From NCBI GenBank assembly GCA_963920765.1, contig OY987246.1, forward strand, positions 3,846,501 to 3,910,500: a DNA stretch of 64,000 bases, in the 5' to 3' direction. The notes under the pieces were generated by a model. It saw only the letters and a list, made by a program, of their open reading frames with translations, was not told the DNA's origin and made no database searches. This document shows positions 1 to 64,000 of this stretch, piece by piece. Both the position numbers and the translations under genes were made by a program. Origin of the DNA: Ulota crispa. Lineage: Eukaryota; Streptophyta; Bryopsida; Orthotrichales; Orthotrichaceae. The number at the start of each line of letters is the position of its first letter. Position 1 is the first letter of the stretch.

Positions 1-1136
1 TGGATCCATTTGTGCAAGTTCTTTTCTTGACCTTGCAAATGTTTACATTTGGGAGTGTTTGGTATAGGATCATATTGTTTGCTTAATATGTGACTGACAT
101 TGGAGAAGATTGTGTCCACCATTCTATCTCTTTTTAAAAATTTAATGCAATGAGGGATTAATGGACTCCAATTGGCATTGTTGTAATATGTGCCACACAT
201 ACATTCAAAAACATTTAAGATTATTTGTTGTTAATTGCTGAAATAAAGTAAAATCTAGCACAATTGGAAGAATTAGCTTTATTCTTTGTCATTATTCCAT
301 AATCCATTATTAGAAATTCAATGCAATCCAATAAAACAAATCAATGTGATGCAATGCTATCATTTTACAAGGGTTTTTCATTAATAAATCTAGGGTTATT
401 GGTTGTATCCATGTCTAGATAATTGCTTAACCCCTGAACGGTCCTTGGGGTTGGCTCTACGGGATTGTATACGTTCACTTTGCGCCTGTTCCCTCTCGGC
501 TCACACTCATCACTGCTCACGCTCATTGCAGCTCACGTTCCCTTCCTCTCGCGCCTCTCTTTTCTCTCGTACCTCACGTTTGCTTTGTAGAATACATACT
601 CAACGCATACGGCCACAGAGGGCGTTCGTTCCTGACGTTCAGGGTGAAACAAATGAGTCATTTTCAAAAAGAGAGTTAAAGTTATTAAGAGTTTTGATTT
701 ACAAATAATAAGAACAGCCCTTGCATGATTTCTTATAAAACTTGAGTTTAGAATTTTTCCAATTAAAACAAGAACATATGAAATACGATGCGTACTGCAA
801 CATACTCACCACTGAGATCAGCATTTCTGAGAATCACGTCAATTTTATTTAAAACTTAAGTTTTTTTTGCCTATTCCAAAGTAAACCTACCCTGACACAC
901 ACACTCTGTAATTGCACATTTCGTATGAATCGTGAGAATCTCGTGTACTATACAATTTGACTTGAACAGAAAACATCCCATGTCAAGTTCTGAACACATA
1001 TTTATCCAAGGCACTACAGTAAGAAGAGTTGAGTATACTGTGAAAAACACTCATAACAAGGAGACAATGGTACAAAATGATTTGAACAAACACAGCACAG
1101 ACCACTTTCAAATGACAATACTTCGAGTTAGTCACG
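1..1136. other. intergenic, no gene seen
   Basis: AT-rich DNA with no recognisable coding region. A more GC-rich patch at about 427-648 starts with TTAA followed by CCCCTGAACG and ends near CGTTCAGGGT, so it may be a small inverted-repeat element of about 220 bp. Its right flank does not show a clean TTAA, so this is weak. The stretch just below 1137 follows the stop of the truncated maturase and shows no further reverse-transcriptase similarity. Confidence 0.5.
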
Positions 1137-2480
1137 TTAATGAGGCATTTCACATCTGATTTCCTCTTGAATGCGATCGACCTCCAAATCCAATTGATGG
1201 AAATAGATGTTCCCCAACATCGGAGACAAAACGCTTCCTTCAGGCATGTCCTCGTCCGTCGACGTGTCGATCCAAATGGTTTCCAGTTTAAACATCTGCC
1301 TCAACAGATCTAAAAAAGCTTCATCTTCAATTTGCTCAGCTAAGATTTTCAACAACCGGTGCTGCACGCTAACATGATCTGTTATGCGAACATCAAACTG
1401 TAAAAACCATGTGATCCCTTTCCAGCCGTACTTGACAGACTTGAGAGCAGAATGAACACTGGCACCTGGTCGAACCTTGGAAGAGAACACAGGTTCATAG
1501 ATCCTCTCCAAGACCCCTCGAATTGCCTCTTGAATGACTTGATCCTTGGGCCGGACAGACACCCACTGTCTCGCCTCTCCACGGCCCCGCTTTGCAATGT
1601 CAAGTCGTTCCAAAGGTTTGAACGAATAAGATCCAATCCGCAATAAATGTGCCGCTTCTTTGAACCAGTTCCAGTTAATCTCTCCTGAACGCAACGATCG
1701 GTTCTCCTTGGGAAGATGTGAGACTTCGAGTTCATTACTAGCTAAAGTCCAGTTCCTGCGCCGTTCGCTCAGTCTTTCATGCGCTGCTGCTAACACTTGA
1801 GGATCTCCGATTACAGCAACAACGTTGTCGACTTTGCCTTCGTTGTTTCGGTTAAATCTCCATAGTATGTCCTCTTGTAATTGTACGGTTCCGCCAGACA
1901 GTTCCTCCTGAAACTCAGTTCTGTTGCTCTCTTGATCGTAGCGAGATTTCATGTAGTAATCCGGATCTCTCTCGGTCTGTAGCTCACCTTCGCCGTCAAT
2001 CTGTCTGTACTCTTCGCCTGCTGCAGACGTACTTGCGTGCCGAAATCCTACAATTGGAAACGCTCTGACGACTGCTCCGTTCTGACAATCCACAATGACT
2101 TCAATATTAAAAAAAATCAACACGACGAATAAGAGCGGAGGATTCATACAAAGAGTGCAATTCCAGCTAAATGATGTATAGGCTGGTAAGCAAAACCAAT
2201 CAATTTCAGACTTCATTCGAGACGAAGGACATTCAATGGAATTGTATTCAAAGTCAGAAATGCAAACCTGCGCACAGAGATCAGATCCAGAGTACGTGGC
2301 CTCAATCTTCAAACACTTGTTCAGAAGCAGCCGTTGGTAAAAAATCGTCCGATTTCTACTAGACCCTGCAACCTCCTCCGAGCATTTCGACACCATCCGT
2401 GGCTCTGCATCCCTGCATGCTAATAAACCGCGTACCAGGGAGGATTGGTGGCGGCTCCTCCGCGCTGCCTGTCCCAGCAT
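1137..2480 (-). CDS. chimeric gene: Mpv17 first exon fused to truncated group II intron maturase
   Basis: The open frame is continuous for 447 codons. Residues 1-71 (2480-2268) copy the N-terminus of the Mpv17 gene at 10225, with an internal in-frame deletion. A GT at 2267 matches the Mpv17 intron 1 donor. A plausible acceptor (GATTGTCAG, ending 2082) would remove 186 nt in phase 0 and give a 385-aa protein. From 2081 the protein is a group II intron reverse transcriptase/maturase: NWFKEAAHLLRIGSYSFKP, then RPKDQVIQEAIRGVLERIYE, a motif-A-like QFDVRITD, and a MPEGSVLSPMLGNIYFHQLD block. It stops before the YADD motif and the X (splicing) domain, so it lacks the usual catalytic and RNA-binding parts. 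Residues such as FRHASTSAAGEEY look like the end of an older mitochondrial presequence. It may be a pseudogene or a short expressed chimera; I cannot tell which from sequence. Confidence 0.7.
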   Translation of the reverse strand: MLGQAARRSRHQSSLVRGLLACRDAEPRMVSKCSEEVAGSSRNRTIFYQRLLLNKCLKIEATYSGSDLCAQVCISDFEYNSIECPSSRMKSEIDWFCLPAYTSFSWNCTLCMNPPLLFVVLIFFNIEVIVDCQNGAVVRAFPIVGFRHASTSAAGEEYRQIDGEGELQTERDPDYYMKSRYDQESNRTEFQEELSGGTVQLQEDILWRFNRNNEGKVDNVVAVIGDPQVLAAAHERLSERRRNWTLASNELEVSHLPKENRSLRSGEINWNWFKEAAHLLRIGSYSFKPLERLDIAKRGRGEARQWVSVRPKDQVIQEAIRGVLERIYEPVFSSKVRPGASVHSALKSVKYGWKGITWFLQFDVRITDHVSVQHRLLKILAEQIEDEAFLDLLRQMFKLETIWIDTSTDEDMPEGSVLSPMLGNIYFHQLDLEVDRIQEEIRCEMPH

Positions 2481-2726
2481 CGCTAATCTGCTGCCTACAG
2501 CGTAACCCTAAATCCGGGAGGTCCACTACAAGAGCAGATGCATCTAAGATCTATAATCTTTCACGCTTCGTGGACATTACTTAAACCTAAACACCGGTTG
2601 ATCTTCCATAAACCTCAAAGTGTCGCCCTTAAAACAAACAATGTTCCTCGACTCGTTTCGGCACACAGTGTCAAGCTGCGTACAAGAAAGACCGGCCCTC
2701 CGAATTAACAGCATTTGAATGAGAGC
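2268..2726 (-). pseudogene. duplicated Mpv17 promoter and first exon
   Basis: Read on the minus strand, this matches 9774-10638 of the intact Mpv17 gene, from upstream sequence (ATTCAAATGCTGTT) through the ATG to the exon 1 donor. The copy holds one unit of an upstream repeat that is tandemly doubled in the intact gene. Inside exon 1 it lacks roughly 200 nt between SSRNRT and the part encoding LLLNKCL, but keeps the frame. It supplies the start codon and N-terminus of the maturase chimera. Confidence 0.85.
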
Positions 2727-2730
2727 CTAG

Positions 2731-4800
2731 TCCCTGCAAAACCAATGCACTGTTCAAGCAATGTCCCTCGCACCATGCAGCTACATATGCACATGCGAGA
2801 ACTAACTCTGAATAATTCGGGTTCTTGTCACAAAAAAATGGAGCACAAAGCATGTCAGCTTATCGTTTCCAGACTTTCATTCAATTAGCTTTGAACATTT
2901 CAAAGTCAACAGCATGTCATCTCCAGAACCATGTACTTGACTATGATTGCTTTGACCTTCCTCACTGCTCAAAACCTTCGTATGACCAAAAACACCTCTT
3001 CAAAATGCGAGCTTAGCATGTACAAGTTCTCACTGGTTTCGGGTTGCTACTTGAACGGCACTGAGTGATACTATAGCTTTCAGGTTTCAAGGGCCCGGTA
3101 AGCTGGGCCATCTGCCTTATGCTTTGATAAACGTATTGCTCTCCGTTGGATGAACACAATCATGCAAAAACGGCAACGAAAGAAACACCATCGCGCACTC
3201 CAGAAATTCAAACAACGGATATGTCAGAGAGTGCACGTGCATCGCCAGCCCCGCCAGGCATTTCGTCCCTCGGAAAGAACCGCACCGCTCCTAACATTGC
3301 TCCAGCTGCAACTCACTGCGAACAAGCACCGAAACTATGGCACACTCAACCAAACATACTCCTCCCGACTGAACAGAATACTACCGGAAAATGTAACAAA
3401 AACAATTTGATAATCGCGTGTGCATGAGCCCGAATTAGACCTATCTATCCTACAAAGCAGTCCATCATACACGATACTCTGCATCACTTAGTGCTACGCA
3501 TCGCTACAGCTTAATAAAAATAAGACGATCGTGCCATCTACACGGGTATCTCCTCAACATTCTCACACTTCTAATGCACGACTATTTCTTAGCTAAAACA
3601 GACCCCAATCGTTCCTCTCAGCCGCAACACTTCCGCCTTCTTACTATGCCACTACAACCTTAGAAGACAAGCCGAACAACTGGAGTTTCCCTCAGCCATG
3701 CGCAACTCCGGAGCGGCCAATCCCTTAAGCAGTCCCCTATCTCTTTCCGCAAGCGCATTGTAATGTGCTCCTAACCCTAAACCTCCTACCGTCCTGGAAA
3801 CACCTCGTTCTCATTGCATCCAAGGCATCCCGCGGCTCGCACACCATCACCTCATCCATCTCTGCCACAGAAGCGTACCTCAATCTCGAGCTCAACGCAT
3901 TCTTCTCGTTCGATCGATCGCCAACCTCAGTTACCGCGTCGTCTGCCGTTTACGACCGCAACATGCTCAAATTACTCCGCAAAAACGTCAGAAAGGAGCT
4001 CGTGGAGGTCTCGGATCTGTACGCAAGATCTCCGCCGAGAGAAATGGAAATCTCGAAGCCAATTGAGCGACCTCGAAGCGAAGGTTGCGAATCCCCGCAC
4101 TCCGGCTGGCTCCCACACGACGACGACCTCCATTCTCCGTGCTTTGAAAAACATAGCAGGATGAATAAGCAGAAGACGAACTCATCCATTCTGAACAGAG
4201 ATCGTCATAGTCGCTTTCATCCGACCAGGAATGACGTCATTGGCGTTTATCGGAGTTCTCAAGCATCCCTCGACGTTCTCTGGCGTTCTCCAAGAGGAAT
4301 GTGGAAAATTGGTAAGGGAGGAACAGCCATAAGCGTGAGTTTAAGGGTTTTGAACATGATGACTATTAATAAACATCTAGTAAATTATAGGATCCTGTTA
4401 GCAATAGAAAAATAACGAGTTTGCACTTTTGAATGTATTATTTGGATATTGTGAGAATAAGTTGTAAATTTTTAGAGAGCAAACTACCAATGTACCCATA
4501 ACTAACACTAAGGTTTCATGTTCACATGTTGTAAATTCTTGTAATTACATTTATTTACTTCCACGTATTTTTAAGATTTTAGAAGTGACAGTTATGGGGA
4601 CACTAACGCTTATGGGTGTTCCTACCTTAGAGAGAGATAACAACAAGGCACAATTGCAAATTTTCACTTTGGCGGTTTTGATGGTGACCAATTACTATAA
4701 GTTATTTGTTCTTATGGGACAATTTCAACAAGTTTATAATCCAATAAAAGTCTTACTTTTTCTATACAAAAGTAAGTTTGTTCAATTTAAAAAAGGAATT
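2731..4800 (-). pseudogene. duplicated CWF19L2 promoter, exon 1 and intron 1
   Basis: Read on the minus strand this aligns with about 20545-22544, upstream of and within the CWF19L2 gene. The copy of exon 1 is at 3241-3297 and still encodes MLGAVRFFPRDEMPGGAGD, with 7 of 57 bases different from the intact exon. Its donor is GC where the intact gene has GT. The copy ends just after the exon 2 acceptor (TTTTGCAG then GGA) at about 2731, where it joins Mpv17 upstream sequence. The rest of CWF19L2 is absent. The copy is interrupted by a TA-flanked MITE (4315-4627). Confidence 0.85.
4315..4627. mobile_element. TA-flanked MITE in the duplicated segment
   Basis: About 313 bp with inverted ends AGGGAGGAACAGCCATAAGC and AGGTAGGAACACCCATAAGC, flanked by TA on both sides. 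The paralogous segment near 20690 reads straight through (GGTAAAGAGAGATAAC), giving an empty site. The element therefore arrived after the duplication. Target and size fit a Tc1/mariner-type MITE; no transposase is present. Confidence 0.8.
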
Positions 4801-4929
4801 GATATACGCGCACTTAAGGCTTGTTATATGGACTCCAAGGGGATAAATTATAGATATTTATCATCAACAAGTTGAATTTTGAAAATTTGAATTCACATTT
4901 GGATTTAGAGGCCTTTATTTAGTCTACAA

Positions 4930-5830
4930 CCACAAAGGTGGTTGTAATAGTGTCAAGAGCACTTGCAGAGGCTGCCGCATACATACACCGCAGGGATGGC
5001 ACGCATCTAGAGCCCGTACTAATTGTAAGGCATCATCCGACTGGCATCCTTAACAATGCAAGGACAACGTTGGCCTTCAATGTGGCATTTAGGACATGAG
5101 CATTACAAAGAGGCACAAGTCTGCAACGCGATTTCTTCAAAAAACAACAACAAGTTGGTGTAAAAGAAAGACAACAGAAAGCTTGTGCTATCCACAATGT
5201 TAACACAAGGATGGGCTCCTTGCCATCCAAGATTTTTGCCACCACTAACCTTTGTTGTTCCAATGGCGCCTTGTTCAACGTGCCCACGAGGGACATCAAT
5301 CTTGACAATAGCTCATTTTGATTCGGCAGCTGCTCAAGCTTGAATTGGAACACTTTGAAGCCGGCTTTTCCCCAGACTGAGCCTTCTCCTATAACATTGT
5401 ATAGCCCATCATACAAGTAGATTTGCTTTGAAGAGCTTTGAATGGTGGCAATGCCAAAATGGCCCCAGATCACGCGCACAGGCTATTCCATGTATTAGAT
5501 ATTTTTGAAGGCAAGGTTTCCATGTTTTTCTTTGTAATTGCCCACATGAGACTTACCCTTTTTGTCCCTCCCACTCTCTCCAGTGTAGACAAACGTCATG
5601 CCTTTATCTATATCATCCTTGTCTTTGTGAGACACCACAACGTTGAACCCAGTCATCTTCTCATTGAAAGTGGAGTACGCAATCTTGGTGTTGGAAATAC
5701 CGCTCGCTCCTTTCATCTAGTCGATTATGTTCATCCCTAGCTCATCACTAGTTCATCCATGTTTGATGTATATAATCCACTGCTCAATGTACATACCACA
5801 CAATTGATATTCTACAACAAAAAGAGAGGT
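4930..5830 (-). pseudogene. SUVH-type histone H3K9 methyltransferase pseudogene (SRA and pre-SET)
   Basis: On the minus strand 5716-5495 encodes an SRA/YDG core (VVVSHKDKDDIDKGMTFVYT, then GNYKEKHGNLAFKN). In the same frame from 5479 come RVIWGHFG and YLYDGLYNVIGEGSVWGKAG with GFKVFQFKLEQLPNQ, the usual end of the SRA domain. In-frame stops lie between these blocks (TAA and TAG at about 5497-5483, TAG near 5719). Near 5110 the reading shifts frame and a pre-SET-like string follows: CSCPKCHIEGQRCPCIVKD, then AVYVCGSLCKCS, with further stops. The catalytic SET domain is missing; similarity ends at about 4930. SUVH proteins bind methylated DNA and methylate H3K9. This copy cannot encode one. It is intron-poor where readable, so it may be a retrocopy of an intron-poor parent or simply decayed. 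Confidence 0.8.
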
Positions 5831-6543
5831 TATGTGGCTCTACTTTCATGATTCTAGCATATGTTTATCAATATCAATTTTACAACACTCGGCTTGTAAG
5901 GTGTTGTCAGGGATGTGTGCAAATCTAGAACATACAACTTGGATATAACGCCATGTTCATTAAATTGAGAAGACCAGATTCCCAAGTTGTACTTCACCTT
6001 AAACCTGGAGCTCAATTTAAGATGCTTACCTTAAACCCGGTTCATTCCCAAAATCAAGGTTTCTTCCCAATTAACAAATATGGCATTATATGTAGTAATA
6101 GAATTTCCCCACAACGCTTCCAAGAACGTCCCAAAATCCTTTCCTAGTAGAAATTTGATTTGTGCATTTGTTGATAGAAGTGCAATAGAGCTGCGTACCG
6201 CTTTTGCCTTTTGATGTAAAGCCCCTCTTTGGAATCTGTGGAATCGACCACAAAATTCCACACCTTGTGCTTTTCTAGCGTTGGCACCCCTTGCTATTTT
6301 GAGAGGGTAACCAAGTCATTTGTTTCCATTGTACTTTGTAAAAAATGTTATTGGGAAAAGAAATATAATTTTTATTTATTTTTCAAATTCAAAAAATATA
6401 TAAAAATAAGATCAAATGAAAATTAAAAAATATTAGAAGATACTTTAGGTCTTCAAGTATTTTATGGTTTTTGTGAAAAAATAATTTTTGAAATAGAAAA
6501 TCCTTTAAAGTAAAATAATATAGTTTGAATAATTTAGTTGGAA
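5831..6543. other. region upstream of SUVH pseudogene
   Basis: A minus-strand open frame at 6261-6031 (76 codons) shows no family I recognise. It could be the decayed N-terminal part of the SUVH copy, but I see no conserved SUVH motif in it. Confidence 0.3.
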
Positions 6544-6670
6544 TGTACACAGTGAGTAGACTTGAGGTCTAAAATCTAGGTAAGCCATAGATAGCTTATC
6601 TTCTATGTCATAGAAGATAAGCTAGCTAGAGCACATCTAGATTTTAGACTTGAAATCTACTTATTTTGTA
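6544..6670. repeat. short hairpin / inverted repeat
   Basis: The word GTAGACTTGAGGTCTAAAAT near 6556 pairs with ATTTTAGACTTGAAATCTAC near 6640. A second inner pair (AGCTTATCTTCTATG and CATAGAAGATAAGCT) lies at about 6594-6625. The whole 110-120 bp can fold into a hairpin. It may be a very small MITE; no clear target duplication was seen. Confidence 0.6.
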
Positions 6671-8660
6671 CATTTACGAAGAATTAGAAACATACTTGGA
6701 ATTGGGGAGGGTTACCTTATATATAGATGTTACTCAACAAGTGAACATGTTTGCCCACATTACACAACTTGAGGCTATACCTTTTACAATTATGAGATCA
6801 TCAAGCTACAATTTGTTTTATTGACAATGTTCATCAAAGATACCAATTTGCAATGATGAATAATGTTATATATAAGAGGACATTCATAATACTTAATGCC
6901 AAAATTAACTTATTTTTGTAGTTATAACTTGGAAAATATGTCTTAAATTTCAAAAATTTATGTTTCATATTACTGCAATCTCAACATAATTTTCATAAAT
7001 AATATATGTTGGTTCATTTCATGGAGTGCAACAAAGCATCTTGCAAAAGGTAATATCCAATTTTTATTTTTAGGTCACGTTTTTATTTGTATAATTTTTA
7101 CCATGTTTTTTTACGTACTAAAACATGATGTAGAAACTTTGTATTTTTTGACATTCTGAAAGCACTTAAATGCACATTTAAAGTATGCAATCAAAATTTA
7201 ATACAATCAAAGCTATATCTTTACGTACGTCTACATATATGCATTGAATTCAAAAGGCAATACTATGAGTGTTGGACTTATAATTTGGAAACCATACCCC
7301 CATGATAACTTATAAATTAAACATACTACATTTGAAAACATTTTTTTCAAAAACAGAACAAAGATTTCCAAAACAGCTTTATGTACAAAATGCTTTCTTT
7401 ACGTTTTTCAAATAACACTTTGAGTTCAAATCAAATTTAGCCATTAGAAGCAATACTCTTGAAAAACAAATGAATGAAGAATTGCCTTCTCAAGTGCATC
7501 AAACAATTTTCAATAACCAATCTTTTGAACAAGACATGAAATTTGCAAAACTTTTCAAAATTCCACAATAAGAGGCCGTTGAAATCTCAATATTTTATTG
7601 ATTGAGAGAGGAAAGTTGGAGTTTGGCAGTTCATGCTATGTTTCAAGTCCCATGTCCTCATTCATTACATTTACCCATATAATAGCATTTTTTGAAAGCT
7701 TTGGTAGCAAGGAGATGGGATTTTGCTCAACGTATAGGTCCACCATTTGGCACATATGGGTCCACCATTTTGCACGTATGGGTCCACCATTTGATTGACC
7801 CAGCTTTCAACCCAAGTCCCACCAACATTTTTACATAAATATTGATGGTTTTTTTACTACTCGTTTTCCTTGAGAATTAAACAAAACTAGGATCTTGCTT
7901 TGAGGTGGGACGTGCCTCTAAAGATATGTTTACATCTTAGTCTAAAAGTATGAAATTTGTTCCCAAGCCAAAACCTACCAATGATATTAACCATGTAACA
8001 CCACGGAAGCCATTTCCTGGCGCTTGAACAAATGTCCAAGGATGTGAATGACTAGAAAATTTGATTTTTCATCCATAGTTTTGTTTTTGATCTATAATGT
8101 TGGGTTATGATGAGTATCTAATTGGATTTGTAGCCTTACTAGTGTTTCTATTTATGTAAATGAGAAGTTAGTAAAAAATGAATCACAAAGTATGTTGTTT
8201 TAGTGTATTTTGGGAAGTTGTTGCTCTTTGCTCTAAATCTGAAATTTCTCCATAAAAACAATATTTTTTGAATTTGAGCCCAACTTACAAATGAAGGCCA
8301 TCTACTCTAGTTTCTTCTCCAATTTGAATTTTGGAAAATTTCCTAATATTGAATATGTTATTGCTATTTTGAACTTTGGATGTATTTTCAATGTCTATTA
8401 ATTTCTAATTATAGAATGACATGGAAATGGAGTTTATACCATGATATTTGTTATTGTGATATACACATAGTGAACTTTTCAGATTTTTTTAGATGATTTT
8501 GTGATTTTTCTTCACTTTTTCTTCAAAAATTCTCATAAAAATCAAAATTTCTCAAAAAATTTGAAATTTTTGTGAAGTAAAGAAGACGTGTAATTCCATC
8601 TCTGAAAATTAAATACAAATTTTTTCATACGTAATTGCAAAATGGTAACAAATTGTATGA
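6671..8660. other. AT-rich intergenic DNA
   Basis: No gene seen. At about 7735-7797 a unit of about 24 bp containing GGGTCCACCATTTGGCAC occurs three times in tandem with small differences. Homopolymer-rich AT sequence fills most of the rest. Confidence 0.5.
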
Positions 8661-8664
8661 TGGA

Positions 8665-8732
8665 CAGTCACACTTGGATCAGCGGTCATGGGTCCGTCAT
8701 TTAAGGGTTAACACCAAGTGTGAACAAAACTT
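8665..8732. repeat. short inverted repeat with TTAACACC/ACACTTGG core
   Basis: TCACACTTGG near 8669 pairs with CCAAGTGTGA near 8714. The right side GGGTTAACACCAAGTGTGAAC is shared, inverted, with sequence near 36916-36940 and 62035-62056, so this is a fragment of a dispersed repeat family. Confidence 0.5.
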
Positions 8733-9800
8733 TTAGCTTTTTCCAATACGCTGAAACCCTAGAAAAAAGCTTGTACTCCAGCATTGCATTCCTAAGCTCG
8801 GAGGTCTGACACTCGCATTTTTCAAACTCCGACAGACAAGGCACTGTTGCATCGGGAGTGTCGCCAACGAAGACCGCATTTGCATCGAATGGCGATGGAT
8901 TTTTGAAAAGAAAGAGAAAGTTAAGGTAGTTCATTCAGCATAACCACGACAAAAGCTTGCCCAATTGTTTGATTTCAGGGAATGCAGGGTTTGCAAATTT
9001 CCTACTTTTGAATGGGACTTTGATGAAATGGCGTGTGTTAGTTTGGACGATTTTACACTTGTGGTCATTCCGGGCACCTTTTCTGGTTACGAATTATCTC
9101 TTACCGTTCTCTGCAATTGAGTAAATTTGACGAAGGATGATGGCCGCATTAAGCTTTTGATTCCCAAAATCTGGATTAGGGTTTCGGTACTAGGGTTTCG
9201 GTAATAGGGTTTCTGGTTCGCATCGAAGGATTTTAGATTCCTTTTAGCGGATGTCGCAGAAAGCAAATGCAAATGGTTTATAATTCTGTACAGCGTTTGG
9301 ATCTCGACGATGTCTTCTGAGTTGGCGGATGTAGCACTTTTGCGTTGTAACTGGGAATCGAGGGTTTTCAGTGATTAAATTAAGTTGCGAAGTATGGAAT
9401 TAGGAACCGTGGCGATCATGAAGTTAACCTAAATTGTACGATTGATTTTGAACGTCTGATCATTCTTGCAGCCGCGCTTCAACGTTGTTGAAAAAATGTC
9501 AGTATTCCTGTAGCTGCTGGTGGTGCCGGAGATCGCTGTCTACTCCCACATTTGGTGCGGACTTCGAACCTCATTTGTCCGACACACTTCCTGCTTTACT
9601 GTATTGTTCGTACAATAGACTGTCATTTCAGGTTGATACTGTGGTAACGAAGAGAGTGACTATCGTAAGGGTTTGGAGGTTTTTTCTTTACCTAAAGTAC
9701 TGTTTTTTTGATGCGCTGTGGTCATGGATGAATGCTACAAATTCCATGATCTGCAATTTTTGGCTGAACGAGTATTCAAATGCTGTTGATGTGAAGTGCC

Positions 9801-10172
9801 GGTCTTTCTTGTGGGAAGCTTGACACTATGTGCTCAAACCAGATGAGGAACAATGTTCCTTTCAAATGCGATATATCGAGATTTTGTGAGGTTAGCTTAG
9901 GTTTAGGTTTAAGCAATGTTCACGAAGTATGAATGATTGTAGGGTCTTGTATGCATCGGTCTTTCTTGTAGGGAGCTTGACAGTATGTGCCCAATCCAGA
10001 TGAGGGACAATGTATCTTTTAAAGGCGATATATCGAGATTTTAGTAAGGTTAACTGAGGTTTAGGTTTTAGTAATATTCACGAAGCATGAAAGGTTGTAG
10101 AGTCTTGTATACATCTGACTGAGTAATGATCACGAAGCATGAAATGTTATAGGATCTTCTATACATCTGACT
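9801..10172 (+). repeat. 157-bp tandem duplication upstream of Mpv17
   Basis: Units start at 9801 and 9958 with GGTCTTTCTTGT and include GGAAGCTTGACA, GATATATCGAGATTTT and CACGAAG words. A third, partial unit (about 50 bp, CACGAAGCATGAAATGTTAT) follows at 10124-10172. The duplicated Mpv17 promoter at about 2560-2713 has one unit, so the tandem growth probably post-dates that duplication. It lies directly upstream of the start codon and could carry promoter or 5' UTR elements. Confidence 0.85.
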
Positions 10173-10224
10173 GTGCAGTGGACCTCCCTGATTTAGGGTT
10201 TGGGCTGAAGGCAGCGGTTCAGCA

Positions 10225-13200
10225 ATGCTGGGACTGGCAGCGCGGAGGAGCCGCCAACAACAGTCCTCCCTGGCACGCGGTCTGTTAGCTCACAGCGGTG
10301 CAGCGCCACGGGTGGTGGTGTCGAAATGTTTGGAGGAGGTTGCGGAGTCGAGTCGAAATTGGACAAGCCTTGCAAGCTTCTACGAGGTGGTGAAGGCGAG
10401 AGGCGCAGCAGATAATGGAGTTCGCGAGTTTCTTTCTGCTGTGAGATGTGGTGGCCGGCGAGCAATCTCAAGCTCTCCAAAGGTTGCTGCTGGAGTGGAG
10501 ACTGTAGCCATCCCTGCTGGCCCAGCTACAAAGCTCAACTTTGTGTCATGGTACTTACGGAAGCTGGATGAGCGGCCGCTTTTGACCAAGAGTTTAACAG
10601 CTGGAACCATTTACACCGGGTCTGATCTTTGTTCTCAGGTTTGAGATCTCATCCTTTTCAATACCGTTCAATCAAGGGAATTGATATATGCACACCGGGG
10701 GCTTGATATTTGCACACCCCCCTTGGGGTAAATTTTAGATTTCTACCATCATAAAGCTGAATTTGAGAATTTTGAATTTAGATTTGGACTTAGAGACCAT
10801 GATTAAGTCTAAAACCATAAAAAAAGTTGCAATTCAACAACACCCAATGAAAAAGTTTAGCTAGGGGAAAAGTGTTACTTTTACTTTTGTTTGTAAAAAA
10901 AAGATAAGCTTTTTCATTGGATGTTGTTGAATTGCAACTTTTTTTATGGTTCTAGACTTAATCATGGTCTCTAAGTCCAAATCTGAATTCAAAATTCTCA
11001 AATTCAGCTTTATGATGGTAGAAATCTAAAATTTACCCCAAGGGGGGTGTGCAAATATCAAGCCCCCGGTGTGCATATATCAATTCCCTTAATCAAATGT
11101 ACGGAATTCAAAACTGAATAGTGACGTTAATGTTGCATTGTTTCAACTCTCTCTGATATCACATTTTGGCGTATTGTGAGAAGGGTAAATTTCATGGATA
11201 CCCCTGAAGTTTGCAATATTTACATACATACCCTTGCTTTTTCAGAAATTTCACAAATGCCCTTGGACCATCATTTTTAGGAATTTTTTTATGTTGTGCT
11301 TTGTACTTCCTTCATGACCAATGTTGAAGAAGGGAATGTAATGAAACAAAAGAGAAGCAACGTGCGTACAAAGGATGAAGGGAAATGGCATGCACAACAA
11401 AACAAACGCCTGAAAATTTTGGTCCAAGGGTATTTGTGAAATTTCTGAAAAAGCAAGGGTATGTATGTATATATTGCAAACTTCAGGGGTATCCATGAAA
11501 TTTACCCTTCTCACGAAACGCCAGAATGTGATATCAGAGAGAGTTGAAACAAGGCAACAGTGACATCACTATGCAGTTTTAAACTCCGCACATTTGATTG
11601 AAGGGAAAATTTCATGGGTACCCCTGAAGTTTGCAATAATTTCATAGATTCCTCTGCTTTTCCAGAAATATCAAAAATGCCCTTGGACCAGAAAATTTAG
11701 GCGTTTGTTTAGTTATGCATGTCACTTCCTTCTCCCTATGTGCATACACTTTTTCTTTTCAGTTATGCTTGCGCGCAAAGGAAGAAGGGAATTGGCATGC
11801 ATAACAAAACAAACACCTAATTTTTTTTGGTCCAAGGGTATTTGTGATATTTCTGAATAAGTAGGGGTATCTATGAAAATATTGCAAAATTCAGAGGCAT
11901 CCATGAAATTTTCCCTTCAATCAAATGTGCGGAGTTTAAAACTACATAGTGATGTCGCTGTTGCATTGTTTCAATACTCTCTAATATCACATTCTGGCGT
12001 ATTGTGAGAAGGGTAAATTTCATGGATACCCCTGAAGTTTGTCATATTTGTATAGATACCTCTGGTTTTTCAGAAATTTCACAAATACCCTTGGACCAAA
12101 TTTTCAGGCGTTTGTTTTGTTGTGCATGCCACCTCCCTTCCTCCTTTGTGTGCACGTTACTTCTCTTTTGTTTCATTACGTTCCCTTCTTCAACATTGTT
12201 CATGAAGAAAGTACAAGCACAACAAATAAATGCCTAAAAATGATGGTCCAAGGGTATTTGTGCAATTTCTGAAAAACTAGGGGTATGTATGTAAATATTA
12301 CAAACTTCAGGGGTATCCATGGAATTTCCCCTTGTGAGAATGTGTGCCGGGCTGCACACAACGTTCTTACATCATGCTCTGAAGACATCAATTAGGGTTT
12401 GGAATGTCGAGTCTGTGATACAAAAGAGGTCCTAGTATAACTTGTTACACTTAGTTGGTTTTGTTTTGTTAAGTCTGAGATGTGTTGGGAAATCATAGCT
12501 GAATCCTTTCTGACGTGGACTTTGATCAGGGCCTGTCTGCTTATACTGCAAGCGAAGAGGAGCCAGTAGCGTGGGATTCATTTCGGAGTGCGAGAATGCT
12601 TGCTGTGGGCTTGTTCATGTCAGGACCTTTGTTGCACCTTTGGTTTGGTACAGTTGGCAAGCTTATTCCTGGTCGCGACATACGTAGTACGCTGACAAAG
12701 CTTGTACTGGGACAAATCTTTTTTGGTCCTCCTTTCTGTGCTGCCTTTTTTGCCATAAACGCCTATGCCCAAGGTAATCAAAAACTTCCTTGAAAGTCAT
12801 CATCACCATTTCTTTTGTTTCAGGACTTACTAGCTTGAAATTTGAGAGTACTCTTTTCTCGTCCTTTCGGAGGGTACTCTCTTTGTGTACAAAATCTCTG
12901 CCATTTGCTTGAAACATGTCATTTGTGAAAAACATCAACGTTGGTTATGTACATGGTGACTTTTACTACTTCAAATAGAACACGATTGTCTTATGCTTCA
13001 TGAGCTTATTTGTGATACTGTGTCTCATGAGTTGCATGGTAGTTTAACACCCAATAAATATGGGTTTTGTACTGTCACTTTCAGGAGAAAGAGGTGATCA
13101 GATAACTACAAGATTGGGGCGAGATTTGATACCTACGATAAAGAATGGCCTTATGTATTGGCCTGCGTGTGATTTTGTCACATATCGCTACGTTCCTATT

Positions 13201-13636
13201 CCTCTTCAGGTTTGTCTTCGTCCGGCTCACCTTTTGCATCGAAGTTGGTGGTCCTTGAGATTGACAAAGGTCTTTCTGTTGGAGTTGTTTCTTGTGTTCT
13301 TGACAATCTGCATTACAATTCCTACTTTGTCAATCTTTAGAGAACACTCATGTCATGTAATTTCTGATTTTTTTGTTGTTGATATTTTTTTATTTTTTTG
13401 GATTTTGTGTTAATTTGAAACTTTATAGCTCTGTTGTTTAGCATCAGGATAAAGGCTTTTCTAAACTTTGGTATGCTTGTGAATTCTGATTATTAGTCTG
13501 TGCTTGTGTGCAGCCACTCGTAAGCAACTCGTTCTCCTTCTTGTGGACCACCTACTTGACTTTTATGGCAGGTAAGAAGGCTGCGGTGTCACCATTGCCT
13601 AGCAATTCCGAAACTGATTCCAAGGAGTCTCCATGA
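10225..13636 (+). CDS. Mpv17/PMP22 family membrane protein
   Basis: Four exons: 10225-10638, 12530-12773, 13085-13209, 13514-13636, all GT-AG with consistent phases, giving 301 aa. The first roughly 100 residues are Arg/Ser/Ala-rich (MLGLAARRSRQQQSSLARGL) and look like a mitochondrial or plastid presequence. The family domain begins at FVSWYLRKLDERPLLTKSL and continues with WDSFRSARMLAVGLFMSGP, a GLMYWPACDFVTYRYVP block and the family-typical PLVSNSFSFLWTTYLTFMA near the C-terminus, with about four hydrophobic segments. Mpv17 proteins sit in inner mitochondrial, plastid or peroxisomal membranes and act as channels or in membrane homeostasis; the substrate is not established. The start ATG is supported by the conserved copy at 2480. 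Intron 1 (1.9 kb) is full of transposons. The tail after the domain is short and Ser/Pro-rich. Confidence 0.92.
10674..11090. mobile_element. foldback MITE, MULE-like, in Mpv17 intron 1
   Basis: About 417 bp, nearly all of it two long inverted arms around a loop at about 10860-10910. The ends are GGGAATTGATATATGCACAC and its complement. The left flank is TTCAATCAA and the right flank TT-AATCAA, which reads as a 9-bp target duplication with one base lost. An uninterrupted TTCAATCAAATGTGCGG at 11917 acts as an empty site. A related copy is at 42161-42573. It has no coding capacity. Confidence 0.85.
11091..12010. repeat. alternating inverted array: arm, MITE, inverted arm, MITE, arm
   Basis: A 92-95 bp host-like segment (from TTCAATCAAATGTGCGG to TTGTGAGAA) occurs at 11091-11182 (+), 11508-11602 (-) and 11916-12010 (+). 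Between the copies are two MITEs of one family: 11183-11507 and 11603-11915. Both have ends like GGGTAAATTTCATGGATACC and an inner CCCTTGGACC. Each MITE is thus flanked by inverted, not direct, copies of its surroundings, so each MITE with its arms forms a palindrome of about 510 bp. Confidence 0.85.
12011..12331. mobile_element. MULE-like MITE with perfect 9-bp target duplication
   Basis: About 321 bp with terminal inverted repeats (GGGTAAATTTCATGGATACC left; GGGGAAATTCCATGGATACC on the other strand right). It is flanked by TTGTGAGAA at 12002-12010 and again at 12332-12340. It is the same family as the two MITEs in the adjoining inverted array. A 9-bp duplication is the usual mark of the Mutator superfamily. 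No transposase is present. Confidence 0.9.
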
Positions 13637-14209
13637 TGGAGTTTTTTACTTTTAGTTCCAACTGGAAAGCCATACCGAATACATGCAGTTGGCTCTTTCC
13701 ACTTTGTAGGAGATTAAACAGTTGTTTAGTTCTAGATACGAAGTCGCAATTTCGATTTTTATATGGAAATAGATGAAGTAGAAAAGTAAATTGGATGCAG
13801 GTCATTCGGCAGGGTAGGCAGGTTCATGATATGGGCCAGCGTTGTGTAGTTCTTTTACTACATCTGCTTAATCAGCCTTCTTGTGTTTTTTGTATTATAG
13901 CGTGGTTACTAAATTTTGTGTTGATTTAGTTTTAATCGTGACAATTCTTGCTCAAGGCACTAAATTGTTGAGATTGATTCAAATTCTAGTATATTCGTAC
14001 TTCAAGTTGTTTTGAGTGCATTAGTGTTTCCTATTTTCAAAGCCAACAACTTCTTTTAGAAGGAAGTCTTGTGATCTTTCTGTTTTATCTTTTGAGTCTG
14101 AGGTTCCACTGTCAGAATAATTTATTTTTGTCTCCTACTAATTTCCTAGTAACTAAGAACCTTTTTTGTGGTCATTTTCTATTCTGAGCAAAGAAAAACC
14201 CTCGGCTGT
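13637..14209. other. Mpv17 3' region and intergenic DNA
   Basis: Follows the Mpv17 stop codon; probably 3' UTR then spacer. No clear polyadenylation signal could be fixed and no other gene is seen. Confidence 0.4.
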
Positions 14210-16018
14210 TTAACCCAAAAGGACCAACTATCCCCTCACGGGACAAATGGACCTTGGGCATGTACCTATGACTAAACCAATTTTTATAAAATTTTTAATC
14301 TTTCACAGGTGGTGGGGAATTCAAAGATGTACTATGGCCTCCAAGCTAGTTTCGTTCACCTTCGTTTACCCTTCAAAAAATTTGGTATTTTATAAAATAA
14401 AATTAGCATTTTAGAATCTTGCACCACTATCTTTTAATTCTTACTCAATCCCAATTAAGCATACCAAATTATGAGTTTCAAAAAATCAAAATCCTATTTT
14501 TGGTGAATTGTTTTACACAATATTTTCATGATTTTACATGATAAATGATTAAAAAAATTTGGTAATGAATTTTTGAGATTCAATTGCATAGATGCATAGG
14601 AAACATCCACACACACATCTTTTCTTCTAACAAGCATCTCCAAAAAAAATTATAATTCCTTCTATGTAGATTTTAACATTGGAGTGGTCATGATCAAATT
14701 TTGTAGATTAGATATTTCTCCATGGTGATCATATTTTTTTGTTTGACTTATACAATATACCTAGGTTTGAATCTTTGAGCGTAACGATATGGTTATTTTG
14801 CCAAAAACTAGTTAAAAAAACATAAATCTTTATTTTAAAAATTTGATCATGATCACTCTAATGTTAAAATCTACATAGAAGGAATTATAATTTTTTTTGG
14901 AGATGCTTGTTAGAAGAAAAGATGTGTGTGTGGATGTTTCCTATGCATCTATGCAATTGAATCTCAAAAATTCATTACCAAATTTTTTCAATCATTAATC
15001 ATGTAAAATCATAAATATTGTGTAAAACAATTCACCAAAAATAGGATTTTGATTGTTTGAAATTCAAAATTTGGTATGCTTGATTGGGATTGAGTAAGAA
15101 TTAAAAGAAAATGGTACAAGATTCTAAAATATTTATTTTATTTTATAAAATACCAATTTTTTTGAAGGGTAAAAGAAAGTGAACGAAGCTATCTTGGAGG
15201 CCATAGTACATGCACATCTAGCTTTTTCTTCAATCTAACATTTATTGAAGAAGTTATGCATGAAATTCTGAAAAACGGGTGAGGGTGGGCAATTTGGGCA
15301 GCCCTAAAAACTTATTTAACAATTGCATTTAAAAAAAATAAAAATCTGAAATTAGTTCTTTAGATTTTTATACAAGTGAGAAACTTTGAATCATTTGATT
15401 TTGATTGATGAGTGAGAAGTTTTAGTTTGTGGGTAGATATGGGACTCCTAAACCTCCATTCCTTTTGCCCCTTGTAAAATTTGAAATTATACTATTCTTT
15501 TTTACTTTTTTCTTTCCAAGTTGTAGTAGACTTAAATTCCTTGGTTTTCACCATTTTGATTAAAGTAATTCATATTTCTCAATTTTACAACAATCATCCT
15601 ACTTTGCCTAATGTATCTGCAAATTTCATGGCCTTATGGCATTACAAGATTTTACAAAGTATGATTCTCACCTCCAATTCATTTGAAAATTCTCCCACGC
15701 TTACCTAACTTGATCTTATACATGAAAAAAATAATCCTCAACTTTGCGTACAGCAATTTTTTTTATATAGGACAGAGGTCAAAGGCTTCTAAAATTTTTG
15801 GGCAATAGGGAAAAAAAAAATTTGTCATTTCACATGTCAATATCTCACTCCTCTACATCTAAAATGAGCTAATTTTTTTCCCAAAAGTACCTCCCATAGT
15901 CTAGGGCAAAATCCTATAGTTGGATTTTCAAAAAAAAAACTTTTTTCCTACTTTTATACTCATTCCCTCAAAAGTGGCAGTTTTCACAGAAAAAAAGGCT
16001 TGATCCTTTAGGGGTTAA
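14210..16018. mobile_element. TTAA-flanked element, interrupted by a foldback element
   Basis: Starts with TTAA and CCCAAAAGGACCAACTATCC. The sequence outside the nested element (to about 15450) matches the left arm of the 57971-58673 element, including ACATTTATTGAAGAAGTT. A candidate right end is GATCCTTTAGGGGTTAA at 16002-16018. The matching right arm itself is not recognisable, so the right border is tentative. Confidence 0.5.
14332..15206. mobile_element. long foldback element with TA flanks
   Basis: About 875 bp. It starts CTATGGCCTCCAAGCTAG and ends in the complement (GGAGGCCATAG), with arms of about 350-400 bp that match almost base for base, for example CACACACATCTTTTCTTCTA at 14611 and its complement near 14910. 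TA flanks both ends. The related element at 57971 lacks this insert (TTCAAAAACCTATGTGGGCA), which serves as an approximate empty site. No coding capacity was seen. Confidence 0.8.
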
Positions 16019-16779
16019 ATCAAAAAATTTGTAGGCATCCTAAATAGGTAAGTTTTTTATTAATGCGTTTTTAATTCTAGAAGATGATCACAATGGTTAA
16101 AGCCTTGCCTACATAACATTATTTCAATAAATTGATCATTATCTTTTTCTCCTCATTATTGGCCTTTCAATGATATACAAACTGTAGAAACAACATGTTT
16201 CTGTTGAATAATAAATTTGTTTTTAAATTATTCTCTTAATTCTATTTATGATAAATTTTGTGCTTTGATTTCGAAGGCTACAAGTTGGCTTTATTTTCCA
16301 TGGTATAATATTATAAGTATTCTAATTAATGGAAATAAAGTATGATCAGGTATGAAGTTGTGTAACCCTAGTTTTCTGAGTTATTAAGGGCAAAATGATT
16401 ACTTGGGCAAAACGTTGGGTTTATTTGGAGCCAAAATTATCAAAAAGTGCTACTATGTAAGCAAAATGCAATGAGGATGCAAGACTTGGAAAGTAGTGCA
16501 AAGTGCCAAGTCCCAACTCTTGACTTTATAGCATTCAAAATTCTCAAATTTTAGTGGGACACATAGTAGGACATGGTGTGCAATGACCCTTGTGGTTTTA
16601 ACATTGTGTAAAGAAAATCACACAATATGACATGCAAGAATAAAAATCTTATACATATGCATGATTCTTGTTAGTACCTTGTTTTCTCATTTTTTTATTT
16701 TACATTTGTGTTTTTGCAATATCAAAAATGTCCCTAATTTAACACTATAAAACAACAATAACCAACTTGCTAATCCAAT
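16019..16779. other. AT-rich spacer between Mpv17 and ASH2-like gene
   Basis: No gene or repeat recognised. It lies downstream of both flanking genes, which converge here, so it should hold both 3' UTRs. Confidence 0.4.
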
Positions 16780-19595
16780 TCACTTTGTTTGTTCATCGGA
16801 GCTTTCTACAAGATCATTGACAAGCAAGGGAACTCTAGAAACCTTCTTCCCAATAGTTTCACAATCTTTTCCAATAACCTTTTTTTGTTGCAAAACATTA
16901 CAAATGCAAGGTTTTGTGGTTATTATGGGGCATGGAAATAGGCCAATTGTATTTCTACCTCTTCCTCCAAAAAATCCTTTTTTTCCATACACTCTAATCC
17001 GTTTTCCTTTATCTTGTTCTTCAAGTATTTGTTTAGTTCGAGATGCACTTTCATTTCCGCTAAGAAATTCACTAGAACCACGCTTAGCCGTCATTCGTTG
17101 CAAGCCATTGGATTTGGTTCTACGTACCCATTTCTTCGTAGTGTTTATAGAATCGGTTGTTGTTGAAGATGGTTCTATTGGAGCTAATGAAAAAATTTGG
17201 GGGTTTTTTGGAGGTAAGGCTTTTGACATGGGTTGGGGGTTTGGATGACCATTCCAATCTTTGGGTGGAAACAAATAATTGGGTCCAAAATTAAATTGGA
17301 CTGAGCATTTCTTTTCTGGGGACGGAAGTGTGTACATGGAAGCAGCAGGAAAATATTCTCCACCTAAAATGTCCTTAAATGCAATGCCTTGCCATACACC
17401 ATTCTTGAAAAACAAGATCTCACTCCCTATTTTCAAATCAAAATTCCTTTTTATATTAAAAATTTCTATATATTTTGGGTTTTGGTTATCAAAAAAATTG
17501 TTATCTTTAATGAAACACAAACAATATTTGAGTAAATTAGTGTAAATTAATTAAATTATATTGAAGGGTACTACTACTGCCATCACAATTTTTGCTATTG
17601 CCACATCAACCAACACCTCAACCAACAGTTTTGCTAAATGCCATCACATGCTACACGCCCTTTATTTTTACCACCACAGCATGTTCTTACCACAATGCAC
17701 TTTTATCAACCACTAGTGCACTCTATATAATGTTCACTAAAGGCAATTGCAATAGGTGTTGGAGTGTTTTATCACAATCATGTAACTTGGAAACAAGCTT
17801 GCCTTTTAAACATAAGCAGTGCAAGCATCATAGCTTTCAAAGGCACTAACAATATCAACCTTCATGAGAAAAATACATTAAGCAAAAAGTGGCAAAGACA
17901 GCAATGGGCATGCATTGTGTGGTGGCATTAACATAAACTATTGATTGGGGTGCATTTATCAAAAATTCTAGTGACAATAACAATTACCCATATTGAATGA
18001 ACAAACACAAAATGTGTCTTCAACTTTTAAATGTAAGTAAATGCATGGTAAAATAAATGTTTTTTTTTTAAAATACCCGGGATGCGTTTTGGAAGACAAT
18101 CTTTTTTTTCTAATGGTATAGAAAGTGAGCTTTTGCTTGCTTTGTATACATAAAGATCATAATTTGGAGCATATTTGGCACCGTTTGGTAAATTTATGTA
18201 AAATCCAATAACATCACCTTCAAAATAAGCTTTTCCATATGGCTCTCGAATAGCTTTGTGCACTTTGCTTCCATCAACATCTCTATTGTGAAAAGAAAAA
18301 AAATCCATCAATTTTTGCTAAACCCTAAAAAAATTAAAATGGGGATTTTTTTTTTTTAATTTGTAAAAGATGTGCTTACCTATATGCATAGCTGTTGCTA
18401 TCAAATCCAACTGGAGCTTGTAAATCACCTTTCCAAGTACTCCATCCAAGACGAGTGTGCCCTGTTTTTCCTAAAGCTTTTATAATAATTTCATAATACC
18501 AAGCACCTTCCATCACACCACAAGTGGCTCGTACCATACGGTAGCCTTTTTCACTACTTGCTTGTAATTTGTCCATTGATAATTCTACTTTTTCAGCCTT
18601 TTGATCCTACTTTCAAAAATATTTAAACAATCAAAACATCATATTAAAAGCACATATCAACAAAATTCATGAAAAGAAAAATAGAGTTCAAAATGATTAG
18701 AAAATAATCAAACAATGAATAAACATGATCAAAAAATGACCAAACAATGACCAACAATGATTGGATAATGATTTAAATGAGTACTTTTGATCATTGTATA
18801 GTTGTTGTGAACACAATTTTTCTTCTAGAGTTTTATGTTCTAATGCAATTGTAAAACAAACTCAACAAGATAATATAATTTTTTTGCATGTACCTTTGAT
18901 AAGTGAATTCCATTCTTGTCTTCCAAAAAATATTGTTCATTTATATCAACTTCAAAAGTTTTGTCAACTTGATCTTCATTTGGAGTTTTCAAAGGTCTTG
19001 CTTTCTTAGTTCCTTTGCGGGTGGAGGTTTTAGTCCAAACATTTATCCTCTTTTTGGGCTTTTTTGTAACAACATTTTTATATGTATCATCTAAGATTTC
19101 ATATGACATAGATGTTTCTTTATTTGTTGGAACCTCAATGAAAAGTGCATCATTTTTTTCTACTATTTGCAATATAACATGATATAACAACAAATGTTAG
19201 CATAAAATTATCAGATAAAAAAACATGAAATTTCAATCAAATTGATTATAAGATAATTATGTTTGACAACTCATTCATTCTAACAAATGCATGTATACAT
19301 ATATGGATTGCATATATTTAAATATATGTTTCTTAGACAAAAAACACATGAAAATATTTTTATATTTCTAGATTTTTTCAAACAAAAACTTTTTTTCTTA
19401 GAATATTATATTCTCCATATAGAATAAAAAGAAAATATTGTTGTACTTGCCATTTTCATGTTCAGCACTTTCAAAGTTGGTGTTAGCAAGTGATGCATCT
19501 TCTATTTCAATCTTTTTTATTTGTGATATTTTAGGTTCATCGTCTAAGCAATATGGATCATCATCTATTGGCATATCTCCAAAATCATCCATCAT
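16780..19595 (-). CDS. ASH2R: ASH2-like (TRAUCO-type) SPRY protein of COMPASS H3K4 methyltransferase
   Basis: Five exons, read from high to low coordinates: 19595-19451, 19162-18894, 18606-18380, 18282-18077, 17426-16780, giving 497 aa. The N-terminus is acidic ([20 protein letters not shown]), then a basic linker ([20 protein letters not shown]). The SPRY domain covers about residues 159-340: [65 protein letters not shown] and [14 protein letters not shown] are close to ASH2L and Arabidopsis TRAUCO. A 155-residue basic, Ser-rich tail follows. ASH2 is a nuclear core subunit that stimulates MLL/ATX-type H3K4 methyltransferases with WDR5 and RbBP5. No PHD or winged helix is seen, as in plant homologues. 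Intron 1 seems to use a GC donor (AATG/GCAAGT). The gene is markedly more AT-rich than CWF19L2 next door. The reading frame has no breaks. Confidence 0.92.
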
Positions 19596-20710
19596 GTTGT
19601 TGATTAAAAATTACTATTACTTTAAATTTGTTGATTATTGGATGCCAAAAAAATAATTGATCAGTCAATTGGTTTTTAAGTGCAAATATAAAAATTTGCA
19701 TAAGCTGTTTTTGGTTTGAAAATTCGATTTGGCTAAAAAGTTCATTTGAATTAGAAGAAATCTTAATTACACATAAAAATTATGATAAAAAACCGTAGCT
19801 TTATCGCTCTATCTACTACCAAATCTCAACTTTTTCTACTCTCGATATATCATAAGATTTCAAAAAAAGACCATAAATGGAGGACTATTGAAAATGACAA
19901 TATTGATGCATAAAACAAGCATGTGTTATTATTGATCACAATTGTTGAACCTTCTACAACAAAATTATTTTTTCATAATCTCAACAAACACAATTTTAAA
20001 TTTCAGGTTTTTTCTTTTTTTATTATTCGTTATGATCTGCTAAATAAAAGGCAACTAAGGACTTACAAAATCAAATAGCATTCTACAAGGAGAGATATAG
20101 ACTCAAGAATTTTTTATAATACTTCAAAAGATAGGTTGGAAATTATTAAAAGAAATCAAACAAACTTTTTCAGTTGGAGTTGTAAATATAAAAACAACAC
20201 GAAGTATGCATTTGTTGCATTGCGCATACACCGTCTTCAAAATTCAAGATTAATAGGCATATGATCAATTCAAACCTCTCTCATTGCAATTTCCTTATAA
20301 ATAAATGCCCAATTTTTTTCAATTATGCAACCTTCATTGAGCAACTTCCACAAGCAAACTTGTGAACCCATCTCAAAACACATTTGCAAGCTCAATGTCC
20401 TTCAAAGGCAATCCCAATACCCAATCAGAGAGAGTTGATTGTGTACAAAACGTGAAGTTCTTGCAATATCTTAAGGCTTCAATGTTAATTGTATAGTCTT
20501 CAAAATATTGAATTTCTTGGATTTTTTCAAAACTAAACAAACTTGCTTTTGTATAGAAAAAGTGAGACTTTCATTGGATTATCAACTTGTTGAAATCGTC
20601 TCATAAGAACAAATACAGTAATTGGCCAATTTCTTATCGAAACCGCCGAAATGAAAATTGCAGTTGAGCCTTGCTGTTATCTCTCTTTACCAATTTTTCC
20701 ACATTTTTCC
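19596..20710. other. spacer between divergent ASH2-like and CWF19L2 genes
   Basis: AT-rich on the ASH2 side. From about 20545 it matches the inverted copy at 4632-4800. It should hold the promoters of both divergent genes. No conserved motif was pinned down. Confidence 0.4.
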
Positions 20711-20850
20711 TGGAGAACGCCAGAGAACGTAAAGGGATGATTGAGAACGCCAGAGAACGTCGAGGCATGATTGAGAACATCGAGGAATGGTTGAGAACGC
20801 CAGAGAACGTCTAGGGTTGCTTGAGAACGCCGGGAACGCCAGTGACGTCA
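20711..20850 (+). repeat. 30-bp minisatellite in the CWF19L2 promoter
   Basis: About five imperfect units of GAGAACGCCAGAGAACGT plus a variable spacer such as CGAGGCATGATT; the third unit is shortened. The duplicated promoter (about 4240-4300) holds only one to two units (rich in GTTCTCTGGCGTTCTC), so copy number has changed since the duplication. Confidence 0.85.
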
Positions 20851-21974
20851 TTCCTAATCGGATGAAAGCTTCTGCGATGATATCTGACCTCAATGGATGA
20901 CTTTTCGCCGTCTATTCATCATGCTGGCTCGGCACTTCGGTGATCGTCGTTTGCGAGCCAGCCGGAAGCGCGGGGATTCGCAATCTTCGCTTCCAAGTCG
21001 CTCAATTGCCTTCGACAGTTCGATTTCTCTCGGCGGAGATCTTGCGTACGGATCCGAGACCTCCACGAGCTTCTTTCTGACGTTTTTGCGGAGCAATTTG
21101 AGGGATTCGGAGTCGTAAACGGCAGACGACGCGATAACTGAGGTTGGCGATCGATCGAACGAGAAGAATGTGCTGAGCTCGAGATTGAGGTACGCTTCTG
21201 TGGCAGAGATGGATGAGGTGTTTCGTGTGCGAGCCGTGGGATGCCTTGGATGCAATGAGAACGAGGTGTTTTCAGGACGGTAGGAGTTTTAGGGTTAGGA
21301 GCAGATTACAGTGCAAGGGATTGGCCACTCCGGAGTTGCGCAGGGCTGAGAGAAACTCCAGTTGTCCGGCTTGTCTTCCGAGTGTCGAGAGGCACAGTAA
21401 GAAGGCGGAAGTGTTGCGGCTGAGAGGAACGATTGTGGTCTGTTTAAGCTAAAAAATAGTCGTGCATAAGAAGTGTCAGATTGTTGAGGGGATACCTGTG
21501 TAGATGGCACGATCATTTGGTTGTTTTGAGCTGCAGCGATGCGTAGCACCAAGTGATGCAGAGTGTCCTGTATGATGGACTGCTTTGTAGGATATATAGG
21601 TTTAATTCGTGCTCATGCACACGCGGTTATGAAGTAATTTCTGTTACATTTTCCGGTAGTAGTCTGTCCGGTCGGGAGGAGTATGTTTGTTTGAGTCTAC
21701 CATAGTGTGTGCAGTTCAGAAATAGCTTCTTTCATAGCCTGTGATACCTCCAATCTGCTAGATAATAGCGGACTTATATCCTGTTATTCTTCTACATTTG
21801 TCATCTTTTGGTTTTCTTTGATTTTTTCTTTCTCTTCTTTGATGTTTATAGGATTACTAGGACTTGTAGAACCTTTCTTTTAAGCATCTTCGAGTCAGCA
21901 GTCATCGTAAAGCATATGTTTCTGAACACCTTTTCCTTCTTGATGCTTGTTCGCAGCGAGTTGCAGCGGGAGCC
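20851..21974 (+). promoter_or_regulatory. CWF19L2 promoter / 5' region
   Basis: GC-rich 1.1 kb upstream of the start codon. It is strongly conserved in the inverted copy at 3300-4240, although neither copy has a long shared reading frame, which suggests a promoter or UTR. No TATA box position could be defended. Confidence 0.5.
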
Positions 21975-24900
21975 ATGTTGGGAGCGGTGCGGTTTTTTCC
22001 GAGGGACGATCTGCCTGGCAGTGCTGCCGATGTATGTACACTCTCTGTCATCCGTGGTGTAAATTTCTTGAGTGCGCAATCGTCTTTCTTTCCTTCCTTG
22101 CTGCTTTCTCATGTCTGTGTTCATCCAACGGAGAGCAGAGCTTTTATTAGGGCACAGGGTAGATGGCCCAACTTACTAGGCCCCTGAAACCAGAAAGCTA
22201 GAAGATCACGCAGTGCCATTCGAGTTGCAAGCTGGAAACAGGGAAAACTGCTACATGCCAAGGTCTCATTTTGAAGAAGTGCCTTTGGTCAAACGAAGGC
22301 TTTAAGCAGTCAGGAAGGTTAAAGGAATGATAGTTCAGTACGCGGTTTAAGAGAAGACACGGTGGTGACTTGGGAATGTTCAGAGCTAATTGAATGAAAG
22401 TCTAACAATGATAAGTTGACAATCTTTATGCTCCATTTTTTTTGTGGCAAGAACTCGAAGTGTTCAAAGTTAGTTCTTGCATGTGTACATGTAGTTGCAT
22501 GGTGCAAGGGACATTTCGTGAATAGTGTGTTGGTTTTGCAGGGACATGAGGAGCGCAAAGGAGAGAAGTCTTTGAAGAAACGGAAGCATGGATCGAAGGA
22601 AGGGAAAGATGATCACAAACGAAAATCCAAGCACAGTAGAGAAGAGAAGCGGAAGCATGGGTCCAAAGGAGATCAGAAGATAAAAGTAAAGCCCAGGCAC
22701 AGGGAAGAAGCAGAAGAAGAGAAGGAATATAGCAATGACGAGAGTGACGAGTCATCTGAAGGATCAGGTACTTTTCTTTTATGTGTGATGAAGTCGTCTT
22801 GTCAGTTTCGAGATGTATATATCGAGGGTTGATGACCTAATGATAATCATACGATTACTCGTAGAGAACCTACTGTTAGGATCTGCTCTAGAATTTCTAC
22901 TTCGGCAGGGTTTTGCGCAATTAGGATATCTGCGAGGCGGCTATTTGTGGAAATTATCACAAACTTTATGTTGATATTGTGTACCATCTTATTGCAGAGG
23001 ATTACAAGAGCAGGAAGGAAAGCCTTGGATTGCAAGAGAGTAAGAGAAAAGAAGCAGGATTAGAATGGATGAACCTTGCACCAGAACGACCACCCGCTCC
23101 GAAACAAGATGATGCGCTACGTCTTGAACCAGAGGTTAGCTGCCCGGTTTAAGCCCAATCTATATCTGTTCCCCATCTTTTTTCAGGTTTGTAGTTCGGC
23201 TTCGAATACTGGCTTGGGCTCAATTTCTTAAACATCTTTTTTGTGTCTCGCAGAAACCAGTCAGCAATATTAAAGAACTGAACCCCTACTGGAAAAATGA
23301 CGGTAAAGGACTGCCTTCAGAAGAAGAAAAGGGGGGATTGCGTGCAGGAGGTTCCGGGAGGTTGCCACCACCTCCAGGCATTGGTGATGGAGGTGCTAGT
23401 TGGCGAATGAAAGCATTGAAAAGAGCACAAGAGCAAGCTGCGCGAGAGGGGAGGAAGCTGGATGAGGTTTGTTTTCTAGGGTACTGTGTGGTGATGTAGT
23501 ATGTATGGGCAAAGCATGACAAGTCGTATATTATTAGTGTATTGTGCTTAATGTTGTTGACATGTTCTCTGAGGAGTTGACATGATATTGGTTTGCCAGG
23601 TTGTTGAGGAGCGATGGGGATCGTTAGCCACACTGACCAACAGCGTTTCAGTTCAAAGGGCAGCGCATGCAAATGCGCACATGCACGCAAAAAGAGATAG
23701 AACGAGGAGAGCCACTGATGACGCTCCTCGAGTTATGGAAGGAAGGAAGGAAGAGGAGGCCAACGAAGGAGAGGATGCGGATGATAAGAGAATAAGAACA
23801 GGGAGTAGAGACTACTTAAAAGATGTCAAAGCAAAAGATAATCGCATGAAAGAACCACAGGTAGACCGAAAATTGTCATGGAGAAATAGAGGAAGCATTA
23901 GACCTGAAGATGCAGCTGTACTAAAGGCTGCCGCTCAAACCTACAACAAATTTAGCAACGATGGAACTTACTTGAAGAACGTGGAGTCTTCCACGCCTCA
24001 GGAAGAGTTAAATCATTTATCTCGTGTCTCTACTGTGACGAGCACTACGACAACTAGGATAGAAACCTCCAAGACTGTGACTGAGGGAGATACCAAGTCT
24101 AATCACTCCAGTGCGCGCGTGGCTACCGTTTCAAAGTCGTACACAAGAGTGGAAGCCCTCAAGGATGATAAAGTGACCAGTTCATATGAGGCCAAAAATG
24201 CTGTAATTTCTGAGCCTGTTGCAAGACTGGATGCTTCTAATGCTGGTGGAAACAACGACATGGGACCACCATCTACGAGGGCGGTTGGTTCTGAACGAAA
24301 GAGCGAAGGTAGTAGTGTGCAGGTGCAAAACCTCAGTAGTAATCAAATTGCAGCGAAGGTGATGCAGTTGCGGTTACGAGGCAAACACAAAGAAGCAGAC
24401 GAGCTTCAGGTATGTTGACAAATATTCTCGCGTCATTTAGGCACTTGTTGATGTGGATAAAACCAATGTTTTAACTCACTAGCGCCGCTTTGCTGTCGCC
24501 AGTGGTAAGTTCCATTATCTAGTTGGAAGTTAAGTAACCATTGTTTGCCTGCACATGCAAGGTAATTATTGGGTAGTAGGCTTTTAAGTTGGCCAATGCT
24601 GCTAATTGGTCGGTGCTGGTAGATTTAAAACTGCAAGCTATTAGTGTAAACACAACTAATTTCACTTGTCCAAAAATCAGGGAGTTAACTGGTGGTAATG
24701 AACGTAAACTCCTTGCAGATTAGTTTTTGCGGCAGTTAGCACATTTTGCTAACTACACAACTCGGGCAATGTGGATTACTAATAATTAATTCTAGTTCAT
24801 TAATTGGCGATACTCGATTGGTGCGAGCGGGGCCTGAAAATTTTGTGTTCATGTTGCGTAGGATGAAATCCTCGCTGAGAGCATTCTGTAGATCACTATT

Positions 24901-26624
24901 GAAACTTTATTAAGCTGTTAAAAGAGGAGGAAGTTCATGTGCTTGGTCAGCATCCAGATCTCACTTAGTTTGCCGTTTAAAATACTGATATAATTTTTTT
25001 TGCCGACAGAAGCAAGCTGCAAATGTAACTAGGGAGCAACCACCGGACGACAAAGAAGAAGAAAAGCAGTCCGTGTCTGGGTCATCGCAAGTTCTAGCAA
25101 GACTTGAGGCTCTGGGAAAGAAGACTTTAGAATCACGGAGGGAAAGCGCAGACAATGCAATGGCAGGAATGATAGGTCGAAACAAGTTGTACAAAGCAGA
25201 GGACGAGTATGACGACTTGGGTCCTCAAGCAGAGAAGAAGAACAAGAGACCTGGAAAGGAACGCCCCACAGTACAAAATTACAACCGCATTCAAACACAA
25301 GCAGAACGGTGTCAGCTCTGTTTTGACAACGTAAACAGACCGAAGCATCTGACGATGGCCATTGCGAACTTCACCTACCTCACGTTACCTCCAAGACGAC
25401 CTCTTGTAGATGGCCATTGCTACATTGTACCCATGCAACATGACGGAGCTACGCGTAATGTTGATGATGACACTTGGGACGAGCTTCGTAACTTCAAAAA
25501 GTGTCTGGTGCGCATGTTTGCTGAGCAGAACAAGGAAGCTATATTCTTGGAGACGGCCATGCACCTTGCACGCCAAAAGCGCCATTGTGTTGTGGAGTGT
25601 ATCCCCATTCCAACTTCCTTTGCAAAAGATGCCCCTCTCTACTTCAAAAAGGTCAGCATCTAACCCCTTCATAACCTCAGTCATTTCTTGGTTTGAAATT
25701 TGTGGAGATGTATTATTTCTCAACAACGTGGAGAAATACCTTGGAATGTACATATGAACAAAATTTGCAGATTTTGATTTTGAGTTGTGTCTACATGGCT
25801 AGATTAATAAATTTGTTATTGCTATCGCCAACATTCATAATTTAACTTAAAACGTAAATTTGCTTCTTTAATCAATTCTATCTCAAGTATTCACAAATTT
25901 TAGTTCTATGTTGTTGCTATGGATCAGTTAATGTAAACTTGCAAATTACGTATTCAAATGAGAATGCAATAAATAAAATTTATGAAGATCATTTTTGAAG
26001 TTTACTTTTAGAACTACAAAAAACCTAATACATTGGCTTTACATGCTTCTATTTTTTTTTATTTTAAGAGTACTAGTACAGCAAGTTTTGAGCAAATGTA
26101 CTGCTCAAGTGTTAGTCAACTTGTATGAGCACCTAGATGGATGCAAAATGCGTTGTTTCTTGCTATTGTTGGTTTTGTGGAACTCTTCAGGTTTAACATG
26201 TTGATTTTATGCTTTTGGGAGGCATATTTGTCTGGAAGATGTTCGTGCCTTTTATTGTCAGTTGTTTAGATTCTAACTCAATGTTCGGATTTCAATCCAG
26301 GCCATAGATGAAGCAGAGAGTGAGTGGTCTCAACACAATGCGAAAAGACTTATTGACACAAGGACGAGAGGATTACGTGCTTCGGTGCCCAAAAACTTCC
26401 CGTATTTCCATGTCGAGTTTGGGATGGGTGGAGGCTATGCTCATGTGATTGATGACGAGAGCAAATTCAAGCTGGACTTTGGCAGGGTGGTATTGGAAGG
26501 AATGTTAGAAATCGAAGAAGAGGATTTCCATGCTCAGGCGTTGTCAAGGAGGGACCAAGAAAAGTTGGCTAAAGATTTTGCAAAGATGTGGGAACCCCAT
26601 GACTGGACAAAGATGCTGGAGTAA
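21975..26624 (+). CDS. CWF19L2: CWF19-like protein 2 (CwfJ domain splicing factor)
   Basis: Seven exons: 21975-22031, 22542-22767, 22998-23134, 23254-23466, 23600-24409, 25010-25651, 26301-26624, all GT-AG with matching phases, giving 802 aa. It starts MLGAVRFFPRDDLPG, like other plant homologues. Residues 20-95 are a Lys/Glu/Arg-rich tract (RKGEKSLKKRKHGSKEGKDD) typical of splicing proteins. A conserved middle block reads ELNPYWKNDGKGLP and RLPPPPGIGDGGASWRMKAL. From about residue 570 to 690 is CwfJ C-terminal domain 1, with CQLCF (582-586) and a HIT-like GHCYIVPMQH. Domain 2 fills the last exon (FPYFHVEFGMGGGYAHV, WEPHDWTKML). The protein joins late spliceosomes and helps lariat turnover or debranching (family knowledge). 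Intron 1 is 510 nt and its acceptor marks the end of the duplicated copy at 2731. No breaks were seen. Confidence 0.95.
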
Positions 26625-29267
26625 TGAAAAAGTGGCGCGATTGTTCTTCCTCAGGGGTAGCTGTAATATGCTATTTGAATTAGCGTTGGATTGTTCATTT
26701 ATTCTTGCATTTTCTGGTTGTAGGAATCTTGTTACTGCACATAAATTTTTACTCTGTTGATGATACGTTTGGCCCTCTGTTTGGTAGATGGGAGTTAGTC
26801 GACGTAGAGAAAGTTTTGGGAGTTGTTGGGTTATTTATTGGTCTGTACCGAAGTGGTGGAGAGTTGTAACAAAATACGTTTTATCTGTGAGTAAGTTTGA
26901 ATAGTTTGGCTCCATTCAAAGAACAAGTTAGTGCTAAAGGGATGGAGGCTCTTGAAGCCGAGGTACTTCTGGTTGTGGACGCATAGAGTGTGATTGGGAT
27001 ATTCTCATTGACATATTGTATATCTTAATTATGGTCCTTTCACACCCAGTGTTATGGAGCAAACTAGAGAGTCAAAAAGTGGAGAGTCAAAAAGTGGTGT
27101 TATGAGCCTTAGCATTCACATTTGGAATACTATGGAGCACTAAAAATGACGTGGAGTCCACAGTGGCATCTTTTAGCACTCACAATTGTTGGGTGTTAGC
27201 AGTAGTGTTACGGTATTGTAATATCTTACAAAAACATAGATGTTAGGATTGTTGAGGGGTGTTATGGAGGTGGAGAGGAGTCACCCAGTTAAGTTAGTTG
27301 TTAACATTGTATTGCTTTATGTAAAACTCTAGTGTGAATTTGAAACAAAAAATCTCTCAAAATATTGAGTTTCAAGATCGAAGTTCTGTGAATAAAGACC
27401 GGGTTTTTTAAGCTCACTAGTACTAGTGCCTAGCATTGCGTTTTCCACAGTGCTCAGTGCAAAAGGGGATTTAGATTTTAAAGTAATATTTCATTCTCTA
27501 ATTATGGAATGGACAAAGAAGATTCCCTACTACATTTGCACTAGTGTTTCTTTTTTCTTTTTTTTTGGGCAATTTGGAGCCAAAAAGCACCAAGCTTCTA
27601 GCTCTGCCAATTGGGCCCTTGAAATAAAATGATTTTTTTTACATGAAGCCAAATTGTCTCCCTCCACAACAAAGTAATTGCCACATGGCTTTGCCTGTCA
27701 CTCCTACTTTTGCCAAAGTTGCTAGTTGGTTTTGCAAACAAGACTGGTGCATAGCAAGTGGCTTCGCCACTTTGCACTGGCGCATTGTTGCATGTCGCTT
27801 ATTTCTCTTTGGTCGTCACTTTCAAAGTGCCATATTGCAAGCTCTTAAGTACGCTTCCCACCTCAATTATGGATTTCTTTATGTCAATGCAATCTTTGTA
27901 AATTGCCTTGTTTCACCTATGTGATTGCCAATTTTATAGTTGCACTAGATACACAATGCGTCAAAACTTACAATAATGGTGATTGGTGGCTGCATAACGG
28001 GAGTGCAAGACAATCATTTACAGTAAAAATTTGAAATTATTGATGAGAAGCTTATGGAGTTACAATGTGCTAGTTTAGGGCCTTAGTGTGTGCTCATTGA
28101 TGAGAGGCTTATGGATTTACGATGTGTTGGTTTAGGGTTGCAATGTGTGTTTAATTGCTCATTTCTTGCTTTTTTGCGCAATCGCAATATTATGTAGAGA
28201 GATTGTCATGTTTGTTTTTGGTTTTTTAAGTTATTGTTTTTTGTTAGGGACTTTGAATGCAAGCCCCTCCACAAGTAACAAAAATAGGTTGAAACGTATT
28301 ACTATAACCATTGGGGAGCAAAAATATGTTGAAAATTGTATTATTGTAGGTGTTAAAATTATACTCCTTATTAAAACATTTTGCATGTACTTGTATTCAA
28401 AGGTTTTACTTTGTCACCAGATTAATGCCTACACTTTTCACTCAATCCCATACGTTTTCTCGTTGCAAATAAAAACAATCTCATGTCTAACTTAAATGAA
28501 AAAAATGCCTTGATCTACACAGTTCAGTGAGGTTATGTATTGTTGGTTTTGACTAATCTTTTGGTCTTGTATATCACTGTATATTATATATTTTAATTAC
28601 CAAAACAAGAAAATTATTTGAGATCATTTCACCTTTTTATATTTGTAAATTGTTGTGTCTAAAGAGACCATTGTCACTACAAATATCAACACCAAGTCAT
28701 CGTACTTGTTATTGTAATCATCAACTATACCTTATATTCATGAATAGGTTTACAATACCTTATACTCATGAATAGGTTTAGGTTCTGTTGATGAATTTGT
28801 GACCCATCAAATTATATCTTTATAACTTAAGTTGATTTTTTTGAATTGAAGAGTTTATTTAAGGTTTAGGAGACATGAATCCATTCCCTTCTAGCAATCA
28901 CGAGCCCTTAACTAGTCCGTAAGTTTTTTCTACTTCCTTGGATAATTGACTTTAGATTTGTTGAAAAGATTGCCACCTCATTGTTGTTTTGTCATTTTAC
29001 AAGTGAGAACCAAGCAAATGATGAAAAAAACACTTTCAAAGCCATTTAGTAGCCCCATTTTTCCCCTCACAAATGTTGTTTCTTGAACACGATAATGTTT
29101 TTTCTGTGATTAAGCGTGAGCATGAGACTTTGTCAAAGCATTGAGTTCAATCATCATTCAATGCAATTGCAATTCTGAATGGAGTACTGTAAAGGACAAG
29201 GACAATTACAAGTTTATTACAAAAATTGAGCCCTTTGGCACCAAAAGGCCTTGAGACTAGAGCAGAA
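26625..29267. other. intergenic, no gene seen
   Basis: Begins with the CWF19L2 3' region. Small repeats are present: AGAGTCAAAAAGTGG twice near 27067-27099, and a 28-bp tandem pair with CATGAATAGGTTTA at about 28733-28785. No open frame matches a known family. Confidence 0.45.
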
Positions 29268-29522
29268 CATTACAAGAAAAAGGGCCATTTTTGACTAAGG
29301 ATTTTGACTACAAAAAGTCTAACACAACTAAAAGTCTAACATGACTAAGACTAATTGACTAGTCAATATGACCACATGTAATCATAAATAATTTAATTTA
29401 TGACTACATGTAGTCATAAACTAAGACACTTGATTGATACTAGACTAGTCAAATATTCTTAGTTGTTGTATGGTTTTGGTAGTCAAAATCCTTAGTCAAA
29501 AATGGCTCTTTTTCTTGTAGTG
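29268..29522. mobile_element. CACTA-type MITE
   Basis: About 255 bp. The right end is CACTACAAGAAAAAGAGCCA on the minus strand and the left end CATTACAAGAAAAAGGGCCA, differing at the third base. TTTTTGACTAAGGATTTTGA follows at both ends. Short GACTA/TAGTC words fill the interior, like the subterminal repeats of CACTA elements. The flanks GAA and AAA are an imperfect 3-bp duplication. It is non-autonomous. Confidence 0.8.
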
Positions 29523-30447
29523 AAAAGTTTAGGCCATAACCCTTGAAATTTTTAGAAGAGAAGGAACGAAGGAGACCACGTAGGGCATTTTATCGTTCAG
29601 TGTTGATTACTCCAGAAACCCGATTTTAAGTAGAATAATTTTCCCTAACCCAAGTATTTGACAGTTGACACCATACCATCTTGTGACCACCTTCTTCCTT
29701 GATCAGGGTTAAGATAGCCAAGATTACCCACTTCCATACTACTCCATTGACATAGGGAACTCAATGGCAGGGCTGGTAAGTACCATAGCCGTTACTCGGA
29801 GCTCATTGACCGACATACACAAGGATTGGAGTTTGGCAGGGCAAAGGAAGTGTGTTTGGAAAGGGTACCATCCTCCTACACCAATTTGAGATATTTGAAG
29901 TAAATACTCACCTACCAACTGCACCAAATTTGGAACTATAACGGTACAAGGGCGAGCAAGCCGCAACAGGCGGTGCTCTAGTACTTGGTACAATCTATAG
30001 TACTGTGCATTGATTCATGCTCTGCGTAATGTACAACACCAAAACTGAACGCTCGTAATAGAAAATAGATCTCAGATGTTTGAAGGGTCATCACTATGCT
30101 TAACGTATGGTTCTCCAGAATCACGACACAAAACCCTGAAGCGACAGTGAAATGTAGAAACGGCAAGATTGAAGATGCTGATTAAGCTCCTGGAAATTCA
30201 ATAACCGTGCAGAACGGTGACGAAACTCAAATTTTCGGGCATCATGCAGACAGCACTTACTTGCAGAATGTAAGCAGTTGCAGCTGGATTCCCTGCAGCT
30301 ATTGCTGACGGAGGCTACGACATTGTAAAGAGAGGATGCTGATTTGACGGTCCAATTCACGAGGAGTAATTATTAACTGCCTTTTAGTTGATTCCTCCTT
30401 TTGGGGATGATTTTCGTTTTCTCTGCCTTTCCATCGTTGCCGTTGTT
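29523..30447. other. 3' flank of the mannosidase gene
   Basis: Downstream of the mannosidase stop codon. The part from about 29740 to 30447 is less AT-rich than the spacer and may be 3' UTR or a decayed exon. An 84-codon minus-strand open frame (29993-29739) shows no family I recognise. Confidence 0.35.
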
Positions 30448-35598
<5,151 letters not shown>

Positions 35599-35783
35599 CT
35601 TCGCATTATCAGCCCCAACATTCCCAAACCTCCATGAAGCCGCCCGAAAATTCAGCAAGCTTCAAGCATTTGATGAAACAATCGTCCTCTTCAATCTCTC
35701 CTCATACCGACAGCTGATCTCCATAATTTTAGAGCTCTCTGGCACATTAACCGGTATTAGGAAACCCTAACTCGATCGATTCG

Positions 35784-36583
35784 GCCTAATTCAAAATCGG
35801 CAAAACTAATATATCAAAGAAAGATTAAAGATATCTTGTGAATGATGGCTGATTTCGATATGAGCTCCGACAAAATATTTTTCACTGCAAATTGTACATA
35901 AATGATGAACGTGCAGATTTATATGAATTGTAAATGAAGAGAGTTTTTGATTGAATGCAGCGAAATATTACCGGTAGAAAGCCTTTTCGCTGCGAGAATG
36001 CGATTAGAGTTGCACGCTTTTAGCAGCATCGTCGAAGTTTATTGCCAAGCCTAATTCAAAATCGGCAAACTTAGTATATTAAAGCAAAATGAAAAATACC
36101 GTGTGGAGGATAGCTGATTTCGGTATGAGCTACGACAAAATGTCTACTCTGCATATATTGTACATAAGTGATGAACGTGCAGGTTTATATGAATTGCAAA
36201 TGAAGATAATTTTTGATTGAATGCAGCGAAATATTACCGGTAGAAAGCTTTTTTTGTAGCCAAAATGCGATTAGACTTGCACGCTTTTCGCAGCATCGTT
36301 GAAGTTTATTGCGAAGCCTAATTCAAAATCGACAAAATTAGTATATTAAAGCGAAATGAAAAATCCCGTGTGGACTGTGGAGGATGGCTGATTTCGGTAC
36401 GAGCTCCGTCAAATGTTTTCACTGCATATTGTGCACAAATGATGAACGTGCAGATTTGTATGAATTGCAAATGAAGGTATTTTTTGATTAAATGCAGCGA
36501 AATATTTCCGGTAGAGAGCAGTTTTGTAACGAGAATGCGATTCGAGTAGAGTTGCACATTTTTAGCAGCATCGTTGAAGTTTA
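35784..36583 (+). repeat. three tandem 265-bp units upstream of the mannosidase
   Basis: Units start with GCCTAATTCAAAATCG at 35784, 36049 and 36316. Each carries GATGGCTGATTTCG-like words (ATAGCTGATTTCGG in the second), TGATGAACGTGCAG and ATGCAGCGAAATATT, and ends near AGCAGCATCGT. Lengths are 265, 267 and about 268 bp. They lie 190 bp to 1 kb upstream of the ATG, in the promoter zone. Differences between units are small base changes and short insertions. Confidence 0.9.
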
Positions 36584-36912
36584 AAGCTATACTGCTGGCA
36601 GCTGCAAAAGATTGCATGAGGACAAGTGCGCAAAAGTCTTGCTAGGACCTGAAAGTAGATGATCGGGAAGAACCGGCTATATAAGTTCAGCCGGTTGAAA
36701 TGACGAAAAGGTACGGGTTGAAATTTTCGATTACCGGAATAAACCTGACAGATTTTCAACAAATCTAATAGTAATGAATCAGGCTATGTTGCCGATTGTG
36801 CATATTTTATGGTCTACATGGTATCATATTGGCTATTTATATGGTCATTTTGATGGATTTAAAAGGGTCATTTTCAAATTTGGATCAAGCTGTTTGTTGA
36901 AATGTATGGCTT
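36584..36912. other. spacer
   Basis: No gene or repeat recognised between the 265-bp array and the dispersed repeat that begins near 36913. Confidence 0.3.
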
Positions 36913-38292
36913 AGGGTATGATCACACTTGGTGTTAACCCAGGTCTCTTTAACCCCTAAATCCCTGGGGCCTTTATTTTGTCAAAAGACACCCAAAATTG
37001 TCATTTCTATTGCAAAGCATTAAAAAGTTTGAAAATTGGTCTTTCTATATATCTAACCATAGGATCTTGTACTAGACTTGTATTGGAATGTGCACACAAA
37101 AATCCATAAACTTTGACCAGAGAGATTGCAAGATATTTGCAATTGAATTGTAAAAAACAAGCTTTTTTGCACCAGCTTGCATGACTAGATTATTTGACTT
37201 TGAGCTTTTTTAACTTAAACTTTTTGGAGTGCAGAGTTTTGAGGTTTATTTTTTTATGGTGGGAAACTGAGTTGAGAAAATTTAAAACAAAACTAAAACC
37301 AAAAATACCTAATTTTGATTCTTAAATAAATCATTAGGTGGATGAAGGTCTGAGATTGAACAAAAACTTAATTTGTTAATAACCCTACAATGGAAATGAA
37401 ACACAATAATCCCAACAGTGAGATTGTTAAATAAAGCAAACTTCAATTTCTTCAACAATTTCTATGAAAAAATGTTAAAATTGCATTCAAAAATGGAGTT
37501 TATAAATTATTTTTCAAGAAGATGCCTGAATTGCCAAAAAAACAAGATTGTCCATAACTTTCTCATAACTAGTCCAAATGGAATGAATCAAAACTTCAGA
37601 TGTACACAAAACTATAACCTATGAGAAGAAGAAAAAAAGGTTCAAATTTTTTTTTTTTTTTTGCTGCCCAATCTCCATAAATTTTTGCTTATCTAGATGT
37701 GACTTTTGCTTTTGGGCATGGATTGGAACAAAATTTATATTCCCCAAAAGTTAATGTGTTTTCCTATCTTCACAAAAAGTTTCAAAAAATCAAGACAAAA
37801 ATTGAGGCTGTAGGTACCTTTCCGAAATCTCATTTGTCCCCCAAGGGGACACTCAGGGATTTAGGGGCTAATTTACGTTTTCTAAAAATAAATGCAAAAA
37901 TTAACAAATTAACCCTTGACAATGTGCACAAATTAAGCCCATTGGTTCTTTATAAAAAAAGTTTGCACTTAGCATATGCCACATGGCAGTCATTGTGCAA
38001 CTTTTGTGGCGGCAAGGCCACCATATTCCTTAGCATGGCCAGTGTTGAATCCAACTTCTTTATTCTTAAACTTTCAAAAGATGAGCATTGTAAATTGCTA
38101 ACTAACCTCTCACATGAAGGGGTGTGGCTATGCAAGCAGTTTAATGCTTTGTTGCAGTTAATATGATATCAAGTATGCAAATATAAAAAACAAGTTTGTT
38201 AATTTATGAAAATATACAAATTAACTTTCATGATGTGCATAAATTAGGCTAATTTTTTAATTTATGAAAAATATAAATTAAAGAGGCTTGTG
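36913..38292. repeat. dispersed repeat family G, copy 1 (split by a TTAA element)
   Basis: GGGTATGATCACACTTGGTG opens at 36915. After the inserted TTAA element the repeat resumes at TTTACGTTTTCTAAAAATAA (37872) and runs to AAATTAAAGAGGCTTG (38275-38290). The same sequence is at 62035-62895 in a more complex arrangement. Open frames in it (LHLAYATWQSLCNF) recur in both copies because the DNA is repeated; they match no protein family I know. Confidence 0.75.
36949..37871. mobile_element. TTAA-flanked element with CCCCTAAA ends, inserted in repeat G
   Basis: TTAA then CCCCTAAATCCCTGGGG at the left; CTCAGGGATTTAGGGG then CTAA at the right. The site it occupies reads CTCTTTAATTTACG without insert in the repeat-G copies at 62095 and 62345 and, inverted, near 62750. 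TTAA is therefore the target duplication (one base changed on the right). About 915 bp between the flanks; no transposase seen. Confidence 0.85.
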
Positions 38293-38534
38293 TTAATCCT
38301 TAAAGGACCAAGCTATTGTAATACATACTATGTATGTTGTTGTATAACTAGCATTTGCTACCAACAAAAAGTTTTAATTTGGGATCTTGACTACCTCACT
38401 AGAACAACATTGATCTCTATTCTAACTTCTTTGTTGATCTCAAATGTAATAAAGGTGTGGATGCACTCCAAATACACAAAAAATATCCCGTATTGTACTG
38501 GTCGCAAAGGGCTGCTCGGTCCTGTAGGGGTTAA
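38293..38534. mobile_element. short TTAA-flanked element
   Basis: TTAA then TCCTTAAAGGACCAAGC at the left. On the other strand the right end reads TTAA then CCCCTACAGGACCGAGC. About 234 bp lie between the TTAA copies. The ends match the 57971 and 14210 elements. Confidence 0.75.
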
Positions 38535-41278
38535 GAGTGGTAGTAGCAAAGAAAATTAAATGTATTTGGACACACCTTTAGACTGCATTGATATTGCTAA
38601 TACTCCTCCAAACACCAAGTATGAATATATCTTTTGGTGTTGGTGTAAGAATTTCTAGGCCGATTGATAGTTGTGTACAGGTAGTTTATGTAGTTTACTC
38701 TATTATTACTCTGACCCTATTATCATTTCTTTGTCTTCAAAAATCCATATCTTTTAAGGTTTAGTTTCAAATCCAGGCTGACAAGTATTGCAAGAAAGGT
38801 ATTAGAGTCTTTTACTTAAAAGTACAATTTTCTTTTCATTTGACCAAACTTTGCAAAATATAGAACGTATTAGCTATGAAGGCCTTAGTTAAACATACAA
38901 TTTATTCCCCCGGCACCTTAGCTATAGCAGTGTCAATTGTAATATACCAAAAACAACTGCAATTTGTTGAGCTAGCACTTACAAATGATCGCAAAGGCCA
39001 AGGAAAGGAAGAAGAAGTCCAGAAATGAAAATGACAAAATATGATCACTTATGAAAATGAAAACCTCTAAGGAAGTGATAATAGGGCAAATTCATGTTTG
39101 AGCTCAACCTGGACCTTACCTCAATCATTGAAACTCTAATTACTAACTCATACTTTGTTCATTTAGGAATTTGAAACTTGATACAAAACCTTGACTTTAT
39201 TATCTTTCAAATGATATCATAATCATGACATTTGGTGTATTGTACTTTTTGTAATTAATATTTGAATTAAGACCCAATGGACAATAGGGTAAACCATTTG
39301 TGGGCAAAAAATAGGTGGCAAGGAACAAAATTCAAGTTTTCAATCTTGGCATTCTTATACTTTGTTTAAAAAGGTAGATAATTTCAAGTATTGTCACACC
39401 TTGATATTAATTATATGTTATAATTGCGGTTATAATTGCATTTGGAGGAGATAATAGGAATCATTATTATTCTTAGGCCTTTTTGCATTTTCATATCAAA
39501 TTGCAAATTTTACTACAATTATTTTCTTGTTGTTAATCTTCTGAATTTTTTTTGAAAATTTGTGAATTTGAAAGTTGAATTAGATGACTTCAAGTAAACA
39601 TTTTGCTGCTTTAATGTTTAAGCATTATTGTGTTGCACATGACTTGTCTCACAATCCTAGTCATGGAAGTATGTTAATTGAACAGAGAAAGCAATGTATC
39701 GTCTAAATGGATCTTACTTTTGAACTATGATGATTGCATAGAGTGGAGGTGTCTACTTCTCTATTTTTGTTTGAGAACGTTTGCACGTAATTTGGAACCA
39801 TTTATATTTTTGTTCAATGAGAAGGGTTGGGCTTGTTGCAAAGATACACCTACATTTTGATCCTCTTTACTTGTGTTTAGAGTTAAAGGAGAGACATTGG
39901 TGTGAATATCCACATAGCTTTGATAGATTAGCTTTGGATGTAATATTGGCATGTATTTTGGATTGTAATACAAACATTCTAGTGACTTTAGTCAAATCAT
40001 TTAGTTATGTCTCTTACTATGATAGGCCTAGATTAACTTTTATTTGCAACCAAGTTTACTTTTTGTAAGATGCAAGGATTGGTTATGTTGGATGTTTGCT
40101 ACACCTCCACTTATACAACTAAATATTTAAATATGTGTTTTTTGGATGTTGAGGAAAAATGTCTTTAATTGTGATTATTTATATGTTTTGAATGTTTGTA
40201 GTCTATACATAAGAAGTGAGGTATTGGAAAGTGTTTATGTGTCTAAACCACAAACAATGCCAAAAAAATATGGTAGTACTTTGTGCTCAATGCATTTGTA
40301 TTCCTTGGCAAGTGCTACGAGCTATGAAATTATTATGTGCATATTAAATCTCTTTACCATCAAACTTATTGTTCTTTCCCAAAAATTTGGATCTATAAGC
40401 TTGATCTCATGTAGATTTTGTCCACATATCAATTCATTCATTTCTTTCACCTAAGTGTGTGAGCAAAATTTCTGAGAACTCTTTGTGAAGTTTTGAAAAC
40501 GTTGTTTTTAACAATTATAGTGTTTTTTTTGGATAAATGTAAGACCCTTAACACTTGAACAAAAAAATTCCTTCAAATTGTCATTTCTATTTACGTCTAT
40601 TACTATTTATGTTGAAAAACACTAGAAATTTATTTTATTTGAATTTTTAATATTTTATTTTATTATGTGCATATATTCATTAAGCATGCAAGTTTTCAGT
40701 TTTTGCATTTCACTTGTAGATTTTAGAGTAGTTTAAGAGATAAAATGTTCAACATTGAGTGCTTTCAACATTGCCGCAAGTGGATTTATTAGATAAAGCT
40801 TTCTTTTTCAAAAATCCTGGCTTTTTTCACATTACTAATGAAAATTAATTTCTCTTGGTTGAAAGAGTTTCTTCACCTTTGAAGAAGGTATCAACTTGTT
40901 GTGAAAGTGTTAAGATGGAAAAGATGCAATAGTCCAAAATAGATTCAGTTAAATATATAACTCACACTCTTAATACAACAAATCATATCAAATTTGTTAA
41001 AATGTAAACATTGCTGTATCTCAAGGTAGCCATTTTGTATTTGAAAGTTCTCATTGTTGGACAAAGCATATGATGTATTGCACCTTCATTCTCAAGGAAT
41101 TTTTTGACATTGAGCTTGGCAGCTTGCCAACCACCTAAAGGATGTGAAAAATTGGTTTCCAATTTTGAAACTTTCTCCATGCTTTACGATTGAAATTTAA
41201 CATCATGCTTTCAATGATGAAGACTCATCTTTTGGTAGTGAGAAAATTAAGAGAAATTGTAATTCAAAATCTTCCTTT
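38535..41278. other. intergenic, no gene seen
   Basis: AT-rich. Open frames of up to 102 codons (for example 39781-40068 and 40146-40454) show no family motifs. The CACTA element that follows lies directly against this spacer. Confidence 0.45.
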
Positions 41279-42160
41279 CACTAGTAGAAAATTCAGCACA
41301 AAATCAATAGAATTTCAACCAAAAATTGTTGATTTTTTCTGTGAATTTGGTCAAGTTGATTTGGGTACTTTCTCTTGATTTTCTGTTGATTTTCTGTTGA
41401 TTATTTACAGTTTTCTGTTAATTTGTTGTTGATTTCCATTACGTATTTTATGTTGTTCAATTCTATTTCTTTTCATTTTTAAATTTTTTTTTCATAGAAT
41501 TTGTTATTATTTTATGAAAATGTGAACTTTTTAGGGGAATGGGCAGCTGCCCGAACTCCCGGGCAGCTGCCAATAGCGTAGTTTGAACCCTCCACCTCTC
41601 CTCTCACACTCCACAACCTTAGCACATTCTCGAAACCACTAAAGAATGTGCAAATGCACATGCATACATTAGTATCTTGATTCTATTTGTACATTAAATG
41701 TTCATGTCTTTAGTAATCCAATAAACTTTGGAGGCTATTTCTGCCCATTAAAGGACTTTTTTTAAAAAAACTTAGAACTAAGAAAAGTTGGTGAATGTAT
41801 TTTACTTTCACCTCCAACAATTTTTTTTGGATTCAATCTTTTTATCAAAAGTTATGAGCTAAAATCAGAGAAGGTGTTTAGAAATTTTAAATAAATTGTT
41901 TATTTCCATCCTTTTGATTTTGTTTATAAATTTTTTTTGGAATTCACAAATCTCATAAGGATTGTTGCAGGCAAATGTTGGATTCATTAACAATTATTAT
42001 TTAGTGTTAGTTTTTTGTAAAAAGAACCTTACTTTGTAAAAATAGCCTCCACAGTTTGATAGCTTCAAATAACATGAAGTCGTGAAAAGTTACAAAATTA
42101 AATCTTTGCAATTATAAAATCAAAATTCTATTGACTTTTGAATAGTTTTGGATATTTTGT

Positions 42161-42573
42161 AAGGGCATTAATATGTGAACCACACCCTTTGAACTACTGT
42201 ACCACACCCTTGGGGTAAATTTTAGATTTCTACCATCAAAAATTTGAGTTTGAGAATTTTGAATTCAAATTTGGACTTAGAGACCATGGTATTGTCTAGG
42301 ACCATAAAAAAAGTTGCAATTCAACAACACCCAATGAAAAAGCTTATCCTTTTTTACAAACAAAAGTAAAATTAACAATTTTATCCCTAACTAAACTTTT
42401 TCATTGGGTGTTGTTGAATTGCAACTTTTTTTATGGTTCTAGACAATACCATGGTCTCTAAGTCCAAATCTGAATTCAAAATTTTCAAATTCAACTTTTT
42501 GATGGTAGAAATTTAAAATTTACCTCATGGTGTGGTATAGTAATTGGAAGAGTGTGGTACACATATCAATTTC
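42161..42573. mobile_element. foldback MITE, second copy of the Mpv17-intron family
   Basis: Inverted arms share CTTGGGGTAAATTTTAGATT, AAGTTGCAATTCAACAACAC and CATTGGGTGTTGTTGAATTG with the 10674-11090 element. The outer ends GGGCATTAATATGTG and GGAAATTGATATGTG are flanked by ATTTTGTAA and ATCTTTTAA, 7 of 9 bases alike. It is nested in CACTA element 1. Confidence 0.8.
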
Positions 42574-43439
42574 CATCTTTTAAAGCTTATAAAAATATTT
42601 TATAAGATTGTTTTTTTAATTCATTTGGTTAAAAATAGAAGGAAAATTACTAAAAATACCCTTTAAGTCTTTCAAAATATCAAGTTTACGCCGAAAATAT
42701 GTGAAATATAAAAAATAGTCCTTATTTATTGTAGGAATATCAATTATACTCCTATTATTTTGGAAAATTAATAAAAAAACTCTTCTATTTTGAAATGTTA
42801 AATATATCCTTGTATTATTTGAAATGTAAAAATCACCTTTGGTTTCTTGTAAGAATTTGCATTAAACTATACACTTGGTTATCATGTAACACAAAGATAT
42901 TTTTGGTACTTTTAATCCTTAAGGGACATTTATGATTTCTTCAAAGAATTGAGGAGCATCATTTATATTTGTTTGTAAAGAAATTTTGGTATTTAAAACA
43001 ACAAAATGTTGTACTTTTTATATAAAATCTTATTGAATTAGTGAAGTTGTGTCCAAAAGTACCTAGATCAACAAAAAACTGTTGAGTTTTTTGTTATTAT
43101 GGTCATGTTTTTACTTGACTTTAAAGGTTGCTAATTTTAAATTTTACCAAATTGTGAAAAGTAAAGAAAATAAAACCAGTCAATGTACACTCAAACTTCT
43201 AAAAGATTCTTTTTTTTTGAAAACTTCTTTTATTTTTTAAAACTTCATAAAAATTTAATGAGGTCCAAAAAGGTTTTAGAAAGATTTCAAAACAAACCTA
43301 AACTATTGTGATAGTTTTTTTGAAAGTATTTTGATGATTTACAAAAAGATTCCTAAAGGACTCTAATTCAGTCTAAGAGATTCTATTTCTATAAGTATTT
43401 TGAAGTACTTTAACAAATTCCATAAAGATTTTAAAAAGA

Positions 43440-43990
43440 TTCTCAAAGATTCCAAAAAGATTCTTGAAAATTCTCAAAGATTTTCAAAGATTTTTTGAAT
43501 TTCAAAAAAGATTCTCAAAGATTCCAAAAAGATTCTCAAACATTCTCAATTGTTCTCAAACATTTTCAAAGATTCCAAAAAAACTTGAAAAGATTCCCAA
43601 AGATTCCAAAAGATTCTCAAAGATTCCTAAAAGATTTTCAAAGATTTTCAAAGATTCTCAATTGTTCTCAAACATTCTCAAAGATTCCAAAAAAATTTGA
43701 AAAGATTCCAAAAAGATTCTCAAAGATTCCTAAAAGATTCTCAAAGATTCTCAAAGATTCTCAAACATTCTCAATTGTTCTCAAACATTCTCAAAGATTC
43801 CAAAAAAACTTGAAAAGATTCCAAAAGATTTCCAAAGATTCATGAAGATTCCTAAAAGATTCTCAAAGATTCTAAAATCTCAAAAAGATTCTTAAATATT
43901 CTTAAAAATCATGAAAAGATTCTCAATGATTCCCAAAAGATTCTTGAAGATTCTTAAAGATTCACAAAAAATTCCCAAAAGATCTTCAAA
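43440..43990. repeat. minisatellite of AAAGATTCTC / AAAGATTCC units
   Basis: Dozens of imperfect 9-12 bp units (TTCTCAAAGATTCCAAAAAG) with higher-order repeats around TCAATTGTTCTCAAACATTC about every 120 bp. It creates long open frames rich in Lys, Phe, Ser and Ile that are by-products of the repeat. It lies inside CACTA element 1. Confidence 0.9.
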
Positions 43991-44390
43991 AGATTCCAAA
44001 ATTTCTGTTGATTTAGATAATGGTGTCCAAATCAACAGAACGTATTTAGTTTTTTATAGAATTCTATTAAATTAGTCAATTAGCGTGGGCAAGTGCTCAA
44101 ATCAATAAGAAATTGTTGGTTTTCTGTTGTTTTGGAAGGAGTTTTCTACTAGTGTTTGTTCACTTGCTCTTTACCATGACATATATTCTTTAAGGCCTTC
44201 CAAACAAGCTCTCTCTTTTTATTATTGTTATTTGATTTCTTTGTAAAAATACGTGCATTTGCCTCTTTTGCCTTTTGGTATGTTTTGTTTTGTTTTATGC
44301 GTACCTAGATACAAAAGGGTAGGTTGTAGAGCATATTTTAATTTATCTTGTTTTTTTTGGCTTTGTAGTTTAATTCTTTTTTGATTGTAA

Positions 44391-45351
44391 CCCCTAAATG
44401 CCCAAGGGTGTTTTTCTTGTTTTTGGAAGGCAGTTTTGAAGTTTTTGATTTGTCCTTATAAGATCATTATCAAACATCAAAATAAAATTGTAACCGTTGA
44501 ATCTTGAACTTCAAGACTTCTAGATGGCGCTGCCCAAAAACAATCCAAAATGGCTATGTGGATTTTAAGATATTTGCAATTGAATGATGATGAGAATAGA
44601 ATTTTTTGCTTTTTCTAGAGCTGCCCAAAACTTCTAATGCAAATTGGCAACTTCTAGATACAAAATTTGGAAAACAACCACTTAGATTGCTTTAGTGTTT
44701 ATTGTTATTACTTCAAAATCAATAGCCCCCCTTCCAAATCCATGACCACAATTTCACAAATGAGCCTGCAATGCAATTGTCAAAATGCAACCGTCTAATA
44801 CAAAGAAAATTTTAGCTCCAACTATTGACCAAAAATCATTATAAATGAAAGAACTTTCAACGGTGAAAGGATTCTTAATTTTATAACAAAGACATTCCAA
44901 GTGAAATTAGTCTAAAAGCACTTTAAGATTTTGTTAGATGTCAAAATTTTAGTAAAAAGGCCCTTATTGCCCAAGGGAGTGCCCAAGGGAAATCTTCACC
45001 TTTTGCTCAACTAAATGCCTGCCTTTTCAATGTGGCAACTTCTCATAGGCTCTATGACACTATTCACAACACTATTCACAACACTATTCACAACACTATT
45101 CATGACACTATTCACGGCACTATTCACGGCACTATTCATGTCACAAAATGTATGCTTGTAGTTAACCTTCCACCAAAAACATTTAGAATAAGATATGGAG
45201 GAAGTTGAATTTGAATGGTGGAACTAACTTGAGAGCGCAACTATTCCAAAAAAAAGAACCTGAAAATGATAAAATCCAGACCTTCAACAGGGTTTCAAAG
45301 TTTCTTGAAGTTTTTAGGACACCTAAATTGGGTGCCTTGGGCATTTAGGGG
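44391..45351. mobile_element. TTAA-type element with CCCCTAAATGCCC ends
   Basis: Left: GTAA then CCCCTAAATGCCCAAGGG. Right: TGCCTTGGGCATTTAGGGG then TTAA. About 961 bp. The ends are the same as those of the element at 56804-57448. The interior carries a 12-bp tandem repeat at 45055-45145. No coding region was recognised. Confidence 0.8.
45055..45145 (+). repeat. 12-bp tandem repeat ACTATTCACAAC
   Basis: About seven to eight units of CACTATTCACAA with variants CACTATTCACGG and CACTATTCATGA. It lies within a TTAA-type element. Confidence 0.9.
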
Positions 45352-45355
45352 TTAA

Positions 45356-46150
45356 TGTGAATAGAATGAAAAGTGATGAGCTTTTTTGTTTTGGATTAAT
45401 CATTGAGAGCATATTGAGTTTTTCATAAGTAATTATTTGATTAGGCAGATTAACAAATCATTTTTTATTATGTTAGTGACAATAATTATGTCCTTTTTGA
45501 TTGCAACTTTTTTTTAATTTGCTTATGGTAATTCAATATCTTGTTATTTTCAAACAAGATATTTTTCATATGGGAAACAATTCTTTTATGACTTGGGTGT
45601 TGCTTTTATTCTAAATTGCCGTGAGTTTAGGTTCCACAAAGGTTTTGGTTGTTTGATTTTCACAAGGTCTTTTTGTATTCTTGCAAGTACAATGAAATTA
45701 TTGCACATTATGTGAAATAATTAGCATGTAGGATTCTTGACAAATAGAAATGCAGAAGAGCTACTTGTAATATAACAACTTTGCAACTAAAAAAGAGGTG
45801 CATGACTTAGCTATTATAGTGTTTTGTCATTTTGCTATAATTTAAAATTAATTAGTTCAAAATGATAGAAATATTTACTACGGTACATCCTTTAACAATC
45901 AAAAATTGCACTCCCTGCCATTTATTTCTTTGCAATCTCACATACAAAGAGTTTGCAAGTTTAGAAGTTGTTGTTACTACAACATATTATTCTCTTCTCA
46001 AAAACAAATGAGAATCAAAGCCTTGGTTTTGTTCTTGGCCTTACAATTGACATTTTTTGGATGTTGCTAGTAACGACTAGTTATTTTCTTTATTGGGGGC
46101 AACTGTTAATATTTGTATGTATGTATAGCTATGTACACTTCCTTGCTTTG
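45356..46150. other. intergenic, no gene seen
   Basis: AT-rich sequence ahead of the phosphatase fragment. No further exon of that gene was recognised. Confidence 0.4.
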
Positions 46151-46333
46151 GATAAGCAATTTCAAATGACAGCACATTTTTGTAACATAGCAAGGCGGTT
46201 GTTTGCTCAAGAACCAAGTGTGCTACAAATACAAGCTCCTGTCAAGATATTTGGAGATCTTCATGGGCAATTCATCGACTTAATGCGTCTATTTGACAAG
46301 TACAGGTCTCCATCAATGGCACGCAATATCACG
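46151..46333 (+). pseudogene. isolated exon of a BSL/BSU1-type PP1-like phosphatase
   Basis: Translates to DKQFQMTAHFCNIARRLFAQ, then EPSVLQIQAPVKIFGDLHGQ and FIDLMRLFDKYRSPSMARNI. This is the start of the catalytic domain of plant Kelch-phosphatases (BSL family), including GDLHGQ with the metal-binding Asp and His. GTATGT follows at 46334 as a possible donor. No sign of the next exon (GDYVDRG, GNHE) or of the Kelch repeats was found within several kb on either side. Several normally fixed positions differ (QFGDLMRLFDEYG in the family). A captured or leftover fragment is likely. Confidence 0.8.
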
Positions 46334-47854
46334 TATGTCCAACATTTCCCAAGACTCTGATATGTTTTTTGAATGTAGTGGAAACATTTGTGGAAATATG
46401 TAGAAGTAGTCCCTTTTGAGCACGGAAAGCAACTTGTCAGTTGAAGGTAGTTAATTTGCAATGTTATATGATTGATTGACATTCACCAAAATGGATGTCA
46501 TTAGAAATGGTGCCTTCAAACAGTAGCATAGATAGATGGGGATTATGTTCTTCCTAGTATAACATGTCCAATGTGATAACATACACAGTGTGGTGTTTCC
46601 TCATTCCATACACTTCTTTGTATTATAAAATGAAATCGATGTTGTGCTTTGAGTAGATATGGCCTAGTTAACCAATTCGATAAGGACAGTAGGCTTGAAT
46701 TTCTATGAGGACTAGATCTGTGACTACCTCACTATTGGTTTGTTTTGTTTAGTAAATATATAAGGAAGCCTAGTTTCTTTTTAGAAATAAATTAAAAATT
46801 TGTTTTCTGCAGTTGTTTACTTAGTTGATATTATTTCTCTTGCAAGTATATTGATTATCTCTTCTTGGAAGACTATGTTGATTGAGGGCAACACAGCTTT
46901 GAGACTATCATACTGCTACTTGCATTGAAGATGAGCTATCTCTTACTAAATATAATATTTTCACTAGTTTATGCCTTGAAAGTAGTTGTCATGTGCTTTT
47001 TGTGACGATATTTGTGTACTGCGTCGTGTGTTTTTTTGTGAGTAATGGTATAGATGTTTTGCTTGTAGTTTCTTGAGTTGTTGATCCTATGGTCTGTTAA
47101 GTGTCTTCTTGAGTTTCAAATAATTAATATGTGGTTGCATGAAGCTTTTTGTGGCAACCGTGTCTAATGTGAATTGCATGAAAAGTTTTGCCTTCTTTGT
47201 CTTACCTATGTTTCCAAGAAGCTGATATCATTGTTTGGACAGATTGAGTATCTCACAAATATACACCTTATTAGGGAAACTGCTTGAAAGCTTCAAATAT
47301 CAATGCCTTGTTTGGTTATTGGATCAAATTTATTGAGTGAATGGTACGATTTGGTATTTCAAATCCCTATTTCTTCATAGAATTAATAATAACTCAGGGG
47401 CTCTTTTAGTTCCTAATCATTGCAGTTCCATTTTGCTCATATTGTTAGAGTGCATACATGTGACTGTAGTGATTTCCATGAATTTTCTCCCTAATTTTAA
47501 AATTTTCAGTTGGATTTATTTAGGGGCGATGTTTTATTACAAGGGGAGCGCGATGGCCTCTAGTGTGGCAACAAATCAATCAACTCTTTCATTGGAGAAG
47601 GGGACAAATTTTGTCCTTGAGATAACACGGGGCCCCATATACCCGCAATGACCCCACCCCCCCTGGTGCTTAAGGGTTAACTGGTTGCCTCTTGCAACTT
47701 TGATTGAAAAGAAGATTATTTGTATGCATGGCAGCATTGGACAGTCTACCAAATAATTATATTCATATTTGGAATTCATTTGAAAAACAAAAGCAAATGT
47801 AGTGATTTATTCAAGTTAGTCTATTTTTGGTGGTGACAATCAACTATTAAATTT
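46334..47854. other. intergenic, no gene seen
   Basis: AT-rich. A lone right-end-like motif, CTTAAGGGTTAACTGG at 47671-47686, resembles the TTAA element ends, but no matching left end was found. Confidence 0.4.
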
Positions 47855-48281
47855 GGGGAATTACAAATAGGGGCATGAAATTGTAAAGTATTACAAATAG
47901 GGCGCAATTTCAAATAATTACAAATAGGAGCACAATTTCAAAAAAATGTAATTTTTTATTATCATTTTTTATTTGGACATTGATTGATTTAGACAAATCA
48001 CATTAAATGTTAGCTAACTTCCAAAAAAATTAGAAGTTTTCAAAAATTGACTTCACCTTTACTAAAATTTATTTATTTAGGCTTGATCTGGAGAGACCTT
48101 TAATTTTTTTGGAAATTAGCTAACATTTAATGAGATATTTATAAACCAACTAATGTTCAAACAAAATCAAAATTACAAAAATTATAATCTTTTTGAAATC
48201 GTGTCCCTATTTGTAATTGTTCTGAAATTGTGGCCCTAATTGTAATATTTTACATTTTCAAGCCCCTATTTGTATTTCCCC
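47855..48281. mobile_element. MULE-like MITE with perfect 9-bp target duplication
   Basis: 427 bp. The left end is GGGGAATTACAAATAGGGGC; on the other strand the right end is GGGGAAATACAAATAGGGGC. ATTAAATTT occurs directly at 47846-47854 and again at 48282-48290. The motif ACAAATAGGGGC repeats several times in each arm. The same family hosts the second CACTA element at 52491. Confidence 0.93.
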
Positions 48282-48290
48282 ATTAAATTT

Positions 48291-50020
48291 ATTTGTGTGT
48301 GTTTGTTTTAATAAATCAATTGTAGAGACAAGACACATTCTTGAATATTGGTCTTTCTCGTAGATTTTTAAGTGTAACACATTATTTCAAGTTGGATTTG
48401 GAAAGAATTTGCTTGTTATATTTTGGAGATCACAACACTGCTTAATGTTGACATCTTTACATTTGCAAATTGTGGTTTAGCAATTTTGTCTCTTCATTGA
48501 ATGGTTTATGGTGGAGTGATGGTTGTAATTTTTCCTATTGAGAATTCAAAATCTTTTTGACTTGCAAGATTTGAGTGCTTTCAATGGCTCACCCATCTTT
48601 TTGATAACCACTATTGTATACTGTAGCATGTGAAGCTAGAATCAATATATATATGGCGAATTGAAAAATACTAATTGTGAATTGTAAATGATATATTTTC
48701 TATAAACATAGTCTTCAAATATTATCACTTGATGAATAAATAATAAAAGTGTGTTGCTAACATGTATTAAGCCATTTTTTGTGCATTTGTATTAGTTTTT
48801 TATTACAAAAGGCCGTAAAAAGTGTAACAGTTTTTTTGTGCAATTTGTGTTGATTGCTATGACATGATAGGCAAAGATTGCAATTAGTTCTTGCTTGGTT
48901 GGAAAAGAGTGTGGCTTTTCACATTTTTGGTTTTCACATCTTTATTGCTTACAAAATTACATAAGCATCAATCTTTGATCCATGTTTCAAAGGTGTACTG
49001 GTTTTATTTCTCCACATTAAAATTGATCCATTCTTGGAATTTGGTTGGTGTTAATTTGCTTGTTAATTTAATTGCATTTGTTACTCTATAATAATGACCA
49101 CTACATATGAAATGGAAAACTTCAGTTTTGTTACTAAGCAATTTTGGTTTTTGATTAATTTTGTTGGAACACAATATTGATATTACCTATTCTACTAGAA
49201 AATTTGTCACCATTCAAAGCGTTATGCTATCAGATGGTTTGATATTTTGTGGTCAAGCTTTCATATTATAATTGGTTCATTAACATTAAGTCTTAAGTAC
49301 ATGCTTTTTCATATTTTTGTTCATATGATGATAACATATGTATTTTGAATATGGGAAGTTTTTTGATTGATTTTTGCTTTTCTATCTTTGACATCATGGT
49401 CTTATTGCTTGTGCTCTAGCTTGTGCCATTGAAATAAATACAACAATCATTGCAATATTTTTGCAAGGTTTATTGATTTGGTTCTTGAATTGTATTTGCA
49501 TGAAGACACCTCAACAATGTGTTAACTTCTCACTAGGCATTGTGAATATATGATTTACATGATTATATAATAGTAATTTGCTAAAAAATACCATTGTATG
49601 TACAATCAAAACTGAATGTAGAAGTGATATTTTTTTGTTCCAAAACCAACAAAAATATCATCAATTGGATGTGTTTATCCAATCTAACCAACATTGGTAT
49701 TGACAATTTAAAGTGGTTGTTCTTGATTGATGTTTCTACTTTTGCTTCTTTTTCCTACATGTATTTTCATAACCAGTTACATGAATAAATACACATCCAT
49801 CTCTTGATGTTGCAAGGCATTCCAATGCAATTGCTTCCTAATTTATTTATTTTTATTGGATTCTTGAACTTTAAGGATGTGCACCCAATTTTTGAATGAA
49901 ACCAATAATATTAGGTACTATGGCCCAATTTTTATTATGTATACAATATGTATCATTACCATTGTGGTCACAACTCTAACAAGATGTTGCATATAAGTTG
50001 CTCATAGGAGTTTTGGTATC
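48291..50020. other. intergenic, no gene seen
   Basis: AT-rich, no recognised gene or repeat. The last part lies next to the 3' end of the ALIS gene. Confidence 0.4.
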
Positions 50021-51136
50021 TTAGTTTGTCACATTAGAGGTGGTTGTATTCTTCTTCATCCAAGAAAGATAAGACTTATCTCCTAATGGCCTTGGATACT
50101 TCCAATGTACATATAAAAATATCAATCCCATAGAAATAGAAATGCAACCCACTACAATATATGACAAACCTAAAAAATCATTTTTACCACCAATCCAACT
50201 AGTTGTAGATAGCACAAGTTTTTTGCTACCACCAAAGCCATATGTGTTGTACAAGTTGTTTATGTTTACTGTCAATTTTGTACCAGGTTGCAAGTCTGTT
50301 TCTATTCGACCATAAATCTTTCGAAATGTTGGAAGTGCAGCAATGCGCATCCACACCATGAGATTTTCATTTACATTTAGTGGTATACTCTCATTCAACC
50401 AACCTCCTCCAATTTGAGAAGCATTGGCAAGTGTTGTTCTATTGTTGTTGACAAAATTTGATGGAAACACCGTGTTGTTAAACCTCTCATCTTGGTCACT
50501 TTTCCATGAGATTGATGTTTTATTGACAAAGACAGTGCCATTTTCACTATAGAAACCATTGTTGGAGAATTCAAAAGTGTCATTGAAGAGGCTCCACGCA
50601 ATTAACCCACATGGAATGATGACTTTTCCATTTGCCGTATCCTCAGGTTTGCAATCATTTAGCTCTGAATTAGAGGCAGAGACGCCACGGAGTTGCCGTT
50701 CACTCTTGCTCTTCACATAACGCCGATGATTCTGAAAATAATTTTCCAATTGATAATAAACATAGATGGGTTGCTTCATAAATTTCACTACATCCAAGGT
50801 AATTGTGCAATTTTTCCGCTTGTTATAGTCTTGCATGAATGTAGACTTTTCCTCTCCTGTCATCAATGGGTTCCGAGGCGTTGCATATTTCATGATGCAA
50901 TAGGTGTCATATTTGTTCACAAGCTCCACCACTGACAGTGAAGCAAGTAATGTGTATACTCCAATCAAAATGCAAGCCACACCTAGTAAGACAAATAGGA
51001 CCACATTACACTTTGGAGTTAATAAAGGCTTGCATGTTCCAAGCTCTTGTTGGGAGAATCTTGTGTATTTGGGTTTTCTTGATTCCTTTCTTTGTAAATT
51101 CCTCAAAAATTCACCACTTGTGTTCATTATTGACAC
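50021..51136 (-). CDS. ALIS: CDC50/LEM3 family ALIS protein, P4-ATPase beta subunit
   Basis: Single-exon open frame of 371 aa, complete from Met to stop. A basic cytosolic N-terminus (RKESRKPKYTRFSQQELGTC) is followed by TM1 (about 44-72, NVVLFVLLGVACILIGVYTL), a large lumenal domain with several N-glycosylation sites (NDT, NGT, NKT, NRT, NAS, NES), Cys residues in CTITLDV, CKPE and IIPCGLIAWSLFNDTF, then TM2 (about 323-348, YIVVGCISISMGLIFLYVHW). IPCGLIAWSLFNDTF and the IGGKNDFLG block are family hallmarks. ALIS subunits let P4-ATPase lipid flippases leave the ER and function at Golgi or plasma membrane. Typical plant ALIS genes have several introns; this one has none, so it may be a retrocopy that stayed intact. 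An upstream in-frame start was not seen. Confidence 0.95.
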   Translation of the reverse strand: MSIMNTSGEFLRNLQRKESRKPKYTRFSQQELGTCKPLLTPKCNVVLFVLLGVACILIGVYTLLASLSVVELVNKYDTYCIMKYATPRNPLMTGEEKSTFMQDYNKRKNCTITLDVVKFMKQPIYVYYQLENYFQNHRRYVKSKSERQLRGVSASNSELNDCKPEDTANGKVIIPCGLIAWSLFNDTFEFSNNGFYSENGTVFVNKTSISWKSDQDERFNNTVFPSNFVNNNRTTLANASQIGGGWLNESIPLNVNENLMVWMRIAALPTFRKIYGRIETDLQPGTKLTVNINNLYNTYGFGGSKKLVLSTTSWIGGKNDFLGLSYIVVGCISISMGLIFLYVHWKYPRPLGDKSYLSWMKKNTTTSNVTN

Positions 51137-51667
51137 TTTGTAAAACTACAATGCAAATTCCCTTTTACAATTGTACAATAAACTTTTATTTTGAATCAAT
51201 GAAAATTTTGCATAAATGGCTCACATTTGAAAAAGAGTTCTTATACCCGGGCACTTGTGAAGAATGTCAATACAACCTCCAAAATGAACACATTTTATGC
51301 CTTGATCTAGTAACCTAACTATAATAATGTATACGTTATTTTTCATTTTATTAACATTTGCTTTTATTGTATCTAAACACAAGATTTGGATATTCAAAAA
51401 CAGTACATACATGTTTGTGATAACATTTTCAAAAAATTTCTTAGTGGATTTTTTAAACTAGATTTTCGAACCAAATGCACAAATTAAATGCACCATCTAA
51501 AAAGATAGTCTGTGAAAGAATAAATTTTAATTTGATTTTGACTCTTTAATAATGAACAATATAAATCACTTAATATGATAAGCCAAAACAGAATTGTAAA
51601 AATGTTCAAAGCAACATTCTTCAAAACATTCCTCCAAACGATGTGTTTGAAACAATAAATTTCAATT
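51137..51667. other. 5' region of the ALIS gene
   Basis: Immediate upstream DNA of the single-exon ALIS gene; AT-rich, no intron or UTR exon could be shown. Confidence 0.35.
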
Positions 51668-51920
51668 ATAACGCAATATTTGTTAATTTGGGAAAAACAA
51701 GGGTCCCACTTTGTTTTCCCCTCAAACCCAAAAAGTTACTTTAAACCACATTTGAAGGTATTAGATTCAATTTGAGCCATTAAGATTTTTTCCCTTGCAA
51801 ATCCCTCCTCTCATGTGAGGGCACGTGTTGGTTTGAGGTGATCACCACAAACTTCTTGACTCACTTCTTGAAAGTCCCAAAATGTACCATTTTTCCCAAA
51901 TTAATGAATATTGCGTTTTA
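51668..51920. mobile_element. MITE, relative of the mannosidase-intron element
   Basis: About 253 bp. Ends AACGCAATATTTGTTAATTT and, on the other strand, AACGCAATATTCATTAATTT, each followed by GGGAAAAA. Similar to the 34430-34718 element ends (ACGATATTCATTAAATTGGG). Confidence 0.75.
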
Positions 51921-52881
51921 CACATTGCAACTAAATAAGAGTGTTTTCAAATTGTATGTTGGAAATATATTTTAAACTTAGTTTTGGAATCTATATGTAA
52001 ACCATGTACTGTATTGGAAATACATATTTGAATGAAATGTAAAAGTTGATGCTAAGACTACATGCAAAAATCATATATTATGGTGCTACACTCTTAAACA
52101 TTCAAATTCTAGAATTGTGTGCTAGAATTAAAGTTTGAAACCGTATGTTATAATAGCACTTACAAACAATAACATCAGTTTTTTTTATAAATAAAAATCA
52201 TGCACTTTGTAAGTAGTTGCAAAACAAATTACCTGAATGTTAGAAATAAATCAAATGAGAGGGACAAAAGAGATTATTTATCATTGCAAGTTTTCAAAAA
52301 GTAGCTTTAAAGTTTTGAGTGTGTTTCAATAATGTAAACAATTTTTTTAATTAAAATTTTGGATCCATTGCATAAAGCCATTGACATAAAAAATGATAAC
52401 AAGTTGCTAATGAAAATTTGCTAGAGGCGTTTCATATAAAGTGATTGAGGTTTTACAAAGTTTTTAATAATTAAGTAAATGAAGTACTAGGAGAAATTAC
52501 AAATAGGGCACAAAAATGAAAAATATTACAAATAGGGGCACAATTTCAAAATAAGTATAATTAGGGGCACAATTTCAAAAGAATTTGTAAGTTTTTGTAT
52601 TTTTATTTATTTTGAAATTGGTTGATTTAAATATGTCATGTCAAATGTTAGCTAACTTCCAAAAAACTTGAAGGTCTTTCTAAAAATTGCCATCCCCTTT
52701 GTTAAAATTTACTTATTAAGGCTTGATTTGGAGAGGCCTTTAAGTTTTTTGGAAGTTAGCTGACATGTGATGTGATATATCTATATCAACCAATGTCCAA
52801 ACCAAAAATACCTCCAATTTTTTCAAATTATTTTGAAATTACGCCCCTATTTGTAATTATTTTGAAACTGAGCCCCTATTT

Positions 52882-55800
52882 CACTAGTAAAAAAACAGGA
52901 AAAAACGATTGCAATTAACAACTGCATTTTAGTGGTTTATGGTATGAAACTACTCAAGTACAACTAGATGGACTGCAGCTGTACTTTAGTCAACCACAGT
53001 TGCATGCTAGTGATAGTGAACCTGTCACATTTGCCATCTACTCAAAAACAACTGCAACCTTTTCATCCTTTACCCCTCCAAAATTTTGGTAATAACCTGC
53101 CCCCTCCGCCTTTCTTTCTTCTTTGTTAGAAGACATCTTTCTCTCTAATCCCAATGTCTCCATTAATGCACATCTGACACACACATGACTAGGCTTGTCA
53201 TATTTATAGAGGTTTTGGTCAAATTTAGGCACTTTTATGAAATGTGAAATTGATAATTCACAATGACACGTGTCCCTTGCAATTGTAAAGCAGTTGTAAT
53301 TTAGTGGTAAAGTAGTCACTTTGCAGTTGCTTATATTATTTTAGTAGAAAAATGGTTCACCTATAAATTCAATTGTACATTAGTTGTTTTTCAGTTGTCA
53401 TACAGTCAATTTATAGTCAAGTTCAGGACATAAGGGACTCTTCACTCTTTTTTGGTACTATAGTACAACTGCAAGATTGACAATGATAATTGCAATTTAG
53501 TTGTAACTAAGTTGACCTCACAACTTACATGCCAAGTTGCCAACTATGCAATTGCAAGATAGTTTTATCTCAGTGGCTTCAGTGACTATGTTATCACTAA
53601 TCAATTGCACTGCAATTCTCACCTAGTAGGGACAAAGTTGTATTTTAGTCGCATTCTTGTTGTAACTTAGTTGTATTCTAGTTGCAATATAGTTGCAAGC
53701 TAGTCATAAACACAACTCATTCTAGTCATCATTGGGTTATAATGCACTTGCCACAAAGTTGTAATCTAATTGCACAATGGTGGCAAAGAAGTTGTACATC
53801 AGTAGCATATTAGTGATTGAATAGTATAATGCAATAGAGATTCAGTTGTACATGAATATGGCAAAATACCTAATACAAGGGCCAGTTGCAATGTAGTTGC
53901 ACACTAGGCTTCTCTACTGCTACATGATTACATTATAGTACAATTTATGGCAATACACAATATGCGGCCAATCTCCGCGTGCTTCACCTTCTTATAAGTG
54001 TTGGTCTTCAGTCCTTCTAAACCGCTATAGAAATCATATCTAAACATCAAACAATCATTGACAAGCAACCTAACTTCAATGATACATGTAAGTCCTTCTA
54101 AACTCCTCTAAACATCATAAAAGGAACACCAAATCTCAATGTTAAACAATCTAACTTCTACTATAAAAATCAGCTTTTCTACACTCTTCTAAAAACACTA
54201 ATATCAACATCAAAGTTCAATGACAAGCAACTTACCTTCAATGAAGCAAATTTGTGCTTCTAAACTCCTCTAATCACCCTTAAATTAGTACCAAAACTCA
54301 ATGTTAAACAAACTAGCTTCACTAATGCAAATTAGCCTCCTCTAAGCCTTCTTACACATCGCAAGTTAAAACCAAAGCTCAATACCAAGTAATCTAAGTT
54401 CAATGATGCAAATCAATTGCTTCTAAGCACTCATACACACCACAAATGAACACCAAAGTTCACTACCAAACAACCTAACCTCAATGATGCAATTAAACCT
54501 CTCTTTAAGGATTTCCAAATACCATAGCTCTTGTGGACCAAGTGGAAAATGAGATATGGACTACGCCACCTTGAAGAAGTCAGGGTTTGGGCGTCGACTA
54601 ATACAACTGCAATACAACTACAAACTAACTAATAACAACTGAATCACCACTCAAGAACAACTGAAAACGACTATCCCACTAAGATACAATTGAAGCCATG
54701 TAGCAATGCTATAGCATTTGTTGCTTAGGTATTGCATGGTGGCAATAAAAAACGATTGAAACATCACTAAAAAACAACTAAAAAAAACTACATGACTCAA
54801 ATACAATTGATGTTGTTTAGCACTTTGGTATTTGTTTCTTAGTTAGTGCATGGCAACAAGGACTGTGACATGAACTACACTAAAAAAAAACAAAATTGGT
54901 AACAATTTCCCACTTACAACTCGCAATGGCACAAATTTAGAAGCAAGCTCAACAACTCTTGCATCCTTGAGTAATTTGTAAGTATGTTCTCTCTTTCTCT
55001 ATTGTGCTTGTAGTTTTCAATTGCTAAATTGATTGCAAGTGTAGAGACTAAATTTAAATCCTTCATTTGAAACAAGCAAGAATGAGCATGCAAATTCCAC
55101 CAAAAGAAGAGTACAAATAGTCGAAGAACCATAGAAGAAAGAGACACATATTCAAAATTATGTTGCTACTGTTCATGCAAATTTGCTTAGTAGTAGGGGA
55201 AAAATAATAAAAACAAGTAAGATGTCTCAGATATCCAGAGTTCAAGAACAACTGACTTCTTGAGTTGTATATCAATCATTTTTACTATTGCCATGCATTT
55301 GTCAAACGTGTAGTAGTTGTATGTCAAATGTTACGCAGTTAGTTATATCTGACAGATCATATTGTTGTGATGTATGAGTTGTTTTGTAGTCACACTACAG
55401 TTGTATTCTACAGATCAAAGTCAACAACACTCTAAGTCTAGATTGAATACAAATTCAATAATTGTTGGTCTATTTCTATGTGAAAGTATAATAGAAAAGT
55501 CTACAAGCTGCCCATTCTTAATAGGGTACGCTTAAGGGACATAATTAATGCAGTGGACTAGAGAAATCAAAAGAGCATTGTTCTTTCACATAGAGCACTT
55601 CCACTAACATTGTTGTGTGTGCAAAGGGAGGAGGAAGTGCCTATTGAGAGCTGTGAAGAAGCAACCGAGTGATCACGGTAAAGAACTCAAATTTAAGGTT
55701 TGGAGGGGATTAGGTGAATGAGACGCCTCCAACAATGCTTGGGAAGAACTGTTGCAAGGACTTGTTGTATTGACGGAGGTCAAAGTAGATTGTACGAGAT

Positions 55801-57725
55801 TCTTTTGGAAACATTGTGTATCAATGCAACAGAATGATATTTTGAGATTTTGTTTTGTTTTGCACAAATCACAAACTGCAATCATTTTTTCAACTTTGAA
55901 CTATCAACTTGCATTGTACAAATAAAGTTTAACTCTTACTTGTTGTCATAAATAAATTGACTGCAGTTGTCAAATAGTTGTATCCTAACAAAAACAACTA
56001 TACATTGAAAATGCAACTGTAGGGATACGCAGTAGCTAATTAGTTGTTTATTCAATAGAAGTAACTAGCATGCGAATATAAAACAACCTAAACATTAAAC
56101 CCACTAACGACTCAAGGCTGACTACAGTCAACTACTACTCAACTACTTCTCAACAACAGCACAACTTGCGATAGCTAAATGAGTTGATAGCAAGACTATG
56201 AGGGATAGTAGCAATAGATCAAGTGAAATGAGAGAGTAAAAGAAAGGAACCATATGTTAGGTCTTAAAGAAACAAATCGTGTGGAAAAAAAAGGAGTGAG
56301 TTGTTTTTCAATTGATATATAGTTGTACAGCATCCATTCCCAACCTAGAAACAACTGTCATGCAACTGTGTTTCAACTATAAAAAAGTGGCCGTATTCAC
56401 ACAGTGAACTTTGAAAATAATTTCTAAACCTGATAGTCTCCAAGGCTTGACAGGGGATCTCAAGGAACGTGTGTAATGATGGAAATTCAAGAACAAAGTA
56501 AAAATAAATATGTAGCAAGTGCAGTTGTTTTTCCATTGATTTGTAGTAACACCTAATCCTAGAAACAACTAGCTTGCAACTACCATACAACAACAACTAC
56601 AATATGCATTCACATTAAGATCCAACCAGAAGTATTTGAACAAAATTAGCTGCCCAAAGCAAAAAAAAAAGGGCAGCCTCAAATGTTAAAGGAGAGGATT
56701 AAAAACGTAATCGTAAGATCAACTGCATTAGTTGCAATGGAGTTGTTTTTTAGTAGTATAGCAGTTGCTTAAACCACTCAAAAACAACTGCGGTGGTACT
56801 TAACCCCTAAATGCCCAAGGCACCCAATTTGGATGTTTGCAAAACTTTGAAGATGAATACATTTTTATCAAATCACTATTTTTGGTATTTTCTTTTGAAT
56901 TCAAGTTTGTTTTGAAGTCTACTTTCAGTATCAAAAATCTGATTTTGAAAATGAATTTTCATGATTTTTCTATTCAAGATTTTGTACAAGGGTGTCCACT
57001 ACAGTCTTGAGTATTCTAGTGTTGGAAGATCTTGAAAACGAGCCTCAAATACACTAGAGCTTGGACAAAAATTTGCATTAGAAATCCATTTAAAAAAAAT
57101 ACAAGAGTTGATTTTGAAAGCCGTAAATTAGTTGAGGTTAATCATGTAATGACCTTAAACCTCATATTTTTTTGATGACCAACTTTTTAGATTTGACATG
57201 TGAAATGAGGATTGAAAGACTTCAAGTCACTTTTGCAATTTTAGCACCCTCATGTTCAAACGTTATAATCTTTCAAACTATAAGTGATATTGTTGTGTTT
57301 TCTTTTTCCATGTAATTTCTAATATGTCAAGTTTAAATTTGTATGGTTACAGTTTAAAAAAACTTGATGAGATGTATGAAAAGGTTGGTTGACTATTCAC
57401 TTTCTTGAAAATGCCAAGAAGTTCAAAAAGGCCTTAGGCATTTAGGGGTTAAATGGTTATTGGAATCCATATGAACAGAAAGCATCCATGACTAAATTGT
57501 AAATTGATGATGACAGGATTTATTGTCCTCAACAGTTGTATAGATGTTTTTTGTAGTTGTGTGTACAGCTACATTACAACTAGGTTGTTGTTAGGGTTCC
57601 CCCTTTGTTGCTCAATTGCTTTAGTGAGTTGCCATGTGATTTTGCAGTTGTTTTGCAATGGCTTCATGGCTTAGTTGTACGTAGTTGGCAAAATGCAGTT
57701 GAAAAGTCCCATTTTTCTTCTAGTG
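52882..57725. mobile_element. non-autonomous CACTA element 2
   Basis: 4.84 kb. It starts CACTAGTAAAAAAACAGG and ends with the complement of CACTAGAAGAAAAATGGG, with TTT on both sides. Both ends carry dozens of short subterminal words on a CAACTGCA / TAGTTGTA theme in both orientations, a CACTA hallmark. A degenerate tandem repeat of about 65-70 bp units (CTTCTAAACTCCTCTAA with CTCAATG) runs through 54000-54500. A TTAA-type element is nested at 56804-57448. I recognise no transposase and no captured gene. Confidence 0.85.
56804..57448. mobile_element. TTAA-flanked element nested in CACTA element 2
   Basis: TTAA (56800-56803) then CCCCTAAATGCCCAAGGCAC; the right end GCCTTAGGCATTTAGGGG is followed by TTAA (57449-57452). 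645 bp. Same end sequence as the 44391 element. It interrupts the CAACTGC subterminal repeats, so it is younger than the CACTA insertion. Confidence 0.85.
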
Positions 57726-57970
57726 TTTGTAATATTTTTCATTTTTGTGCCCCTGTTTGTAATTTCCTTGAAGTATTATGTAGAGAGAGGTCCATTTATT
57801 CTCTACAATACAATCTTCTATTTAAAAAATATATTTCCACACATATCACTTGCATTTCTTGAAGTTTTATTTTGCTTTCTGTCATTTGCATCTCATAAAG
57901 TCTTGTTTACCTTTTTCTTAAGTCTTTAATTGGTTTGCAATATTTTTTGAAATTTGACATTGTTGTTTAA

Positions 57971-58673
57971 TCCCTAAAGGACCAACTATCCCCTTGGGCA
58001 ACAATTAGGATTTTGGGCATGTACTTACAACTCAACTATTTTGTGTGATTTTTTGAAACTTTTATGGAAGATGAAGTATTCAAAAACCTATGTGGGCATC
58101 TAATTTTTTCTTCATTCTGACATTTATTGAAGAAGTTGAATAAGAATTATTGGAAAAATAGGAAGATGGCTAGCCCAATTTTTTTTTTAAGAATTGATTT
58201 AAAAAATAATAAAAATATGAAATAGATTCTTTAGACTTATATATATGTGGGGAACTTTGCATCATTCATTTTTAATTGATAAGATGAAAGTTATGAGAAA
58301 TTTTAGTTTGTATGTAGGTGTGGTTTTGAGAGAATCCATATCTACCAGCAAACTAAAATTTCTCATAACTTTCATTTCATCAATCTTCCCCATGTATGTA
58401 TATGTCTAAAGAATCTATTTTTTATTTTTTATTTTTTTATAAAAATCAATTGTTAAAGAAGTTTTTGGGCTGCCCTTCCTCCCCCGTTTTCTAGTAATTC
58501 ATTCTTAACTTCTTTTGTAAATGTCGGAATGAAGAAAAAATTAGATGCCGACATAGATCTTTGCATTCCCCATCTTCCATAAAAGATTCAAAAAATCACA
58601 CAAAGTAGTTTAGCAATAAGTACATGCCCAAAATCCCAACGATCCCTCGAGGGGATAGTTGGTCGTTTAGGGG
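57971..58673. mobile_element. TTAA-flanked foldback element with GGACCAACTATCCCC ends
   Basis: TTAA then TCCCTAAAGGACCAACTATC; on the other strand the right end reads CCCCTAAACGACCAACTATC, followed by TTAA (58674-58677). 703 bp of two long arms meeting near 58330, with TTTGGGCATGTACTTA-like and TCTAATTTTTTCTTCATTC words in both. Related to the 14210 element. Confidence 0.85.
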
Positions 58674-58677
58674 TTAA

Positions 58678-60148
58678 GAAGTTCTCAAAATCCAAGGTAT
58701 AGTTTGTTTTGAAAGAAAGTGAGTTATTCCTCTTATGTATACATTACATCCACTTGCTTGTTGCACCTTACTCAATTTCAAACTTCTGTGCCTTTTTAAT
58801 TATTTGGTTTTTGTTGTTGCAATTTAAAAAATTGGACTTTTACCATGTTCCTCTTAACCCTTAAATTTTCTTGTGCAGAACTTTCAACATGGCCGTTTAT
58901 GAACTTAGGAATGTGAAGAATCACTTGAACGTTGACTCGTTTGAAAAAGAAACAAGTTAGCTATGTAGGGGTGTTTTCAAATTTAGAAGAAGAGTCACTG
59001 TTGAATTTACAAAAAAAATCAAACCATGGATTGTCTTGGAGTTGTAGCGTTAAATTTTGGCCCTAGATTTGTGAAAATCTTATATTTTACTCACAATTTT
59101 TGAAATTTAAGGGTGATGTGGTCACTATTGCAAGACCATTTTCTCACTCATTTTTACCTTAATGATACAAGACTTGTTTCTATGCATGTGGAACTTGGTT
59201 ACCTTGAGAATGTGCATAAGATACCAACTTTTAAATTGTTATGTGTCCAAAAGAGCCAATCAAAGCACAATTTCAACTACTCCAAAATATATGTTTCCTT
59301 GTAGTGGCCTTAAATTTTTTTTATAAAAATCTTCCAATCCAACCCTTGGATTGAAACCAAACTATGTAGAGATGATAAGGACTTGGCTTTCTACAAGATC
59401 TTACGGTTACTTTGGCCTAAAAACAACTCATTATTCTTTAAGCTTCACCCTTTCATAACTTACAAAATCAAGGTCCAGAACACTTTCAATGGCTGAAAAG
59501 TTTCAGGGTTAATCTTTTGAACAGAGTAAGTTTTCCTAATTTTGAGAGCATCTTAATGCTATTGAAAAGTGCAAATTGCCTTCCTCTTTGTACACGAAGA
59601 AAAACCAACTTAGTTAAATCTTTATTTTTATCATTATTTAGTCATCAAGGACTTGGTTTATCTTTTAGTGACAAGTGGTAGTATAATTTTGAAAATCTTT
59701 ATTACTACTCTTTGAGAAGAAGAATTTTAACTTAAATTATTGGGTTCATAGGCCTTTACTTTTTGTTTATAATTGATATTGTTTCACCTTATATACACCA
59801 TACATTAAAAATACTCCTAAACCTTTCATAGTTTTACATTGATGTTACATACTAACACAATGTAAAAAAGGTGTTTACAAGCTCATTAAGATGTTGATAA
59901 GATTAACTTTCTTGAGTTAATAAAATTTACAATTTTGAAAGCTATTGAAGCATATTAATGATAATATAAAATGCTTTATAACAAAAATGAACGATAGTTG
60001 GAAAGTTGAAATGAAGCAACCAATACAATATGCATCTTCAATTAATTAATTATCAAGCAATCCAATAATTATTTTGGCCTCAAATGGATAAGTATACTTG
60101 CAATCAATGCCAAGTTTATGAAAAGAGATAATTGCTTTACAAAGAACA
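58678..60148. other. intergenic, no gene seen
   Basis: AT-rich, without a recognised gene. CTTAACCCTTAAATTTTC at 58855 looks like a lone TTAA element end without a partner. Confidence 0.4.
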
Positions 60149-60152
60149 TTAA

Positions 60153-60920
60153 CCCCTAAGAGTCCCAGCGCCTCATATATTGCCTCCCATGATTTCAAAA
60201 CCTTGTTTTGAGGCATTGGATTTTACTTTTTGATCTTGCAGTAAACTACAATTATGAAAGCACTCAAGTTGTCCATACCAATGGAGTAATGGCAAGGAAA
60301 GCCAAATGTTGTACAAGTGCTACAAGAGATTTGATTGGGTGAAATACCATACGGGGCGATTGGGGCGTGGTGGCAAGTAGCATTTTATAAGCTAGAACCG
60401 GTCAATATCTCTTGCAAGCTTCCTTTTGTAGGCTTTGTGGTACTGGAAAGTTGTTGGCAAGGGTTCAAGCATGTTCTAGACCCTTATTATGGCAATTGTC
60501 ACCAACTGTGCTGGTCATTGTTTTCCAAACAATAGTGATTTGAAGCCCTAAAACTTGACATAAAAAGAAGTGCAATCTTCAATAATTTACAAGTGTATTC
60601 ATTCACTTCTAATCTTGCTTCTCACAAAAAATGAGATTAACAAGGGGCTTACAGAATTTTGTAAAAGTCATCAAATAGCAACTACCAACCAAAAAATGAG
60701 ATTTAATTAGCCATCACATGTTGTTTGATCAAATATTATAATTCTCCCATCTCCCATGGTCTGTTGTTCCCAAAATTTGCAAGCCATTTTCTAAGTAGGT
60801 GTTCCACTATTTTCAATGGTCACTTTTTGTGGATCATTTGATTGATTGAGATACAATGCATCAAAGTTGTTGATCTCCAAAAACCCTGATTTTGGTGAAA
60901 ATGGCCTAGGCACTCAGGGA
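60153..60920. mobile_element. TTAA-flanked element
   Basis: TTAA then CCCCTAAGAGTCCCAGCGCC at the left; CCTAGGCACTCAGGGA then TTAA (60921-60924) at the right. About 768 bp. The inner parts of the arms are more diverged than in the other members, so this copy looks older. Confidence 0.65.
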
Positions 60921-60924
60921 TTAA

Positions 60925-62034
60925 TGATGTTCATTGAAACAAATCAAGAGTTGTTAATGAAATTCAATTTGATTTTTTTACTAAATTTGATTTTATTTCA
61001 CAAATTAATTGTTGGTCATTTATAACTGAAACTACACTTATTGGAGCAACCTTTCTAATAATTTTCTTTGCCTATTTGATAAAGGTAACCAACCTTATAC
61101 AAATTTCAATCCTATTAAACTGTCTTTGGGATTTTAAAAAGCATGATAAAATTTGATGAACAAAATCCAATATCCACTTGTTTCAATATGGGGATTTGCT
61201 CATTATCCATATACACATTAGACATTGTGCAACATGTCTAAAAAAATCACTTGTAATACAAAAAATCTTCTTGAACTGGTGAGGCCTTTGTTTTTGGAAG
61301 CTAGCTGACATTTTATGCCATGTCTCTAAATCATCTTAAACCATAAACCTATATTTTATTGTGTTTTTACAACAAGAAAAGTTGTGTCATTCAAATCATA
61401 TAATATTAATATTATAATCAATTTTTAATTAAAAAATCAAGTTTGTTATATTAGGCCTTTTCACCATTGCATTGGCAATGCCCTTGGAACATTTCCTGCA
61501 ACCCTCTGAATGTCCAAGTCCCTCCAATTCCTCTCTATCCATTTTCGAGGGAATGGCCACTTGTATCCCCAACAATGCAACTTGCTAAGTATAGTGCCAA
61601 CCAATCACAAGTCAAAGAACTTCCAAAAGCAATAAAGTAAGCTATGATCATATTAAAATATAGCTTGTAGAGGGTTTAGAGGCCCCCTTCAAATATGGCT
61701 TATTTGAAGGGGGAAGGTAAATGTAGAGGTCAACATCGCTAAAATCAATTTCTTTTCATCCAAAAAGAAGCAGGGCATGAACATTTGGCAGATGACAAGA
61801 GACGCTCTTAGGGCAAGTTTCCATGGGGGCTGGAGCAATATGGCCTGGATGTACAGCCTCTGATTATGCAAAAGTCAAAGTACATCCTTGGAGGGTCTAG
61901 ATCCAAAATCAAAGGTTACTTTCTAATCTCTACATGCCGTGAAGATTTCATATTTTTTTCTTCATTCTGCCAGTGGTCAGCCTAGATGGGCCTCCAGTTC
62001 TGATCACCCATAGAAACTGGCGCTTAGGGTATGT
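60925..62034. other. intergenic, no gene seen
   Basis: AT-rich. A small hairpin (CCCCCTTCAAATA and TATTTGAAGGGGG) lies at about 61682-61712. No gene recognised. Confidence 0.4.
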
Positions 62035-62895
62035 TCACACTTGGTGTTAGGAGCGATGTTAGCAAAGGAAGATTATATGCATTTAGTCCATGCTTCTTTA
62101 ATTTACGTTTTCTAAAAATAAATACACAAATTAACAAATTAGCCCTTGACATTGTGCACAAATTAAGCCCATTGGTTCCCTATAAAAAAAGTTTGCACTT
62201 GGCATATGTCACATGGCAGTCAATGTGCAACTTCTTTGGCGGCAAGGTCACCATGTTCTTTAGCATGGCCACAGTTGGATTTGACTTCTCTACTCTTAAA
62301 CTTTCAAAAGATGAGCATTGTAAATTGCTTACTAACCCAAGCCTCTTTAATTTACGTTTTCTTATAAATTAACAGATTAGCCTAATTTATGCACATCATG
62401 AGTGTTAATTTGTATTTTATCATAAATTAACAAACTTATTTTTTATTTGCGTATTTGATATCATATTAATTGTGACAAAGCATTAAATTGCTTGCACTAC
62501 ATCACCTCCTCAAGTGAGAGGTTAGTAAGCAATTTACAATACTCATCTTTTGAAAGTTTAAGAGTAGAGAAGTTGGATCCAACTGTGACCATGCTAAGGA
62601 ACATGGTGACCTTGCCGCCAAAGAAGTTGCACATTGACTGCCATGTGACATATGCCAAATGCAAACTTTTTTTATAGGGTACCAATGGGCTTAATTTGTG
62701 CACAATGTCAAGGGCTCATTTGATAATTTGTGTATTTATTTTTAGAAAACGTAAATTAAAGAGGCATGTACTAACCTTTCACTTGAGGGGGTGATGTAGT
62801 GCAAGCAATTTAATGCTTTGTCAATACGCAAATAAAAAATAAGTTTGTTAATCAAATTAACATTCACGATGTGCATAAATTATGCTAATTGGTTT
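62035..62895. repeat. dispersed repeat family G, copy 2, with inverted arms
   Basis: GGGTATGTTCACACTTGGTG opens it. A forward arm (62099-62340) carries TTTACGTTTTCTAAAAATAA, CACAAATTAAGCCCATTGGT and CATGGCAGTCAATGTGCAAC. A longer inverted arm of the same sequence runs 62360-62765. A third, forward piece (62766-62895) repeats CTTTCACTTGAGGGG and the GTGCATAAATTATGC word. The TTTAATTTACG junction is intact here, in contrast to copy 1. Confidence 0.8.
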
Positions 62896-63588
62896 TCGAG
62901 CCCTCAACCTTATACTGGCTCGCTTTCAACGAGATGCAGGTCCTCCACGATCACTCTGTCAGCCTTTGCAGACTGTCCTTCCTCCTTACTGCGTTTCCCT
63001 CCATTATGAGCCACGTCAGCCACCTCACCACTGCGCGCGAACTCTTCCCCAAAGCCCACCATGGCGGGAACGTACCTTTCAAAACGCTCACCGGCAAACC
63101 AAGTCATACCCGCCCGCCACCCGCCGAACGAAACCGCCTATCTCCAGTCAACAACTGTCCGTTGTTCACCAAAATCCCATACCCTCTCCCGATACCCGTC
63201 CAATACCCACCAAACCCCCCACCGTCAACCGGCTAGCCAAGGCGGGAAGCCACCAGCAACAATACCAACCGCGACCAAAAGAGACCCCTCGTGGCGCTAT
63301 TCGAGCTCATTTGCTCCTCCTCTCTCCTTCTCCGATCGTCGCGCGCCGAATTCCTCACTTCTTTAATCCTTTTTTCTCGCATACGCGCCTCACTCGCTTC
63401 TTCTCGTCGAAGGTCGCAGGGTTGCGAGGAGAGCGACGCTCAATCTGAAGCTTAAGCTTTACTTGTGTGAAACAAGCGAGCGCTGTTTTGGAGCTTGAAG
63501 GATTCGAAAGTGGCTCTATAAATTGTGCGGAGTGTCGAGATTGCAAGGCTTTTGAGGTTTGTGTTTTTTGGTGCTCGATTCGGGAAGG
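62896..63588 (+). promoter_or_regulatory. GC-rich promoter / 5' UTR of the terminal gene
   Basis: Composition jumps from AT-rich repeat to GC- and CpG-rich DNA. Open frames here on both strands (for example 62882-63448) have Pro/Arg/Ser-rich composition without family motifs, as expected of non-coding GC-rich DNA. It leads into the ATG at 63589. Confidence 0.5.
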
Positions 63589-63664
63589 ATGAGCCTCGTG
63601 GTCAATATGCATCAGCGACGGACGGTTGCCACCGGGAGGCAAAACCAGGATCCTAACACACCAG
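63589..63664 (+). CDS. first coding exon of an unidentified gene (partial)
   Basis: ATG opens a 25-codon exon, MSLVVNMHQRRTVATGRQNQ then DPNTP, ending at a good donor (CCAG/GTGCGTG) in phase 1. The context GGAAGGATGAGC and the GC-rich upstream DNA support a start. The rest of the gene lies beyond the window and the family cannot be named from this piece. Confidence 0.5.
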
Positions 63665-64000
63665 GTGCGTGCACTCATTGTGTTTTTTATTTTTTACTTT
63701 TTTTCAGCGTTTGTATGTTGGTTCGGAGGTTTTGATGACTGCCGTTGCGAGAGAAGTGATTTTTTAGTGGACTACGTCTTCTGGAATAGCGTCATTGTGA
63801 AGGTTCTTGACATTTCTTAACTAGTCCAGTCTATTACTGATATTTCGAGTCATTGGAGCTGTTTTTCCGATTTTTCGTGAGTGAATTTCTGCTTTGGAGA
63901 CTACATTTTGAAATGAACATACATTGGCGAGTCCTTTTCCGGGATTTTGTGCTCTGGAGACAGGCAGTGCATGCTCAGAGTGCGGCTGGTCTACACGCAG
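63665..64000 (+). other. intron 1 of the terminal gene (partial)
   Basis: Begins with GTGCGTG and stays non-coding by composition to the end of the window. No acceptor could be chosen with confidence. Confidence 0.35.

Follow-up and report, generated by a model that had tools for sequence, protein, structure and literature searches.

Has part of a nuclear maturase gene acquired a new start from another gene? The question is raised by a 64,000-nucleotide stretch of the moss Ulota crispa genome (hereafter, the window), in which the first-pass annotation described a fragment of a group II intron maturase carrying the first exon of Mpv17 as its N-terminus. That observation is confirmed: a copy of Mpv17 exon 1, together with its splice donor, lies in frame with the reverse transcriptase (RT) part of a maturase. 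On the minus strand, positions 2480-1137 form a single open frame of 447 codons (447 aa), composed of exon 1 (2480-2268, 213 nt, 71 codons, with the ATG at 2480), a putative GT..AG intron of 186 nt (2267-2082) and exon 2 (2081-1137), which encodes the maturase part and ends at the stop at 1137, before the YADD region. The junction 2268/2081 is exact and joins the two exons in the same phase. The frame also stays open with the intron retained, as had been claimed, the intron being a multiple of three. The donor occupies the position of the Mpv17 intron 1 donor (CAG/GTTTGC vs CAG/GTTTGA in Mpv17). An AATAAA polyadenylation-like signal lies at 844-849 on the same strand, 287 nt past the stop; two more AATAAA-type words follow 853 and 990 nt past the stop, so that the first could be due to chance. 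The locus is nuclear: the window corresponds to 3.85-3.91 Mb of a 25.6-Mb contig, and the plastid genes are found on a separate contig, C157, with frames for chlB-type protochlorophyllide reductase, matK, a photosynthetic reaction-centre protein (presumably psbA, by its place) and ycf2. This gene content points to a non-flowering land plant, and plastid gene order and contigs the size of chromosomes would fit a moss.

The source of exon 1 lies in the same window. When the first 6 kb were compared with the whole window using blastn, 2347-2581 matched 10364-10122 at 80% identity (E = 1e-53) and 2236-2333 matched 10672-10573 at 69% (E = 1e-7), the two matches together reaching from the 5' flank of Mpv17 through exon 1 into intron 1. 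The Mpv17/PMP22 gene occupies 10225-13636 on the plus strand, with four exons in our reading (10225-10638, 12530-12773, 13085-13209 and 13514-13636), which have GT..AG borders and encode 301 residues followed by a stop; joined, they match Mpv17_PMP22 (PF04117, E = 5.9e-16). Its intron 1 has been enlarged by inverted-repeat elements (10671-12341). Exon 1 of Mpv17 is 414 nt long and its copy 213 nt, the middle part having been lost in frame (net 201 nt). Since just the first exon was copied, the chimeric frame does not match PF04117, and its sole Pfam match at E-values up to 1 is RVT_1.

The copied block turned out to be bigger than described in the first-pass annotation, and includes the Mpv17 5' flank joined to the inverted 5' end of a CWF19-like gene. 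The flank copy (2535-2720, minus strand) is 76-77% identical to the original at 9774-10117. Next to it, 2734-4794 on the minus strand corresponds in inverted orientation to 20524-22541, where the CWF19-like gene has its upstream region, first exon and first intron; blastn pieces of 81-90% identity and an alignment establish the copy. The CWF19-like gene with its upstream region occupies 20524-25663 on the plus strand, with exon 1 at 21975-22031, exon 2 starting at 22542 and later exons partly mapped; one of the later exons (24989-25663) matches CwfJ_C_1 (PF04677, E = 1.3e-40). Exon 1 of the original has its ATG at 21975 and reads MLGAVRFFPRDDLPGSAAD, and the copy (3241-3297, minus strand, ATG at 3297) reads MLGAVRFFPRDEMPGGAGD, with the GT donor changed to GC. 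Homology to the CWF19-like gene stops about 4 nt into its second exon and is followed by about 9 nt of filler and then by the Mpv17 flank. In the originals, the Mpv17 and CWF19-like pieces stand in the opposite order, approximately 10 kb apart; we infer that a tandem copy or a circle of roughly 9774-22545 would give the new CWF19-like/Mpv17 junction. Judging from its content, the block is a DNA-level duplication and not an RNA-based copy, because it includes introns and flanks. The donor exon is thus found elsewhere with a homologous flank and intron start, as in exon shuffling. The copied block is interrupted by a dispersed repeat of about 318 bp (4313-4630), which has matches on contigs C1-C10; among the 59 matches listed, at least 38 are near full-length copies (84-92%), with 40 of the 5320 first-look candidates scored. 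Directly outside the block, on the minus strand (5033-5482), there is a lone SAD/SRA-domain fragment (PF02182, E = 2e-8). A further repetitive feature of the window is a long array at 43417-44000 of the 10-bp unit AAAGATTCTC, with about 55 copies and 70% matches.

What, then, is attached to the copied exon? Exon 2 matches the group II intron RT/maturase model TIGR04416 with an E-value of 2e-21 (76.5 bits, below the curated whole-protein cut-off of 300) over model positions 36-204 of 353, and displays homology to the RT fingers and palm. The whole frame matches LtrA over residues 274-441 (E = 2.8e-20), and exon 2 matches PF00078 with E = 2.4e-5 at 24.6 bits, under the cut-off of 29.6. Exon 2 carries the conserved LSP..NIY..LD stretch. 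As the first-pass annotation had it, the maturase part ends before YADD and domain X: the frame stops earlier, and neither is found within it or in the downstream sequence searched. Structure prediction for 242 residues alone yielded a mean pLDDT of 39.6, too low to be informative.

The relatives of this fragment were collected from the genome (275 Mb in 157 contigs), with the best candidates being scored in each search. The frame had nine protein matches, namely, itself, the Mpv17 exon and seven others, the best of which is 46% identical; among the candidates scored, the Mpv17-derived N-terminus matched the Mpv17 gene alone. The best other maturase matches by E-value are L010 (C3:13.24 Mb), which is 46% identical in the RT part, and L011 (C4:4.09 Mb), which is 37% identical there. 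A DNA search with 1-2090 gave eight other matches among the best candidates, all in the 3' flank of the maturase and none in the maturase part. The full-length nuclear parent that the first-pass annotation had proposed as a reference for Ka/Ks therefore cannot serve as one: the search for a recent parent found none, even the closest maturase match being just 46% identical, and for the maturase part dS is saturated against both L010 and L011. In a tree of eight rows, the chimera, L010 and L011 group together with support of 93/96, just below the mark set by the tool, and the order among the three is not fixed. The branch leading to the chimera (0.68) is no longer than the range of the two paralogues (0.60 and 0.90). 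Domain X (PF01348) has 17 matches in the genome, none of them at the chimera, L010 or L011, so that the three have in common the absence of a detectable domain X. Unlike the chimera, both paralogues run through a YGEE/FGDD-type motif; L010 goes little further than its YGEE motif, and L011 continues into an additional C-terminal part.

Stretches of the copied block that are presumably neutral indicate how far the copies have diverged. The K2P distance is 0.228 over 490 sites of CWF19-like intron 1 and 0.276 over 214 sites of the Mpv17 5' flank (2694-2481), values as similar as a single event would give. For the spliced frame of 385 codons, we simulated decay under neutrality at 0.115 substitutions per site, corresponding to equal rates in both copies, and also at 0.05, 0.08 and 0.14, with indel rates of our choosing (0.0023 and 0.0051 per nt, the higher being equivalent to 9 gaps in 879 nt over two lineages). 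At 0.115 per site, no stop arose in 0.35% and 0.42% of 6000 runs (P ~0.004), and neither a stop nor a frameshift in 3 or 0 of 6000, depending on the indel rate. At 0.05 per site, a setting in which the chimera side evolves less than half as fast, 8% of runs were stop-free, and 0.5% or 0 of 6000 when frameshifts were counted. Because stop-free survival is so improbable under neutrality (P ~0.004, or 0.08 if decay is slower), selection has probably kept the frame open, either as the chimera or as a longer gene truncated late. This disfavours a plain old pseudogene, the alternative to the reading of the first-pass annotation.

Taken by itself, exon 1 stayed stop-free in 44% of neutral runs. Its gaps (3, 3 and net 201 nt) are without exception divisible by three, as against none of the 13 gaps in the aligned flanks, and over 67 codons dN is 0.177 and dS 0.445, a ratio of about 0.40 (bootstrap 0.19-0.86); constraint on Mpv17 itself, without any on the copy, could account for this low ratio and for both of the 3-nt gaps. 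For the first piece of exon 1 taken separately the interval of the ratio is 0.13-1.38, and the second piece, with dN of 0.28 and dS of 0.84, exceeds the divergence of the neutral stretches. Codon usage speaks for coding in exon 2 (z-score 4.6, with 7.3 for the held-out L010) and less strongly in exon 1 (2.5), but not in the intron frame (1.2). Within exon 2, the C-terminal half scores 4.6 and the N-terminal half 1.7, and in the latter another frame is slightly higher (0.04 vs 0.03). Taken together with the simulations, these values suggest that the maturase domain was probably under selection until recently, or still is. In a core of the copied upstream region that was chosen post hoc, the copies differ at 29 of 373 sites, slightly below what constraint on the original alone would leave (P = 0.043); over the copied upstream region and 5' UTR as a whole the difference is 77 of 785 sites, not below the expectation for a free copy (P = 0.26).

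The explanation that in our view best accommodates these observations, and to which we give somewhat more than even credence, is a chimeric nuclear gene. The 5' ends of two neighbouring genes were duplicated at the DNA level, the CWF19-like gene contributing its upstream region, exon 1 and intron 1, and Mpv17 its 5' flank and exon 1 with the beginning of intron 1; the duplicated piece now sits inverted ahead of a divergent nuclear maturase-like gene. Transcription would start from the copied upstream region and translation from the Mpv17 start codon, and splicing of the Mpv17 donor to the acceptor at 2082 would yield a protein of 385 residues, with the N-terminus of Mpv17 and the front of the RT domain. 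In proteins of the LtrA type, fingers and palm have a role in RNA binding. If imported, the product may likewise bind group II intron RNA of an organelle through the fingers and palm, as would other nuclear maturases; since YADD and domain X are absent, it would not be expected to carry out reverse transcription. Selection would have held the frame open for much of the time since the duplication, whether it acted on this chimera or on a longer gene with a late 3' loss. The stronger proposition, that the locus encodes a working organelle protein belonging to a plant clade of maturase relatives that lack domain X and act as plain intron-RNA binders, is doubtful in our estimation. The chimera retains the arginine-rich start of Mpv17, with a net charge of +3 and a maximal moment of 0.47, and of 64 internal control starts, 20 equal or surpass it in both respects. 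Of the exon-shuffling reading, the in-frame copying of Mpv17 exon 1 and its donor ahead of an RT domain thus stands, whereas by simple measures the organelle presequence that it could have handed over is unremarkable. The further suggestion that the short maturase is a dominant-type form is speculation. As judged from the DNA, the locus is a real chimera, probably once or still coding, with a putative function.

The rival that survives best is that we are looking at a gene that died recently, and we consider it possible though not likely. A longer nuclear maturase, perhaps with the Mpv17 front already in place, would have lost its 3' half, the frame being open for lack of time to decay; what an open frame tells about selection would end with the truncation. 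The missing half was searched for with paralogue proteins against 9 kb beyond the window and 12 kb of the window, with L011 and PF01348 across the genome, and with a profile of seven paralogues over 12 kb (best E = 0.62), and was not found in any of these searches, which agrees with such a loss together with the absence of YADD and domain X from the frame. A dispersed repeat in the 3' flank (426-629, with at least five other copies at 68-82%) and the lost GT donor of the CWF19-like exon copy also fit a decaying locus. However, a short form would not be abnormal in this clade, given where L010 ends and that it has no PF01348 match, and the polyadenylation-like word past the stop argues weakly against this rival.

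The second rival concerns splicing and is compatible with the other readings. The 447-codon frame might be read through, or translation might start at one of the in-frame ATGs of the putative intron (2216 and 2147), in which case the Mpv17 exon would matter little; we regard this as rather unlikely. Without exon 1, the maturase would start inside the intron or at 1952, where exon 2 has its first ATG. The 62 intron codons are more open than expected, being free of stops in just 1.6% of 5000 shuffles, which leans against splicing and makes read-through possible. Moreover, the layout of the frame does not speak independently for splicing, since the putative intron is open and its length divisible by three; any two exons would fit in frame one time in three, and besides the acceptor at 2082 there are other AGs in the same phase. 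On the other hand, 2267-2082 has the base composition of an intron (36% GC and 42% T, compared with 47% and 24% for exon 2) and a codon usage unlike that of coding sequence (score -0.20 at the z-score given above), and its donor matches that of Mpv17. Comparison of the rest of the putative intron with Mpv17 intron 1 gave a score of 41, which was reached by 10 of 300 shuffles and in 9 of 640 control windows, two of them overlapping the target; in the intron-to-intron comparison, the value was reached by 48 of 550. That a copied exon merely came to lie beside an old pseudogene fragment by chance, with a long frame that means nothing, is very unlikely: duplicated fragments and repeats are common in this DNA and exon 1 alone is often open by chance, but neutral survival of the whole frame is improbable, exon 2 has kept the LSP..NIY..LD stretch and a coding-like codon usage, and the branch of the chimera is not accelerated.

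How does the chimeric gene compare with known systems? Nuclear maturases of plants, nMAT1-nMAT4, are described as having a domain X that is conserved and an N-terminus that targets them to mitochondria (PMC3927076, PMC10012718), and mosses are reported to have many maturases, with 12 in Physcomitrella (PMC3927076). Like these and the nuclear maturases of mosses and lycophytes described there, the chimera stands by itself in the nuclear genome and encodes a group II RT domain that is degenerate. Unlike nMAT proteins, it lacks domain X and YADD, and its N-terminus is a copy of the first exon of another gene. Captured first exons are known to serve as targeting peptides; in Populus, the transit peptide of rpl32 comes from SOD1 by exon shuffling (PMC8018952). 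In both cases, the first exon of an existing nuclear gene was copied ahead of another coding sequence. In Populus, however, the recipient is a plastid gene that moved to the nucleus and received a plastid transit peptide, whereas here it is a fragment of a maturase and the targeting is putative; in addition, the piece copied here brings along the 5' end of a second gene. In the literature searched, which was covered in part, no maturase with an Mpv17-derived first exon was found. Acquisition of a new gene start by part of a maturase gene is, on the sequence evidence, a credible case, although unproven. If true, it would be a datable one, in which a single DNA-level event newly equipped a nuclear splicing-factor gene with promoter, start codon and first intron, and possibly with a targeting peptide, the Mpv17 and CWF19-like donor genes still lying close by. 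A further pointer is to a clade of maturase derivatives with no detectable domain X; such a clade would test the minimum of a maturase needed to assist the splicing of group II introns.

The genome searches also brought up other maturase loci. On contig C7, two maturase genes (L013 and L014) are 95% identical (dN 0.024, dS 0.046); each has a domain X match and adjoins frames that look PPR-like by eye. They are probably the result of a recent segmental duplication, and pieces of a third copy, 93-95% identical, are found on C1 (L022). Also on C7 (6539001-6545000), a 522-codon frame matches PF01348 with a strength little short of that of plastid matK and adjoins frames of plastid-like size on this chromosome-size contig, and is possibly plastid DNA in the nucleus.
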